Under the pieces are notes generated by a model. It worked only from the letters and a program-made list of their open reading frames with translations. It did no database searches and had not been told where the DNA came from. A stretch of DNA of 64,000 bases from Tepidiphilus sp. J10 (GTDB lineage Bacteria > Pseudomonadota > Gammaproteobacteria > Burkholderiales > Thiobacillaceae), in contig CAMDGQ010000010.1 in NCBI GenBank assembly GCA_945897955.1, forward strand, positions 1 to 64,000, in the 5' to 3' direction. Position numbers and translations under genes: made by a program. Positions 1 through 64,000 of this stretch are shown here, in pieces. Positions within the stretch are counted from its first letter, which is position 1, and every line of letters starts with the position of its first letter.

Positions 1-1235
1 AAATTCTGTTTGAACCATGACTTCATCCGTTCCATGACCTGGCCCAGGTTCTGGCCCTGGCTGCGCGCAGCCTGGTCAATTTCGTGTTTTTCCAGGCCGA
101 CCAGCAGCAGGCCGACGCTGGTTGCGAAGCGCGGGTTGCGCACGCGCTCCGAAAAGCCGCCGACGTACTCGGGCAGGCCGACGCGCACCGGCATGTGAAA
201 AACCTCTTCTGCGAGTTCGACCATGCCGCGCATCAGACTGGCGCCACCGGTAAGAACCAGGCCGGAGGAGATCTGCTCCTCGAAGCCGCTGCGGCGCAGT
301 TCTGCCTGCACCAGGCTGTAAAGTTCTTCGACACGCGGCTCGATCACTTCCGAAAGCAACTGCTTTGAAAGCATGCGCGGGCCGCGTTCGCCAATGCCGG
401 GCACTTCGATCATTTCCTTCGGGTCGGCCAGTTGGCGCAGCGCGATGCCATGCTGAATCTTCAGATCCTCGGCTTCGCGCGTCGGCGTGCGCAGGGTCTG
501 CGCGATGTCGTTGGTGATCTGGTCGCCGGCGATAGGGATGACCGCCACATGCTGGATCGCACCGCGCGTGAACACCGCGATGTCGGTGGTACCGCCGCCG
601 ATATCGACGATGCAGACGCCGAGATCCTTCTCGTCGTCATTCAGAACGGCATGGCTGGAAGCGAGCGGTTGCAGCACCAGATCGCGTACTTCGAGACCGC
701 AACGACGCACGCATTTGACGATGTTCTGCGCCGCCGACACGGCGCCGGTGACGATATGCACCTTGACTTCCAGCCGCACGCCGGACATGCCCAGCGGCTC
801 GCGCACACCATCCTGCCCGTCGATGATGAATTCCTGCGGCAGGACATGCAGCACCTGCTGATCGGCCGGAATATTAAGTGCGCGGGCGATTTCGATGACT
901 CGATCGACGTCGGCCTGCGACACCTCGCGATCGCGAATCGGCAACATGCCGCTGGAGTTCTGCGCCTTGATGTGGCTCCCGGCGATACCGGTATAAACCT
1001 GGGTGATCTTGCAGTTCGCCATCAGTTCGGCCTCTTCCAGCGCGCGCTGGATTGCCGAGACAGTCGCCTCGATGTTCACCACGACGCCCTTCTTGAGTCC
1101 GCGTGAAGGAGCCTGGCCCATGCCGATGATGTTGATGCCGCCTTCGGGCATCGCCTCGCCTACCAGCGCGACGATCTTCGCTGTGCCGATATCGAGGCCG
1201 ACAATCAGATCCTTGCTTTCAGTCATTTTTTTCAT
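1..1235 (-). CDS. ftsA: Cell division protein FtsA (C-terminal end at window edge)
   Basis: Actin-like ATPase that tethers FtsZ to the inner membrane and helps recruit late division proteins. Reading the minus strand gives a continuous frame starting MTESKDLIVGLDIGTAKI, with the actin-family phosphate-binding motifs near the N-terminus and a second one around VCIVDIGGGTTDIAVF. The amphipathic membrane-targeting tail, which ends SWFKQNF, coincides with base 1, so only the stop and perhaps a few residues are missing. Two in-frame ATGs lie at 1235 and 1226. The second gives the usual FtsA N-terminus. ftsQ ends at 1242, so the genes are nearly contiguous. ftsZ would be expected just outside the window. 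Confidence 0.96.
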   Translation of the reverse strand, partial: MKKMTESKDLIVGLDIGTAKIVALVGEAMPEGGINIIGMGQAPSRGLKKGVVVNIEATVSAIQRALEEAELMANCKITQVYTGIAGSHIKAQNSSGMLPIRDREVSQADVDRVIEIARALNIPADQQVLHVLPQEFIIDGQDGVREPLGMSGVRLEVKVHIVTGAVSAAQNIVKCVRRCGLEVRDLVLQPLASSHAVLNDDEKDLGVCIVDIGGGTTDIAVFTRGAIQHVAVIPIAGDQITNDIAQTLRTPTREAEDLKIQHGIALRQLADPKEMIEVPGIGERGPRMLSKQLLSEVIEPRVEELYSLVQAELRRSGFEEQISSGLVLTGGASLMRGMVELAEEVFHMPVRVGLPEYVGGFSERVRNPRFATSVGLLLVGLEKHEIDQAARSQGQNLGQVMERMKSWFKQN

Positions 1236-1241
1236 CTGGAT

Positions 1242-2036
1242 TTATGCCGGTTTGGCCTGTCTGGTTTCAACATTTCCTGCAGCCGGATGCCGTGGCTCAC
1301 CCGAAAATCCATTCGGGTAACGCATGTCAACGCGCTGGATCGGACCCACCGCAGCAACAGCTTGCGGATAAAAGCGGGCAAAACGCGCCAGACGTTCATT
1401 GAGGCGCTCGCGGCCAAGTTCGACGCTGATCACGCCGCACGGGAACGCCCCCCCGATATCCGTTCCGGGCTGCGCGCACCGGGCTTGAGTCGGCGCGTCC
1501 GGGGTCAGGCGGACGCGCCAGGACATGCGCGCACTGACCACGATCTGTTCGATTCTTAACCCCATGGGACGCACCAGTTTGAAAAATTCGCCATATCGAC
1601 GCGCCGCTTCAAGATGCATCCCTTCGGGCGCATAGATGCGTGGCAGCCCGGTCCACGGCATGACCGGAAACACATCGCCCTGAGTGTTCAGCGTGGCGCG
1701 GTCGTTCCAGGCTGCGGCGGCACGATGTTCGGTCAGTTCAATGACCAGGCGGCCCGGCCATAGCCGTCGAACCTGGGCTTCCTGCACCCAGGGCAGTTTT
1801 TCGAAATCGGCATGCACCTGATGCAGATTCATCGAAAAGAATCCGCCTGCCAGCGTACCTGCAAGCTTTCGTGCTTCAGCCCGCGTATCGGCATGATTGG
1901 CGCCGACCACATTGATCTGGCGAAACGGGAACACGTTCTCCAGGGCTGCGCGGCCGACGATCCACAGCGCGAACAGCAAAGTCGCCAGCAGAATCAGGCG
2001 GCTGATGCGGTTGAGGGCGTCCGGGTTATCCCACAT
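1242..2036 (-). CDS. ftsQ: Cell division protein FtsQ
   Basis: Bitopic inner-membrane divisome protein that links early cytoplasmic and late periplasmic division proteins through FtsB and FtsL. The predicted 264-residue protein starts [12 protein letters not shown], has one transmembrane segment at about residues 12-30, then a POTRA domain ([10 protein letters not shown] onward) and the FtsQ beta domain. I chose the ATG at 2036 because it gives the short cytoplasmic tail typical of the family. It overlaps the end of ddlB by 11 bases, which fits translational coupling. A longer frame upstream runs into ddlB and is unlikely to be used. Confidence 0.95.
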
Positions 2037-2949
2037 CGCACATCTCCAGAATCCGCATGCACAAATCGGCAAATTCCAGGCCATCAACGCGCGCCGCCAT
2101 CGGCGCCAGGCTGTGGCTGGTCATGCCCGGCGCGGTATTGGCTTCCAGCAGGAAGGGTTTGCCGGTGTCGTCGAGCAGGAAATCGACGCGTGCCCAGCCA
2201 CGGCATCCGAGCGCACGATAGCCTTGCAGAGCCAGTTCGCGCATCCGCGCTTCCTCGGCATCGCTCAGGCCGCTCGGACACAGATAGCGCGTGTCATCAC
2301 GAAAGTACTTGGCTTCGTAATCGTAGAACTCGGTCGTCGGCACGATGCGGATCGAGGGCAGGGCGCGCGCTTGATCGCTCGTGCCGAGAATGGTGACGGT
2401 GAACTCGCCTCCGGTCATGGCGCGTTCGGCCAGCACCAGGCTGTCATGCCGGGCAGCTTCCCGGTAAGCGGCGGGCAGATCGGCTGCCGACTTGACCATG
2501 ACGATGCCGATGCTCGATCCCTCGCGTGCCGGCTTGACGAACAACGGCAAACCCAGTTGCGCGACGACCGCCGCGAAATCGCTGCTCTCGTTCAATATGA
2601 CAAATTCGGGAATCGGCAGGCCCATCGCCTGCCAGACCAGCTTGCTGCGCCACTTGTCCATCGCCAGTGCGGAAGCCAGCACGCCGCTGCCGGTGAACGG
2701 CAGATTCATCAAGGTCAGCGCGCCTTGCATGCAACCATCCTCGCCGCCGCGTCCATGCAGCGCGATGAAGACGCGGGAAAAGCCTTCGCCGAGCAGATCG
2801 GCCAGCGGCCGTTCAGCCGGGTCAAATCCGTGCGCATCGACGCCACGGCTTTGCAAAGCGGCCAAAACCGCTGCACCGCTGTTCAGCGATACCGCGCGTT
2901 CCGCCGAAGTGCCGCCGAACATCACCGCGACTTTGCCGAACTGATTCAT
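2026..2949 (-). CDS. ddlB: D-alanine--D-alanine ligase
   Basis: ATP-grasp enzyme that joins two D-alanines for the peptidoglycan stem peptide. The 307-residue protein begins [20 protein letters not shown], which carries the N-terminal GGxSxE-like substrate motif, and has the C-terminal ATP-grasp magnesium site in [15 protein letters not shown]. The length is normal. The ATG at 2949 overlaps the murB stop in an ATGA arrangement. The longer frame reaching 3306 is a shadow over murB. Confidence 0.97.
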
Positions 2950-3926
2950 AAGCGCTCTCCCAGGATGCGGACTTCGCGTTGCAGCTTGATGCCGTATTTC
3001 TCTTCCACCCGCGCCTGAATACGTTCGATCAGCGTTTCGATGTCGGTCGCGCTGGCCCCGCCCAGGTTGACGATGAAGTTGGCATGTTTCTCGGAAACCT
3101 GTGCGCCGCCCTGCCTTTCGCCTTTCATGCCGCAGGCTTCGATCAGACGCGCGGCGTAATCGCCCGCCGGGTTGCGGAATACGGACCCGGCGTTGGGCAG
3201 GTTGAGCGGCTGGCTGGCGATACGCTTTTCCAGCAATTGCTTGATGTCGAGGCGGGCTTGCGAACCGTCTCCGCGCGGCAGCATGAACCATGCGCCGACA
3301 AACCATTCGTTGCAGGTCGCCGCCAGTTTCTCGCCCAGTTCGGAGTCGGGCTCGACATGGCGATAACTGACTCGGTATTCCTTTGGTGAGCGGCGATTGA
3401 CTTCACCGCAGCGATTGACGGTCAGCACCTGCGAGACGAATTCCCAGGTTTCGTGGCCATAGCAGCCGGCATTCATCGCCAGCGCGCCACCGACCGTGCC
3501 GGGAATGCCGGCGAGGAATTCGGCGCCGACCAGGTCATGCGACGCCGCGAAACTGGCCACTTTCGGGCTGGCGACACCGGCTTCGGCGAAGATCACGCCG
3601 AACAGGTTGCCGCCATCGCTGCCGTTGGTGCGACGTTGTTCCAGATCAATCCGTCGCAGCGCGCCATGCAGGTGGATCACGGTGCCGCGCAGGCCGCCGT
3701 CGCGCACCAGCAGGTTGCTGCCGAGGCCGATGAAATGCACCGGTTCGCGCGCATCCAGCGTTTTCAGAAACGCGCACAGATCCGCCAGATCGGCCGGGGT
3801 GTAGAGCCGATCGGCCTTGCCGCCGGCCCGCCAGCTGGTGTATCCGCTCATATCGACGTTGAGCAGCAGTTCGCCCTGCGTGCCGGGTACTTTCGACGGC
3901 GGGTCGATGTAGTCCGCGACGATCAT
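2946..3926 (-). CDS. murB: UDP-N-acetylenolpyruvoylglucosamine reductase
   Basis: FAD-dependent enzyme that reduces enolpyruvyl-UDP-GlcNAc to UDP-MurNAc using NADPH. The 326-residue protein has the FAD-binding PP-loop region ([11 protein letters not shown]), the type I MurB insert with YRVSYR, and the catalytic serine in NAGSVFRNP. The start ATG at 3926 is preceded by GGAG at good spacing and overlaps the murC stop (ATGA). Its position between murC and ddlB is the standard beta/gammaproteobacterial order. Confidence 0.97.
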
Positions 3927-5341
3927 GCTGTTGCTCCTGCCGCGCCGGTTTGCGTACCTAGTGCCGCCAGCCGGGCCGGTATCTGGCCGATGGAACCGGC
4001 GCCCATGCATAGCACGACATCCCCTTCCTGAATGAAATCCGCCAGCGCGCTCGGTAGATCGTTGATGTCGGTGACAAATACCGGTTCCACCTTGCCGGCG
4101 ATGCGCACTGCGCGCGCCAGACTGCGGCCGTCGGCGGCAACGATGGGCTGTTCGCTGGCGGCATAAACTTCGGTCAGCAGGACCGCATCCGCCAGAGATA
4201 GGACCTGGACAAAGTCCTCGAACAGATCGCGCGTGCGGGTATAGCGATGCGGCTGGAAGGCGAGTACCAGGCGACGACCGGGGAATGCGCCACGGGCGGC
4301 ATTGAGCGTGGCGCGCATTTCCACCGGATGGTGGCCGTAGTCGTCCACCAGCGTGAAGGTTCTCCCGGATGCAAGCGTAATCTCGCCGTAGCGCTGGAAG
4401 CGCCTGCCGACGCCGCTGAATTCGGCCAGCGCCTTTTGCACGGCGGCATCCGGCACCTGCAACTCCCAGGCCACGGCGATGGCGGCGAGTGCGTTGAGCA
4501 CGTTGTGCAAGCCGGGCAGATTGAGGGTGACGTCGATGCGCGAACGCACTCCGTTGCGTACCGCCGTGAATCTCATGCGGCCGTCCTCGGCGCGGATATC
4601 GACCGCCTGGATCGCGCAGTCGTCACTGGTGCCGTAAGTCAGAACCGGCTTGGTGATGCGCGGCAGCAGGGCGCGCACATTGGCGTCATCGGCGCAGACC
4701 ACGGCCATGCCCCAGAACGGCAAGCGGTGCAGGAATTCGACGAAGGCCGATTTCAGTTTCTCGAAGTCGTGGCCATAGGTTTCCATATGGTCGGCGTCGA
4801 TATTGGTCACCACCGACAATACCGGCGACAGATGCAGGAAGGAGGCGTCCGATTCGTCCGCCTCTGCCACCAGCCATTCGCCCTGGCCCAGACGGGCATT
4901 GGCGCCTGCCGCCAGCAATTTGCCGCCGATGACGAAGGTCGGGTCCATGCCGGCTTCGTTCAGCACACTGGCAATCAGGCTGGTCGTCGTGGTCTTGCCA
5001 TGCGTGCCGGCGATGGCAATCCCCTGTTTGAAACGCATCAGTTCGGCAAGCATCATTGCCCGCGCCACCACCGGAATATGCGCCGCGCGTGCCGCTTGTA
5101 CCTCAGGGTTGTCTTCCTTGATCGCGCTGGAAATGACCAGCACATCGGCACCGGTCAAATTTTCCGCCGCGTGGCCCTGGTAAACACTGGCCCCCATGCC
5201 GACCAGACGCTGGGTGACCGCGTTGTTCGCCGCATCGCTGCCGGAAACCTGATAACCCAGGTTGAGCAGGACTTCGGCGATGCCGCTCATGCCGGCGCCG
5301 CCGATGCCGACGAAATGGATGCGGTGGACTTTGTGTTTCAT
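3923..5341 (-). CDS. murC: UDP-N-acetylmuramate--L-alanine ligase
   Basis: First of the Mur ligases. It adds L-alanine to UDP-MurNAc with ATP. The 472-residue protein begins [20 protein letters not shown], with the glycine-rich UDP-binding motif, then the ATP P-loop [10 protein letters not shown] near residue 110 and the family metal/substrate residues (VDDYGHHP). The start at 5341 follows a 76-base spacer after murG. That is the longest spacer inside the dcw operon, and it contains a palindromic element annotated separately. Confidence 0.97.
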
Positions 5342-5349
5342 GCCTGTCT

Positions 5350-5413
5350 CCGGGCCGCCCCAAGACGGGCATTGCTCCCCCATGGGGGGCAGCGAACAAA
5401 GTGAGCGTGGGGG
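5350..5413. repeat. Palindromic GC-rich spacer element between murG and murC
   Basis: The murG-murC spacer contains a perfect CCCCCATGGGGG palindrome at 5377-5388. It is flanked by a GGGCCGCCCCAAGACGGGC stem-like segment on one side and AGCGAACAAAGTGAGCGTGGGGG on the other. The arrangement resembles short C-block/G-block intergenic elements that recur in Burkholderiales and related genomes. That comparison is from memory. Only one copy was noticed in this window. It might stabilise or attenuate the operon mRNA, but nothing here shows a function. Confidence 0.45.
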
Positions 5414-5417
5414 TCGT

Positions 5418-6524
5418 TCATTTGACGAGTTCCTTGCAGATGGCGGCGACGCGCGCAGTGGCATCCGGTTTGGCGAAGGCGCGTGCCTTGCCGGCGCGCG
5501 CCAGCAGTTCTTCCCGCGTCAGGCCGGCCAGCCATTGCGCGAGGTTTTCGGCGTTGAGCGCACTTTGTTGCATCAGCCAGGCCGCGTTGGAATCGGACAG
5601 AAAACGAGCATTCGCGGTCTGGTGATCATCCACCGCGAACGGGAAGGGAACGAACAGCGCAGCCGCGCCGGCCGCCGCGACTTCGGCAACCGTCAGCGCA
5701 CCCGCGCGGCAGATCACCACGTCGGACCAGGCGTAGGCTGCGGCCATGTCGGTAATGAAGGTCAGACACTCGGCCGCGACATCGGCTGCGGCGTAATTGG
5801 CCTGCAACGCGGCCAGATGCTTGGCGCCGGATTGATGCCGCACCTGTGGTCGTTGCGCCGGTTCCAGTCTGGCCAGGGCTTGCGGAATCATTTCATTCAA
5901 TGCCTGCGCGCCCAGGCTGCCGCCGACCACCAGGAGACGCAGCGGCCCCGCGCGTCCGGCCAGGCGTTGTTCCGGCGCGGGCAGGGCGGCGATTTCCGGC
6001 CGTACCGGATTGCCGACCCATTCCCCCCGGGTGGCGAGGGGGGAGCCGATTGCAGCTTCCGGCTTGCCGACTTGCTGCGGCAAACCCAGCAGGATGCGAT
6101 CGGCCACGACGGCGAGCAGACGATTGGTCAATCCGGCGATGGCGTTCTGTTCGTGGATGACCAGAGGTTTGCCGAACAGGCTGGCCATCATGCCGCCCGG
6201 GAAGGCGACATAGCCGCCCAGTCCGAGCGCGACATCGGGCCTCGTGCGGAAGATCGCGCGCGCCGCCTGCCAGAATGCCGCCAGCAGATTGGCAGGCAGC
6301 AACAGCTTGGTCAGCAGGCTTTTTCCGCGCACGCCGGCGACACGCACCCAGGCCATTTCGAAGCCCTTTTCCACCGCCAGCTTCGCTTCCATGCCGGCGT
6401 GCGTGCCCAGCCAGACTACACGCCATCCCTCGCCACGCAGGGCTTCCGCCACCGCCAGCGCCGGCATGACATGGCCGCCGGTACCGCCAGCCATGATCAG
6501 CAGGGTGCGTGGGTGGCGAGTCAT
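5418..6524 (-). CDS. murG: UDP-N-acetylglucosamine--undecaprenyl-PP-MurNAc-pentapeptide transferase
   Basis: GT28 transferase that converts lipid I to lipid II on the inner face of the membrane. The 368-residue protein starts [21 protein letters not shown]. The GGTGGH loop binds the diphosphate of the acceptor, and the C-terminal donor-site loop [10 protein letters not shown] is present. Length is normal. The ATG overlaps the ftsW stop (ATGA), so the two products, a lipid II synthase and an SEDS protein, are translationally coupled. Confidence 0.97.
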
Positions 6525-7681
6525 GACTTCTTGCCCTTCATCAGGCAGCGGTTCTCGAAATCCACCCGAAGCAAAATGGCGAGCGCCAGACAGTTCGCGA
6601 CGATGCCGGAGCCGCCGTAGCTCATCAGCGGCAGCGTCAGGCCCTTGGTCGGCAGCAGGCCAAGATTGACGCCCATGTTGATGAACGATTGCACGCCCAT
6701 CCAGACGCCGATGCCCTGCGCCACCAGCGCTGCGTAGTTGCGTCCCATCAGGCCCGCCTGCCAGCCGATGGAGAATGCGCGCCAGGTCAGCCAGGCGAAC
6801 AGGCCGATCACCGTCATGACGCCGAGCAGGCCGAGTTCTTCGCCGGTCACCGCGAGCAGGAAGTCGGTGTAGGCCTCGGGCAGGTAGAACAGTTTTTCCA
6901 CACTGTCTCCCAGACCGACGCCGGTCACTTCGCCGCTGCCGAATGCGATCAGTGCGTGCGAAAGCTGGTAACCGGTGCCGTAAGGGTCGGACCAGGGATT
7001 GAGATAACTGGTGACGCGCGCCAGGCGGTAGGGAGACAACACCACCAGCAACACGAAGCCGACTGCCAAAAGCAGGATGAGACCGACAAACAGGCGCGCA
7101 TTGAGGCCGCCCAGGAACAGGATGGACAGGGCAATGACCACGATTACGACAAAGGCGCCGAAGTCCGGTTCGAACAGCAGCAGGCCGCCGAGGAACAACA
7201 TGACCAGAAACATCGGCAGGAAGCCCTTCTGCAGGCTTTGCATATGCGCGGCCTTGCGCACGGTGTAGTTGGCGGCGTAGAGAATGGTGGCGAACTTCAT
7301 CAACTCGGAGGGCTGGAAATTGCCCAGCGGACCGAGCGGAATCCAGCGTCGGCTGCCATTGACTTCGCGGCCGATGAACGGGATCAGCACCAGCACCAGT
7401 GCGACCACGCCGATGATGAACAGAGTCGGCGCCAGCTTCTGCCAGGTGTCGATGGGAATCTGCAAGGCGGCATAACCTGCGCCGAGGCCGATGACCAGAT
7501 ACATCGAATGACGGATCAGGTAGAACATTGGCTGATTCGCGGCTGATTTGGCCTCGGCGGTGGCGATGGAAGCCGAATAGACCATGACCATGCCGATCAT
7601 CAACAAGGCGAGCGCGGCGAACACCAAACCCCAGTCATAAGGAGTCAGGGCAGTGCGCTTGAGGGCGGCGTTATGAAACAT
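6521..7681 (-). CDS. ftsW: SEDS-family septal peptidoglycan polymerase FtsW
   Basis: Polytopic inner-membrane protein that polymerises glycan strands at the septum together with FtsI. The 386-residue protein has about ten hydrophobic segments and the SEDS signature around [17 protein letters not shown]. The N-terminus [17 protein letters not shown] is short and cytoplasmic. The start overlaps murD by 11 bases. Confidence 0.97.
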
Positions 7682-9107
7682 CGGCGCCCTCCAGCGTCTT
7701 CACCGCTGCGATGAACACTTCGGCCCGGTGCGCGTAATTGCGGAACATGTCCCAGCTTGCGCAGGCCGGCGAAAGCAGGATGGCATCGCCAGGCTGCGAC
7801 AACTTGAATGCCTGCCGGACCGCATCCTGCATGCTTTCGGATCGATGTACCGGACAGGCATCCCCAATCGCCTCGGCAACCAAAGGACCGTCACGGCCGA
7901 TCTGGACCACGGCGCGGGCATGCTTGACGGCGTCGCGCAGCGGCGAGAAATCCTGGTCCTTGCCGTCGCCGCCGGCGATCAGCACGACGGGAACGGTAAA
8001 GCCCAACATTGCGGCAGCGGTAGCGCCGACATTGGTGCCCTTCGAGTCGTCGTAGAAGGTGCGACCGGCGATCTCAGCGACGCGCTGAACCCGATGCGGC
8101 AGGCCTTCGAATGTCTTCAGCGCCGGCACCAGTCCGTCGTAGGTCAGCAGTTCTGCAGCCGTGCGGATCCGGCGTCCTTCTTGCGAGGACAGGCCGATGG
8201 CGCGGCACAGGGCCAGCGCGGCCAGCGCGTTGGCTGCATTGTGCAGGCCTGCAATGGGCAGCTTGTCCACAGGCAGCAGCGCTTCCTCGCCTTCGCACAG
8301 CCAGAGGCGGTCCTTGCGATGAGTCAGGCCGTAGGAACCGGGTGAAGGGTGGGCGCTCATCTCGATGCTGAAAGTCGAGATTGCGCGGTTTGGCAGTGCC
8401 ATTGCCATCACCATGGCATCGTCACGGTTGAGTACCTGGACGCCTTCGCCGGCAAATACACGCGCTTTTGCCGCCGCGTAATCTTCCAGGCCGGCGTAGC
8501 GGTCCATGTGATCCTGCGAGATGTTCAGCACGGTCGCCGCGTCCGGGTGCAGGCTGGAAGTGGTTTCCAGCTGGAAACTGGACAATTCCAGCACCCAGAC
8601 ATCCGGGTCGCGGCCGAGCGTCTCACGGTTGTCGAGCGCTTCCAGCACCGGCAGGCCGATGTTGCCGGCGACTACGGTGTCGAGGCCGACCGCCGCGCAC
8701 AGGTGGCCGACCAGGCTGGTGACCGTGCTCTTGCCGTTGGAGCCGGTGATGGCGATGACTTTGGAATTCGAGCCGCGAATTGCGCGGGCGAACAGTTCGA
8801 CATCGCCGACCACATCCTTGCCGAGTTGAATTGCATGTTGCAGCGCGGGTGTCGCCAGTGCGACCCCGGGGCTGACCACGACCATGTCGGCCCAGTCGAA
8901 ATCGGTGGTCTGGAAGCCGCCCAGTGTCAGCGGCACTTCCGGGAAGGCTTCGCGCAGATGCTGGGCATGTGGCGGTTCCGCGCGCGTATCGGTGGCGCGC
9001 ACCGTGGCGTCGTGCTCCAGCAGCCAGCGCACGCAGGACGCGCCGGTGTCACCCAGGCCGACGACCAGGGCCTTGATGTTGGAAAAGCTGGAAGCCTGTT
9101 GATTCAT
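7671..9107 (-). CDS. murD: UDP-N-acetylmuramoyl-L-alanine--D-glutamate ligase
   Basis: Second Mur ligase. It adds D-glutamate to UDP-MurNAc-L-Ala. The 478-residue protein shows the N-terminal Rossmann motif [11 protein letters not shown], the ATP P-loop [10 protein letters not shown] near residue 120, and the C-terminal DDSKGTN and [11 protein letters not shown] motifs typical of MurD. It lies 4 bases downstream of mraY and overlaps ftsW. Confidence 0.97.
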
Positions 9108-9111
9108 CGGG

Positions 9112-10197
9112 TTACCTCAGCTTCAGGGAGGCCAGGCCGATCAGCACCAGAATCATCGAGATGATCCAGAAGCGGACCACGACCTGGGTTTCCTTCCAGC
9201 CCTTCTTCTCGAAGTGGTGGTGAATCGGGGCCATCAGAAACACGCGCTTGCCGCGCAATTTGAACGATCCGACCTGCACCATGACCGAGATGGCCTCGGC
9301 GACGAACACGCCGCCCATGATGAACAGCACGATTTCCTGCCGCACGATCACCGCCACCACGCCAAGCGCGGCGCCCAGCGCCAGTGCGCCGACGTCGCCC
9401 ATGAACACTTCGGCCGGATAGGCGTTGAACCAGAGAAACGCCAACCCGGCACCGACCATCGCGGTGCAGAACACGACCAGTTCGCCGGCGCCGGGGATGT
9501 GCGGCAGGCCGAGGTATTTGGAGAACACGGCATGCCCGGCGACGTAGGCGAAGATGGCCAGCGCGCCGGCTACCATGACAGTGGGCAGGATGGCCAGGCC
9601 ATCGGCGCCGTCGGTCAGGTTGACCGCGTTGCTGGTGCCGACGATGACGAAGTAGGCCAGCACGACGAAACCGACGGCGCCCAGCGGCATCACGATATGT
9701 TTGAAGAACGGCACGATCAGCTCGGTCTGCGCCGGCAGATGCGCCGACCAGGCCAGCCAGGCGGCGATGGCGGCGGCGATGACCGATTGCCAGAAATATT
9801 TCCAGCGTGAAGCCAGGCCGCGCGGGTTTTTCTCCACCACCTTGCGCCAGTCATCGACCCAGCCGATGGCGCCAAAGCCGACCAGCGTCAGCAGCGCGAT
9901 CCAGACATAACGGTTGGTCAGATCGGCCCACAACAGCGTGGTCAGCGTGATCGAGGCGAGGATCAAGGCGCCGCCCATGGTCGGCGTGCCGGCCTTGACC
10001 AGATGTGTTTGCGGGCCGTCGTCGCGGACCGGCTGGCCGACTTTCAGCTCGGTCAGCTTGCGGATCATCGCCGGGCCGAGGATGAAGGAGATCAGCAGCG
10101 CGGTCAGCGCCGCCAGCACACCGCGCAGCGTGATGTACTGGAACACGTTGAACGCGCGGATGTCGTGGCCGAGCCACTGGGCGAGCATCAGGAGCAT
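9112..10197 (-). CDS. mraY: Phospho-N-acetylmuramoyl-pentapeptide transferase
   Basis: Integral membrane enzyme that transfers phospho-MurNAc-pentapeptide to undecaprenyl phosphate, making lipid I. The 361-residue protein starts [16 protein letters not shown] and has about ten membrane segments. The catalytic loops are visible: [25 protein letters not shown] and the histidine loop [11 protein letters not shown]. The usual DGLDGLA motif reads DGADGLA here, a Leu-to-Ala change beside the catalytic aspartates. The ATG at 10197 overlaps murF by 10 bases. Confidence 0.96.
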
Positions 10198-11528
10198 GTC
10201 TTGTCCTCGATGAACGACTTCACCACCCGTTCCATCTGCATGAAGCGGGAACCCTTGACCAGCACCGATACCTCCGGGGCCAGGGCGCATTCGATTTCCG
10301 CCAGCAGCTCCTCGATACGTTCGAAGTGCATGGCGCCCTCGCCGAAAGCCGCGACGCTGTTGAGCGTCATCTCGCCCAGGCAGAGCAGGCGGTCGATGCC
10401 GGCGGCGCGGGCGCGTTCGCCGACTTCGCGATGCAGTTCGGCCGCATCCGGTCCGAGTTCGCCCATATCGCCCAAAACCAGAATGCGTTGCCCCGACCGC
10501 GCCGCCAGCACCTGGACGGCGGCCAGCACGGAATCGGGATTGGCGTTGTAGGTGTCGTCGATCAGCGTCGCGCCCAGGATGCAGGCGTGGCTTTGCAGGC
10601 GGCCCTTGACGCCGGCGTAGGCGGCCAGGCCCAGGGCGATTGACGCGGCCGGGATGCCCAGCGCGAGCGCCAGACTGGCAGCGGCGGCGGCGTTGCGCAG
10701 ATTGTGCTCGCCGGGTACTTGCAGTTTCGCTTCGATGCGTCCGGCCGTTGTCGCCAGGGCAAACTGGTTGCCGGGAATGATGCGGACATCGGCGTTCTCG
10801 GCAAAGCCGAAGCTCATCACTTTGCGTGGCGCGGCAAGGCTGCGCCAGAGTTCGGCATGCGGGTCGTCGGCGTTGACGATGGCGATGCCGTCGTGGCTCA
10901 GGCCGGCGTAGATCTCGCCCTTGGCCTGGGCGACCGCTTCGACGCTGCCGAGACCTTCCAGATGCGCGCGCAATGCGTTGTTGACCAGCGCGACATCGGG
11001 CCGGGCGATTCGGGTCAGATAGTCGATTTCGCCGGGATGGTTCATGCCCATTTCGATCGCGGCATAGCGGTGTTGCGGGGTCAGTTTCAGCAGCGTCAGG
11101 GGCATGCCGATGTCGTTGTTGAGATTGCCCTCGGTGGCCAGCACGCCGGTTTCGCCCGCCTCGACGGCGAGGATGGCGGCGAGCATTTCCTTCACCGTGG
11201 TCTTGCCGTTGCTGCCGGTGATGGCGGCAATCCTGGCCGGCATGCGGCCGCGATGCCAGGCGGCGAGGCGGCCGAGCGCTTGCAAGGTGTCATCGACGAG
11301 CAATGCCGGACTAACCTTCGGATTCGTCGATGCCGCCACCATCACTGCGGCCGCGCCCTGTTCCAGCGCCTTGGCGGCGAAACCGTGGCCGTCGAAACGC
11401 GGGCCTTTTAGCGCCACGAACAAACAGCCTGACGGCAGGTTGCGGGTGTCGGTGGAGACCGCCGTGATCGCCACGTCGTCGCCTGTGGCTTGCGCGCTGA
11501 TGGCTTGGGCGGCTTCATGCAGATGCAT
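10188..11528 (-). CDS. murF: UDP-N-acetylmuramoyl-tripeptide--D-alanyl-D-alanine ligase
   Basis: Last cytoplasmic Mur ligase. It adds D-Ala-D-Ala to the UDP-MurNAc tripeptide. The 446-residue protein starts [18 protein letters not shown], with the P-loop [11 protein letters not shown] near residue 110, [11 protein letters not shown] and [12 protein letters not shown]. The ATG at 11528 overlaps the end of murE by 14 bases. The upstream extension of the frame to 11834 overlays murE and is not credible. Confidence 0.97.
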
Positions 11529-13023
11529 GCGAATTCCTTGCTTGATTTGCAGATCTCTCGGCCAGCACCAGGCGGGCTTCGGCGAGGTCGGAGAAGGGAT
11601 GTTTGACGCCGTGGATTTCCTGGTAGTCCTCGTGCCCCTTGCCGGCCAGCACGACGATGTCTTCCGGCGCGGCGGCGAGAATTGCGCTTCTGATCGCGGC
11701 GCGGCGGTCGAGCATGATGGTTTGGTCAGGCGGCATGCCGGCCAGGATGCCGGCGACGATGTGCGCCGGGTCTTCGTTGCGCGGGTTGTCGCTGGTGACG
11801 ATGGCCTGATCGGCGTGCGCCGCGACCGCTGCACCCATCAGCGGGCGCTTTCCGGTATCGCGTCCGCCGCCGCAGCCGAAGACGCAGACCAGGCGGCCGT
11901 TCGTCAGCGGCTTCAGCGCCGAGAGCACCTTGTCGAGCGCATCCGGGGTGTGGGCGAAGTCGATGATCACCGTTGGGGCATCCGCTGCCGTATCTGCTTC
12001 CATATCGACGCGTTGCATGCGACCGGCGACGGGCCGCATTTTCTCCAGCGCGGCCACCGCATCGTTCAATTCGACATTGCTGACCAGCAGCGCGCCGAGC
12101 GCGGCGAGCAGGTTGTAGGCGTTGAATTGGCCGAGCAGCGGCGAAACGAGCTCGGTTTTTCCCCATGGCGAGCTGATCGCGAGGCGCAGCCCGTGGCGGT
12201 CGGCGTGGCAGCTTTCGGCGCGCAGATCGCCGGACTGGAGGCCGTAGCTCAACACTTGCGTTGTGCTGTTGTGTGATGTTCTACCGCGTAATTGTTCGAC
12301 CAGCGCCGCGCCGAGTTCGTCGTCCGCGTTGAGTACCGCTGCCTTCAACCCGGGCCAGTGGAACAGGCGCGCCTTGGCTGCGGCGTAGTTGGCCATGTCG
12401 CCGTGGTAGTCGAGGTGGTCGCGCGACAGGTTGGTGAACACCGCGACATCGAAAGCGACGCCTTCGACTCGGCCCTGGTCGAGTCCGTGGGAGGAGACTT
12501 CCATCGCTATACCGGCCGCACCGTCCCGGCGGAAGTCGGCGAGCAGGTGTTGCAGGCTGACCGCGTCCGGCGTGGTATGACTGGCGGTGGCGAGTTGCTC
12601 CGGAAAACCGTTGCCGAGGGTGCCGATGGTCGCCGTCTTGCGGCCCAGGTCGCTGAAGGCGGCAGACAGCCATTGCGCGACCGAGGTCTTGCCATTGGTG
12701 CCGGTGACGCCGGTCATCCATAACGCGACGGATGGCTGGTCGTACCAGGCAGCGGCCAGCGCCGGTGCGCGCGCTTTCAGGTTGGCGATGGGCAGATGCG
12801 GCAACCGCCATTCGGCATTCCAGCCATAACCTTCCGGTTCCCAGGCAATGGCGGCGGCGCCGGCATGGATGGCGCTGGCGATATGGTCGCGGCCGTCATG
12901 CGCGGCGCCGGGATAAGCCAGGAAGATGTCACCCGCTGCGATGCGGCGGCTGTCGGCGCTCATGTTGCGCGCCGCTGGTGCGAGCGATTTCAGCATGGCA
13001 ATCAGGTCCGTTGTCGGGCTCAT
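11515..13023 (-). CDS. murE: UDP-MurNAc-L-Ala-D-Glu--meso-diaminopimelate ligase
   Basis: Adds the third residue of the stem peptide. The motif DNPRNEDP near the C-terminus is the specificity signature for meso-diaminopimelate rather than lysine, as expected for a Gram-negative cell wall. The ATP P-loop is TGTNGKTS, and the carbamylated-lysine region and VSSHGLDQGRV are present. The 502-residue length is normal. The start overlaps the ftsI stop (ATGA). Confidence 0.97.
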   Translation of the reverse strand: MSPTTDLIAMLKSLAPAARNMSADSRRIAAGDIFLAYPGAAHDGRDHIASAIHAGAAAIAWEPEGYGWNAEWRLPHLPIANLKARAPALAAAWYDQPSVALWMTGVTGTNGKTSVAQWLSAAFSDLGRKTATIGTLGNGFPEQLATASHTTPDAVSLQHLLADFRRDGAAGIAMEVSSHGLDQGRVEGVAFDVAVFTNLSRDHLDYHGDMANYAAAKARLFHWPGLKAAVLNADDELGAALVEQLRGRTSHNSTTQVLSYGLQSGDLRAESCHADRHGLRLAISSPWGKTELVSPLLGQFNAYNLLAALGALLVSNVELNDAVAALEKMRPVAGRMQRVDMEADTAADAPTVIIDFAHTPDALDKVLSALKPLTNGRLVCVFGCGGGRDTGKRPLMGAAVAAHADQAIVTSDNPRNEDPAHIVAGILAGMPPDQTIMLDRRAAIRSAILAAAPEDIVVLAGKGHEDYQEIHGVKHPFSDLAEARLVLAERSANQARNSHASA

Positions 13024-14765
13024 ATCGCTTCCGGAATCACGGGCGCTTCGCCGGGCGGGGCGCTGCTGCTGTCAAACGGCGCATCAGGCGGCAATGCCAT
13101 GAAGCGCAGCGCGCCGGCCATCACCTTCGAGAACACCGGCGCCGCGATCAGGCCGCCGTAATACTCGCGTGCGTTCGGCTCGTCGAGCATCACGGCAACG
13201 ACCAGACGCGGGTCGGATGCGGGGGCGAGTCCGACGAACGAACTGATATACATCTTGCCGTCGTAACTGCCATTGACGTATTTGTGGGCGGTGCCGGTCT
13301 TGCCGGCGATACGGTAGCCGGCGACCCGCGCCATTGGTGCCGTACCCCCTTCGTGAGTGACTTTCTCCATCATGCCAAGCACTTGCGCAGCCACTCTCTC
13401 GCTCATTACCCGCTTGCCGGGCGCAACGCCCTCGCGGCGCAGCGCGGTGAGTTGCGGCATGACGCCGTTGTTCGCGAAGGCGGTATAGGCGTGGGCAAGT
13501 TGCAGCAAACTGAGCGACAGGCCGTGGCCAAACGACATGGTCGCTTTTTCGATTGGCCGCCAGGTGGCGAATGGACGCAGGCGACCGGCGGCTTCTCCGG
13601 GCAATCCGGACTTGGGCGGTGTTCCGAGCCCGGCGCGCGACAGCAGATTCCAGTAATCCTCGCCGCGCATTTCGAGCGCGATTTTGGCAACCGCGATGTT
13701 GCTCGATACCTGGATTGCTTCACCCAGCGTCATCACGCCCTTGGCATGGGTGTCGGTGATCCGCTTGGGCCCGATCTGGAACCAGCCCGGACCGGTATCG
13801 ATCACTGTGTCGGGCTGTACCACGCCGGCATCCAGCGCTGCCGCGACAAACAGCGGCTTCATCGTCGAGCCGGGTTCGAAGGTGTCCGTCGCGGCGCGGT
13901 TGCGCATGCGGTCCGGTGTGTAGGTGGCGCGGCTGTTCGGATTGAAGGCGGGGGTGTTGGCCAGCGCCAGAATCTCTCCGGTGCGCGCGTCCAGCACGAC
14001 AACCGAGCCGGCACGGGCGTTGTGCAACGTGACGGCGTCGTTGAGTTCGCGGTAGGCCAGATACTGGATGTGCTGATTGAGCGACAAGGCCAGATCGCGT
14101 CCCGGCTTGGGCGCTTTTATTCGTTCCAGAATTTCCACCACGTTGCCGGGACGATCCTTGACCACGCGCTGGGAGCCCGGCTCGCCCGTGAGCCAGGATT
14201 GGTATGCAAGTTCCAGCCCCTCAAGGCCGTTGTCTTCGATATCGGTCGCGCCCAGCACATGGCTGGTGACTTCGCCGCCCGGGTAATAACGCCGGTAAGC
14301 CGGTTTGCTGTGCAGGCCGGCAATCTTGAGCGCTCTGGCCTGTTCGGCTTTGGCGGGTTCGAGCAGACGCTCGACGTATACGAATCCCTTGGTCTTGTCG
14401 GCGAAAAGCCGGGCGACCTGCTCAGGTTTTTTCTCCAGAATACGCGCCAGGTCTTGAATCTGCGTGCTGGTTGGATTCGCTTCCTTCGGATTTGCCCAGA
14501 GTGTTTCGACCGGCGTGCTGACTGCCAGAGGCTCGCCGCGACGGTCGGTGATCATGCCGCGATAGGCCGGTATGGGCGTAATGCGCTGGGCGCGTTTTTC
14601 GCCTTGATCGGTCAGAAAATCGCTTTGCCAGACTTGCAGGTAAACCGCTCGCGCCGATAACGCGACAAAGCCCGTGAACAGCAGGCCCAATGTCAGCCTG
14701 GCGCGCCAGCGTTGCAGGTCGAGGCGGAGCAGCGGATGCGCGTGCGTGTTGGTATGGCGGATCAT
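13020..14765 (-). CDS. ftsI: Septal penicillin-binding protein 3 (FtsI)
   Basis: Transpeptidase that cross-links septal peptidoglycan with FtsW. The 581-residue protein has a short cytoplasmic tail, one transmembrane anchor at about residues 24-43, the PBP dimerisation domain, and the catalytic motifs STMK (FEPGSTMKPLF, near residue 300), SSN (QVSSNIAVAK) and KTG (AGKTGTAHKY, near residue 490). The start ATG at 14765 overlaps the ftsL stop. Longer upstream frames run through ftsL and rsmH. Confidence 0.97.
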   Translation of the reverse strand: MIRHTNTHAHPLLRLDLQRWRARLTLGLLFTGFVALSARAVYLQVWQSDFLTDQGEKRAQRITPIPAYRGMITDRRGEPLAVSTPVETLWANPKEANPTSTQIQDLARILEKKPEQVARLFADKTKGFVYVERLLEPAKAEQARALKIAGLHSKPAYRRYYPGGEVTSHVLGATDIEDNGLEGLELAYQSWLTGEPGSQRVVKDRPGNVVEILERIKAPKPGRDLALSLNQHIQYLAYRELNDAVTLHNARAGSVVVLDARTGEILALANTPAFNPNSRATYTPDRMRNRAATDTFEPGSTMKPLFVAAALDAGVVQPDTVIDTGPGWFQIGPKRITDTHAKGVMTLGEAIQVSSNIAVAKIALEMRGEDYWNLLSRAGLGTPPKSGLPGEAAGRLRPFATWRPIEKATMSFGHGLSLSLLQLAHAYTAFANNGVMPQLTALRREGVAPGKRVMSERVAAQVLGMMEKVTHEGGTAPMARVAGYRIAGKTGTAHKYVNGSYDGKMYISSFVGLAPASDPRLVVAVMLDEPNAREYYGGLIAAPVFSKVMAGALRFMALPPDAPFDSSSAPPGEAPVIPEAI

Positions 14766-15034
14766 GGCCGGGCGTCCTTTTGCAGAACATAGATGCGACC
14801 CGGTTCGGGAATCACCATCTTCAGCCGTCCACGCGCCACTTCCTCGACCCGGTTGTGCATCAGCCAGGTGGATATCTCCAGTTGCAATTGCCCCCATTCG
14901 ACATCGAGATCGCGCGCCCGTGCTTGTTCGGACTGCAAGGTCATAAACAATTTGCGCGCCTGGTGGCGCGCGGAGACGACGGAGAGCGCGATAGCTACCA
15001 GCGCTACGGTAAGGAGCAGGTTCAGCTTGACCAT
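14762..15034 (-). CDS. ftsL: Cell division protein FtsL
   Basis: Small bitopic protein that forms a complex with FtsB and FtsQ and activates FtsWI. The 90-residue reading starts [17 protein letters not shown]: a very short cytoplasmic tail, one transmembrane helix at about residues 3-21, then a periplasmic coiled-coil ([20 protein letters not shown]). The sequence is poorly conserved in the family, so the call rests on size, topology and position between rsmH and ftsI. An alternative ATG lies 12 bases upstream, at 15046. The chosen start overlaps rsmH by 13 bases and has GGAGGGG just upstream. Confidence 0.93.
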
Positions 15035-15996
15035 CCACCCCTCCATTCGGCCGCGTCGGTACGCTCGGCGACCCGCATGGTGGCGCTGCGCGCGCGCGGG
15101 TTTGCGCTGCATTCGTAATAGTCCGGCTTGATCGCCTTGCCGATGAGCTGAAGCCGGCCTCCACGCAAGGCATCGGCGGTAACGGGGATTTCGAGTGGAA
15201 TCCGTTCGCCGGCTGCTTCGTCGCGCATGAATCGCTTCGTCATCCGATCTTCCAGGGAGTGAAAACTGATCACGACCAGTCTGCCGCCAGGCTTCAGTGC
15301 GGCGACTGCTTGCGGCAGCGCCGTTTCGATTTCTTCAAGCTCGCGGTTAATGAAAATCCGCACAGCTTGAAAGGTGCGCGTCGCCGGATCCTGGCCGCGC
15401 TCACGCGTGTACACGGCAGAGGCGCAGATCCCGGCCAATTGTCGGGTCGTGGTGATTGGAGCGAGCGCGCGCGCTTTAACAAGCGCCCGCGCAACCTGTC
15501 TAGCAAACCGCTCCTCGCCATATTTCCAGACAACTTGTGCAATCTCCTTTTCCTCCGCCTGATTCAACCATTCAGCGGCGGTCATGCCCTGACTGGTGTC
15601 CATGCGCATATCGAGCGGTGCGTCAAATCTGAAACTGAAGCCCCGCTCCGCTTCGTCCAGTTGCGGGCTGGACACCCCAAGGTCAAACAGCACGCCATCC
15701 ACAGCTTCCAGTTGCAGCTCGTTCAGCACCTCGGCCAGCGCCGAGAAGGCCGCATGAACCACGGTCAAGCGTCCGTCCTGCATCTCCGCCGCTGCCGCTA
15801 CCGCCTGAGGGTCGCGATCCAGCGCTATCAATCTTCCGTCCGGGCCAAGCCGGAGAAGAATCTCCCGGCTGTGACCACCGCGCCCGAACGTGGCATCGAC
15901 ATAGATGCCATCCGGACGAATGTTCAGTGCATTCACCGCTCCTTCCAGAAGGACGGATATGTGCGTTCCGACTTCGCTGGCTGCGGCCTTGCTCAC
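15022..15996 (-). CDS. rsmH: 16S rRNA (cytosine(1402)-N(4))-methyltransferase
   Basis: SAM-dependent methyltransferase that modifies C1402 in the decoding centre of 16S rRNA. The 324-residue protein begins with a GTG that overlaps the mraZ stop (GTGA) and continues [23 protein letters not shown]-binding motifs are [11 protein letters not shown] and [10 protein letters not shown], and the family motifs [11 protein letters not shown] and [10 protein letters not shown] are intact. The upstream extension to 16380 overlays mraZ and is a shadow. Confidence 0.97.
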
Positions 15997-16469
15997 AGCG
16001 AAAAGCCCTTGAGTTCCTCCGGCAGGGTGCCGTCGCGCGCGGCGCTGTTGAGCATGTCCGGCAATTGCGCGGAGGCATCGAACTTGGCTTGCCAGGCAGA
16101 TTCCTGCCAGACCTGGAATTTGTTGCCCTGACCAACCAGCACAACGGATTTGTCCAACGCGGCAAATTTGCGCAGCAACGGCGGAATCAGGATGCGGCCG
16201 GCGCTGTCCGGTTCCACTTCTTCTGCCGAGCCGACCACCACGAACTTCAATTGCTGCGTCAGCGGGTGAAAGCCGGGCAGGCTGTTGATCTGACGCTCCA
16301 GGGCCTCGAATTCGGGAAACGGGTAAAGCAGCAGGCAGCCATTGGTCGGGTCCGCCGTCAGCATCAGATGGCCGCCGCATTGCGTGGCCAGACGCTCACG
16401 GTAGCGCGCGGGAATGGCTAATCGCCCTTTCCCGTCCAGCGCCAGTTGCGTTGACCCCCGAAATGCCAC
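15993..16469 (-). CDS. mraZ: Transcriptional regulator MraZ
   Basis: First gene of the dcw operon. MraZ is a ring-forming DNA-binding protein of the AbrB/SpoVT fold that represses its own operon. The 158-residue product has two tandem MraZ domains, with the motifs [14 protein letters not shown] and [13 protein letters not shown]. The start is a GTG at 16469 preceded by GGAGGAG at optimal spacing. The ATG of the longer frame (16520) lies inside the promoter/operator region and is rejected. Operator-like boxes upstream are annotated separately. Confidence 0.96.
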
Positions 16470-16504
16470 TTTGTCTCCTCCGTGATGCACTGTCTGACAC
16501 AAAT

Positions 16505-16529
16505 CCACACAGTTGCCCACTTATCCCCA
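16505..16529 (-). promoter_or_regulatory. MraZ operator boxes
   Basis: On the minus strand, TGGGG (16529-16525), TGGGC (16519-16515) and TGTGG (16509-16505) follow each other with exactly 5-base spacers. This matches the TGGGN-N5 direct-repeat architecture known for MraZ binding in E. coli and other bacteria. The third box has one mismatch. The array starts at the -10 element and ends 36 bases before the mraZ GTG, a good position for autorepression. A further TGGGG lies at 16551-16547 between -35 and -10. Confidence 0.75.
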
Positions 16530-16558
16530 CTATAGTGAACAAATTTCCCCACCGTCAA
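16529..16558 (-). promoter_or_regulatory. Sigma-70 promoter of the dcw operon (Pmra)
   Basis: On the minus strand, -35 TTGACG (16558-16553) and -10 TATAGT (16534-16529) are separated by 18 bases. The -10 box abuts the MraZ boxes. This is the only clear promoter ahead of the operon. From ftsL onward the genes overlap or nearly touch, except for the murG-murC spacer. Confidence 0.7.
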
Positions 16559-16703
16559 GCTGAAAAAGATGATTTTTTTAATGGCATCAATGACTTAGAT
16601 GCTCAAGCAAAGGGAAATACTCAATCAAAATCGAGTGATATGCGCGCAACTTAAAGTCGAACATTAAGTTCGGGCCGAAAGTCGATAGAAATAATCAGGG
16701 AAT

Positions 16704-16719
16704 GCGGATTTCGATCCGC
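16704..16719 (-). terminator. Weak hairpin downstream of rnpB
   Basis: A perfect 6-bp stem (GCGGAT / ATCCGC) with a CGAA tetraloop on the minus strand lies about 30 bases beyond the rnpB 3' end. It is followed by an imperfect T-rich stretch. It could help terminate or process the RNA, but it lacks a solid U-tract. Confidence 0.3.
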
Positions 16720-16746
16720 TGGGCGGCAAAGCCCTAACAGCGATGG

Positions 16747-17142
16747 AGGTGGAGTTGGCCGATAAGCCGGGTTCTGTCGTGGGCAGTCATTCATCTGGGA
16801 CGATGGTCGCCCATCGCCTCAAGCAGCCTACCCGCAGGCTTCGGCGGGCCGCCGATGTCGATGACGCAGTGGTCATTGACGCGCCTGCCTATTTGGCTTT
16901 GCTCCGAGTGGGGTTTACCTTGCCGTCCGTGTTGCCACGTCCGCGGTGAGCTCTTACCTCGCCATTTCAACCTTGCCTGATCAAACCTTGCGGCTTGCCA
17001 TCGGCGGTATCTTTTCTGTTGCACTTTCCGTCGCCTTGGGTCTTTCGACTTATAGCGCCCAGGCGTTACCTGGCACTCCGCCCTGTGGAGCCCGGACTTT
17101 CCTCTACGCGGCGAACCGTGCAGCGACTGCCTGGCCAACTCC
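16747..17142 (-). ncRNA. rnpB: RNase P RNA, type A
   Basis: Catalytic RNA of ribonuclease P, which matures tRNA 5' ends. On the minus strand the universally conserved segments appear in order: GAGGAAAGTCCGGGCTCC near the 5' side, GTGCCAGGTAACGCCTGG, AGTGCAACAGAAA, GATCAGGCAAGGTTGAAA, GGTAAACCCC, GGAGCAAAGCCAAATAGG, GGGTAGGCTGCTTGAG, and the 3' ACAGAACCCGGCTTAT. The ends were set from the P1 helix, where GGAGTTGGCC at the 5' end pairs perfectly with GGCCAACTCC near the 3' end. At roughly 396 nt it has the usual type A size. Confidence 0.96.
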
Positions 17143-17149
17143 GATGGCG

Positions 17150-17155
17150 AGTATA
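17150..17155 (-). promoter_or_regulatory. -10 element of rnpB
   Basis: TATACT on the minus strand ends 7 bases before the predicted RNA 5' end at 17142, the spacing expected for a -10 box. No good -35 hexamer is seen 17 bases upstream; the closest is ACCGGT. Confidence 0.5.
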
Positions 17156-17350
17156 GAGTCCGGACGAGAATAACCGGTCATACAAAATCGATTTCGAGGC
17201 ATCCCAAGGAAGTACAGGGCGGTTCCTGGGGAGGGTCGGCAACGACGCTGCAACAGATACCTGATGTGTCCTATTAGTGAGTTGTGGCCGTGGTTTATGA
17301 AACAATCAGCTCAAGTTGTTAACCGTATTCAAAGTATCAGAGGAAATGTC

Positions 17351-20161
17351 ATGGCTCGAACTCATCGTCGTAAAGGCTGGAAGAATTTGAAATCCCGTCT
17401 TCCCAAGATTCTTGCCGGATTGGCTGGGGTGGCAGTTATCGCGGGGGGCGTTTATGTCGTTACGAAAAAATCACCCGATGACCATCTGAAGGCTGGCATT
17501 GCGCTGCAAAAGAGCGGCGACTTCAAGGGGGCCGCCATCGAACTGAAAAACATTCTGCAAGCGGAACCCGAGAATGGCGAAGCACGGTTCATGCTCGGCC
17601 GAATCCAGTTTGCCAGCGGGGATTTCCAGGCTGCGGACAAGGAACTGAAAAAAGCGCGTGAACTGGGGGTCAAAGATCCCGGTTTGGGGCCGTTGCATGC
17701 ACGCACACTGCTGATGTTGAATCAGCCGAAGCGTTTGCTTGATGAAATCAATACCAGCGAGTCTGATCAGCCTGAGGCCAATGCGGCGGTTTTGGCTTTG
17801 CGAGCCCGCGCACACCTTGTTCTGAACGATCCGGTAGCTGCTGAAGACGAGTTGGCGAATGCCGATGCGCTGTTGCCCGGTCATGCCGAGACGCTGGTAT
17901 CACGCGCCTATCTGGCGTTGACAACAAAAAATTCCGAAGAAGCCTTGGCATTCGTTGATCAGGCGTTGGCCAAGGCTGAGCAAAGGGCTGATATATGGGT
18001 TATGAAGGGTGATCTGCTGCGCATGCTGAAGCGCGACGCCGAGTCCCTTCCGGCCTATGCCAAGGCTATAGCCATCGAGCCCGCCAACATCCCTGCCCGC
18101 TTGGCCAGCGCACAGTTGCATCTGGAAGCGTCTGCGCTGGAGAAGGCGGAAGTCGATCTCAAAGCGCTCAGCAAGATTGCGCCGAACAATGTAATGGGAC
18201 GCTATCTGGAAGCCTTCGTCGAGTTTCGACGGTCTCGTTTTCAGGAGGCCGACGCCAAGTTGACGGATGTGTTGCGTTCCGCGCCCAACTTTCTGCCGGC
18301 TCACCTGTTGGCGGGCGCCGTCAAGCTTGCTACCAATAATCGGGAAGCCGCCAAGAACCATCTCGACCGCGTCCTGAATGCCGCTCCCCAGCACCCATTG
18401 GCCCGCAAGCTGATGGCCGCTACGTTGGCCAATCTGGGGGATCTTGAGCAAGCCAGAAAAATACTGAATACCTTCGAAAATACCGGGAGCGATCCTATTC
18501 TCGATACTCTGCAGGGTGAGCTTGCCCTCAGGCAGGGTGATTTTGCCCAGGCCCGCAAGCACTTCGAGAAAATGGATGGCAATTCCCCGCAGAGCCCGAA
18601 GTTCTTTACAGAACTGGCTGCAAGTCGTCTGGGTACGGGTGATCAGGCAGGCGCAATCGAGGCGCTGACCAAAGCCGCTGAACTCGATACGGCGTCTGCC
18701 AAGCCGGATGTGCTGCTTGTTCTTGCTCACCTGAAGGAGAAGCGCTACGACGACGCATCCAAGGTGATCGATAAACTGGAGAAGGAGCGCCCTGACGATC
18801 CCCTGGTGCAGAACCTGCGGGGGTCGATATTCATTGCACGTAATGAAAAGGCTCAGGCGCGCGCAAGTTTCGCAAAAGCATTACAGATGAAGCCCGGTTA
18901 TTTCCCGGCCGCTTCCAATCTGGCGCTGATGGATATCATGGACAAGGATTTGAAGGCGGCGCGCTCCCGATTCGAACAGTTGCTGAAACAGGCGCCGAAC
19001 GAAAGCAGGGCATGGCTGGCGCTGGCAACCATGGATGCCCGCGAGAAAAACGAGGCGGGTTATCTCAGGAACCTGGAGCAGGCTAGAAAGGCGGATAGCA
19101 AGAACATCCAGCCGCATAATTTGCTGTCCCGCTATTGGCTTGCCAAGAAAGATGGCGGAAAAGCGGTCGCTGCGGCACGAGAAGGTCTGGATGCAACCGG
19201 GCGCATAGAGTTTCAGGAATTGATCGGTTTGGCGCAGTTGTTGCAGAAGGACCAGGCCAGTGCGTTGGCTACCTTTACTCGTTGGGCTGAAGGCAGTCCT
19301 GATAACCCGATGGCCCACTTCAGGCTGGCGCAGATGCAGATCCAGGCCAAGGATAATGCCGGTGCGCTGAAATCCTTGGAAAGAGCGATTGCTCTGCGTG
19401 CCGATTTCGCCGAAGCCAATCAAAGCAAAGCATTGCTGCTGGGGAAGATGGGGCGAGGTGCTGAAGCGATCAAAATGGCCAGGGACATGCAGTCAAGAAA
19501 GCCGAAAGAGGCCGCCGGCTATCTTACGGAAGCCGAAATTCTGTTTAATGACAAGCGTTATCCTGATGCCGGCAAGTTGTTCGTCAAGGCTTCACAAGTC
19601 ACCGGTCAGGGGCAATGGCTTGCGCGTGCGTACCAGGCATATGGTTTGGCAGGGCAATCCGGGGAAGGGGAAAGCCAGTTGGGGCAATGGCTGAAGGCGC
19701 ATCCGAATGACGCACAAGTACGCCACCTTCTTGCAGCGGCACTCCTGAACGCGAAACGCCTGAAGGATTCCGCAGAGCAATATCGCATTCTTGTGAGCGC
19801 CAATCCCAAGGATATGGTTGCGTACAACAATCTTGCCTGGCTGCTTGGAGAATTGAAGGATCCGACGGCAATAGCCATTTCCGAGCAGGCTTACAAACTG
19901 AATCCCGATAACCCCGCCATTCAGGATACCTTAGGATGGAATCTGATCAACATGGGTCAATCGCAGCGCGGTCTCGAAATGTTGAGGAAAGCCCTTTCCC
20001 GAGCACCTGATGCATTGGAAATACACTGGCATCTTGCATCCGGTTTGATCAAGACGGGAGATCGTATCCAGGGGCGACAAGAACTGGAAAAACTTCTGGA
20101 AAAGGGCCGAGCCTTCCCGCAAGAGGCTGAGGCGAGAAAACTGCTGGAAAGCCTTAAATGA
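17351..20161 (+). CDS. TPR-repeat protein, PrsT-like paralogue with N-terminal membrane anchor
   Basis: A 936-residue protein almost wholly made of tetratricopeptide repeats (for example ELKNILQAEPENGEARFMLG and following 34-residue units). It strongly resembles the PEP-CTERM/exosortase-associated TPR protein PrsT. After a basic start (MARTHRRKGWKNLK) it has a hydrophobic segment at about residues 20-38 and no lipobox, so it is probably an inner-membrane-anchored periplasmic scaffold. The ATG at 17351 has AGAGGAAA upstream. ATGs further upstream (17297) lack a good Shine-Dalgarno. It is followed 89 bases later by a same-size TPR paralogue. The exact function is not known; a role in exopolysaccharide or PEP-CTERM protein export is inference. 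Confidence 0.85.
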   Translation: MARTHRRKGWKNLKSRLPKILAGLAGVAVIAGGVYVVTKKSPDDHLKAGIALQKSGDFKGAAIELKNILQAEPENGEARFMLGRIQFASGDFQAADKELKKARELGVKDPGLGPLHARTLLMLNQPKRLLDEINTSESDQPEANAAVLALRARAHLVLNDPVAAEDELANADALLPGHAETLVSRAYLALTTKNSEEALAFVDQALAKAEQRADIWVMKGDLLRMLKRDAESLPAYAKAIAIEPANIPARLASAQLHLEASALEKAEVDLKALSKIAPNNVMGRYLEAFVEFRRSRFQEADAKLTDVLRSAPNFLPAHLLAGAVKLATNNREAAKNHLDRVLNAAPQHPLARKLMAATLANLGDLEQARKILNTFENTGSDPILDTLQGELALRQGDFAQARKHFEKMDGNSPQSPKFFTELAASRLGTGDQAGAIEALTKAAELDTASAKPDVLLVLAHLKEKRYDDASKVIDKLEKERPDDPLVQNLRGSIFIARNEKAQARASFAKALQMKPGYFPAASNLALMDIMDKDLKAARSRFEQLLKQAPNESRAWLALATMDAREKNEAGYLRNLEQARKADSKNIQPHNLLSRYWLAKKDGGKAVAAAREGLDATGRIEFQELIGLAQLLQKDQASALATFTRWAEGSPDNPMAHFRLAQMQIQAKDNAGALKSLERAIALRADFAEANQSKALLLGKMGRGAEAIKMARDMQSRKPKEAAGYLTEAEILFNDKRYPDAGKLFVKASQVTGQGQWLARAYQAYGLAGQSGEGESQLGQWLKAHPNDAQVRHLLAAALLNAKRLKDSAEQYRILVSANPKDMVAYNNLAWLLGELKDPTAIAISEQAYKLNPDNPAIQDTLGWNLINMGQSQRGLEMLRKALSRAPDALEIHWHLASGLIKTGDRIQGRQELEKLLEKGRAFPQEAEARKLLESLK

Positions 20162-20250
20162 TTGTTCAATTCGTCGATTTCGGGCTTCGCTGACACAGAT
20201 AATGAAGTTCGTGATCGCTCAGTCATAAATATTCAATTCAAGGAGTTTGT

Positions 20251-23037
20251 ATGCAGTTCATTCGAGGCACGGTCTATTCGAGTCTGTTTACCCTCATCCT
20301 GGCCACTTCATTGGCGGGATGCGGAAGTAATCTGACGCCCGAGGAGAGCATTGCCAAGGCAAAGGAGTTGATTGGCAATGGCGAGTTTCGACCTGCTTTG
20401 ATAGAGCTTTCAAATGCTGTGCAGGACGATCCTTCTTCGCAAGAGGGGCGCTGGTTAATGGGCAAGGTGGCGATCGAGTTGGGTGATGGCGCAAAAGCCG
20501 AAAAAGAAATCAGAAAAGCGCTCGAATTGGGGCAGACAAACCAATCGGCGCAACCGCTTCTCGTTAAATCAATCATGCTTCAGGGCGATGTCGAACGGGT
20601 TGTGAAAGAAACTGCCTCAATACCGCCGGATATGACCAATGCAAACAAGGCAATGGTTCTTGGCTTGCGAGGCCATGCGCTGATCTTGCAGGGCAAGATG
20701 GAACTGGCCAAATCCGTTCTTGAGAATGTGCTGAGATTGGAGCCTGACTCGATCGAAGCCTTGGTCGGGTTGGCTGCATTGGATAGCGTTAAGCGTGACT
20801 TCGTGGCAGCAAATCGTTGGGTTGAATTGGCGATCAAGGCCCACCCAAGTTCGCCCGAAGCCTGGAGTGCGCAAGGTGATCTGGCCATGCTACAAGGCGA
20901 CCTCTCCAAAGCCAGGGAAGCCTTTGGCAAGGCGATCAAGCATAGATCCTTTGCGACGCTTGATACCGCCAAACATGCGCTTCTGCTTGTTCATGCGAAA
21001 GAGTTTCAGTCTGCCGAAAAGGATATTGAAAGCTTGAAAAAAGAGGGTCTGGCCAATCATCCCTACGTGAGTTATGTCTCCGGCCAGTATTTTTTCGCGC
21101 AGAAGAAATACTCACAGGCAGTGGAGTCATTTGAAGCCAGTCAAGCAGCGGATCCAAATAATCGTTTGAATAATCTTTACCTTGCTGTTACCTACCATCT
21201 TTTGGGGCAGCAGGAAAAAGCGCATGGGCTTGCAAAGCGATTGAATGCTGAATCGCCGCGATCACCAACCGTAAAACAGTTGCTCAGTGACATACAAATC
21301 AGCCGTATTGAGTACGATGCAGCAAGGGCGACCCTGCAGGGGGCTTTGGACGCATCTCCACAAAATGCCGGCCTGCTGGATATGCTGACCAGTGTGGCCT
21401 TGATGCAGGGAGATGCCGCCAAAGGGCTGGAATTTGCCAGCCGTCTTGTAATGCTCGTGCCTAATTCGAGCGAGGCGAAGGCGAAACTTCTGCGTGCAAA
21501 GTTGATAGCTGGCCAAGCCCTTGACGCCCCAACTGAAAAAACAGCAGCAGGGGATATCTTCAATACCGAACTGTTGCTTACCTTGGAACTACTGCGCAAC
21601 AAGCAGCCTGCACAAGCCCTTGAGAGAGCTCGAAAACTGCATAACCAATATCCTGACAAGCCCGATTCGCTAAACCTGATGGCAGCCGCCTATCTGATGC
21701 TCGGTCAAACAGATAAAGCAAAAGCCGAACTTGAATCCTCTCTCAAGCTCAAACCCAACGATCCATCCGCGACTAAAAATCTGGCCAGGATTGAAATCTT
21801 CAAGCGCAACATGAAGCGTTCCCGTGAGTTGCTTGTCCCATTGGTCAAGGCATTTCCTGGCGACGAAGAAGCCGTTTTGTTGCTGGTCGCCGTCGAGGGA
21901 CGTTTAGGCAATACGGTTTCCGCCATCCCGATGCTGGAACAGGTGGTTCAACAGAATCCCGGCGCACTGGTCGCGCGGAATACGTTGGCCTCGGAGTATT
22001 TGCGTGCCGGCAAGGCGCAGAATGTCATCACCATTACACAGGGGCTTTCGGATGCCCAGTATCAGCGTCAACCTTCTTTGCTTGAATTGCGTGGCAAGGC
22101 GCTGTTGCAGGCGAATGATGCGATTTCGGCACGCAAAGTATTTCAGCAATGGACAAGGCTGGTTCCCGAGTCAGCGCCAGCTCATTTCTATTACAGCGAC
22201 AGCCTGGCTAGAAACGGTGAATTGACTGCTGCACGAAGTGGAATAGAACGTGCCGTCAGATTAAATCCACGCTTTTTGCCAGCTCGAATTGGCGAGATCA
22301 AGATGCTGGTTCAAGACAAGCAACTAGCCAAGGCAAGGAAGGGTCTGGAAAAACTCAGGCAGGATTTTGGTGATCATGCCGAGGTGCTCGCACTTGAGGG
22401 TTGGTTCGCTTTGGGTACGAGCAGCTTTGGCGAAGCCGAGAAAAAGCTGGCAGCGGCATTGAAACGCAAACCGGATACTGACACTGCAGTTCTGTTAGCG
22501 CGGGCGTTGTGGGGGCAACAGAAACATGATTTGGCTTTGAAAGGGATGCAGGATTGGTTGAAGGCACGACCTGATGATCTTGCGATGAGCCTCCATATGG
22601 CCGGTGCTTATCTCAGCCTGAACCGCAAGGAGGATGCACGCGTTCTGTATGCAAAAATTGTCGAGAGTTATCCCAACCATGTTCCGGCACTCAATAATCT
22701 GGCCTGGCTAGGCCAGGACAGGGACATTGCTCAGGCGATCAAATACGCTCAACACGCTCAGTCGGTTGCGCCCAAGGATCCATTCGTCAAGGACACTCTT
22801 GGTATGCTTTTGATGAAGCGGGGAGATCTCACCGCTGCCCACAATCTGCTGCAGGAGGCTGTTGGTCTCATGCCGAAAGCGCCCCAGTTTCAATTGCATC
22901 TGGCAGAAATCCTGATCAAACAGCAAAGACATATACAGGCTGGAAAGATGTTGAACGAAATAATCGACAAATTCCCAGCCAGCCCGCAGGCCGGGGAAGC
23001 CAGGAATCTGCTCGCAACCATGGGCAGAGACAAGTAG
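20251..23037 (+). CDS. prsT: PEP-CTERM system TPR-repeat lipoprotein PrsT
   Basis: A 928-residue TPR protein with a lipoprotein signal peptide. The lipobox LAGC at about residues 21-24 is followed by GSNLTPEESIAKAKELIGNG, the characteristic PrsT beginning. TPR units run to the C-terminus (PQAGEARNLLATMGRDK). In known genomes PrsT accompanies the exosortase A (EpsH/XrtA) exopolysaccharide and PEP-CTERM protein sorting locus. Here it follows a similar but non-lipidated paralogue and precedes a GT1 glycosyltransferase by 7 bases, suggesting one transcript. The start is preceded by AAGGAG. Confidence 0.88.
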   Translation: MQFIRGTVYSSLFTLILATSLAGCGSNLTPEESIAKAKELIGNGEFRPALIELSNAVQDDPSSQEGRWLMGKVAIELGDGAKAEKEIRKALELGQTNQSAQPLLVKSIMLQGDVERVVKETASIPPDMTNANKAMVLGLRGHALILQGKMELAKSVLENVLRLEPDSIEALVGLAALDSVKRDFVAANRWVELAIKAHPSSPEAWSAQGDLAMLQGDLSKAREAFGKAIKHRSFATLDTAKHALLLVHAKEFQSAEKDIESLKKEGLANHPYVSYVSGQYFFAQKKYSQAVESFEASQAADPNNRLNNLYLAVTYHLLGQQEKAHGLAKRLNAESPRSPTVKQLLSDIQISRIEYDAARATLQGALDASPQNAGLLDMLTSVALMQGDAAKGLEFASRLVMLVPNSSEAKAKLLRAKLIAGQALDAPTEKTAAGDIFNTELLLTLELLRNKQPAQALERARKLHNQYPDKPDSLNLMAAAYLMLGQTDKAKAELESSLKLKPNDPSATKNLARIEIFKRNMKRSRELLVPLVKAFPGDEEAVLLLVAVEGRLGNTVSAIPMLEQVVQQNPGALVARNTLASEYLRAGKAQNVITITQGLSDAQYQRQPSLLELRGKALLQANDAISARKVFQQWTRLVPESAPAHFYYSDSLARNGELTAARSGIERAVRLNPRFLPARIGEIKMLVQDKQLAKARKGLEKLRQDFGDHAEVLALEGWFALGTSSFGEAEKKLAAALKRKPDTDTAVLLARALWGQQKHDLALKGMQDWLKARPDDLAMSLHMAGAYLSLNRKEDARVLYAKIVESYPNHVPALNNLAWLGQDRDIAQAIKYAQHAQSVAPKDPFVKDTLGMLLMKRGDLTAAHNLLQEAVGLMPKAPQFQLHLAEILIKQQRHIQAGKMLNEIIDKFPASPQAGEARNLLATMGRDK

Positions 23038-23044
23038 TCGGGCC

Positions 23045-24286
23045 ATGCGCATTTTGGCCATTGCCAACGCGCATGCCTTGGCGCATGTCTCCCGGCTGCT
23101 TGAGATAGCGAAGCTGTTGCGTCAGCATGGCCATGAAGTCCTCTTTGCCGGATACGGTAAATATTTGCAGGTTGCTGCCTGGGATGGTTTTTCAACGCGG
23201 GAATTGCCCTACATCTCGGTAGAGCAGGTGGTGCATGCGGTTCGCACCCAGAAGCTTTGGGAACTTTATCGGGAGCGGGAACTGGCAGAGTTCATCGAAG
23301 CCGAGTTGGCGCTTTATGCTGAATTCAAGCCCGATCTGGTGTTGCTGGATAACCGACCGACTGCACGTACTTCGGCCGAAATAGCCGGCCTGAAAAGCGC
23401 TTCTGTGCTGAATGTGCATATGAGCAATTACCGGCGCACGCCCTTTTTCAGTTATGTTCAACTCGCTGGCAAATTCCAGTTTCCAGGCCTGGATTATTTG
23501 GACAAACTCGAAAATGGAATCGAAAACCACGTTTACGATCGCATGGTCATGGGGGGGCTAAACCGCCTTCGTGGCAAACTCGGATTGCCCCCGCTCTTCG
23601 CCTATCAACATGAAGAGGGGCAGCATCTAGGTCTGCTCGCCGATACGCCTGAATTCAATCCGGTCCGCCAGTTGCCTGATCATATTCGTTACATCGGACC
23701 GCTGACCTGGCGCAATACGCTGCCTGCGCCAATGTGCCTTGGGCATCTCGATCCAGAACGCCCCACTGTTTACTTCACGCTTGGCAGCGAAGGGCTTAAT
23801 GAACTGGTCGAGCAACTTGGTGTGCTGACACGGCAAGGCATTCAGATCGTAGTGGCAACCGGTGCGTCAGATTTTGCCGAGCAAGTGAAGCCTCTGGAAG
23901 GGGTTTATCTAGAGCAATTCATCAATACGGACACGCTTTTACCGCACTGCGATCTGGTCTGTTGCCATGGCGGAAACGGGACGCTATACCAAGCACTTGC
24001 ACATGGCCTGCCCTGTATCGTGGTGGCAACGCATGCAGAGCAGAATTACGGTGGAAAGCGAATACAACAGCTGGGTTTGGGGCGTGCTACAACGCTTAAA
24101 AAACTGCGCCGTGAAGGTATGGCGAGCCTGCTTGAATCTGTGCTGCAAGTTCTGGATACAGCGAGCTACCGGGATGCCGCGCGTGCCATTGCGCCTCGGA
24201 TCAAGGCATGGAACGGTGCGGAACTGGGGGCAAGAGCAATCATGGAATTGATATTGACTGACAACAGGAACACGAATCTCGATTAG
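23045..24286 (+). CDS. GT1-like (MGT/UGT superfamily) glycosyltransferase
   Basis: A 413-residue GT-B glycosyltransferase. The N-terminal domain starts MRILAIANAHALAHVSRLLE with the acceptor-side histidine. The donor-binding C-terminal domain has TLGSEG and CCHGGNGTLYQALAHGLP, the HGGxGT motif of the UDP-glucuronosyl/macrolide glycosyltransferase group, which usually glycosylates small lipophilic acceptors. It starts 8 bases after prsT. A distant relative is encoded at 35414-36613 on the other strand. Donor and acceptor cannot be told from sequence. Confidence 0.85.
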   Translation: MRILAIANAHALAHVSRLLEIAKLLRQHGHEVLFAGYGKYLQVAAWDGFSTRELPYISVEQVVHAVRTQKLWELYRERELAEFIEAELALYAEFKPDLVLLDNRPTARTSAEIAGLKSASVLNVHMSNYRRTPFFSYVQLAGKFQFPGLDYLDKLENGIENHVYDRMVMGGLNRLRGKLGLPPLFAYQHEEGQHLGLLADTPEFNPVRQLPDHIRYIGPLTWRNTLPAPMCLGHLDPERPTVYFTLGSEGLNELVEQLGVLTRQGIQIVVATGASDFAEQVKPLEGVYLEQFINTDTLLPHCDLVCCHGGNGTLYQALAHGLPCIVVATHAEQNYGGKRIQQLGLGRATTLKKLRREGMASLLESVLQVLDTASYRDAARAIAPRIKAWNGAELGARAIMELILTDNRNTNLD

Positions 24287-24347
24287 AAAGTGGTGCCAGT
24301 TCGTCCATGGAGTTGGGTACCCACACTTCGTTCATGATCCGGAAATG

Positions 24348-24378
24348 AAAAAAGCGCAGCTTTCGCTGCGCTTTTTTT
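24348..24378. terminator. Bidirectional rho-independent terminator
   Basis: GCGCAGC (24354-24360), loop TTTC, GCTGCGC (24365-24371). The stem is flanked by A6 on the left and a run of T on the right, so it works in both directions between the convergent glycosyltransferase and PEP-CTERM genes. Confidence 0.9.
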
Positions 24379-24392
24379 CTAACTAGTTACTT

Positions 24393-25460
24393 TCAAGCTG
24401 CTTTACGACGGCGGCCGACAAAGCCCATACCAGCCAAGCCGATGCCGATCAGAGCCAGCATGCCGGGTTCCGGAACCCGAGCGGGTTGACGGGTCAGGTT
24501 GGTAGATGTCTGGCCTTTCAGGGTCAGCGTCCAGTTGCCGGCGGTAAGACCGCTTGCAAAGAGGCCGTAGTTGCCCAAGCCGGCGACATTCGGACCGTAG
24601 CTGTAGTCAGCAGCAGTATTGTTGGTGCTGGTACCCAGGGTCTGGTTCAGGTTTTCAGTGTCAGCAAGTTCGGTACAGGTTACATCGAGGCTGCTGATAC
24701 AGTTGCCGGCACCGAGGCCACCCGCGGAAGCGCCATCCGGAGCCCATTGCAGGCCGCTGAAAGTGCCATCCTTGGTCAAGGCGACTGAAACGGCCATGGT
24801 CGCCTGGGCAGAGTAGGTCAGACCCAGGTCATTCAGGATCTGAGCGCGCATGTCCGGATCAGCGTCAAAGCTCAATGCGAAATTGACAGCCGGGCCAGCA
24901 ACGGTGAAGTTGAACGTCAGACCGGTGGTGGACAGGATTTCCGAGCTGGCAGAAGCCGAGGCGGCGGAAGTGATGTTCGACTCGGAAATCTGATCGGTAT
25001 GCGATACGTTGGCATTCAGGCTGGTGATCTCGGAAGTGTAGATAACCGAGTCGGAGTTTGACCAGTTGCCGCCACCAATAGTCAGCCAGGTCAGGGTGCC
25101 ATCACCGGCGACCTGGTTGTTCGTACGCGTGATTGCGCTGCCAGGTGCGTTGGTGACTGGTCCGTCCAGTACCGGCGTGACAGGGAAAGCTGCGCAGCTG
25201 TTGCTGGTCGGGGTGCCGCCGCAGGAGGCGCCGCCAATGTTGCCAACGCCGTTGATCAGGGCAGTGTTGGTTGTGCTGAAGTTGAAGCTGTTGATCGTCA
25301 CGCCGTTGGCGGGGGTAAGCCCGGCATTCAGAAACGCGACAGACAGATTGTTGATGTTCAGGGATGAGCCGGCATAAACGTCAGCGGCTGCTTGACCGGA
25401 CATGCCCAAAGCCAGAGTCGCGGCAATGGCGGTCGCCAGAGTGGTTTGTTTCAGTTTCAT
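24393..25460 (-). CDS. PEP-CTERM sorting domain protein
   Basis: A 355-residue secreted protein. It has a Sec signal peptide (MKLKQTTLATAIAATLALG, predicted cleavage after GQAAA) and a C-terminal PEP-CTERM signal of about 27 residues: VPEPG, a hydrophobic stretch LALIGIGLAGMGFVG, and the basic tail RRRKAA. Such proteins are cut and transferred by exosortase A and typically reach the cell surface or matrix. The middle region is rich in Asn, Thr and Ser with few cysteines, and I do not recognise it. The ATG at 25460 has GGAGAAAATC upstream. It has its own sigma-54-type promoter and ends at a strong terminator, so it is probably monocistronic. Confidence 0.93.
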   Translation of the reverse strand: MKLKQTTLATAIAATLALGMSGQAAADVYAGSSLNINNLSVAFLNAGLTPANGVTINSFNFSTTNTALINGVGNIGGASCGGTPTSNSCAAFPVTPVLDGPVTNAPGSAITRTNNQVAGDGTLTWLTIGGGNWSNSDSVIYTSEITSLNANVSHTDQISESNITSAASASASSEILSTTGLTFNFTVAGPAVNFALSFDADPDMRAQILNDLGLTYSAQATMAVSVALTKDGTFSGLQWAPDGASAGGLGAGNCISSLDVTCTELADTENLNQTLGTSTNNTAADYSYGPNVAGLGNYGLFASGLTAGNWTLTLKGQTSTNLTRQPARVPEPGMLALIGIGLAGMGFVGRRRKAA

Positions 25461-25556
25461 GATTTTCTCCAATTGATAAGGTTGCACTTTACAGGGCTGA
25501 GGCGACCTGCCGGGCCCCAGTGTGCGATGCATGTTTAGCTACGCAGACATTACAAA

Positions 25557-25571
25557 GCACATAGCGTGCCA
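25557..25571 (-). promoter_or_regulatory. Sigma-54 (RpoN) promoter of the PEP-CTERM gene
   Basis: On the minus strand, TGGCACG (25571-25565), four bases, then GTGC (25560-25557). The consensus is TGGCACG-N4-TTGC, so only one position differs and the GG/GC spacing is exact. It lies about 97 bases upstream of the PEP-CTERM start codon. In floc-forming betaproteobacteria, PEP-CTERM genes are known to be under RpoN with the PrsK/PrsR two-component system, which supports the reading. Confidence 0.75.
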
Positions 25572-25641
25572 GAAAATGTTCATATAATAAAAACAATGGG
25601 TTACGGTTGATTCGCGTATTTCTCTCGGTTGCGGAAGGTGT

Positions 25642-25660
25642 TGGTGTAAAGAATACCGAC
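25642..25660 (-). promoter_or_regulatory. Candidate upstream activator site, copy 1
   Basis: On the minus strand a 19-base unit begins TGTCGG and ends ACACC. It agrees with a second unit at 25784-25802 at 14 of 19 positions. It lies about 70 bases upstream of the -24 element, a usual place for an enhancer-binding protein such as PrsR. The activator assignment is inference. Confidence 0.4.
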
Positions 25661-25783
25661 ACTTCGTTGTTGTCCCTGTGCAGGGATGTGGTTGCAGAGC
25701 GGAGTGCAAAGAATGATGCATTGAGTAGAAAGGACGGAGCAAAAGCTAACTCATTGATTGTTTGATGCATCGTCATCTTGAGT

Positions 25784-25802
25784 GGCGTAAGAATTGCCGA
25801 CA
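25784..25802 (-). promoter_or_regulatory. Candidate upstream activator site, copy 2
   Basis: Second copy of the TGTCGG-containing unit, in the same orientation and about 140 bases further upstream. It sits next to the end of the acyltransferase gene. The two copies are the only repeated motif noticed in the 369-base region 25461-25829, which otherwise shows no credible gene. Confidence 0.4.
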
Positions 25803-25829
25803 TTGCCATGGCCGTGATGCGTCGAAAGC

Positions 25830-26486
25830 TTACTTGAGTCGCTTTGCCGGCACCCCCCCCCAGATTTCATGGGCGCCGATGACCGTGTCCTTGAGGACAA
25901 CCGAGCCGGCGGAAATGATGGCCCCATCGCCGATGATGACGCCTGACATGACCACCGCCGTAGCTCCAATGGTCACGTTGTCGCCAGCCTTGATCCGCGC
26001 CAGGGCGAAATGGCGGCCTTCGATGGCGTGGCTGAACAGCACGGCGTCATGGCCAATGATGCAGTTGGCGCCCAACTCGGTCAGCGGCGGGTCGAGAATG
26101 ACGCCGGCACTGTAGGTATTGGCGCCCATCCGCGTGCCAAGTGCCTGATACACCAGTCGCATCAGGGGAACGGGAAGAAAGTGTGTGCGAATCAGACTGT
26201 TGAACATCAACAGATAGAACAGGATGTTGACCTGGGCAGCAAATTCGCCGCGAGAGCCTTCGGAGAGTTCACCTTCCGGCAAGGGCATGAAATGTAAAAA
26301 CAGGCGATAGATGGCAAAGGCATAACAGTAGAACAGTATGACCCAGGCGAAGGTCAATACCACCCCGCGAAAATCCCCTAGGGGAACAGCACCTAGCACT
26401 AGCCAGACCGTACCGAGGCTGAGGATTACGATGATGGTTAACAATAGGAAGAATAACGAAACTTGTTTGGCGTTGATGGCGCGCAT
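25830..26486 (-). CDS. Membrane-anchored hexapeptide-repeat (LbetaH) acyltransferase
   Basis: A 218-residue protein with two hydrophobic segments near the N-terminus (about residues 10-32 and 40-62) and a left-handed beta-helix domain from about residue 115. That domain shows hexapeptide repeats ([34 protein letters not shown]) and ends [12 protein letters not shown], the typical end of the serine/maltose acetyltransferase-like family. It probably O-acetylates a polysaccharide or glycolipid at the membrane. It lies between a PEP-CTERM gene and a glycosyltransferase. Substrate unknown. Confidence 0.8.
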
Positions 26487-26737
26487 GAGTGCTCCTCTAA
26501 TAATGTAGCTGTACTCCGTCTGGACTGGGCCTTTCGGTTGCCAGCGCGCGAGTGTGGGCCTGTGGCGTTAAACTTCAATGCGTAACTTGTTGATACATAA
26601 TGCAATTTAACATTCACTCAGTCAATCGACGTGCCGTTGACCATCGTGGGCGCGATGGGGGCGAAAAGCTGCGGTTTGCAAGGAATACGCTTCGCAATGA
26701 TTGATGGATATTTCGCAAAATGCGGAAAGGAGTCGAG

Positions 26738-27538
26738 GTGCTGGATAAACAAAGACTTACATTCATTGTTCCAGTCAATAAGGAGGATGTTCTATCCAGA
26801 AACATATTGGCATCAAAGGTTTACCGAGACGGACGCCATCAGTTTATTTTTCAACGCGGATATACGAATGTTCCCAAGGCCTACAACGATGCAATCTCAG
26901 GCGCGGAAAGCGATATTCTCGTGTATTGTCACCAGGATGTTTATTTCCCGGATGAGTGGGAGGGGCAGTTTCTCGAGTCATTACGGAGGATTGATGCCTT
27001 TGACGCAAATTGGGGAGTACTTGGTGTCGCAGGAGTGAAAATGAAGCGGCGTTTGTTTGGAATGAGCCAGGGTGTCGAGTTTATCGGTAATTTCAGCACG
27101 AACGTGGCGGGAGGGGCTCAGGTCATTGACCATTTCAGGCCAATAGTTTATCCGCAGATCGTGCATACGCTTGATGAATTCATTTTGGTCGTCAAGAAGG
27201 TCAATGCTGCTTTCGACGAACAGATACCTAATAATCACTTTTATGGTGCTGATTTATGTCTGCAATGTGCGGCTCGGGGCTTTGCGTCATATGCGATTTC
27301 CGCCTACATGCATCACGACTCGGCTTCAAAATGGGTTTATAGTGATTTTTATGAGTCCGCAAGCTATATGTATGGCAAATACAGGCATACGCTGCCTATT
27401 GCTACGACTTGCGTGGTCATCGAGGATCGGCGCGGAAGGCCAAGCTTCCATACAGATTATATTGCACTCCTTGCCATGACTTTTCACTCGGTATTTAAAT
27501 ATCCAAAGCGCATCAAGCAGCCTCGTTTTAAGGTGTAG
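26738..27538 (+). CDS. GT2-like glycosyltransferase
   Basis: A protein of about 266 residues (272 if the ATG at 26720 is used). It has the outline of a GT-A family 2 glycosyltransferase: FIVPVNKEDVL at the start, the metal/nucleotide-sugar motif YCHQDVYFP, and GADLCLQCAARGF in the acceptor half. I prefer the GTG at 26738 because AAAGGAG precedes it at 5 bases. The coding sequence is more AT-rich than the dcw or yhdP regions. It is followed by a MATE transporter on the same strand, which may move the glycosylated product. Specific function unknown. Confidence 0.75.
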   Translation: MLDKQRLTFIVPVNKEDVLSRNILASKVYRDGRHQFIFQRGYTNVPKAYNDAISGAESDILVYCHQDVYFPDEWEGQFLESLRRIDAFDANWGVLGVAGVKMKRRLFGMSQGVEFIGNFSTNVAGGAQVIDHFRPIVYPQIVHTLDEFILVVKKVNAAFDEQIPNNHFYGADLCLQCAARGFASYAISAYMHHDSASKWVYSDFYESASYMYGKYRHTLPIATTCVVIEDRRGRPSFHTDYIALLAMTFHSVFKYPKRIKQPRFKV

Positions 27539-27678
27539 CTGATCAATCCATCAAGGAAAACCCGCACGGAATGTTTGCTAAGCGTGGACCTGTGCAGTTT
27601 AATCAATGGAACATGCCGCCAAAATAATCGCCACCCACGGTGCACCGGCAAGCATCGAAAACTGAACTGGAATTACTG

Positions 27679-29067
27679 ATGACGTCAGGAATCGAGAAAG
27701 ACAATTCGGAACGGCTGATGTTTTCCGGGCCAGTGGGGACATTGCTGTTTAACCTGGCGTTTCCAATCTACGCCAGCACATTGTTCTGGGTTATCTACAC
27801 GCTAACGGACATTTACTGGATCAGTCGTATAGATCCTGAAAATCCTGCGATTGTGGGCGGGGTTAGCCTGATCATACCAATCTATATGCTCGCCTTCGCC
27901 CTGAGTAATGGCCTGTTGATAGGGGTCAAATCCTTGGTGGCCCGTGCGGTAGGCGCCAACAACGAGGAGTTGCTGAGCAGCGTGGCATCTGCGGGGTTGG
28001 CATTGGCTACTGCGGCGGCAGCGACCTTTCTTTTCTTCGGTTATGCCTTTTCCGATGAAATAACCAGATCCCTCGGAGCGACAGGCGACTTGTTCGAGCA
28101 TGCGCATATTTTTCTTCTTTATATCCTTCCAGCCACAGCTCTGTTGTTTTCCTTCAATGTCCTGAGCGGAATAGCACAGGGCGAAGGTCAAATGAAGTAC
28201 GTAATGCATGCAATGGGACTGGGTGTTGGTCTGAATATGCTGCTCGACCCGCTATTGATAATCTGGCTGGATTATGGCGTGCTTGGGGCGGCAGTTGCTA
28301 CCTGCCTGTCACAGGCAATCTCTTTCATGTATCTGGTTTGGGTGTTTATGAAGGGTAATCTGCGCGTTCCGCTGCATATGAATATATTGAAGGCGCGTGC
28401 GGAAACAATCGCAAAGGTTCTTGATATCGGCTTGCCCCAGGGGCTTGCGGAGATTCTGGTTGCACTGTATTTGCTGGCGGTCAACTGGATTGTTGTTGAC
28501 ATAGATCCATCAGCAATGACTTCATTTGGCCTGTGTGCAAGAGTTGATCAGGTATTGCTGTTAAGCATCGCGGCAATTTCCTCAGCAGTATTGACTGCGG
28601 TCGCGCAGAATGCAGGAAGGGGGAATCTGGAACGCATCGGTAAAATTACCAATGTTGCTGTTGTGGCTGGCGGTATTTTGGTATTGGCCCAGGTGATTAT
28701 ATTGGTTGCTATTTCCCCATGGGTTTATGGCATGTTGAGCGATGTTGAGGTTGTAGTTGATTATTCGGTAAGTCAAACAAAAATCGTGAATATCTTCTAT
28801 ATTTTTGCCGTTCCTACCCTTGTTTTTCACTCTGTGTTTTTGGCAATAGGGCATCCTTGGCCCGCCATAAAAATACAATTTACCAAGATGTTTGCAATAT
28901 CACTGCCAATAATGATCACGTTGATCTATGTATTCGATCTCGAAATGTACGGAGTATGGTCAGGTATTGCGGCCGGCGAAGTTGCGGCAGCCATCCTTGG
29001 ATTCATCTGGTATTCCGTTTACAGAAAAAGGCTTGAAAGTGGGGCTTTGAAAATAGATGCAACATGA
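27679..29067 (+). CDS. MATE-family transporter
   Basis: A polytopic inner-membrane protein of 462 residues with about twelve hydrophobic segments in two similar halves (FNLAFPIYASTLFWVIYTL early in the first half, LDIGLPQGLAEILVALYLL in the second), as in MATE antiporters and related flippases. The ATG at 27679 follows GGAAT; an upstream in-frame GTG at 27640 would add 13 residues. Given the glycosyltransferase neighbour, it may export a lipid-linked or small glycosylated compound instead of a drug. That is inference. The composition is relatively AT-rich. Confidence 0.88.
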   Translation: MTSGIEKDNSERLMFSGPVGTLLFNLAFPIYASTLFWVIYTLTDIYWISRIDPENPAIVGGVSLIIPIYMLAFALSNGLLIGVKSLVARAVGANNEELLSSVASAGLALATAAAATFLFFGYAFSDEITRSLGATGDLFEHAHIFLLYILPATALLFSFNVLSGIAQGEGQMKYVMHAMGLGVGLNMLLDPLLIIWLDYGVLGAAVATCLSQAISFMYLVWVFMKGNLRVPLHMNILKARAETIAKVLDIGLPQGLAEILVALYLLAVNWIVVDIDPSAMTSFGLCARVDQVLLLSIAAISSAVLTAVAQNAGRGNLERIGKITNVAVVAGGILVLAQVIILVAISPWVYGMLSDVEVVVDYSVSQTKIVNIFYIFAVPTLVFHSVFLAIGHPWPAIKIQFTKMFAISLPIMITLIYVFDLEMYGVWSGIAAGEVAAAILGFIWYSVYRKRLESGALKIDAT

Positions 29068-29079
29068 ATAAATAATCAC

Positions 29080-30849
29080 TTAAAAGTTGTAGCGGATTTC
29101 TGTGTAGATACGATCCTTGTTGCCAAACTGGCCGAACAGTCCGGCAGCATTGCCGCCAAAAACATCCGCCCCTGCGGCCAGTCGCCAGTTTCCATCCAAT
29201 CGCCAGGTAACCTTGAATTGGGCCAACCAGTCATTGCGGTTGATGCTTCGCAGGAATAACAGTCTGGGTTCGATATTCTGATGCAGCGCTTGAGTGCTGA
29301 TCAGGAAGGTAAAGCCGCTCTCTGTGGAATCAAGCAGCATTCCCGGTTCCGGATCGGGAAATCGCCGCTGGTAGTACTGGACATTGAAGCGAGTTTCCTG
29401 CGGGAAGCTCCACTCCAGTCCAACGATGTAGTCGAGCAGGTTCTGTTTGACGAGTCCATCTGCGTCTGTTGGCGTTGTGACGTTGAACAGCTTGTCCTTG
29501 GTGTATACCGCTTCGGCTTTGAATACCAGGGGGCCAAGATCCTTGCCCAGTGTGGCGCCCAGCTGATGTATGCGGTCATGGATCGGCTGGTAAAGCGTAG
29601 GGGCCAGGCGCGTGAAAGCGGCTGTTGGATCATTTGTGCTGTAATAAAACCCGGAAACATCCCATCCCGATTTGAGATAGGAAAGGCGAGTGCCATAGGC
29701 GGAATTGGCTAATCCAGTCGGCTTGTCTTCAGGTGCGATGCTGACCCCGGCAGGCGGTCTGAACGGGTAGAACTCTGCACCGGGTTTGCCGATGTCGTCG
29801 TAGGTCATGTGCGGGATCCAGACGCCCTCGGCATGGAAGTCGCCTTTGAAATATTCGGCCCGCGCAGCCCATTGGGGAATGCGCAGGATTTCGAAATCAG
29901 GCAGGGCCAGTTCACGCAGATCCTTGGCGGAGACGACGTCGGCAAAAAAGAGTCCGGCCATCTCCCCCCAGATGATGTGCTGTCTGCCAAGGCGGAATTC
30001 CCAGTCATTTGCTGGTATGTCGATATAGGCTTCGCGAATCTGCGCTTCCAGGCGCTGGTCGTTGCGCACCGAGCGGCTGTAGTGATCAGTCATGTCGTAG
30101 ATCGGGTCATACATGAGCCTGCCGCCGAGTTTCCACGCGTTGCCGCCTGACAACTGTCCGGTCGATGCGAGTTCAAGCGTGTTGCGGAATTTGGTCCAGT
30201 GGGTCGGCGACTTGTACGCATAGGCCAGATCATTCTGAAAAAACCCTGTGATACGGGCTTGCTGGGATGGCGGCCGAGCTTGAGAAGTGGCGAGCGGATT
30301 TTCGAGAATTTGCGGGGTGGCTTCCACACTTGTTGCCGGGGGGGGCAGGGCCGACGGTTGAGCGCCAAACAGGGCATCAATGGAGCCCGCATCCTTCTCC
30401 TCGGCTGTTGCCGGCATCAATGTCGATGGGGACGTGGATATATCTTCCTGAACTTGCATAGGAGGGGCTGGCTCCCCGAACAGTGCATCAATGGAGCGAG
30501 GTTCGTCTTCCGGCGGATGCGGTTTGGAGGAGGATTCAGTCGTTTGCGATGGAGTTGATGTGGGCGCCTCGACAGGTCCGCCGAACAGGGCATCAATGGA
30601 GCGAGGTTCGTCTTCCGGCGGATGCAGTTTGGCGGGGGGTTCGGTCGTTCGAGAAGGAGTTGATTTGGGCGCCTCGACAGGTCCGCCGAACAGGTCGTCA
30701 ATGGATTGCGGATCCGCCTTTTTTTTGCCCTTGGCATGGGCAAGTTCGGTAAAGGCGATGCTGTCCAGTGTGAAGACCAGGAGCAACAAGCTCGCCAATC
30801 GACCAAATCGGACTGGGATGAGGGTTTTCAAATTCGACTGCTGGTACAT
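29080..30849 (-). CDS. DUF1302-like outer-membrane beta-barrel with SIDxLFG repeats
   Basis: A 589-residue protein with a signal peptide (hydrophobic segment at about residues 18-34, cleavage near AHA-KG). Next comes a proline-rich linker of about 150 residues carrying four SID[DA]LFG motifs, then a beta-barrel domain resembling DUF1302/porin-like proteins (ITGFFQNDLAYAY onward). It ends with aromatic YNF, as outer-membrane barrels do. The first two repeat units are nearly identical over about 33 residues. It lies 9 bases downstream of the FHA-ABC ATPase gene, so the two are very likely cotranscribed. It could be the outer-membrane acceptor of the adjacent Lol-like export system. Confidence 0.75.
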   Translation of the reverse strand: MYQQSNLKTLIPVRFGRLASLLLLVFTLDSIAFTELAHAKGKKKADPQSIDDLFGGPVEAPKSTPSRTTEPPAKLHPPEDEPRSIDALFGGPVEAPTSTPSQTTESSSKPHPPEDEPRSIDALFGEPAPPMQVQEDISTSPSTLMPATAEEKDAGSIDALFGAQPSALPPPATSVEATPQILENPLATSQARPPSQQARITGFFQNDLAYAYKSPTHWTKFRNTLELASTGQLSGGNAWKLGGRLMYDPIYDMTDHYSRSVRNDQRLEAQIREAYIDIPANDWEFRLGRQHIIWGEMAGLFFADVVSAKDLRELALPDFEILRIPQWAARAEYFKGDFHAEGVWIPHMTYDDIGKPGAEFYPFRPPAGVSIAPEDKPTGLANSAYGTRLSYLKSGWDVSGFYYSTNDPTAAFTRLAPTLYQPIHDRIHQLGATLGKDLGPLVFKAEAVYTKDKLFNVTTPTDADGLVKQNLLDYIVGLEWSFPQETRFNVQYYQRRFPDPEPGMLLDSTESGFTFLISTQALHQNIEPRLLFLRSINRNDWLAQFKVTWRLDGNWRLAAGADVFGGNAAGLFGQFGNKDRIYTEIRYNF

Positions 30850-30858
30850 GTATTACCC

Positions 30859-31842
30859 CTATTCAACAATCTGGCCATCACTAAGCTCGATCACCCGGTC
30901 AGCCATTTCCATGACACGAGGATCATGCGTGGAAAAAATGAAGGTCACACCTTCCTGCTGGTTGAGTTCACGCATGAGCGCGAGAATTTCTCCACCAGTT
31001 TTTCGGTCCAGGTTGGCGGTTGGCTCATCCGCCAGGATGATCTTGGGTTTTGTCGCAAGCGCGCGGGCAATTGCAACGCGCTGTCTCTGGCCGCCACTCA
31101 ATTCGTTGGGACGGTGTCCGCCAAAGCGCTCCAGGCCAACCACTTTCAACGCATGCTCAACCCGCTGCCGGCTTTCCACCTTGTTAACGTCCCGCTTCTG
31201 CATAAGCGGGTATTCCACATTCTCCCAGGCCGAAAGTACCGGCAGCAGGTTGAAGGTCTGAAATACGAATCCCAAAGTGTGCAGGCGCAGATCGGCCAGA
31301 TCATCTGCGGATCTGGCGCTGATATCCTGTCCTTGTATCAGGATGCTGCCTTCTGTCGGGGAGTCGATGCAGCCGATCATGTTGAGGAGGGTCGACTTTC
31401 CGCTTCCTGAAGGGCCCGCCAAAGCGAGAAACTCGCCTTCAAAGACCACGATGGAGACGTTGCTCAAGGCAGTCACAATCTGTTCGCCAAGTGTGTATCG
31501 CTTGCTTACCTCCCGAACTTCCACAACTCTTTGAGCCGACTTGGCCTCGGCTTCTACATCAATCACGAACTGGAGAAGGTATGGGGGTATCGCGAACAAG
31601 TCCCCATCCTGCAAGGGTTCGCGCTGGATTCTTGTCTTGTTGAGGTAAACGCCGCCCTGGCTTCCCAAGTCTTCAAGAAAGTAACCTTCTTCGTCGAGTG
31701 TTACGCGCGCATGTCTGCGACTGACACTTTTTTCATCCAGATGGATTTCGCACTCGTTGGCGCGACCGATCAAGGAGGATGACCGATAAAGGCGGATGTT
31801 TTGCACAACCTGCTGGTTCTGCCAGATCAGGATTCTTGCCAT
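30859..31842 (-). CDS. LolD/MacB-type ABC ATPase with N-terminal FHA domain
   Basis: A 327-residue fusion. Residues about 1-95 form an FHA domain, a phosphothreonine-recognition module, with the diagnostic SLIGRANECEIHL and SVSRRHARVT. Residues about 105-327 form an ABC ATPase of the LolD/MacB family: Walker A GPSGSGKST, Q-loop FVFQTFNLLP, signature LSGGQRQRVAIARAL, Walker B ILADEP and H-loop STHDP. It probably powers the two permeases at 32875-35330. An FHA domain on a lipoprotein-type exporter ATPase suggests control by Ser/Thr phosphorylation. No kinase was seen in the window. Confidence 0.9.
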   Translation of the reverse strand: MARILIWQNQQVVQNIRLYRSSSLIGRANECEIHLDEKSVSRRHARVTLDEEGYFLEDLGSQGGVYLNKTRIQREPLQDGDLFAIPPYLLQFVIDVEAEAKSAQRVVEVREVSKRYTLGEQIVTALSNVSIVVFEGEFLALAGPSGSGKSTLLNMIGCIDSPTEGSILIQGQDISARSADDLADLRLHTLGFVFQTFNLLPVLSAWENVEYPLMQKRDVNKVESRQRVEHALKVVGLERFGGHRPNELSGGQRQRVAIARALATKPKIILADEPTANLDRKTGGEILALMRELNQQEGVTFIFSTHDPRVMEMADRVIELSDGQIVE

Positions 31843-32052
31843 CGTGTTGTCCGTAGCAGCATCAAGCTAATGCAAAAAGTATCCGAAAATTAGATCGCTG
31901 CAACCCGCGCAGGGTGATCGAAAAAATGGGTTATCGGCTTGAGTCAATTGAATCCTGCGACCGTCTTGGCGCCAGTAATCCAGCTGGTTTCAGGATGTTA
32001 CACTTTCCCCGGGTGATGTTGAATTTTGGCTTTGATCTGATAGGAAACCGTA

Positions 32053-32841
32053 ATGAATTTAGCACGGATGGCCATGAGACTGCTTCGGCCTTGCCTCGCA
32101 TTACTGTGTGCGATTTCGATGTTCGCCGCATTGCCGGCAAAGTCTGATGACGACACGGAACAGTCCGGGTTTGCTCGGGAAGTCCTTGAACGGGCTGAGC
32201 GGATTCGTTTTCCAGGCAAGGGCTTCCAGGTTGATATCGCGATTACGACGACAGCACCGGATAACGATCCAGAACTTCGGTCATACCGAATCCTTTCCAA
32301 AGGCAATGCTCAGACTCTGGTTCAGACCACTGCGCCGGCTATTGACCGAAATCAGATTCTGTTGATGCGCGATCACGACCTCTGGGTATTCCTGCCGAAT
32401 CTGTCTCAGCCGATCCGGCTACCCCTTTCGCAAAGGTTGACCGGGCAGGTGGCAAACGGGGATCTGGCGCGTGCCAACTTTGTCGGGGATTACACCCCGA
32501 GCTTGCTGCGCAGCGAGAAGATCGGCGGCGAGTTGCATCATGTTCTGCAACTGAATGCGGTGGACCGCTGGGTAACCTACAACAAGGTGCATTACTGGGT
32601 AAATGCCCGCAACGGCCACCCGTACAAGGCGGAATTCTTTACCTTGTCCGGCCGCCTGCTGAAGGTCTGCCACTATCAGAAATTCAAGCCTATGGGCGGC
32701 GAGGTGAGGCCTACGCAACTGGTCATCGAAGACGCGTTGCGCAGCGGGCATCGTTCGGTGCTCGATTATTCCGGCATGGTGGAAAGGGATCTACCTGATC
32801 GAATTTTTACCAAGGATTACCTGAAGAAACTGAGCCGCTGA
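32053..32841 (+). CDS. LolA-like outer-membrane lipoprotein-sorting protein
   Basis: A 262-residue protein with a Sec signal peptide (hydrophobic core at about residues 8-24, cleavage near LPA-KS) and the fold type of the COG2834 family. Recognisable features are SYRILSKGNAQTLVQTTAP, LLMRDHDLWVFLPN and the C-terminal RSVLDYSGMVERDLPDRIF. The family is related to LolA and usually pairs with MacB/LolE-like transporters or RND proteins to move lipidic cargo through the periplasm. It is on the plus strand between the minus-strand permease and ATPase genes: divergent from the ATPase and convergent with the permease. Confidence 0.82.
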   Translation: MNLARMAMRLLRPCLALLCAISMFAALPAKSDDDTEQSGFAREVLERAERIRFPGKGFQVDIAITTTAPDNDPELRSYRILSKGNAQTLVQTTAPAIDRNQILLMRDHDLWVFLPNLSQPIRLPLSQRLTGQVANGDLARANFVGDYTPSLLRSEKIGGELHHVLQLNAVDRWVTYNKVHYWVNARNGHPYKAEFFTLSGRLLKVCHYQKFKPMGGEVRPTQLVIEDALRSGHRSVLDYSGMVERDLPDRIFTKDYLKKLSR

Positions 32842-32874
32842 CGTTCGCGCTCAAATCCGACAGTAATCGCGCGA

Positions 32875-34086
32875 TCAAATGTTGTGACGCAAAGCGTCGA
32901 CGACGGGCAGTCTGGAGGCGCGTCTGCCGGGTAATACAGCCGCCAGCGCGGCCGCCAGGGAGCCTATCAATAGCGCAACGCCCATGACCCAGGGCACAAG
33001 ATGAATGGAGGCGGTGTATTCGGCGTTGGAGCCCGGCGGCGGCGGCATGGTTATTCCGACACCCGAAATCGCTGCGGCAAAGCTTCCGCCGACAAGCAGT
33101 CCGATCAAGCTGCCCAGCAGGCCCAGTAATGTGTATTCGAGCATGACCAGCTTGAATACTTGGCTGCGGCGCTGTCCGATGGCCAGCATGGTGCCGAATT
33201 CTCCCGTCCTTTCATAAACGGCCATGTTGACGGTACTGGCTACGCTCAACACCAGCATGACCATGATGATGAACTGCAATGCACCGAACTGGCGTCGATA
33301 TAACGCCACGGTTTTTTCGTAGAAATCCGCCAGTTGATACCATGGCTTCATCTCGTAGGCCTGTGTGCCGATTTTTCGGTTGATCGCAGCCAACACCTCG
33401 TCTGTCGCAAGGCTGTCGTCCAGTGATACGACAATGGCATGGACCGCATCGGTATAAAGCAGCTCCTGTGCCGAGTTCATCGGGATGCGTACCGCCCGGT
33501 CGTCGTATTCCTTGAAGAAAGTGCGGAAGACCCCGACGACTTCGAATTCCAGGGTATTCAGCGCACCCTCCGGCGTATTGACCATCAATGTCACCGAGTC
33601 GCCCGGTTGCAGGTGCAGAGAAGCGGCAACGCCTTCGCCAAGGATGACGCCATTCTGGTCCGTGTCTTTGAGTTGTCGTCCGGCGACCATGGTCATGGCG
33701 CTGCCCAGTGCAGCTTCCTTGTCGGGTTCCACCCCCTCGCCCATGATCGGCAGGTCAGCCCGGCCGTTATTCGCGAGCCCGGAAAAGTTGAGGCGTGCCA
33801 TCACATCCTGAACGTGCGGCAGAGTGGCAATTGACTCGGCCAGTGGTTTGGCCTCCGCGATCAGGTAGCGGGAGGGTTCGCGTTTGCCATATTCCAGGAA
33901 GCCCTTGCGGTAGATCTGGATGTGGCCGATACGGGAATGGATGGTGGCTTCACGCAACTGGACGAATACGTCCTCAACGAAACCGCCGCTGACGATGATC
34001 GCGGCGACGCCGGAGACGATCGCCGCCAGGGTCAGCGCGGTGCGAAGGCGATTTCTGAAAATATTGCGAAAAGCGAGTTTCAGCAT
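32875..34086 (-). CDS. LolC/E-like ABC transporter permease 2
   Basis: A 403-residue FtsX/MacB-fold permease. It begins MLKLAFRNIFRNRLRTALTL with a first membrane helix, then a large periplasmic domain, and three C-terminal membrane helices (starting near LQFIIMVMLVLSVAS). It ends with the same ALRHNI tail as its neighbour. A short periplasmic loop reads GITMPPPPGSNAEY, matching IPMPPPPGMEEGY in permease 1, so the two are paralogues and probably form a LolC/LolE-like heterodimer. The start lies 20 bases after permease 1. The upstream frame to 34344 is a shadow. Confidence 0.88.
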   Translation of the reverse strand: MLKLAFRNIFRNRLRTALTLAAIVSGVAAIIVSGGFVEDVFVQLREATIHSRIGHIQIYRKGFLEYGKREPSRYLIAEAKPLAESIATLPHVQDVMARLNFSGLANNGRADLPIMGEGVEPDKEAALGSAMTMVAGRQLKDTDQNGVILGEGVAASLHLQPGDSVTLMVNTPEGALNTLEFEVVGVFRTFFKEYDDRAVRIPMNSAQELLYTDAVHAIVVSLDDSLATDEVLAAINRKIGTQAYEMKPWYQLADFYEKTVALYRRQFGALQFIIMVMLVLSVASTVNMAVYERTGEFGTMLAIGQRRSQVFKLVMLEYTLLGLLGSLIGLLVGGSFAAAISGVGITMPPPPGSNAEYTASIHLVPWVMGVALLIGSLAAALAAVLPGRRASRLPVVDALRHNI

Positions 34087-34106
34087 GGATTCGTCTTGCC
34101 GTTCTG

Positions 34107-35330
34107 CTAGATATTGTGTCTGAGCGCGTTGATGATCTGCATCCGCGAGGCCTTCCAGGAGGGATAGATGCCGGCCATGACGGTAGTGCTGAAAGCAATG
34201 CCGAAGGCGGTGGCAAGCACACTCCAGGTCGCGCGGATTTCTCCCCGGTAGCCTTCTTCCATCCCTGGAGGTGGCGGCATCGGGATGCCGACAAACGAAA
34301 TCAGCTCGGCCAGGCCATAGCCAACCAGCACGCCCATGCCGCACCCCGCAAGGGCGAGCAACAGGCTTTCGATCGCGAATAATTGCATGACCTTGCTGCG
34401 CTTGAAGCCTATGGCCAGCAAGGTGCCGATTTCTCCCGTGCGTTCCAGCACATTCATGATGAGCATGTTCGAAATGCTCAGGATGATGATGCAGCCGATG
34501 ATCAATTTGAGCACCAGCATCTGGCGGGAAAACAGGGCGACGGTCTTGTTGTAGAAGTCTGCCCGTTCATACCACGGTACAAACTCCAGGGCGGCGGATT
34601 TGAGCGGATAGGCGGTGCGGAACTGTTCAAGATACTGGTCGGTAAGGTCTGTTTCCTCAAGCAGAACCAGCCAGGAGTGGGCGCCATTGACCCGCAACAG
34701 GGATTGGCCCAGGCCGAGCGGCAGGCGCAGAGCCGAGTCATCGTAGGCCTGGCTGCCGGTAATGAAGATGCCGGCTACCGTGGCTTCCACGGCATTGATG
34801 CCGCCGCTCGATGGCGTCGTCAACAGGGCGACAGTGGCGCCGGGTGCTACCCCGAGATTGCGCGCCAGGCCGCGTCCCAGGATCACCTCCTTGGCGTTGG
34901 TGCCGGACAGATCCTTGCCTTCGACGATGCGAAACGCCTTGCTGAGTTCCGCCTCCTTCGCAGGGTTGACTCCATCGGCAAGAAAAGACACGGTCGTCTC
35001 GCCATGGCTGATCAGGCCGGTGACTGCCAGCCTTGGCGCCACCAGTTTGACCCCGGGAATCTTTTCGATCTCCGCGTCCTGAGGCATTGCATCGGGGAGG
35101 ATGAAAGCGAACGGGTCGGCCGCGCCGGCTTTCAAATATCCTGGCCGCACGACCTGGATGTGTCCGAGCTGGGATTGGATGGTGCCCTCACGCATGGCCC
35201 AGAAGATCCATTGGGCAAATCCATCCGCCAGCACCATCGAGATAACGCCGGCTGCCACGGTGAGAAGCGCGATCAGGGCACGTCGCCGATTTCGTATCAG
35301 GTTGCGTGCCGCGATGAGGACTTCATCCAT
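34107..35330 (-). CDS. LolC/E-like ABC transporter permease 1
   Basis: A 407-residue FtsX/MacB-fold permease beginning MDEVLIAARNLIRNRRRALI, with one N-terminal helix, a periplasmic domain (HIQVVRPGYLKAGAADPFA onward) and three C-terminal helices. Family motifs include NVLERTGEIGTLLAIGFKRS and the terminal NALRHNI. It lies 83 bases downstream of the GT1 gene. In the Lol system such permeases extract lipidated substrates from the inner membrane and pass them to LolA. Here the ATPase and LolA-like partners are encoded close by. Confidence 0.88.
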   Translation of the reverse strand: MDEVLIAARNLIRNRRRALIALLTVAAGVISMVLADGFAQWIFWAMREGTIQSQLGHIQVVRPGYLKAGAADPFAFILPDAMPQDAEIEKIPGVKLVAPRLAVTGLISHGETTVSFLADGVNPAKEAELSKAFRIVEGKDLSGTNAKEVILGRGLARNLGVAPGATVALLTTPSSGGINAVEATVAGIFITGSQAYDDSALRLPLGLGQSLLRVNGAHSWLVLLEETDLTDQYLEQFRTAYPLKSAALEFVPWYERADFYNKTVALFSRQMLVLKLIIGCIIILSISNMLIMNVLERTGEIGTLLAIGFKRSKVMQLFAIESLLLALAGCGMGVLVGYGLAELISFVGIPMPPPPGMEEGYRGEIRATWSVLATAFGIAFSTTVMAGIYPSWKASRMQIINALRHNI

Positions 35331-35413
35331 GATTGCCGATTGTTTATGAGTTGATGGATTCTACTTGCTGCGACCAAGGCTGTTGAGACGAGATTGACGC
35401 ACAATCCGGCGGC

Positions 35414-36613
35414 TTATATGGAGTCGAGCAAGCTGCGAAATACCGAAGCCGCGTCCAGTCCGCGCAATGCGACAGAGATGCGTGCGGCGTTGAAAAGCAT
35501 GCCTTCTGATTCAAGTCCCTGGCGAACCGCGTGCTGAATATCCTGGCGTGTGGCGCTGGCGGCGCGCAACAGGCATCCGGCGCCAGCGATCTCGATCAAT
35601 CGCATGTTCAGGAATTGATCAAGATTTCCAGCCAGGCCAATAACGGGTATGCCGGATGCAAGACTCTGATAGCTGGTTGGGCTGCCGCCATTGCAGATAA
35701 CCAGGGATGCACGGGCGGAGGCCAGATCGCCCGGCAGGTAATCGCTTACCCTGACGTTTGGCGGCGGCGGGCCTGGTAGATCATGGCCAGCGGTGGCGGC
35801 GATGACCGTGACCGGCAAAGGCGAGAGCGCCTCCAGAATGTCGGGTAAGCGCCTGGCCTGGCCGGAACTGCCTAGCGTGAGATAAATGATCGGGCGGTCA
35901 TCAGGCAATGTCGACCACCATTCCGGTAAAGGGACTTTCGGAGACCACGCCAGGTGGCCAAGAAAATGGTGATTGGCCGGCAACTTGTGCAGGCTTACCA
36001 GCTCCGGTACATCCGCGTAAAGCACATGATCGGCTTCGGTATAGGTGTGGCGAAGGTCGGCTGGAAGCGGCTGCAGACCATGGCTTTTGCGGACCCGATT
36101 CAGCGCAGATGCATGCAACGCGAAGGCCAGAGGGCGAGCCAGATTGAACAGATGTTGCGCCAGTTTTACACCGACGATACGAGTCAGCGGGATGTCTGGT
36201 ACAGGAAAACTCAGGTTGGCGTAAGGGCTCCAGTACGCATTGGTGATATTCAAGTACGGTATGCCCTCCACGCGCGCACTGACGCCGAGAGAGAGCCGAA
36301 AGTCGCCGACCACGACATCGGGCTTCCAGGTTCGCATGAGTTCGCGGTCAGCTTTTACATATTCCTCAAGCGTGCTGGAGTCGTATATCGGGCTGCCGCT
36401 AGCGAGCGCGCGAAAGAAACGTTGACCGGAAATGCTCGCTATTGCTCGCGTCGGGTAGGGAAGTTGGCCCAGCAGCGGGGCGTAGCGCGGATCACACGCC
36501 AGGCATATTTCGTAACAGGCCGGATCCAGAGTTGCAGCCAGGGTTGCAGCTCGGGCGACATGGGCCAGGGTAACCGCTTCCGCAACGAACAGAATGCGTC
36601 GTTTGCCGGCCAT
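35414..36613 (-). CDS. GT1-like (MGT/UGT superfamily) glycosyltransferase
   Basis: A GT-B glycosyltransferase of about 399 residues. It starts MAGKRRILFVAEAVTLAHVARAATL (an earlier ATG at 36619 is possible) and carries VVVGDFRLSLGVSA, YLTLGSSGQAR and the donor-site segment LVICNGGSPTSYQSLASGIP. The family's HGG is NGG here, a change at the donor-site histidine. It is placed 36 bases after the nitroreductase gene, so it probably glycosylates the product made by that cluster. The sugar donor is unknown. Confidence 0.83.
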   Translation of the reverse strand: MAGKRRILFVAEAVTLAHVARAATLAATLDPACYEICLACDPRYAPLLGQLPYPTRAIASISGQRFFRALASGSPIYDSSTLEEYVKADRELMRTWKPDVVVGDFRLSLGVSARVEGIPYLNITNAYWSPYANLSFPVPDIPLTRIVGVKLAQHLFNLARPLAFALHASALNRVRKSHGLQPLPADLRHTYTEADHVLYADVPELVSLHKLPANHHFLGHLAWSPKVPLPEWWSTLPDDRPIIYLTLGSSGQARRLPDILEALSPLPVTVIAATAGHDLPGPPPPNVRVSDYLPGDLASARASLVICNGGSPTSYQSLASGIPVIGLAGNLDQFLNMRLIEIAGAGCLLRAASATRQDIQHAVRQGLESEGMLFNAARISVALRGLDAASVFRSLLDSI

Positions 36614-36655
36614 GCTCATTCCAAACGGCGGCTATGCAAAATCATTCGGATGAGG

Positions 36656-37735
36656 CTATCCGAGCAACAGATTCTCGACCGACTTGCGCGTCGATCTGGC
36701 CACGGGAATCGGGCCGGCACCAATGCGGCCAATAAAAAACAAACGCTCGACAGCAGGTTCACCGATGATTTCGAGCAGTTGTCGATTCAAAATTTCGACA
36801 CGCTTCAGCGCGGTTGGCGTTTTGGTAAAGGCCAGTTTCCGCCGGAAATAGCGGGTAAAGATTACGGGCGTCATTTCGGGTTGGATCAGCCAACCCAATT
36901 GTGTTGCTACCAGCCAGAAACGCTGCATGGCCCGCCCGGCGGCGATGAAGTCATCGATGCCTCCGAGCGGCTTCGGGGCTTGCAGGGCAAAGTGTGCGCC
37001 GCACAGGAGACCAGGCAGCAGATCAAGTTGCAGACGTGGCGGCAGATCGCCAAAAAGATACTTGTTGAAAAATGCGATGCGTTCCCAACTGGACATAGCC
37101 CAACGCATGAAGCGGGCCGTGATCGGGTCTACTCCGACCGCCTGGTCGGGAATTCGGTCCTCGCTGAACCTGGCGCCCCACTCGATGACAGCGCTGTGAA
37201 CCTCGTAAGCTTCTGGAATGGTCAGGCGAACCTTGGCGTTATCAAACATGAAACGAGCCAGACGCCATCTTTTTGCCCAGCCTTCGAACCAGATCACCTG
37301 ATAGCCTTCCGGCAAGGCCGCGACCAGCGTGTGTACTTGCTTGGCCGAGAGCGGTCGAATGGACATCGGACGACGTTGCACGACGCGGGTTTCAATGCAG
37401 GTTGCGAGAGGGTCGCTCGCCACGCTGCTGTCCCTGGTGAAGCAAACATCAAACAGCAGATGGGATTCGGGCGTATCCAGTCGGCGTTCGATTGAGGCGC
37501 GCCGCCCTTGAGTTGAAGCGGCCACTGCAATGGTTTCCAGGATGGCTCCAACAGCCAGTTGGCTGGCATGGCCGTCCCGGTCATAAACCACGTGGTCGCG
37601 GGTGTCGAAGCCATGCAGCAGGAGGTGCTCATCACCCAGTATCTCGAAGCGCCAAGGCTGGGTGTTATCGCCGCTTGGCGCCCAGCGTGCAAGGTCGAGG
37701 ATGCGATAGATGTGCTCGGGTATGGCGTGGCCCAT
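36656..37735 (-). CDS. Nitroreductase-family flavoprotein
   Basis: A 359-residue protein with the FMN-binding nitroreductase signature near the N-terminus (ILDLARWAPSGDNTQPWRFEIL) and a C-terminal IGRIGAGPIPVARSTRKS. It is longer than simple nitroreductases (about 200 residues) and of the size found fused to ThiF domains, as in mycobacterial MoeY/Rv1355c-like proteins. Members of this group act as flavin oxidoreductases or dehydrogenases in natural-product and peptide-modifying pathways. The start is one base after the E1-like gene, indicating tight coupling. Reaction unknown. Confidence 0.78.
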   Translation of the reverse strand: MGHAIPEHIYRILDLARWAPSGDNTQPWRFEILGDEHLLLHGFDTRDHVVYDRDGHASQLAVGAILETIAVAASTQGRRASIERRLDTPESHLLFDVCFTRDSSVASDPLATCIETRVVQRRPMSIRPLSAKQVHTLVAALPEGYQVIWFEGWAKRWRLARFMFDNAKVRLTIPEAYEVHSAVIEWGARFSEDRIPDQAVGVDPITARFMRWAMSSWERIAFFNKYLFGDLPPRLQLDLLPGLLCGAHFALQAPKPLGGIDDFIAAGRAMQRFWLVATQLGWLIQPEMTPVIFTRYFRRKLAFTKTPTALKRVEILNRQLLEIIGEPAVERLFFIGRIGAGPIPVARSTRKSVENLLLG

Positions 37736-37736
37736 G

Positions 37737-38591
37737 TCAGATTCCGAGTTGGCGCCTGGCGATTGCTATCGCAATGCGGTTGACGGGGTTGCGATTGCCG
37801 CCCGGTCGCCAGGTATGGGCAATCCTGTTGCGATAGGCATCGAACTGGATGCCATGCGGGGCCGCCCAGACCTTGCCGCGGCCAAGCAGAATCTTCAGTG
37901 CTTCCGCGCCCGCGATACCGGCGCAAAGCATGCAAGCCATGATGGTGGAGGGGCCTTTCCCTGCCTTCAGATTGACCCTGCCTGGATCGGCAAGGTAGTG
38001 CCGGTGCAGCAAGCCTGGCGCCAGACCAACCAGGAATCGGATGGCTTTTTCCAGTTCGGGACGGTCTCCCCATTGAAAATAATCTTCAAAACTCATCTGG
38101 CCGGGCAGGAAGTTGAGCAGACCGGCACTCATGCCCAGAGGCGCTACGGTAATGGCGGGTATGCCATGCTTGTGGCAGTGCGCGAAGACCATTTGCCGCG
38201 CTTCAATGGCAAAGAAATCGAGGCCATCGACGTATAGATCGACATCGCTGAAAAATTGATCGACGTTATTGTTGTCGACTCCATTTGGGAAGGTTTCGAT
38301 AACACATCCCGGATTGATCTGACGCGCTTGTTCGGCCAGCACATCGACTTTGTCACGGCCGATAGTGAGCATGGATGCTCCGGCCTGGCGGTTGAAATTG
38401 GCCAGTTCGAAAGAATCCAGATCGGCGATGTTGAATTTCGATACGCCCAGACGAGCCAAGGTCAGCAAGTGGAAACCACCGACGCCTCCCATCCCGGCGA
38501 TGGCAACCCGTTTGTTGCAGAGGCTGGCTTGTTCCTGTTCAGTGACCCAGCCAAGGTTGCGGGAAAAGGCTTCCTGATAGTTGAAGTCCAT
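37737..38591 (-). CDS. ThiF/MoeB/E1-like adenylating enzyme
   Basis: A 284-residue protein with the E1 superfamily Rossmann core: VAIAGMGGVGGFHLLTLARLG for nucleotide binding, then IADLDSFELANFNRQAGA with the conserved Asp, Asn and Arg, and DLYVDGLDFFAIEARQM. E1-like enzymes adenylate a carboxylate, classically the C-terminus of a ubiquitin-like protein. No ubiquitin-like partner is seen nearby, and the CxxC zinc sites of MoeB/ThiF are not obvious. The carboxylate of an N-acyl amino acid made by the preceding enzyme is a possible substrate (inference). The start lies 5 bases after the acyltransferase stop. Confidence 0.82.
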   Translation of the reverse strand: MDFNYQEAFSRNLGWVTEQEQASLCNKRVAIAGMGGVGGFHLLTLARLGVSKFNIADLDSFELANFNRQAGASMLTIGRDKVDVLAEQARQINPGCVIETFPNGVDNNNVDQFFSDVDLYVDGLDFFAIEARQMVFAHCHKHGIPAITVAPLGMSAGLLNFLPGQMSFEDYFQWGDRPELEKAIRFLVGLAPGLLHRHYLADPGRVNLKAGKGPSTIMACMLCAGIAGAEALKILLGRGKVWAAPHGIQFDAYRNRIAHTWRPGGNRNPVNRIAIAIARRQLGI

Positions 38592-38596
38592 GGCAT

Positions 38597-39382
38597 TCAG
38601 CCACGCGCAATACGGGCGAGAATGGCGTTTTCTTCGTGGGGAGACATGAAGTAAGGGTACAGCGAGCGCTCCTGACGGGAGAGTTCCGGATGGCCGGCAA
38701 ATTTTTCCATCATCAGCGCGCCGTAGTTGGCGACATCCAGCCTGAGCAGCAAGGCAGGAGCGCCAACGCGCGGGCACATACGTTCAACCCCCAATTGCTG
38801 GAAACCCAGCATGCGCTGATAGAACGAAACATGTGACGGGTTCACTTCGATCACGATATCCGTGTAATCCCATATTCTTACCGCATACAGATAGGCAACC
38901 TGGAATAGCCCGGCAATCATGCGTTTGGATGCGCTTTTATGGTCGATGGCAAGCTTGGTGAATTCACAAACCCGCAGCCCCTGTTGCCGGAGTGTATCGA
39001 CTTCCGGTTTGTAGAGTTCGTCGACAAGCAGGCCGGAACCCGTGTCGAATCCGACAGTGATCGTGCCGATCACTGCATCTTCCTTGTAGGTGGCCAAAGT
39101 AATTCGCTCCGGGCAAATCTGCTGGCCGGATTGCGCGCTGACCTGGTAGCCGACGTCCCGATAACGTTTTTCAACGAGAAACCTTGCTTCTCGGGTACGC
39201 GCATCGTCATGGGCAAGACGGATCTTGAATGTATCCTTCTTGACCGAGCCGGTCGACGCATCTTCGGCGTCCGGGCCAGTGTATGTCATGCCGACATTCT
39301 GCAAACGCGGCGGCTGCTCGACGACGGCAATCGTTTTTGACCAGGTGCTGCTGCCTAGGCGCAGCCTGTCCATGATTCCCAT
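38597..39382 (-). CDS. N-acyl amino acid synthase-like acyltransferase (FeeM / PEP-CTERM-associated)
   Basis: A 261-residue GNAT-fold protein resembling FeeM-type N-acyl amino acid synthases and the exosortase/PEP-CTERM-associated acyltransferases. The core reads FKIRLAHDDARTREARFLVE, ITLATYKEDAVIGTITVGFD, VCEFTKLAID, and DIVIEVNPSHVSFYQRMLGF, with the conserved E-x-N-P-x-H. FeeM-type enzymes join a long acyl chain from acyl-ACP to an amino acid. The start has GAGGAAG upstream. It is the first gene of a compact minus-strand unit with ThiF-like, nitroreductase-like and GT1 genes. The amino acid substrate cannot be told. Confidence 0.82.
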   Translation of the reverse strand: MGIMDRLRLGSSTWSKTIAVVEQPPRLQNVGMTYTGPDAEDASTGSVKKDTFKIRLAHDDARTREARFLVEKRYRDVGYQVSAQSGQQICPERITLATYKEDAVIGTITVGFDTGSGLLVDELYKPEVDTLRQQGLRVCEFTKLAIDHKSASKRMIAGLFQVAYLYAVRIWDYTDIVIEVNPSHVSFYQRMLGFQQLGVERMCPRVGAPALLLRLDVANYGALMMEKFAGHPELSRQERSLYPYFMSPHEENAILARIARG

Positions 39383-39510
39383 TGTTACTTCCTCACATCC
39401 TGGGGCTCGGCGAGCTCATATAATGAATCGCATCCTGATGACTAATGATAGCGCTGTGATGTAACGCATCTAACCAAGAGTTTACGGCACAGTCCTTTAC
39501 AATCAACCCC

Positions 39511-41393
<1,883 letters not shown>

Positions 41394-41404
41394 TCAAGGC
41401 AGTT

Positions 41405-42040
41405 TTACCCGGCTTGAGGTTTACCCAAAACCTCCACTTGAGCCGGGTTTTTTTTTGGCGTGCCCAGCCAGTCTCGCACCACGCCTTCAGCCTGATCGAC
41501 ACCAATCTTTTTCAGACTGGAAAAGAGTTGTGCGCTGGCATTCATGCCCATCTTTCTAAGTTCGGCGCTGACTGCAAGGAGGGTCTGGGCGGCCGGGCCG
41601 CGCGCGAGCTTGTCGGATTTCGAAAGCAGGACATGCACCGGGCGCCCGGAAGGACGAAACCATTCCAGCAGGGAACGATCCAGTTCCGTAAGAGGGTGGC
41701 GGATGTCCATGATCATGATCAGGCCGGCGAGTTGCGTCCTGTCCGACAGATAACCGCCGATCAGCGCCTGCCAGACATGCTTCTGCGCTTTCGGAGCGCG
41801 GGCGTAGCCGTAGCCGGGCAGATCGACCAGAAAGCGGCCGTCATCGACACGGAAAAAATTCAGATGTTGCGTGCGGCCGGGCATCTTGCTGACGAAGGCC
41901 AGCCGTTTGTGGTTGCACAGTGTGTTGATGGCGCTTGACTTGCCGGCATTTGACCGTCCGGCAAAGGCGACTTCTGCCAGGCTGTCGGAGGGCAACTCGC
42001 GGATTTGAGCGACTGTGATATGGAAGGCGGCGTTGAGCAC
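41405..42040 (-). CDS. engB: Ribosome biogenesis GTPase EngB/YihA/YsxC
   Basis: Essential TrmE-Era-EngA-EngB-Septin type GTPase required for division and 50S assembly. The 211-residue protein has G1 FAGRSNAGKSSAIN, G3 VDLPGYGYA and G4 LLSKSDKL, all intact. The start is a GTG at 42040 giving MLNAAFHITVAQIRELP, which matches family N-termini. No strong Shine-Dalgarno is seen. It is divergent from the cytochrome c4 gene. Confidence 0.95.
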   Translation of the reverse strand: MLNAAFHITVAQIRELPSDSLAEVAFAGRSNAGKSSAINTLCNHKRLAFVSKMPGRTQHLNFFRVDDGRFLVDLPGYGYARAPKAQKHVWQALIGGYLSDRTQLAGLIMIMDIRHPLTELDRSLLEWFRPSGRPVHVLLSKSDKLARGPAAQTLLAVSAELRKMGMNASAQLFSSLKKIGVDQAEGVVRDWLGTPKKNPAQVEVLGKPQAG

Positions 42041-42134
42041 GGGAGGGCCACCGTTTGAAAGGCTGGCACTATAACAAATGGGCCGCTAAAATGCCGCGAT
42101 TCCATTGTTGCTATTCCGGTTTAAGGAGCTTTGC

Positions 42135-42773
42135 ATGAAATCCCAAGCGCTGTTGTCAGGCCTGTTGTTTGCCGCTTTATCCTGTGCCAACCCAGCCTGG
42201 GCCAATCCAGCGCCGGCCGCTGCCGCAAAGGGTGATGCCGCCAAGGCTCAGAAAATTGTCAACGACGTGTGCGGCGCCTGCCACAGCACCGACGGCAACA
42301 GCACTTCACCGGCCTATCCCTCCCTGGCTGGCCAACATCCCGAATACATTGCCAAACAATTGAGTGAATTCAAATCCGGCGCTCGCAAGAACTCGATCAT
42401 GGCGCCGAACGCCGCCAAGCTTTCCGATGAGGACATGCTGAATCTGGCTGCCTATTACAGCGCGCAGCAACCGAAACCGCGCCTGGCCAAGGATGCCGCC
42501 TTGATAGCCGAAGGCCAGAAAATCTACAAGGGCGGCAATGCCGGCAGCGGCGTGCCCGCTTGCGCTTCCTGTCACGGTCCGGCCGGCTCCGGCATCCCGG
42601 TCCAGTTCCCGCGTCTCGCAGGTCAGCATGCCAAGTATGTCTTGTCGCAACTGAAGAATTTCCGGAGCGGAGATCGCGCCAATGACGGCGGCAAGATGAT
42701 GCAGGTCATCGCCCGCAAGATGACCGATCAGGAAATGAAGGCCGTTGCCGAGTACATCAACGGTTTGCGTTGA
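42135..42773 (+). CDS. Diheme cytochrome c4
   Basis: Periplasmic electron carrier with two covalently bound haems. The 212-residue preprotein has a signal peptide (LLSGLLFAALSCANPAWA, cleavage near AWA-NP), a first haem site CGACH followed by the axial-ligand region SIMAPNAAKL, and a second site CASCH with KMMQVIARKMT. Two homologous domains with methionine ligands are typical of cytochrome c4, which feeds terminal oxidases. The ATG at 42135 follows AAGGAG. A strong terminator follows the gene. Confidence 0.95.
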   Translation: MKSQALLSGLLFAALSCANPAWANPAPAAAAKGDAAKAQKIVNDVCGACHSTDGNSTSPAYPSLAGQHPEYIAKQLSEFKSGARKNSIMAPNAAKLSDEDMLNLAAYYSAQQPKPRLAKDAALIAEGQKIYKGGNAGSGVPACASCHGPAGSGIPVQFPRLAGQHAKYVLSQLKNFRSGDRANDGGKMMQVIARKMTDQEMKAVAEYINGLR

Positions 42774-42789
42774 GCCTGTTTGCTTCGCG

Positions 42790-42820
42790 ACGGCCCGCCC
42801 CAGGCGGGCCGTTTGCTTTT
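42790..42820 (+). terminator. Rho-independent terminator of the cytochrome c4 gene
   Basis: A GC-rich stem (CGGCCCGCC / GGCGGGCCG) with a small CCA loop, followed by TTTGCTTTT, 17 bases after the stop codon. Confidence 0.85.
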
Positions 42821-42941
42821 GAGCTCGCCTATGCCCGGACACAGGGAGTCTCCTGTGGGATGCCGATTGTGGCTATGCTGTGATTGCTCTCCTTCGCACT
42901 TTTCGCTTGCCCGATAGTCGCAGCGTATTGCACACCTGACC

Positions 42942-45900
42942 ATGTCGCCCCGGTTGATTCGTTATCTACGTCGCCTTTATCACTATCTTGCCTATGTCGC
43001 TGGCGGGATGGTGATCGTGGTGTGCATCGTTGCCCTGGTGTTCAAAGTCTGGGTCATGCCAAACATTTCCACCTATGCCGGCATGCTGGAAGATGCGGCC
43101 GGCAAGGCGCTGGGGCAGCCGGTACGGATTGGCAACCTGGCAGCAGACTGGAGCGGAATCAATCCACGCGTGATTCTGCGTGATGTCCGGATGTCGCCGC
43201 CGTCAGGAATGCCGCTGGTATTGCCTCGGGTTGATGCCGTTTTTTCCTGGTTCTCGCTCGCTTTGCTGGATGTTCGCCTGGCCAGCCTGACGCTGGATCA
43301 GCCGCATCTTTTCATGCACCGCGATGCTGCCGGCATCATCACCGTCGCCGGGATCCCTGTGAATTTGCCGGGGCCGCCAAGCCCCTTCCCGGACTGGTTG
43401 CTGTCGCAACCGCATGTGGTCATCAAGGATGCGGACATCATCTGGCTGGATGAAAAGCTGGATGCGCCCGAATTGCGCTTTACCGGTGTGCGTCTGTTGC
43501 TGGAAAGCGGTTTTGGCCGCCATCGTTTTGGCGGTATCGCCTACCCGACTGCTGCTGCAGCTCGCCGCTTCGAGATGCGGGGCGATCTCAAGGGCGGCAG
43601 CCTGCGTGAATGGCGGGACTGGTCGGGCGAGGTTTATGCGCGCGTCGATGACGCCCGCTTCGAATCCTGGGGACGTTGGGTGCCGTGGGCGCAAGAATCG
43701 GTCAAGCGCGGTGTCGGCGACATGCGTTTCTGGTTGACCTTGAACCGGGGTGCCGTGGTTGGATTAAGCGGCGATGTCCGTCTCGACATGGTTGCCATCA
43801 ATATCGACAAAGCACTGCCTGACCTGCTCTTCGAGCGTTTGACGGGCCATGCCGGTTGGGCGCGCGAAAAGGAAGTGCAGTCTTTTTTTGTCGATCATCT
43901 GCGCTTCAAGTTGCCGGGGGCGGCGCCGAGCGATCCGGCCGCAGTCCGGGTCAACCTGACTCCGGATGGACGGGGCGGATTCAATCGCATTGGCGTCAGC
44001 GCCAGCAATCTGCGCCTGGAGGCGCTGACCGTGCTCACCGGCGCATTGCCGATACCCAAGCGCGGACATGATCTGATTCAGGCATTGAATCCACGCGGGC
44101 TGGTCCAGGAGGGCGGCGGCCATTGGTCCGGCGCGGATGATTACGCCATCAAGCTGCGCATCGAGGCGGCGGGTGTCAATGCCTATGAGCAGTTTCCCGG
44201 CATTGGCGGACTCACCGCATCGGTCGAGGCCAGCCAGAGAGGCGGCACGGCGAAGGTGGATGGAAAGGGCTTGAATCTGACTTTGTCCAATATCTTTCGG
44301 CATGACCTGAACTTCAGTCAGCTTGATGCTGAAGTCGGCTGGAAGCTGGACGATGCCGGCTTGAAACTGGATGTGACCGTCGACCGGATGCTCAACGCTG
44401 ATCTCGATGGCACGGTGCAGGGGCATCTCGAATTCCCCAGAAGCGGGCCGATCCAGGCGGACATCAACGGCCACCTGCGGCGAGGCGAGGCCAACGCGGT
44501 GTATCGATATTTGCCGCTGGGGGTTGGCGATGAAACCTATCACTGGCTCCGACACAGTCTTTTGTCGGGCAAGTCGGATGATGTGCGTCTCGTGCTCAAG
44601 GGGCCGCTGGACCGATTTCCCTTTGACAAGGGCGGCGGTGAATTCAAGGTCGCGATCAGGATGGTGAATGGAATGCTCGACTATGCGGATGGCTGGCCGC
44701 GCATCGAGGGCGTGCATGGCATGCTGGTGTTCCATGACAAGGCGATGACCCTGAATGCCGATTCCGGCCGCATCCTTGATGCCCGCCTGGGGCCGGTGCG
44801 CGTATCGATACCGGATCTGCATGCCTCGGTGGAAGAGGCATTGATCATCGACGGCCAGGCATTTGGCGAAACGCGCAGTTTTCTCGAGTTCATCAGGCGC
44901 TCGCCCGTAAACGAGCATACCGGTCGTTTCACCGAACCGTTCAGGACAGTTGGCGATGGGCGGCTGAACCTGCATCTGCATATTCCATTGCGCAACCTCG
45001 ATGCGACCACGCTGCGAGGAAATTTCACCTTTGACAACAACCGACTCGACCCGGGCGGCGATCTGCCGGAACTCGGCGCCGTCAGCGGCAACCTCCAGTT
45101 CACCCAGGCTGCCTTGCAGGCCAGGGACATTCGCGCCCGGGTGCTGGGATTCCCGGTCACATTGGCGATTGACAGCGCGCAGCCGGCGGCGTCTGTTCAG
45201 GAAGCTGCGGCGCATGAAGCGCTTCCCCGCGCTGGTCAGGTGCGCGTGCGCCTGGAGGGTGACATCGACGCGGCGACGCTGAAGCCGCATCTGCCTGCGG
45301 CCCTGCTCGCACGCATCAGCGGCAGCACCCGCTGGCAGGCGGATGTAGGCATGAACGCGGGCGGCAAATCCGGACTCACGTTCAGGTCCGACCTGGTTGG
45401 CCTGGCGGTCAATCTGCCGGCCCCATTGGGCAAAACCGCAGATCAGGCCATGCCATTGCGGATCGTCCGGGAAACCACTGCCATGCCGGCTGGCGAAGTC
45501 GATGCCGTGTCGGCGCGATACGGCGAACTCCTCAAGTTGCGCGCGGAGTTGCCCCGGACCGGGCAAGCGCGTGTCAATCTTCGCGTCGGTACGGGTGAAG
45601 CGAGTTTGCCGACTGATGCCGGGCTCTGGATCAGCGGCAACATGCGCCTGCTTGATCTGGATGCCTGGCGGCTACTCGACCTGGAAGCGATGTCCGGTCG
45701 GGATTCGAAGGCTCAGCCTGTGCTGGAGAGCAGCAAGCCTGCCCTGCGTGAAGCCAGCATCGTGTTCAACGAATTGCGTCTGCTCAATCGCCGTCTGCGT
45801 GACACTCACATCAAGTTGCGGCCGGCCGGAGCCGGCTGGCGTATCGCCATCGCGGGCCGCGACATCACCGGTGAACTGGTGACGATACCGGCGGGCAAGG

Positions 45901-46823
45901 GCATCAGCGTGCTGGCCAATTTCAAGCGCTTGACCCTGCCGGAAGAACTGCCCGGGAAGAAGCCCGAACTGGAATCGAGTAGCGAAGATTCCTTTATCAG
46001 TGGTCTGGCCGGACTCGAATTGAGCGCCGATAGTGCCGCCCTGTTTGGTCGAGAACTGGGTGAACTGCATCTTCGATTGACGCCCGACCACGGCGGGTTG
46101 CGATTGGAGAATTTCTTCCTCAAGACGCCCGAGGGGCATTTGCACGGCAAAGGCCTGGTGGCCAACCATCCCCGCCGGCCGTCCCGGATCGAGTTCGAAC
46201 TGGAATCCGGCAATCTGGGCAAGTTGCTGGAACGGTTGGGCATGCCTGGACGCATGAAACAGGGCACGGCCCGGATCACCGGGCCGTTAGGGTGGACGGG
46301 CGGCGTGGAAGATTTCAATTTCGCGACTCTGGAGGGCGATCTCGGAGTCAGCCTCAAGCAGGGTCAGTTCATCAAGCTGGATCCAGGCGCCGGCAAGCTG
46401 CTTGGCATACTCAGTCTGCAAGCCTTGCCGCGCCGGATTTCACTCGATTTTCGTGACGTTTTTACGGAAGGCTTCGCCTTTGACGAGATTGTCGGCAATC
46501 TGCACATTGAGCGCGGCTCCGTTTATGCCAGGAATCTGCGCATGAACGGTCCCGCCGCGAAGGTCGGCATGAGCGGCGTGGCTGATCTGGCGCGGGAAAC
46601 CCAGAACCTCAGGGTCACCATCCAGCCGCGTCTGGAGGATACGGTCGCCGTGGCGGGCGCATTGCTGGGCGGTCCGGTGGTTGGCGTAGGCACATTCCTC
46701 GCCAACAAGATTCTGCAGAACCCGATTGGTCAGGTGGCGACATTCGAATACACCATTACAGGTCCGTGGGCCGAGCCCGTGGTCGTGAAGTTGGCAAGGC
46801 CGAAAGCGTCCGCCGGGGAGTGA
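42942..46823 (+). CDS. yhdP: YhdP-family AsmA-like phospholipid transporter
   Basis: A 1293-residue envelope protein with one N-terminal membrane helix (about residues 16-38) and a long periplasmic region built from DUF3971 and AsmA-like C-terminal domains. Recognisable parts are LGQPVRIGNLAADWSGINPR early, and GTARITGPLGWTGGVEDFNF and the YTITGPWAEPVVVKL ending late in the protein. In E. coli YhdP, TamB and YdbH bridge the two membranes and carry phospholipids to the outer membrane. The yhdP-nit-tldD order is conserved in betaproteobacteria. Confidence 0.92.
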   Translation: MSPRLIRYLRRLYHYLAYVAGGMVIVVCIVALVFKVWVMPNISTYAGMLEDAAGKALGQPVRIGNLAADWSGINPRVILRDVRMSPPSGMPLVLPRVDAVFSWFSLALLDVRLASLTLDQPHLFMHRDAAGIITVAGIPVNLPGPPSPFPDWLLSQPHVVIKDADIIWLDEKLDAPELRFTGVRLLLESGFGRHRFGGIAYPTAAAARRFEMRGDLKGGSLREWRDWSGEVYARVDDARFESWGRWVPWAQESVKRGVGDMRFWLTLNRGAVVGLSGDVRLDMVAINIDKALPDLLFERLTGHAGWAREKEVQSFFVDHLRFKLPGAAPSDPAAVRVNLTPDGRGGFNRIGVSASNLRLEALTVLTGALPIPKRGHDLIQALNPRGLVQEGGGHWSGADDYAIKLRIEAAGVNAYEQFPGIGGLTASVEASQRGGTAKVDGKGLNLTLSNIFRHDLNFSQLDAEVGWKLDDAGLKLDVTVDRMLNADLDGTVQGHLEFPRSGPIQADINGHLRRGEANAVYRYLPLGVGDETYHWLRHSLLSGKSDDVRLVLKGPLDRFPFDKGGGEFKVAIRMVNGMLDYADGWPRIEGVHGMLVFHDKAMTLNADSGRILDARLGPVRVSIPDLHASVEEALIIDGQAFGETRSFLEFIRRSPVNEHTGRFTEPFRTVGDGRLNLHLHIPLRNLDATTLRGNFTFDNNRLDPGGDLPELGAVSGNLQFTQAALQARDIRARVLGFPVTLAIDSAQPAASVQEAAAHEALPRAGQVRVRLEGDIDAATLKPHLPAALLARISGSTRWQADVGMNAGGKSGLTFRSDLVGLAVNLPAPLGKTADQAMPLRIVRETTAMPAGEVDAVSARYGELLKLRAELPRTGQARVNLRVGTGEASLPTDAGLWISGNMRLLDLDAWRLLDLEAMSGRDSKAQPVLESSKPALREASIVFNELRLLNRRLRDTHIKLRPAGAGWRIAIAGRDITGELVTIPAGKGISVLANFKRLTLPEELPGKKPELESSSEDSFISGLAGLELSADSAALFGRELGELHLRLTPDHGGLRLENFFLKTPEGHLHGKGLVANHPRRPSRIEFELESGNLGKLLERLGMPGRMKQGTARITGPLGWTGGVEDFNFATLEGDLGVSLKQGQFIKLDPGAGKLLGILSLQALPRRISLDFRDVFTEGFAFDEIVGNLHIERGSVYARNLRMNGPAAKVGMSGVADLARETQNLRVTIQPRLEDTVAVAGALLGGPVVGVGTFLANKILQNPIGQVATFEYTITGPWAEPVVVKLARPKASAGE

Positions 46824-46958
46824 TCCGACGGCGTACCTGGCCGCGACGGCGGCTTGAGTCCCCTGCACGGACTCATCCCCCGCCCGCATTGGCTATTGCG
46901 GTTCCGCAAAGTCCTTGTGTACCCTCAATGCTCTCCAACTCCTTCTCGGGAGCACGCA

Positions 46959-47888
46959 GTGATCCGCGCCAAGCCTTCCAGCCCCAAAGCGTCCAGTTTT
47001 GCCAAGACGAAGACCCGTGCCGTGCCAAAGACGGTCCAGGATGCGACAGGCATTGTGCGTGTCGCCGCCATCCAGATGGCCTCGGGCCCGAATGTTGCGG
47101 CGAATCTGTCCGAAGCCGAACGTCTGATCGACATGGCGGTGGCTGCCGGCGCCAAACTGGTGGCGCTGCCAGAGTTCTTCGCCATCATGGGCTTGAAGGA
47201 AACCGACAAAGTTGCGGCTGCCGAAACCGAAGGTAAAGGCCCGATTCAGAAATTCCTCGCCGCCCAGGCAAAAAAACATGCCATCTGGCTGGTGGGTGGG
47301 TCGGTGCCGCTGGCCTGCGATAATCCGAAAAAGGTGCGCAATGCCTGCCTGGTCTATGACGACAAGGGCAAGCGAGTGGCGCGCTACGACAAAATCCATC
47401 TGTTCGGTCTCGACCTGGGTAACGAACACTACAAGGAACAGACCACCATAGAGGCCGGCAATCGCCTGGTTGTCGTCGAGTCGCCATTCGGCCGGCTTGG
47501 TTTGTCGATCTGTTACGACTTGCGCTTTCCCGAGTTGTACCGGGCAATGGGTGATGTGGACATCATCCTGGTCCCGGCTGCATTCACCGCAACAACCGGG
47601 CGGGCGCATTTCGAAACACTGGTCCGCTCCCGTGCAATTGAAAATCTGGCCTATGTCATCGCTCCGGCGCAGGGCGGATATCACGTTTCCGGCCGCGAAA
47701 CCCACGGCGACAGCATGATCGTCGATCCCTGGGGCAATGTGCTCGACCGGCTGCCACGCGGCTCCGGCGTTGTCATTGCGGGAATCAATCGGGCGTACCA
47801 GGACAGTCTGCGCAAGAGCCTGCCGGCGTTGAAGCACCGCACCCTGGATTGCTCAAGCGGCATCGAGGTCGAAGTCATCACCCCCTGA
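46959..47888 (+). CDS. Carbon-nitrogen hydrolase, Nit/omega-amidase family
   Basis: A nitrilase-superfamily amidase with the Glu-Lys-Cys catalytic triad: VALPEFFAIMG (Glu), RYDKIHLFGLDL (Lys) and LSICYDLRFPELYR (Cys). Members next to yhdP and tldD are Nit1/2-like and hydrolyse deaminated glutathione or omega-amides. I set the start at the GTG at 46959, which follows CGGGAG and gives 309 residues. The longer frame from 46854 covers a region with no clear ribosome-binding site, and a start nearer VRVAAIQM is also possible. Confidence 0.88.
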   Translation: MIRAKPSSPKASSFAKTKTRAVPKTVQDATGIVRVAAIQMASGPNVAANLSEAERLIDMAVAAGAKLVALPEFFAIMGLKETDKVAAAETEGKGPIQKFLAAQAKKHAIWLVGGSVPLACDNPKKVRNACLVYDDKGKRVARYDKIHLFGLDLGNEHYKEQTTIEAGNRLVVVESPFGRLGLSICYDLRFPELYRAMGDVDIILVPAAFTATTGRAHFETLVRSRAIENLAYVIAPAQGGYHVSGRETHGDSMIVDPWGNVLDRLPRGSGVVIAGINRAYQDSLRKSLPALKHRTLDCSSGIEVEVITP

Positions 47889-47894
47889 TTCGCA

Positions 47895-47944
47895 GGGTGC
47901 GCCGCGCGCACCATTCGACGTATTTCGGTGCGCGCGGCGCACCC
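47895..47944. repeat. Perfect 18-bp inverted repeat, REP-like hairpin
   Basis: GGGTGCGCCGCGCGCACC (47895-47912) and its exact reverse complement (47927-47944) flank a 14-base loop. On the minus strand the unit is preceded by GTA, giving a GTAG head as in REP elements mobilised by RAYT/TnpA-REP transposases. The downstream TACTTTTT on the plus strand means it may also end the nit transcript. No second copy was noticed in the window. Confidence 0.7.
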
Positions 47945-47957
47945 TACTTTTTCGCTC

Positions 47958-49418
47958 ATGCCCATGTCTACTGCCTCACCTTTCACCACCGCCGAAGCGA
48001 CGCTGCTCGCCCCCAACGATGTCGATACCGCTCAACTCGACAGCATCTTCGGCCAGCTTGCCGCGCATCAGGTGGATGATGCCGACCTGTATTTCCAGTA
48101 CACCCGCTCAGAGGCCTGGAGTCTGGAAGAAGGCCAGGTCAAGTCCGGCAGCTTCAATATCGACCAGGGCGTTGGTGTGCGTGCCGTGGTCGGCGACAAG
48201 ACCGCTTTCGCCTATTCCGACGACATCCGCCTGCCCGCCATCCGCGAAGCCGCCGCTACCGTGCGCGTGATTGCCGCCGCTGGCCAGTCGGCCACTGCGC
48301 GGATTGCCAGTCGCAGCGAAGGACGCACGTTGTATGCCCCGATCGACCCGCTGGGTTCGTTGAGCGAATCGGACAAGGTGGCCTTGCTGCATCGCCTGGA
48401 AGACTACGCGCGCAAACTCGATGCGCGGGTGACCCAGGTCGTCGCCAGCCTGGCCGGCGAATATGAAGTGATCTTCGTGACTCGCCTGGACGGCCGCAGC
48501 GCCGCCGACGTGCGACCGCTGGTGCGGGTGTCGTTGCAGGTCATCGTTGAACAGGACGGTCTTCGCGAGCAGGGCAGCGCCGGTGGCGGCGGACGTTTCG
48601 ATTACGCCTATTTCAGTGACGCCATGCTGCGCGAGTATGCCGAACAGGCGGTACATCAGGCGCTGACCAATCTCAACGCCAAACCCGCTCCTGCTGGCAA
48701 CATGACCGTGGTGCTCGGTTCCGGCTGGCCCGGCATCCTGCTGCACGAGGCGATCGGCCATGGCCTGGAAGGCGATTTCAATCGCAAGGGGTCGTCGGCA
48801 TTTTCCGGTCGCATCGGCCAGCGCGTCGCGGCGGACGGCGTGACCGTGGTGGATGACGGCACAATTCTGGATCGGCGCGGTTCGCTCAACATCGACGACG
48901 AAGGTACGCCGACCCAGCGCACTGTGCTGATCGAGAACGGCATCCTGCGTGGTTACATGCAGGACAGCATGAATGCCCGTCTGATGGGCATGGCACCGAC
49001 CGGCAACGCCCGGCGCGAATCGTTTGCGCATCTGCCGATGCCGCGCATGACCAACACCTTGATGCTGGCGGGTGAGGGCGATAAAGGCAGAGACCCGGCC
49101 GAGATCATCGCCTCGGTGAAGAATGGTTTGTATGCGGTCAACTTCGGCGGCGGCCAGGTCGACATCACCAGCGGCAAGTTCGTCTTTTCCGCCGCCGAGG
49201 CCTACATGATCGAAGACGGCAGGATCACCTACCCGGTCAAGGGCGCAACACTCATCGGCAACGGACCGGACGTGCTGACCCGCGTTTCGATGATCGGCAA
49301 CGACATGCGCCTCGATCCCGGCGTCGGCACTTGTGGCAAGGAAGGCCAGAGCGTGCCGGTCGGTGTCGGCCAGCCGACGCTGCGGATTGATGGCTTGACC
49401 GTCGGCGGCACGCAGTAA
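47958..49418 (+). CDS. tldD: Metalloprotease TldD
   Basis: Subunit of the TldD/TldE (PmbA) zinc protease that degrades unstructured peptides and matures microcin-like peptides. The protein of about 486 residues carries the catalytic HExxxH motif in [15 protein letters not shown], and the C-terminal glycine-rich [17 protein letters not shown] with the zinc-ligand cysteine region. Two ATGs (47958 and 47964) are possible. The start of the longer frame lies inside the palindromic element. The partner tldE/pmbA is not in the window. Confidence 0.94.
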
Positions 49419-49453
49419 AAGCCCGATTGCGGGCTGAATAACGATCGCTCCCG

Positions 49454-50380
49454 ATGGCCGATTCCGAACTACACAAAGGCGCGGCAAAAACTGCCCGCAT
49501 CCCGATCAAGATCGTGCCCAAGCCGCGCATGAAGTTGCCGGCCTGGATCAAGGCGCAGGCGCCTGGCGGGCCGGAAGTGGCGCAGCTCAAGGCGATCCTG
49601 CGTGACGCCAGACTGCATACCGTGTGCGAAGAAGCGTCCTGCCCGAATCTCGGCGAATGCTTCAAGCATGGCACTGCCACGTTCATGATCCTGGGCGACC
49701 TGTGTACCCGTCGCTGCCCGTTCTGTGACGTCGGCCATGGCAAGCCGCTGCCCCCCGACCCTGATGAACCGCAGCATCTTGCTGAAACGCTGGCCGCAAT
49801 GCGGTTGAAGTTTGTGGTGATTACCAGCGTTGATCGCGATGATCTTAAGGATGGTGGCGCGCAGCATTTTGTCGATTGCATTCGCGCTGCCCGACTGGCG
49901 GCTTCGGAAACGCGCATCGAGATTCTGGTACCTGACTTTCGCGGTCGCCTCGAACTTGCGCTTGATATCCTGATGCAGGCACCGCCGGACGTACTGAACC
50001 ACAATCTGGAAACCGTGCCACGCCTCTACAAGGCCTGCCGACCTGGCGCCGATTACGCGCATTCACTCGATTTGCTGCGCGCGTTCAAGCAGCGTTGTCC
50101 GGGCGTGCCGACCAAGTCCGGCATCATGCTCGGCCTGGGGGAAACAGATGCTGAAGTCTTCGCGGTCCTGCGAGACTTGCGTGCGCACGATGTCGATATG
50201 CTGACCATCGGCCAGTATCTGCAACCCTCCGCGCACCATTTGCCGGTGGAACGCTTTGTGCCGCCGAATCAGTTCGCCGAGTTCGAATCGATTGCTCTCG
50301 GTATGGGATTCAGAAACGTCGCAAGCGGCCCGATGGTGCGGTCGAGTTATCACGCTGATCGGCAAGTGATGGCAATCTGA
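49454..50380 (+). CDS. lipA: Lipoyl synthase
   Basis: Radical SAM enzyme that inserts two sulfurs into octanoyl chains bound to lipoyl domains. The 308-residue protein has the auxiliary cluster motif [12 protein letters not shown] near residue 58, the radical SAM motif CTRRCPFC near residue 84 and the C-terminal VRSSYHAD serine ligand motif. It starts 35 bases after tldD. lipB is not adjacent. Confidence 0.97.
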
Positions 50381-51210
50381 TCAATATTGTCGAGTTTCCT
50401 GACAGTATTAAATCCGGTGCTGAGGCTTCAATGCGCCGAGTCAAAACCCGTTCGTCAGAAGTGCCATTAATTACCAAATATTCAGACATCATCGCCACGA
50501 TGAAACCGGCAGATTATCTGGCCGGTAAATAATGATGGCGATCGTGTTCGAGTAGAAAATCCGGTCGTGGCAGTTGTCTATTATTGTTCATAACTGATTG
50601 TTTTTGTTATAAAAATATCATTTACTCTTTCTGCTGTTACACCTGCTCCCGGTTTGTTGGCGTGAGATGCCTGAATCGATATTCGCTCAATAAATAGTCT
50701 GTCCCGGAGAGTTCAGGTCCATAGCCAATTCAAATTCAGTGTCGGAAATTTTTACGCTGACAGTCGGTATGACGAGGCCGAATTGAGCTTGGCGGGGCCA
50801 TTAATCAATGACTTGCGACAATCAAATTGATTCATGTGTGGTTCATCACAAGCTGCCAAGCGCATTTTGTCGATAACTTTGACATCGAAATCAACGCTTA
50901 ATCCAAAACCCTAGTACGGCTTTCCACCAATCAAGGACTTACGTGTCCGGCATATTATTTGCTTAATGGCTCCCCGACTGGTTGGATAAGCGGGGCCAAA
51001 AACTTGTTTGCTCGGTTTTTGCGGCTTGGAATGAAAGCTCCGTGATTCATTTTTGTATTGAAGGTTGCCGCCAAAACAGAAGGATTGGAGGCAACTGAAA
51101 ACCAACTGATTACGGCCAGCCAGAATTTTCTATCCGATTACCAGCGCTATGACTGGCACGTCCTTCAGGCAGATCTGTACGTGCACCGAACGAACCAAGG
51201 AAGACATGAC
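50381..51210 (+). other. Long AT-rich non-coding leader upstream of the adhesin
   Basis: About 830 bases without a credible gene. It is clearly richer in A and T than the flanking genes. A possible sigma-70 promoter is at 50584-50612. A hairpin with GGC/CCCCG and CGGGGCC arms lies at 50968-50997, about 215 bases before the adhesin start. No known riboswitch sequence was recognised. The extent suggests regulated transcription or a long untranslated leader. Confidence 0.5.
50584..50612 (+). promoter_or_regulatory. Possible sigma-70 promoter for the adhesin operon
   Basis: TTGTTC (50584-50589), 17 bases, TTATAA (50607-50612). In such an AT-rich region chance matches are common. If it is used, the adhesin mRNA would have a leader of about 590 bases. 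Confidence 0.3.
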
Positions 51211-54200
51211 ATGAGCACAATCACCATCCGCGTTACTTCTTCAGCCACGAATCCCGCTGGCACCGATTTCGGTCAGCAAGCTGATCTGGGCGCGCCCAGC
51301 TTCTGGGACATGGTCGTCAGCAACAGCTCCGATCCCTTGATCCCGAATGGTGTTTACGACGCATACTGTCTGAGTCCGTTGCTGGCTATCGGATTTACCC
51401 CTGATTCGACTTATGCAGCAGAAAATTTTGCCGGCAACAGCGCCTCCTCATTCCCGCCGCTTGGTCTTTCAGCGCTTACGCAGGTCACGGTAGACCAAAT
51501 CAATTGGCTGCTTTCCCAGAATTTCACCGCTGATCCGAAGTATGCGGGCCAGTTCAACTATGGCGAATTACAGATCGCCATCTGGAAGCTGCTCGGTTTC
51601 AGCGACACCGAGATCAACCATGTCTTCCCCCTTTTCCTGAATGACAACAATCGCAATGTCGTCAGCACGGCCGACATCAATTTCCTCGTATCCAGCGCCC
51701 AGGTCGCCATAGCCAGCGGTATTGAAGTCCTGCCCGTTGATACCTATTTCTCAACGGTAGTTGATCCTGAGGGCAACATTCAGCCGCTCATCGTTCAATT
51801 GCAAAGCGCCAAGCTGGGCAACTACGTCTGGTCCGATACCGATGCCGATGGCATTCAGGACAGCGGCGAGGCGGGCATCAATAACGTCATCGTCGAGCTG
51901 TACAACAGCAGCGGCGTACTTATCGCCAGCACTGTCACCGGCGACGACTTCAGCACTGCCGCTGTCGAGCAGGGCTACTACCAGTTCACCGGCCTCAAGG
52001 CGGGCGACTATCAGGTGAAGTTCATTGCCCCCACCGGCCAGCTCTTTACCACGCAGGACGCAGCCGGCAATACGCTCGATGCGACCGACAGTGATGCCGA
52101 TGCCACCGGGCTCAGCCATTTAATCACCCTGGCGACAGGGGAATCGAATCAAACCATCGACGCAGGCCTGACACCGTTGCTTGAACAAAAAGCCAGCCTG
52201 GGCGACTACGTCTGGGTAGACAGCAACAACGACGGCCAGCAGAACGACGGCAACACCGGCCTGAACGGCGTCACGGTCAACCTGTACAAAGGTGACGGCT
52301 CGTTTGTCGCCACTACCACCACCGGCAACAACCCCGGCAACGGCAACCCGGGCTGGTACCTGTTCACCAATCTGATCCCGGGTGACTACAAGGTTGAATT
52401 CATCAAACCCGCCGGCTATGAGTTTGCTCAGCAAAACGTGGGGGCGGACAGCAGTGATTCCGATGCGAATACGGCGACCGGCGTGACTGCGATCACCACA
52501 TTGACCAGCGGTGAGAATGACCTGACGTGGGATGCCGGAGTTGTGCTCCACGCCAAGGTTTCCATTGGCGACCGGGTCTGGCTTGACTGCGATGCCGACG
52601 GTATCCAGGATGGAAATGAAATCGGCGTTTCCGGCGTTACGGTGAATCTGCTGAACGGCAGTGGCGCTGTGATTGACACCACGACAACAGACTATCTGGG
52701 CAATTATCTGTTCGACGAATTGACCTCGGGTGACTACGCAGTGCAAGTGGTCAAGCCCAATGGTTACAGCTTCACCAGCAAGGATCAGGGCGTAGACGAC
52801 AGCAAGGATTCCGACGTCGATGCCACCACCGGCAAAACCATCGTGACCACCCTGTCTCCGGGTGAGAACGACATGAGCTGGGATGCCGGCCTGACCACCG
52901 TCGGTGTCTGTCTGGATCTGACCTTCAGCGGTAATACCGCGCTTGACGGCACCGATGGCAACATTCGCACCTATTCGATGAATGGTTTGTCGGTGAACGC
53001 CAGCGCGTTCAGCCGCGACAAGACTACGGGCGCCTGGTCAACCGCCTGGCTGGGCAGCTACGGCGGCGGTCTCGGCGTCACCGACAACAGCGAGGGTACC
53101 GGCGCCGGCAATACCCATACCGTCGACAACACCGGCGGCAAGGACAACTACGTGTTGTTCGAATTCAACCAGACCGTACTGCTCGACAAGGCCTATCTGG
53201 GCTACGTGGTCGGCGACAGCGATATCCAGGTCTGGGTTGGCAACTTCAATATGCCGTACAGCAGCCACATGAACCTGAGTGATGCAGTGCTGGCGAGCAT
53301 GGGCTTCATGGAAGTGAATGCCACCACGCTGACCACGGCGCGCTGGGCCGACCTGAACGCAGGCGACTTTGCCGGCAACACCATCGTCATCGCGGCGGAT
53401 ACCACGGACACCTCGCCGGAGGATTACTTCAAGATCGAAACGCTGACGGTATGTACTCCGGGCTGCAACCTGACTGCCAGCATTGGCGACAAGGTCTGGC
53501 TGGATGCCAATGCCAACGGCGTGCAGGACACGGGAGAAGCCGGAGTGGCCGGGGTGGCCGTCAAGCTGCTGAATGCGGCGGGTACGGTGCTTGCCACGAC
53601 CACCACCGATGCGAGCGGCAGTTATCTGTTCAGCAATCTGGCGGCCGGCGATTATGCGATCCAGGTCGTTGCACCGACCGGCTACGCCTTCACCAGCAAG
53701 GATCAGGGCGCCAACGACGCAGCCGACAGCGATGTCGATACGGCGACCGGCAAGACCGTGGTTACCAGCCTGGCCGGCGGGGAGAACGATCTGACCTGGG
53801 ACGCCGGCCTGAAACTGGTCCCGACCAAGGCTTCCATCGGCAACAGGGTCTGGCACGATCTCGACTACGACGGCATCCAGGACAGCAACGAAGCCGGCAT
53901 CGCCGGTGTCACCGTCAAGCTGCTCAATTCCGCCGGCACCGTCGTCAAGTCCATGCTGACCAACAGCGTCGGCGAATACCTGTTCAGCAATCTCGCCCCC
54001 GGCGACTACAAGGTGCAGGTTGTCAAACCGACCGGCTACCTCTACACCAAGGCGAACCAGGGCGCCAACGATGCCATCGACTCCGATGTGGACAGCACTG
54101 GCAAGACCGCTTTGACCAATCTTGTAGCCGGCGAGAACGACATGAGCTGGGATGCCGGCCTGTACAAGAAAGCCAGCATCGGTGACAAGGTATGGGAAGA

Positions 54201-55263
54201 CACCAATCACGACTGGATCCAGAACGGCGGCGATGCGGGTATCGCCAACGTCAAGGTGATGCTGCAGAACAGCGCCGGCACGACGATCCAGACGACTTAC
54301 ACCGATACCTATGGCAACTACAAGTTCATCAATCTGAACCCGGGTACCTACCGACTGGCCTTCGACAAGTCGGCGACGGTTTACAAGGGCATCAGCATGA
54401 CCAACTGGATGTGGGCGAAGAAGGATGTCGGCACCAATGACAGCATCGATTCCGACGTCAACGGCGATGGAATTTCCAAGACCAACCTGACCTACACCGC
54501 CTACACCACACTGACTTCCGGCGAGAACGACATGACCTGGGATGCCGCCATCACCCCGATCGCGATCGACCTCAACGGTGATGGCATCCAGACCGTTTCG
54601 CGCGCCAACTCCAGCGGCATGTTCGACCTGCTCGGGTCGGGTAGCGCGATCAATTCGGGCTGGTTGTCCGGCGATGACGGCTTCCTGGCAGTGGACAGGA
54701 ACGGCAATGGCACGATCGACAGTATTGCCGAATTGTTCGGCGGCCTCGGCAAGGGCGAAGGCTTCGCCAAGCTGGCCAGCTTCGACAGCAACGGCGACGG
54801 TGTCGTCGATGCCGGCGATGCCGATTTCGGCAGCCTGAAGATCTGGCAGGACGCGAACGGCAACCATCAGACCGATGCCGGTGAACTGCTCGGTCTGGTT
54901 GAGGCCGGTGTCGCCAGCCTGGCGGTAGCCTATAGCGAAGTGCCGTATGTCGATGCCAACGGCAACCTGCATCTGGAGCGCAGCAGCGCGACCCTGGCTG
55001 ATGGCAGCACGGTCGACATGACCGATGTGTACTTCAACGTCGCCGCAGAAGATGCGGCGGTCGCAGGCATCGAACTGCCGACGCTGGGCCAGTTGCTGGG
55101 TGACGATGCCGGCCTGGATGGCCTCCTGGCCGGGCTCGGCGGTGGCACTTCGATGATGCTCAGCGCGCCGGTCAGCGCGGAGACGTTCGATACCGCCGGC
55201 CTGGAAGCGATGAAGCAGATTGCCGCGTTGTACGACGAACAGGCCGCTGCGGTCGTCGCCTGA
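51211..55263 (+). CDS. Large type I secreted adhesin: thioester domain, six SdrD B-like domains, EF-hand-like loops
   Basis: A 1350-residue surface protein without a Sec signal. Residues about 40-135 look like a thioester domain: Cys53 in DAYCLSP, the helix QINWLLSQNF, and Gln121 in ELQIAIW, matching the [YF]C and TQxAIW motifs whose Cys and Gln form an internal thioester. Six SdrD B/Cna B-type domains follow, each starting like ASIGDKVWLDANANGVQDTG, near residues 200, 327, 448, 755, 873 and 987. An unrecognised 190-residue domain (563-753) sits between the third and fourth. Residues 1115-1240 carry calcium loops (DLNGDGI, DRNGNGTID, DSNGDGVVD). I chose ATG 51211, preceded by AAGGAAG; the TTG at 51058 has no ribosome-binding site. 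Its secretion genes follow directly. Confidence 0.85.
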   Translation: MSTITIRVTSSATNPAGTDFGQQADLGAPSFWDMVVSNSSDPLIPNGVYDAYCLSPLLAIGFTPDSTYAAENFAGNSASSFPPLGLSALTQVTVDQINWLLSQNFTADPKYAGQFNYGELQIAIWKLLGFSDTEINHVFPLFLNDNNRNVVSTADINFLVSSAQVAIASGIEVLPVDTYFSTVVDPEGNIQPLIVQLQSAKLGNYVWSDTDADGIQDSGEAGINNVIVELYNSSGVLIASTVTGDDFSTAAVEQGYYQFTGLKAGDYQVKFIAPTGQLFTTQDAAGNTLDATDSDADATGLSHLITLATGESNQTIDAGLTPLLEQKASLGDYVWVDSNNDGQQNDGNTGLNGVTVNLYKGDGSFVATTTTGNNPGNGNPGWYLFTNLIPGDYKVEFIKPAGYEFAQQNVGADSSDSDANTATGVTAITTLTSGENDLTWDAGVVLHAKVSIGDRVWLDCDADGIQDGNEIGVSGVTVNLLNGSGAVIDTTTTDYLGNYLFDELTSGDYAVQVVKPNGYSFTSKDQGVDDSKDSDVDATTGKTIVTTLSPGENDMSWDAGLTTVGVCLDLTFSGNTALDGTDGNIRTYSMNGLSVNASAFSRDKTTGAWSTAWLGSYGGGLGVTDNSEGTGAGNTHTVDNTGGKDNYVLFEFNQTVLLDKAYLGYVVGDSDIQVWVGNFNMPYSSHMNLSDAVLASMGFMEVNATTLTTARWADLNAGDFAGNTIVIAADTTDTSPEDYFKIETLTVCTPGCNLTASIGDKVWLDANANGVQDTGEAGVAGVAVKLLNAAGTVLATTTTDASGSYLFSNLAAGDYAIQVVAPTGYAFTSKDQGANDAADSDVDTATGKTVVTSLAGGENDLTWDAGLKLVPTKASIGNRVWHDLDYDGIQDSNEAGIAGVTVKLLNSAGTVVKSMLTNSVGEYLFSNLAPGDYKVQVVKPTGYLYTKANQGANDAIDSDVDSTGKTALTNLVAGENDMSWDAGLYKKASIGDKVWEDTNHDWIQNGGDAGIANVKVMLQNSAGTTIQTTYTDTYGNYKFINLNPGTYRLAFDKSATVYKGISMTNWMWAKKDVGTNDSIDSDVNGDGISKTNLTYTAYTTLTSGENDMTWDAAITPIAIDLNGDGIQTVSRANSSGMFDLLGSGSAINSGWLSGDDGFLAVDRNGNGTIDSIAELFGGLGKGEGFAKLASFDSNGDGVVDAGDADFGSLKIWQDANGNHQTDAGELLGLVEAGVASLAVAYSEVPYVDANGNLHLERSSATLADGSTVDMTDVYFNVAAEDAAVAGIELPTLGQLLGDDAGLDGLLAGLGGGTSMMLSAPVSAETFDTAGLEAMKQIAALYDEQAAAVVA

Positions 55264-55323
55264 CCTGAAGTCGGCTCCGGCCGACCAGGTGAGGCTTCCT
55301 GCCGGCAAGGCAGGAAAGGAGAA

Positions 55324-55345
55324 GGGGGCGCATCGCCCCCTTTTT
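55324..55345 (+). terminator. Rho-independent terminator after the adhesin gene
   Basis: GGGGGCG (55324-55330), loop CAT, CGCCCCC (55334-55340), then TTTTT. The stem is perfect and lies 60 bases after the stop codon. It probably lowers expression of the downstream secretion genes relative to the abundant substrate. Confidence 0.9.
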
Positions 55346-55466
55346 CTTGCCGGCGAGGTTCAAGTTGCGGCGCCAATGTCCGTTATCGCCACAGTTCGCG
55401 AGCCGTTCGCCAGACGCTGCTGAAACTATCGGATTCCTTGACAATGCCCGCCACCGCTTGCCCCGT

Positions 55467-57602
55467 ATGGCCCCAGACCTGACTTCCCCTCCCGCCGACG
55501 CGGTACTTGATCGCCTGCTGTTTCTGGCGCGCTATCACGGCCGCGCCATCGAGGCGGGCCAGTTGGTCGGTGGCGTACCGCTGCCGGAAGGCCGCATCAC
55601 TGCGGCTGAACTGAACGAGTGCGCCGGCAATGCCGGTCTGGCGGTGACGCCTTGCCAACTGCCGCCGGAACGGGTCAAGGCCTCGATGCTGCCCGCGCTG
55701 ATCCTTGGTGCCGATGGCGACGCCATCGTCGTACTGCATCGAGATGGTATGCGTGTCGAATGCGCTCTCCCCGGCGTTGAAGGCAGTCGCTGGATCGAAC
55801 TTGATCTGGTGCAGGCCGAACATCCGGGGCAATGGTACTTCGTGCGTCCGGTATTTCATTTCGATGCGCGTACCCTGCTTTACCACCTGCCGCAGCCGCA
55901 GCGTTGGTTCTGGGATGTATTCAAGGCGAATCGCGGCATCTATCAATGGGCGCTGTTGGGCACGGTAGTAATCAACCTGCTGGCCATCGTCATTCCGTTC
56001 TACACCATGGCGGTGTACGACCGCGTCGTGCCCAACAACGCGCTCGACAGCCTCTGGGTGCTGACCACGGCGGCGGTAGCGGTCACCCTGTTCGACATGT
56101 TGATCAAACTTTTGCGCGGCTATCTGCTGGAAGCCGCCGCGCGCAAGGCGGATGTGGCGTTGTCCGCCAACATCTTCGCGCACAGTCTGCGCATGCGCGC
56201 CGCCAGCCGACCTGCTTCCGGCGGCGTGCTGGCGAATGTGGTGAAGGACTTCGAAACAGTGCGCGATTTCTTTACCTCGACCACGCTGACGCTGCTCGGC
56301 GACTTGCCGTTCATGCTGTTTTTCCTGGTCATCATCGGCCTGGTCGGCGGCTGGCTGGTGCTGGTGCCATTGGCCATCATCCCGTTGATGCTGTCTGCAT
56401 CCTGGCTGCTGCGACGGCCGCTGGCCAAGGTGCTGGGCGAGAACATGCAGGAAAGCGCGCAACGCACCGCGCATCTGTTCGAGGTGATGAATGGTCTCGA
56501 CAGCGTCAAGGGCCTGGGCGCTGAAGCCTGGGCCCGGCGCCGCTGGGAGATGCTGACTGTGCGGATGGCGGAAAACGGCCTGCGCATGCGCGAGATCATG
56601 TCGTTCGGCGGCAACCTTTCCGCCATGTTGACCGGACTCAATATGGTGCTGCTGGTGATGTTCGGGGCGATGCTGGTAGCCATGCAGGACATGACGGTAG
56701 GCCAGTTGATCGCGGTCACCATGCTGTCGTCGCGTGCGATCGGGCCGGTGGCGCAGATTGCGGGTCTGATCATTCGCTGGGAGCAGACCAAGCTGGCGTT
56801 GCATGCGCTCGATCAGATCATGGCCGCGCCGGTCGATGAGCAGGCTGGCTGTGTTCAACTGGCAGCGTTGCAGGGCGCGGTTGAACTGCGCGATGTGCAG
56901 TTTGCCTATCCCGATACGCAGCCCCTGCTGAAAGGCGTCAACCTGAAAATTGCGCCGGGCGAGAAAGTCGGCTTCATAGGGCGCATCGGCTCCGGCAAAA
57001 GCACTTTGTTGCGCCTGTTGCTGAATATCTACACGCCGCAGCAGGGGGCGGTGCTGATCGACCGGATTGCGGTGAACCAGATCGACCCGCTCAGTCTGCG
57101 CCGCCAGATCGGCTTCGTGCCGCAGGACGTGACGCTGTTCCACGGCAGCATGCGCGAAAACATACTGCTCGGCGCCGCCAACGTCAGCGATACCGATCTG
57201 CTGCGCGCAGTCCGCCTGGCATGCCTTGAGGAAACGCTGGCGCAATTGCCGGAAGGGCTCGGTACTGAAGTCGGCGAACGCGGCGAGCGACTGTCCGGCG
57301 GCCAGCGTCAGGCCGTGGCGATTGCCCGCGCGCTGGTGCGGCAGCCGCGTTTGCTGCTGCTGGACGAGCCCAGCAGCATGATGGATCCGGCGACGGAGCA
57401 CCTGCTCATTCAGCATCTGCGTGAACTGAAGGACACCACGTTGCTGCTGATCACCCACCGCACTGCCATGCTGCCTCTGGTCGATCGTCTGGTGGTGCTC
57501 GATCAGGGCCGGGTTGTGCTGGATGGTCCGCGCGACGAAGTATTGCGTCGATTGCAGCAGGGGGCGGTCAGCGTTGCCACCGTGCAAGGAGCCGCCGCAT
57601 GA
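55467..57602 (+). CDS. Type I secretion ABC transporter (LapB/LssB-like)
   Basis: Inner-membrane exporter ATPase of about 711 residues. The N-terminal 130 residues form a C39-like domain without the peptidase cysteine (DAVLDRLLFLARYHGR), as in RTX and adhesin exporters. Then come six membrane helices (about 150-420, including WALLGTVVINLLAIVIPFY) and a nucleotide-binding domain with Walker A GRIGSGKST near residue 504, signature LSGGQRQAVAIARAL near 609 and Walker B LLLLDEPSS. I chose the ATG at 55467. No clear Shine-Dalgarno precedes it, and in-frame TTG codons lie upstream. Its stop overlaps the adaptor gene start. Confidence 0.93.
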   Translation: MAPDLTSPPADAVLDRLLFLARYHGRAIEAGQLVGGVPLPEGRITAAELNECAGNAGLAVTPCQLPPERVKASMLPALILGADGDAIVVLHRDGMRVECALPGVEGSRWIELDLVQAEHPGQWYFVRPVFHFDARTLLYHLPQPQRWFWDVFKANRGIYQWALLGTVVINLLAIVIPFYTMAVYDRVVPNNALDSLWVLTTAAVAVTLFDMLIKLLRGYLLEAAARKADVALSANIFAHSLRMRAASRPASGGVLANVVKDFETVRDFFTSTTLTLLGDLPFMLFFLVIIGLVGGWLVLVPLAIIPLMLSASWLLRRPLAKVLGENMQESAQRTAHLFEVMNGLDSVKGLGAEAWARRRWEMLTVRMAENGLRMREIMSFGGNLSAMLTGLNMVLLVMFGAMLVAMQDMTVGQLIAVTMLSSRAIGPVAQIAGLIIRWEQTKLALHALDQIMAAPVDEQAGCVQLAALQGAVELRDVQFAYPDTQPLLKGVNLKIAPGEKVGFIGRIGSGKSTLLRLLLNIYTPQQGAVLIDRIAVNQIDPLSLRRQIGFVPQDVTLFHGSMRENILLGAANVSDTDLLRAVRLACLEETLAQLPEGLGTEVGERGERLSGGQRQAVAIARALVRQPRLLLLDEPSSMMDPATEHLLIQHLRELKDTTLLLITHRTAMLPLVDRLVVLDQGRVVLDGPRDEVLRRLQQGAVSVATVQGAAA

Positions 57603-58918
57603 GTTCGCCACCTAATGTTTCCTTCAGCGCGCAGGTCGACCTCGATCGCGGGCCGCACCGCGCCGCGCAACTGCTGCTTGCATCGCTGGCCGGCTTTCTG
57701 ATGCTGACGCTGGGCTGGATGTACTTTGCCAAGCTCGATATTTCGGTGCAGGCGGTCGGCAAGGTTGTTCCCTCCAGTCGAGTGCAAACCATCCAGAGCC
57801 TGGAAGGCGGCATTCTGCGCGCCATCGCGGTCAAGGAAGGGCAGGCAGTCAAGCGCGGCGAACTGCTCGGCTATGTCGAGAACCTGCAATACAACGCCGA
57901 ACTGGGTGAAGGCCGGCAGAACCAGCAGGCCTATGCCAGCGCAATTGCGCGACTCGATGCCGAATTGAGCGGTCGCGCCCCGGTTTTCGATGCACGCCTG
58001 CGCCAGCAGGCCCCCGGTCTGGTCGCCGAGCAGCGACAGTTATGGGAATCGCGCCAGCGCGAACTGCGAACCGGACTCGATGTGGTGCGCCAGCAGATCG
58101 CCCAGCGCAGGGAAGAGCTGAGCGAAGCGAATGCGCGGGTGCGGGCGCTGTTGCAGGTGCTGGAACCGGCGCGCGAAGCCTTGTCGATCGAAGAAAAGCT
58201 GCTTGCCCAGGGCGCCGGGGCGCGCGCCGATATGCTGCGTGCTCGCCAGGAAGTCAGCCGCCTGGAAGGTGAACTCGAATCCGCGCGCATCAATGTGCCG
58301 CGCGTGCAGGCCGGACTCGACGAAGCGCATTCGCGATTGGCCGAGCTGGGCGCCAGGCATCGCGCTGAAGGCAGTCGTGAGCGGGTCGAGATGGAAGCCA
58401 AGGCGGGCGTGGTGAAGGAGCAGATCACCGCCCAGGCTGATCGGGTCAACCGGCGTGAACTGCGCTCGCCGATGGACGGTATCGTGAATCGGCTGATCAT
58501 CAGTACCGAAGGCGCCATCGCCAAACCGGGCGAAACCATCCTGGAACTGGTGCCGGTTCAGGATTCCCTGCTGATCGCAGCGCGCGTCAGACCCTCCGAT
58601 ATCGCCTTCATCCGCCCCGGTCAGTATGCCAAGGTGCGCATCAGCGCCTACGATTCCTCGATCTTCGGCAGCCTGGACGGGAATGTGGTGCGCGTCGGCG
58701 CCGATGCGGTGGCGGATGAGAAAGACCCCAAATCCGAACCCTATTTCGAGGTCTATGTGGAAACCCGGCGCAACTATCTGGGCAAACCCGAGGAGCGTCT
58801 GACCATATCGCCCGGCATGACGGCCGACGCCAGCATCCATACCGGCAAGCGGACGGTGCTCGAATACCTGCTCAAGCCGGTCGTGAAAACGCTGGACAAG
58901 TCGCTGCGGGAACGCTGA
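57599..58918 (+). CDS. HlyD-family type I secretion periplasmic adaptor
   Basis: A 439-residue membrane fusion protein that connects the ABC exporter to the TolC channel. It has one transmembrane helix at about residues 20-42 (LLLASLAGFLMLTLGWMYF), a lipoyl-like half (GKVVPSSRVQTIQSLEGGIL), a long coiled-coil hairpin (about 100-290), and a C-terminal beta-barrel (RVRPSDIAFIRPGQYAKVRI). ATGA overlap with the exporter and TGATG overlap with the outer-membrane gene show one operon. Confidence 0.94.
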   Translation: MSSPPNVSFSAQVDLDRGPHRAAQLLLASLAGFLMLTLGWMYFAKLDISVQAVGKVVPSSRVQTIQSLEGGILRAIAVKEGQAVKRGELLGYVENLQYNAELGEGRQNQQAYASAIARLDAELSGRAPVFDARLRQQAPGLVAEQRQLWESRQRELRTGLDVVRQQIAQRREELSEANARVRALLQVLEPAREALSIEEKLLAQGAGARADMLRARQEVSRLEGELESARINVPRVQAGLDEAHSRLAELGARHRAEGSRERVEMEAKAGVVKEQITAQADRVNRRELRSPMDGIVNRLIISTEGAIAKPGETILELVPVQDSLLIAARVRPSDIAFIRPGQYAKVRISAYDSSIFGSLDGNVVRVGADAVADEKDPKSEPYFEVYVETRRNYLGKPEERLTISPGMTADASIHTGKRTVLEYLLKPVVKTLDKSLRER

Positions 58919-60237
58919 TGAACCGCTGCCCTGCTGCCTTGCACGCCGTCGCCTTGCTCATGCTGCTTGCGTCGTTGACTTCAACCGTGTCGGCGGATTC
59001 TCTGTCCGAGGCGATGCGTCAGGCCCTGCTGCGGCATCCGGACATCAGCTCGGGTGAGGCGCAGTTGAATGTCAGCGCGGAACGTCTGAAGCAGGCCAAA
59101 TCCAATTTCTATCCCACGCTGGGCCTGGATGGTGCCGCCAGTGATGCCCGCGACATCGACAGCGGTATAAGGCGCGAGCGCACCACCCGACGCGCGGATG
59201 TCTTTCTGCGCTGGAACCTGTTTCGCGGCCTGGGAGACCGGCAGGGCGAGCGCGTGGCCGAGTTCGACCGGAGCGCGGCCGACGCCGGGCTGGACGATGC
59301 GCGCGAGCAGGTCGCCCTGCAGGTGGTTCAGGCCTATCTCGACGTGCTGCGCCTGCGTCGCCAGCTGGCGCTGGATGATGCCTATGTTGCTGAACATCGG
59401 CGCCTTGCCGAGGATGTGCGCAAGCGTGTCGAGAAGGGGCGGGTTGCGCAGGCCGATCTGGAACAGGTGCGCGCCAGCCTGATCCAGGCGCGCTTGCGGC
59501 AATCACAGTTGCGTGGCCAGTTGCTTGGCGCGGAAGCGCGCTATCGCCTGCTGGTCGGCGCGGAAGCGGGAGATTTGACCGAACCGCTGATCGAAGATGA
59601 CGCAGTCAGTCCTGATCTGGAGGAATTGATGCGCCAGGTGCTGACCGGCAATCCGCGCGTGCGCGCTTTGCGACAGGGTGCGGCGGCGCGTGGCGAGGAG
59701 GTCGGGGTTGCGGCGGCGGGATTGATGCCGAGTTTCGATCTCGAATTGCGCAAACGCATGCTTTCCGAAATCGATCCGGTACCGCAAATTGACACCCGCC
59801 AGTCGGCGCAGATTCAGTTCAGCTATCAATTGCCGCTGGGCGGGGCCGGTTTCAGCCGCAAGCGCGAGGCGGCCGAGCGCAAACTCGCGGCTCAGGCAGG
59901 GGCCGACGCCGAGTTGCTGCGCGTGCGCGAGGAAGTCGTGCAACGCTGGTCGGCCTGGCGGGAAGCGCGAGCGATCGCCGCCGACCTGGAGGAAAGGGTT
60001 GCAGCAAGCGCTCGGGTGGTGGCGGCCTACGACCTGCAATTTGCCGCTGCCCGGCGCTCGTTGAATGACCTGATAGTCGCGCGCGGCGAACATCACCGCG
60101 CCGCCAGTGATCAACTCGAAAACCGGATGCAGCAGCTTGCCGGCGGCGCCCAGGTGCTGAGCCTGCTGGGGCGGCTTCGACAAACCGTGCTGGGAGAACG
60201 CGACGCCGAAGTCAGTTCAGACAGTCGCCAGCCTTGA
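58918..60237 (+). CDS. TolC-family outer-membrane protein (type I secretion)
   Basis: A 439-residue outer-membrane efflux protein. A signal peptide (cleavage near VSA-DS, residue 26) is followed by two OEP repeats: LSEAMRQALLRHPDISSGEAQ, and the second from about EELMRQVLTGNPRVRALRQG. It forms the outer channel of the adjacent secretion system. The ATG overlaps the adaptor stop. Its 3' end overlaps the convergent fmt gene by 26 bases. Confidence 0.93.
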   Translation: MNRCPAALHAVALLMLLASLTSTVSADSLSEAMRQALLRHPDISSGEAQLNVSAERLKQAKSNFYPTLGLDGAASDARDIDSGIRRERTTRRADVFLRWNLFRGLGDRQGERVAEFDRSAADAGLDDAREQVALQVVQAYLDVLRLRRQLALDDAYVAEHRRLAEDVRKRVEKGRVAQADLEQVRASLIQARLRQSQLRGQLLGAEARYRLLVGAEAGDLTEPLIEDDAVSPDLEELMRQVLTGNPRVRALRQGAAARGEEVGVAAAGLMPSFDLELRKRMLSEIDPVPQIDTRQSAQIQFSYQLPLGGAGFSRKREAAERKLAAQAGADAELLRVREEVVQRWSAWREARAIAADLEERVAASARVVAAYDLQFAAARRSLNDLIVARGEHHRAASDQLENRMQQLAGGAQVLSLLGRLRQTVLGERDAEVSSDSRQP

Positions 60238-61135
60238 GCGGGTGGCCGCTGATGAATGCGCTGATCGGCAACCGTCTGCCGCCCGCTTTCTGCACCTCCA
60301 TCACTTCGAGCGCACCTTCGCCGCAGGCGATTAACAGGCCGCCATCGGATATCGCCAGTATCCGTCCCGGCGCACCCGCGCCAGGCGCCGGCCGGGCCAG
60401 CCAGATTTTCAGCGGATTGCCTTCGAGCAGACCGAAAGCGCCAGGGAACGGGTTGAAGGCGCGAATCCTGCGATCGAGTTCCAGCGCCGGGCGGGTCCAG
60501 TCGAGCCGCGCTTCTTCCTTGCCGATCTTGGCCGCGTAGCAGGCCTGGGTGTCGTCCTGCGGCGCGGCGCTGACTGTGCCGGCTGCCAATTCGGGCAGCA
60601 GACGCACGATTTCGCGCGCGCCGAGTGCGGCCAAACGGTCATGCAGGCTGCCGGTGGTGTCGCTGTCGAGGATGGGCAGGACGGCGCGGGTCAGCATGGC
60701 GCCGGTATCGAGTCCCTTGTCCATTTGCATCAGAGTGATGCCGGTTTCGGTATCGCCCGCTTCAATGGCGCGGTGGATCGGCGCCGCCCCGCGCCAGCGT
60801 GGCAGCAGCGAGGCGTGAATGTTGACGCAGCCGAGGCGGGGCATGTCGAGAACGACTTGCGGCAGGATCAGGCCATAGGCGGCGACAATCATCACGTCGG
60901 CCCGCGTGTCCTGGATGATTTGGCGTGAGCTGTCGGTTTTCAGGTTCTCCGGCTGAGCGACCTGAAGGTGATGCGCCAGCGCGATTTCCTTCACCGGGCT
61001 CGCTTTCAGTTTCATGCCGCGTCCGGCCGGACGGTCGGGCTGGGTCAGCACAAGCGGGATGTCGTGGCCGGCATCGAGCAGCGCTTGCAGGGCCAGCGCG
61101 GCGAACTCCGGCGTGCCGGCGAAGATCAGGCGCAT
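60212..61135 (-). CDS. fmt: Methionyl-tRNA formyltransferase
   Basis: Formylates initiator Met-tRNA with 10-formyl-THF. The 307-residue protein begins [20 protein letters not shown]. The active-site segment is LGCVNIHASLLPRWRGAAPIHRAI, with the Asn-His-Asp triad completed by ETGITLMQMDKGLDTG. The C-terminal OB-like domain is present. The ATG at 61135 overlaps the def stop (TGATG); a GTG one codon earlier is also in frame. Confidence 0.97.
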   Translation of the reverse strand: MRLIFAGTPEFAALALQALLDAGHDIPLVLTQPDRPAGRGMKLKASPVKEIALAHHLQVAQPENLKTDSSRQIIQDTRADVMIVAAYGLILPQVVLDMPRLGCVNIHASLLPRWRGAAPIHRAIEAGDTETGITLMQMDKGLDTGAMLTRAVLPILDSDTTGSLHDRLAALGAREIVRLLPELAAGTVSAAPQDDTQACYAAKIGKEEARLDWTRPALELDRRIRAFNPFPGAFGLLEGNPLKIWLARPAPGAGAPGRILAISDGGLLIACGEGALEVMEVQKAGGRRLPISAFISGHPLKAGDCLN

Positions 61136-61638
61136 CACATCGCTTCCCGCGCCTGCTTGGTCAGCTTGTGCTTGATCCGCGCCTGTTTCAGGCGGGAAAG
61201 ATATTCCACAAATACCTTGCCATCGAGATGATCTATTTCATGCTGGATGCAGACCGCGAGCAGGCCCTGTGCGTCCAGTTCGAAGCTTTCGCCGGCAAGG
61301 TTGGTGGCTCTGACGCGGATATGTTCGGCGCGGGTGACCTTGTCGTAAACGCCAGGCACGGACAGGCAGCCTTCCTCGCGAACGGCTTCCCCTTCCTTGA
61401 GCAGGATCTGCGGGTTGATCAAGGTGAGCAGGCGGTTCTTGTCATCGCTGATATCGACCACCAGCATGCGGATATGTCGGTTGATCTGCGTGGCTGCAAG
61501 CCCGATGCCGGGCGCGGCATACATGGTTTCCGCCATGTCGGCGGCAAGCTGGCGGATTTCGTCGTTGACCTCTGCGACCGGTTTGGCGACGGTATGCAGG
61601 AGCGGATCGGGGTAATGCAGGATTTTCAGCAGGGCCAT
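61135..61638 (-). CDS. def: Peptide deformylase
   Basis: Metalloenzyme that removes the N-formyl group from new proteins. The 167-residue protein has the three conserved motifs: [19 protein letters not shown] with the metal-ligand cysteine, and QHEIDHLDG with the HExxH histidines. It is directly upstream of fmt and divergent from the LysM gene. Confidence 0.97.
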
Positions 61639-61760
61639 GTTCAGTGTCAGCGCTAAATTGAAGGCTCAATGTGGACAAAGTGGTTTAAGCTTTTCGGCGG
61701 CTGAATTATAACGGCGTCAAGTTTGGATACTTGTCGCCGCCATCCAGGAAGGGCAGGAAC

Positions 61761-62879
61761 ATGCGTACTCTCATATTGATCGCAGCTTTGGGTTTGAGTT
61801 CGGGCCTCGGCTTGTGGAATTCGGCGCGGGCCGACGAGATTCGTCTCAAGGAAAACGCGCCGGACCGCCATGTCGTGGTCAAGGGCGATACGCTTTGGGA
61901 TATCTCGGAGAAATTCCTCAAGGATCCCTGGAAATGGCCCGAGGTCTGGGGCTTCAACAAGGCCCAGATCAAGAACCCGCATCTGATTTATCCCGGCGAT
62001 GTCGTGCTGTTGACGATGGAGGGCGGCAAGCCGCGCCTGTCGTTGCAGGAAGGGCGCTTCAACGAGACGCTGAAACTGTCGCCCTCGATTCGCGGCGAAC
62101 CCATCGTCATCAAGGAAGCCGGCATCGCCGCCATTCCGGTTGCCGCCATCGCGGGTTTGCTGAGCAAGGGCGGCGTGGGCGATCCAGCCGACCTGGCAAA
62201 TGCTCCGATGATCCTCGGTTCGAGCGATGAACGCGTCATGTTCGGCGCGGGAGACAGCGTCTATGCCGGCAAGTCTGGGGGCGATGTCGTTGATTGGCGC
62301 GTCGTGCGCCTGGGCCAGGCGTTGAAGAATCCGAACGATCCTAAGGAAGTCCTGGCCTACGAAATGATTCATGTCGCCGATGCGCGCACCGAGAAGGCGG
62401 GCGACCCGCAACTAATCCGCATCCTGCGCACCGAGCAGGAAGTGCTGGAACGCGACCGTCTGGTGCCGGCCTGGAAGACCGAAGCGCCGCAATACATGCC
62501 GCACGCGCCGGCGCAACCGGTGGATGCCAGAGTCGTCGCCGCGCTTGGCGGTCCGGTTTATGCCGGCGCCTGGATGACGCTGGTGCTGGACAAGGGGGCG
62601 CGTGACGGAATCGAGGAAGGGCATGTTCTGGCCTTGTTCCGCCCGAGCCGTTCGATGGCGGATCCGAAATGCATCCGTGCCGACAAAATTGCCTTCCTGG
62701 CCGGCGGCGGACGCGGCCATGCCGAAGATTGCAAGCAGAATGGCAACGACAAGACCACCTTGCCGGAGACGCGCAACGGTCTCGCCTTCGTTTACCGCGT
62801 ATTCAACAAGGTCGCCTATGCGCTGGTGATGAAGACCATCGAGCCGGTGGCAGTGGGCGATCCGGCGCGCAATCCCTGA
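61761..62879 (+). CDS. LysM peptidoglycan-binding domain protein
   Basis: A 372-residue exported protein. The signal peptide is at residues 1 to about 24 (MRTLILIAALGLSSGLGLW, cleavage near ARA-DE), followed by a LysM domain at about residues 38-85 (HVVVKGDTLWDISEKFL to LIYPGDVVLL). The rest is a conserved but uncharacterised region. Genes of this type sit between def and dprA in many beta- and gammaproteobacteria. The ATG at 61761 is preceded by AAGGGCAGGAA. A longer frame from 61731 is possible but less likely. Confidence 0.92.
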   Translation: MRTLILIAALGLSSGLGLWNSARADEIRLKENAPDRHVVVKGDTLWDISEKFLKDPWKWPEVWGFNKAQIKNPHLIYPGDVVLLTMEGGKPRLSLQEGRFNETLKLSPSIRGEPIVIKEAGIAAIPVAAIAGLLSKGGVGDPADLANAPMILGSSDERVMFGAGDSVYAGKSGGDVVDWRVVRLGQALKNPNDPKEVLAYEMIHVADARTEKAGDPQLIRILRTEQEVLERDRLVPAWKTEAPQYMPHAPAQPVDARVVAALGGPVYAGAWMTLVLDKGARDGIEEGHVLALFRPSRSMADPKCIRADKIAFLAGGGRGHAEDCKQNGNDKTTLPETRNGLAFVYRVFNKVAYALVMKTIEPVAVGDPARNP

Positions 62880-64000
62880 GTGCAGGCGCTGCGACAACTC
62901 GCGCCGGACAAATTGACCGTACCCGCCGATGCCGTCGACTGGTTGACGCTCGAAGCCATTCCCGGTCTGGGGCCGGAATCGGCGCAGCGTCTGCTGCATG
63001 CGTTCGCCACGCCGGACAGCATCCTGGGAGCCTCCCACGCGCAACTGCAAGCCCTGGTCGGCCCGTCTCTGGCAAGCGCCATCACGCAAGGTGTTGCCGC
63101 CGACGCATTGCAGACCGGCCTTGATTGGCTGGCGCAGCCGGATAACCATCTGGTCACCTGGAACGATCCGGCCTATCCGGCCGCGTTGCGTGATCTGCCG
63201 GCGCCGCCAGCCTGGCTCTATGTCAAAGGCGATCCGGCCTGGCTGGCGCGGCCGATGCTGGCCATCGTCGGCAGTCGGCATGCCTCGCCGCAAGGCTTGC
63301 GCGATGCCGAAGCCTTCGCCCGCGCGTTGTCGGATGCCGGACTGACTATCGTCAGCGGTCTGGCGCTCGGTATAGATACTGCCGCGCATGGCGGTGGACT
63401 GGCTGGTCTGGCAAGCAGCGTGGCGGTGGTCGGAACCGGTCTGGATCGGGTCTATCCGGCGCGCAACAAGGCGTTGGCGCATCGACTCGCGGCGCAAGGC
63501 GCCATCGTGTCGGAGTTTTCAATCGGCACGCCGCCCAGGAGCGGCCACTTTCCGCGTCGAAACCGCATCATCAGTGGCTTGAGTCTGGGCGTGCTGGTGA
63601 TCGAGGCGGCGCTGGAAAGCGGTTCACTGATCACCGCAAGGCTGGCTGTGGAGCAGGGGCGCGAAGTCTTCGCGTTGCCGGGATCAATTCATTCCACCCT
63701 GGCAAAAGGTTGTCACAGACTGATCAAGCAGGGCGCAAAACTGGTCGAATCGGCGACCGATGTGCTGGAAGAACTTGGCCGGGTATTACCCGCAGCCTTG
63801 CCCGCAGACACTGAGTCCGGCCCGGCATCCGACGCTGACGATGCCGTGCTCGCGTTGCTTTCCGGCGGTCCGCTGGTTCTCGATCAACTGGCTGCCCGCC
63901 TTGGCTTGACGGTGGAGGATGTCTCGGTCAAGCTTCTTGCGGCCGAAATGCGGGGCGCTGTTGCCAAGCTGCCTGGCGGCCTTTACCAACGACTGTTCTG
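62880..64000 (+). CDS. dprA: DNA-processing protein DprA (ends at window edge)
   Basis: Loads RecA on incoming single-stranded DNA during natural transformation. The frame opens with a GTG at 62880, one base after the LysM stop, and reads about 373 residues. An N-terminal helix-hairpin-like region (LEAIPGLGPESAQRLL) comes first, then the Rossmann DprA core with IVGSRHASPQG, TIVSGLALGIDTAAH and the diagnostic SGHFPRRNRIISGLS. A C-terminal winged-helix (DLA1) domain ends YQRLF. The next two bases are TG at 63999-64000, so the stop is probably TGA, straddling the edge, and the gene is essentially complete. Confidence 0.95.
   Translation, partial: MQALRQLAPDKLTVPADAVDWLTLEAIPGLGPESAQRLLHAFATPDSILGASHAQLQALVGPSLASAITQGVAADALQTGLDWLAQPDNHLVTWNDPAYPAALRDLPAPPAWLYVKGDPAWLARPMLAIVGSRHASPQGLRDAEAFARALSDAGLTIVSGLALGIDTAAHGGGLAGLASSVAVVGTGLDRVYPARNKALAHRLAAQGAIVSEFSIGTPPRSGHFPRRNRIISGLSLGVLVIEAALESGSLITARLAVEQGREVFALPGSIHSTLAKGCHRLIKQGAKLVESATDVLEELGRVLPAALPADTESGPASDADDAVLALLSGGPLVLDQLAARLGLTVEDVSVKLLAAEMRGAVAKLPGGLYQRLF

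Follow-up and report, generated by a model that had tools for sequence, protein, structure and literature searches.

The window, the whole 64,000-nucleotide stretch of Tepidiphilus sp. J10 DNA analysed here, carries nine core genes whose presence is confirmed: FeeM, ThiF, NTR, GT1, two LolC/E-like genes, FHA-LolD, LolA-like and DUF1302. These are given below, followed by an outlying gene and genes that provide context.

38597..39382, minus strand, FeeM-type N-acyl amino acid synthase (PF21926, 164.7 bits)
37737..38591, minus strand, ThiF/E1-like adenylating enzyme, predicted N-acyl amino acid cyclase (PF00899, 141.9 bits; PRK08223, 430 bits)
36656..37735, minus strand, nitroreductase (NTR)-superfamily flavoprotein, predicted N-acyl amino acid desaturase (PF00881, 36 bits)
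35414..36619, minus strand, GT1-type glycosyltransferase, predicted to glycosylate a small-molecule product (PF06722, EryCIII-like_C, and PF00201, UDPGT)
34107..35330, minus strand, LolC/E-like permease 2 (FtsX and MacB_PCD)
32875..34086, minus strand, LolC/E-like permease 1 (MacB_PCD and FtsX; start from alignment)
32053..32841, plus strand, LolA-like periplasmic carrier (PF17131, 149 bits; LolA-fold model)
30859..31842, minus strand, FHA domain fused to a LolD-like ATPase (PF00498 and PF00005)
29080..30849, minus strand, DUF1302 predicted outer-membrane barrel (PF06980, 51.8 bits; barrel model)
25830..26486, minus strand, hexapeptide-repeat acyltransferase, possible outlying tailoring gene (PF00132)
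17264..23037, plus strand, two prsT genes, encoding XrtA/PEP-CTERM TPR proteins, context (TIGR02917, 738.8 and 577.1 bits)
24393..25532, minus strand, PEP-CTERM protein, context (NF041538, 244 bits; PF07589)

Among the nine core genes, the LolA-like gene alone lies on the plus strand. By gene coordinates, the FeeM, ThiF, NTR and GT1 genes are separated by 5, 1 and 36 bases, in agreement with the gaps of at most 40 bases claimed in an earlier note on this DNA, whose gene families and coordinates also stand by Pfam and NCBIfam matches. Alignment places the ThiF start at 38591, as opposed to the start of the longer GTG open reading frame at 38777, and the permease 1 start at about 34086. A YcgR-like PilZ gene runs divergent from feeM. 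A scan for sigma-54 sites (TGGCACN5TTGC with at most 2 mismatches) gave 83 matches in the window versus 97 expected, so no such site is proposed.

The FeeM protein scores over the Pfam cut-off of 27 and is the sole PF21926 match in the source genome. With a 20-row FeeM alignment as the query, FeeM 2g0b is the only solved relative at E ≤0.01. The ThiF protein exceeds the NCBIfam cut-off of 266 for PRK08223, and its glycine motif, NFNRQ and both DxxD Asp residues are invariant in 20 aligned sequences. TcdA is its best solved relative, with ThiF and MoeB next; the DxxD Asp lines up with an Asp of TcdA, which was the alignment partner, and the adenylation-motif Asp of TrzS is D217. The NTR score is low yet above the Pfam cut-off of 23.5. 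The protein matches an Rv1355c-family NCBIfam model over the flavin half of that model (E 4.7e-29, below cut-off). With regard to the TyzC/OxzB (FDO-A) branch of flavin enzymes, this model and the Acg model score about equally (101.2 and 111.9 bits), neither reaching its cut-off, and the best solved relative is Acg (2ymv). Several relatives encode ThiF-NTR fusion proteins, which resemble TrzS. GT1 relatives occur in a minority of loci (8/40 FeeM-fetched loci, 21/80 loci and 5/29 of the LolA-subtype set), and one cluster of hexapeptide-repeat acyltransferase relatives is represented in 17/80 loci, adjoining GT1 in several.

Cassettes of the FeeM-ThiF-NTR type are already known (OxzAB, TyzACB, TrzAS); they N-acylate an amino acid, cyclise it to an oxazolone and desaturate it. 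N-acyl oxazolones are made by an N-acyl amino acid synthase (NAS), a ThiF protein and a flavin oxidase in M. tuberculosis and Rhodococcus (PMC10404671, PMC12856293), and the same papers cite the OxzAB oxazolone pathway of Pseudoalteromonas rubra. The NAS-ThiF-NTR trio also marks dehydrotyrosine-lipid producers, Massilia included, in which no oxazolone was seen (PMC12479983). The earlier note's remark that it knew of no described pathway with the full set is not supported for the chemistry of this half, whose published counterparts make N-acyl oxazolones or mark dehydro-amino acid lipids (PMC10404671, PMC12856293, PMC12479983). The physiological role of N-acyl oxazolones has been called "a major unresolved question" (PMC12856293).

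For both permeases, the nearest NCBIfam model is lolCE, with 104.5 bits for permease 1 and 106.8 bits for permease 2 against a cut-off of 362.45 that neither reaches; the closest solved relatives of permease 1 are LolF and LolE. The ATPase is nearest to LolD (224.2 bits, under the cut-off of 307.75). FHA fusions are found on 11/78 and 2/28 of its relatives, and the fusion is lineage-specific. The LolA-like protein matches PF17131 in Pfam, has no NCBIfam match, and carries an N-terminal helix resembling a signal peptide. Its model adopts the LolA fold (pLDDT 85.8) and best matches 3buu (NE2245) at 60% identity, with LolA itself at a TM of ~0.4; the NE2245 profile match reaches 414.5 bits. A comparison with LprG and its bound glycolipid gave a weak match (rank 42, TM 0.27) and was discarded as evidence. 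The DUF1302 model is a barrel (pLDDT 89.4) with AlgE as its best structural match (TM ~0.6). This likeness (11-12% identity, with porins following closely) is one of barrel shape and was rejected as evidence for polysaccharide export. The N-terminal tail of the DUF1302 protein contains four SID[DA]LFG motifs (residues 49, 84, 119 and 156); D.LFG occurs in 38/73 homologues, so it is not universal. Overall, sequence comparison supports an export half that is distinct from the general LolCDE-LolA families.

Linkage was surveyed in an order sample of 150 genomes and a class sample of 369. The LolA subtype was found in 29 different genomes, 16 from the order sample and a further 13 from the class sample, with the window genome (G000) present in both; hosts include Zoogloea, Accumulibacter, Nitrosospira and Thiobacillus. 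FeeM, ThiF, NTR or a TIGR03694-type (exosortase-type) acyltransferase lies about 10 kb or less away in 25/29 LolA-subtype genomes. As a locus count, this figure covers 28 LolA loci and L199, a second G111 locus without LolA, with the window left out; a per-genome recount (16 order and 13 class genomes, window in, L199 out) also gives 25/29. The same enzymes are near 0/20 LolA/LolC/E paralogue loci (Fisher 4e-10, a value that overstates independence because the genomes are related). This control comprised 19 of the 20 low-scoring order-sample LolA matches outside the subtype (the 44.8-bit one was omitted) and one of many class-sample matches. Outside the 25 are G240, with a PF21926 match 5 kb off; G029, with ThiF 11 kb off; G111, whose ThiF and NTR genes adjoin the second LolC/E pair at L199; and G424, with ThiF on a different contig. 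At least one linked locus is found in each of 17 families. The 28 loci have 25 different layouts, counting content differences and contig ends, while the LolD-LolA pair is constant.

Full-length FeeM (>100 bits) is present in 13/16 LolA-subtype genomes of the order sample versus 32/150 overall, with weak matches (<50 bits) excluded from the 32. At least five of these weak matches overlap TIGR03694-like profile matches, and one (L055) is named TIGR03694 by NCBIfam. ThiF occurs in 21/29 LolA-subtype genomes (10/16 order, 11/13 class), and a TIGR03694-type acyltransferase neighbours the LolA subtype in 14/29 loci; therefore, some of these loci may make a lipid other than an oxazolone. From the other side, 19/29 ThiF genomes have no LolA-subtype match and just 9/40 FeeM-fetched loci contain LolA, LolC/E or DUF1302 relatives, so the cassette often does without the exporter. 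The coupling of the two halves asserted in the earlier note thus holds from the export side and is looser from the FeeM side. The occurrence of the halves in unrelated contexts in most genomes, which that note named as the outcome that would refute it, was absent for the export half and partly seen for the biosynthetic half. Its expected clustering of all eight genes is confined to a minority of loci, since FeeM, ThiF, NTR, LolA, LolD, DUF1302 and LolC/E all occur together in 10/80 and GT1 in 21/80. Sulfuricella sp. T08 (locus L082) is a culturable host that carries the full set. As a whole, its interpretation is partly supported.

An exosortase is encoded in 29/29 LolA-subtype genomes (16/16 and 14/14 in the two samples, the window genome being shared) versus 58/150 and 117/369 overall. 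The source genome has one exosortase match (250.8 bits), on contig C19, outside the window. In the window, the prsT pair exceeds the TIGR02917 cut-off of 312.2 and the PEP-CTERM protein exceeds the NF041538 cut-off of 100. The Lol-like/acyl-lipid module belongs to exosortase/PEP-CTERM genomes. However, 42/58 exosortase genomes of the order sample lack a LolA-subtype match, and the module is therefore not a general PEP-CTERM requirement. A link between NAS genes and PEP-CTERM/exosortase systems goes back to Craig, Cherry and Brady (2011), as cited in PMC7293339 and PMC11072679. The earlier note mentioned neither the exosortase/PEP-CTERM context nor the known oxazolone cassette type.

Read together, the gene identities, folds, Lol-subtype linkage and exosortase co-occurrence observed here somewhat favour an exosortase-linked lipid system, in which a lipid, either an N-acyl (dehydro)amino acid or an oxazolone, would be exported by LolCDE-like and LolA-like proteins to the DUF1302 barrel. 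We infer the product, cargo, direction and docking as follows. FeeM would acylate an amino acid, probably aromatic, with a fatty acyl chain. ThiF would adenylate the carboxylate and close the oxazolone ring (or provide transient activation), and the flavoprotein would desaturate the side chain. In this lineage, GT1 would probably add a sugar, for example on a phenolic oxygen. The dedicated LolCDE-like ABC transporter would extract the lipid from the inner membrane, the LolA-fold protein would ferry it across the periplasm, and the DUF1302 barrel would receive it, with the repeated N-terminal motif as a possible dock for the carrier.

In a rather unlikely alternative, the cargo of the Lol-like module would be proteins of the exosortase system that are anchored by lipid and destined for the outer membrane: PEP-CTERM proteins after processing, or a lipoprotein, for instance PrsT. 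The N-acyl lipid would then be their anchor or only co-regulated. This explanation draws on the constant presence of an exosortase, on the two prsT genes of the window, the second of which encodes a protein opening with a lipobox-like LAGC, on the kinship of permease 1 to LolF/LolE, and on the suspicion that substrates of exosortases end up with some new moiety (PMC11980579). However, prsT is inside the fetched stretch in 9/29 LolA-subtype loci, making the acyl-lipid enzymes (25/29) the more constant neighbours, and most order-sample exosortase genomes manage without the subtype. If the genes were simply a duplicate of the usual lipoprotein-releasing pathway, here by chance, this would account for the homology to LolCDE and LolA, but it is scarcely credible given scores far under the LolC/E and LolD equivalog cut-offs, a carrier outside NCBIfam, constant exosortase co-occurrence and acyl-lipid neighbours.

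It is also conceivable, if distinctly unlikely, that the product of the oxazolone cassette is a surfactant or a signal that diffuses, and that the Lol-like module is nearby only through a shared exopolysaccharide/PEP-CTERM programme. Oxazolones resemble acyl-homoserine lactones, and trzAS adjoins predicted c-di-GMP genes (PMC12856293). The divergent YcgR-like PilZ gene, with relatives in 8/40 FeeM loci, and the many ThiF genomes without the LolA subtype fit such a role, but the linkage persists across many layouts and is absent from the paralogue loci. Aryl polyene-type export, which pairs an RND exporter with LolA-like and LolB-like proteins, does not match the window, where the exporter genes are of the ABC type.

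Within the exosortase-linked lipid system, a more specific role can be envisaged, to which we attach only a slim chance. The oxazolone could be a pre-activated acyl donor that the private Lol pathway delivers to either the periplasm or the outer membrane, where an amine on a PEP-CTERM protein, exosortase acceptor or amino sugar would open the ring and leave a fatty-acyl dehydro-amino acid anchor. If true, lipidation of exopolysaccharide or of proteins at the surface would be chemically self-activating, and the moiety of exosortase sorting would thereby be identified. More generally, an export half beside acyl-lipid enzymes, with an exosortase in every genome of the subtype sampled, offers a short gene list for the role of oxazolones and the exosortase moiety. 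It also supplies a concrete hypothesis for 3buu, an orphan structure, and for the uncharacterised DUF1302 family.

Although the biosynthetic chemistry is already published, the export half is apparently undescribed among open-licence papers, the literature searched. The oxz/tyz/trz, kyonggic acid, thalassotalic acid and stieleriacine loci likewise have adjacent NAS, ThiF-like cyclase and NTR-family desaturase genes. Unlike the window, oxz/tyz/trz-type pathways have no LolA, LolCDE or DUF1302 partner named in the excerpts examined, which place mmpL9 near tyz; the text of PMC12479983 contains none of the words "transporter", "glycosyl", "outer membrane" or "exosortase". NAS-type acyltransferases (TIGR03694) likewise occur in exosortase genomes, and the excerpts of the citing papers describe no Lol-like exporter (PMC7293339, PMC11072679). 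NE2245 of Nitrosomonas europaea shares the LolA subfamily, being 60% identical over the matched region; its entry title, "uncharacterized LolA superfamily protein", gives no function.

Characterised LolCDE-LolA systems carry lipoproteins. They share with the window two LolC/E-like permeases, a LolD-like ATPase and a LolA-fold carrier, but the window differs in its sub-equivalog permeases and ATPase, the lack of an NCBIfam match for its carrier, the extra DUF1302 barrel and the linkage to acyl-lipid enzymes. Aryl polyene clusters (LolA-like ApeL, RND-type ApeM and LolB-like ApeN) likewise package lipid biosynthesis with a dedicated LolA-like carrier, and the proposed route for these lipids combines that carrier with its own inner-membrane exporter (PMC8253772). 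Whereas aryl polyene export uses an RND protein, the window combines an ABC exporter and a barrel with a different lipid chemistry.

The genes that the earlier note had reported between 39382 and 29080 were all confirmed on contig C10 of the Tepidiphilus sp. J10 genome (3.9 Mb, 128 contigs), in the following surroundings:

39382 down to 29080: in reading order, the N-acyl amino acid synthase FeeM, ThiF, a nitroreductase-superfamily flavoprotein (NTR), a GT1 glycosyltransferase, two LolC/E-like permeases, a LolA-like protein (strand opposite to the remaining genes of the set), FHA-LolD (30859-31842) and DUF1302 (29080-30849)
23045-24286, immediately after both prsT genes: second GT1-type glycosyltransferase
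Left flank: dcw cell-division cluster, two prsT genes, the second GT1, a PEP-CTERM protein, a hexapeptide acyltransferase, a glycosyltransferase-like gene and a MATE transporter
39511-40245, divergent from feeM: YcgR-like PilZ protein
Right flank: the YcgR-like PilZ gene, then genes read from sequence as hemB and engB
51058-60237: large adhesin-like open reading frame with SdrD-B repeats, probably a type I secreted surface protein, then an ABC exporter, followed by two frames reading like a HlyD/TolC-type pair

The earlier note guessed that lipid synthesis is coupled to a dedicated Lol-like export route; approached from the predicted export genes, this coupling has good support. An order sample of 150 genomes was searched for FeeM, the window-type LolA-like family (the LolA subtype), ThiF, permease 1 and exosortase, and a class sample of 369 genomes for the LolA subtype and exosortase. 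LolA scores split into two groups. In the order sample the subtype comprises 16 genomes above 230 bits and in the class sample 14 genomes above 340 bits, the Tepidiphilus genome being in both; all remaining matches fell below 180 bits, which is also where a contig-end fragment of the subtype lies (G092, 146.5 bits). Neighbourhoods of up to 20 kb (shorter at contig ends, minimum 6.5 kb) were compared between subtype loci and 20 loci of lower-scoring, paralogous LolA-like relatives. FeeM, ThiF, NTR or a TIGR03694-type acyltransferase adjoins 25 of 29 subtype loci but none of the 20 paralogue loci (Fisher 4e-10, a value that overstates independence because the genomes are kin). Each of the 20 paralogue loci comes with a LolC/E and a LolD of its own but with no acyl-lipid enzyme, and at least seven lie in genomes that also carry the subtype (G000, G129, G020, G005, G029, G055 and G450). 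The paralogous set of the window's own genome (G000:C81:12614-14602) consists of a LolA-like gene, a single LolC/E and LolD without acyl-lipid neighbours, and this simple arrangement was found at all 20 paralogue loci fetched.

Four subtype genomes have no counted neighbour. ThiF is 11 kb away in G029 and on a separate contig in G424; in G111, ThiF and NTR adjoin a different LolC/E pair; and in G240 a PF21926 match at 5 kb was missed by the FeeM profile used. The subtype genomes span 17 families (database labels), and no family is without a linked locus. LolD and LolA form a constant divergent pair while the other genes shift, giving 25 layouts among 28 loci, content differences and contig ends also being scored as distinct layouts. 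Thus, the linkage is not merely one inherited block.

Among the best 80 of 296 relatives of the LolA subtype, most loci are on betaproteobacterial contigs (Gallionellaceae, Thiobacillus, Sulfuricella, Nitrotoga, Nitrosospira, Accumulibacter, Azonexus, Dechloromonas and Zoogloea), and one is from Methylocaldum. These 80 loci include DUF1302 (74), LolD (77), LolC/E (45), ThiF (31), NTR (23), FeeM (19), TIGR03694-type acyltransferases (19), GT1 (21) and relatives of the second GT1 (3). At least one of FeeM, ThiF, NTR or TIGR03694-type occurs in 51 of the 80, and in 38 of 48 loci of at least 20 kb. The recurrent acyltransferase neighbour is the exosortase-associated family TIGR03694 (three members tested: 233.9, 225.2 and 123.2 bits; cut-off 111.95). 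The five Zoogloea loci hold only a DUF1302-LolD-LolA triad within the stretch fetched. Clustering of the full set proved partial: FeeM, ThiF, NTR, LolA, LolD, DUF1302 and LolC/E are all present in 10 of these best 80 loci.

The association is weaker from the cassette direction. A LolA, LolC/E or DUF1302 relative was found in 9 of 40 FeeM loci (matches above 90 bits, stretches fetched), and the LolA subtype in 10 of 29 ThiF genomes. The export half is therefore nearly always near acyl-lipid genes, whereas the cassette often occurs without the export half. YcgR-like PilZ relatives are present in 8 of the 40 FeeM loci; mycobacterial trzAS likewise adjoins predicted c-di-GMP genes, according to passages of PMC12856293.

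Exosortase is a constant companion of the subtype, matched in 16/16 order genomes carrying it versus 58/150 overall, and in 14/14 class genomes versus 117/369 (p ~6e-8 each). The Tepidiphilus genome has a single exosortase match (PF09721), on contig C19, and a single PF21926 match. Exosortase was also matched in 28 of 29 ThiF genomes (G135 counted on a weak partial match, 30.9 bits) and 31 of 32 genomes with full-length FeeM, and at least 11 genomes carry an exosortase gene 9-22 kb from FeeM or ThiF. Genomes with only paralogous LolA showed no significant excess (7/12, p 0.13). The synthase-exosortase link itself is already published (Craig et al., 2011, as cited in later papers). The sole genome lacking exosortase in both the ThiF and FeeM sets, G013, is scored 100% complete and has consecutive FeeM-ThiF-NTR genes (locus L052), so the cassette can exist without an exosortase system.

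Structural comparisons characterise the export half. The LolA-like model (pLDDT 85.8) best matches NE2245 of Nitrosomonas europaea (3buu, 60% identity), next Porphyromonas gingivalis LolA3 and a DUF1329 protein (TM 0.70), then LolA (TM ~0.4). The closest solved relatives of permease 1 are LolF and LolE. DUF1302 is modelled as a barrel (pLDDT 89.4) of 18 long strands by manual count, with AlgE as a weak best match. Its 195-residue pre-barrel tail holds four SID[DA]LFG repeats (residues 49, 84, 119 and 156); D.LFG arose even once in just 14 of 5000 shuffles of the tail and occurs at least once in 38 of 73 homologues, and it may be a docking motif. The FHA fusion to LolD is a minority trait (11/78 and 2/28 relatives; 0/21 LolD-like matches at paralogue loci) and suggests phospho-threonine control in that lineage.

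The closest solved relative of ThiF is TcdA, followed by ThiF and MoeB. TcdA cyclises N-acylated threonine on tRNA. The best solved match of the flavoprotein is Acg, a comparison also drawn for TyzC and TrzS in the literature. Experiments described in excerpts of PMC10404671 and PMC12856293 yielded N-acyl oxazolones from a synthase, ThiF and a flavin oxidase. According to part of PMC12479983, the same trio occurs in bacteria that make dehydrotyrosine lipids, among them Massilia kyonggiensis; oxazolone was not seen in these producers. These relatives and the published chemistry narrow the 'activated, redox-modified' lipid of the earlier note down to a predicted N-acyl dehydro-amino acid or oxazolone, whose residue would, purely by analogy, most likely be aromatic.

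In the open-licence literature, no description was found of the Lol-like half tied to PEP-CTERM/exosortase or to N-acyl amino acid/oxazolone chemistry, nor anything joining PEP-CTERM with DUF1302 or exosortase with lipoprotein-releasing; passages found for oxazolone with PEP-CTERM were unrelated. In PMC12019908, the one occurrence of 'lola' alongside PEP-CTERM is the name of an author. The novelty lies in the predicted dedicated Lol-like route and in its invariable co-occurrence with exosortase in the genomes sampled. The biosynthetic half is of a known kind: FeeM-ThiF-NTR is the enzyme trio of the published N-acyl oxazolone and dehydrotyrosine-lipid loci. A proposed precedent for lipid genes that come with a LolA-like carrier of their own is provided by the aryl polyene clusters, as presented in excerpts of PMC8253772.
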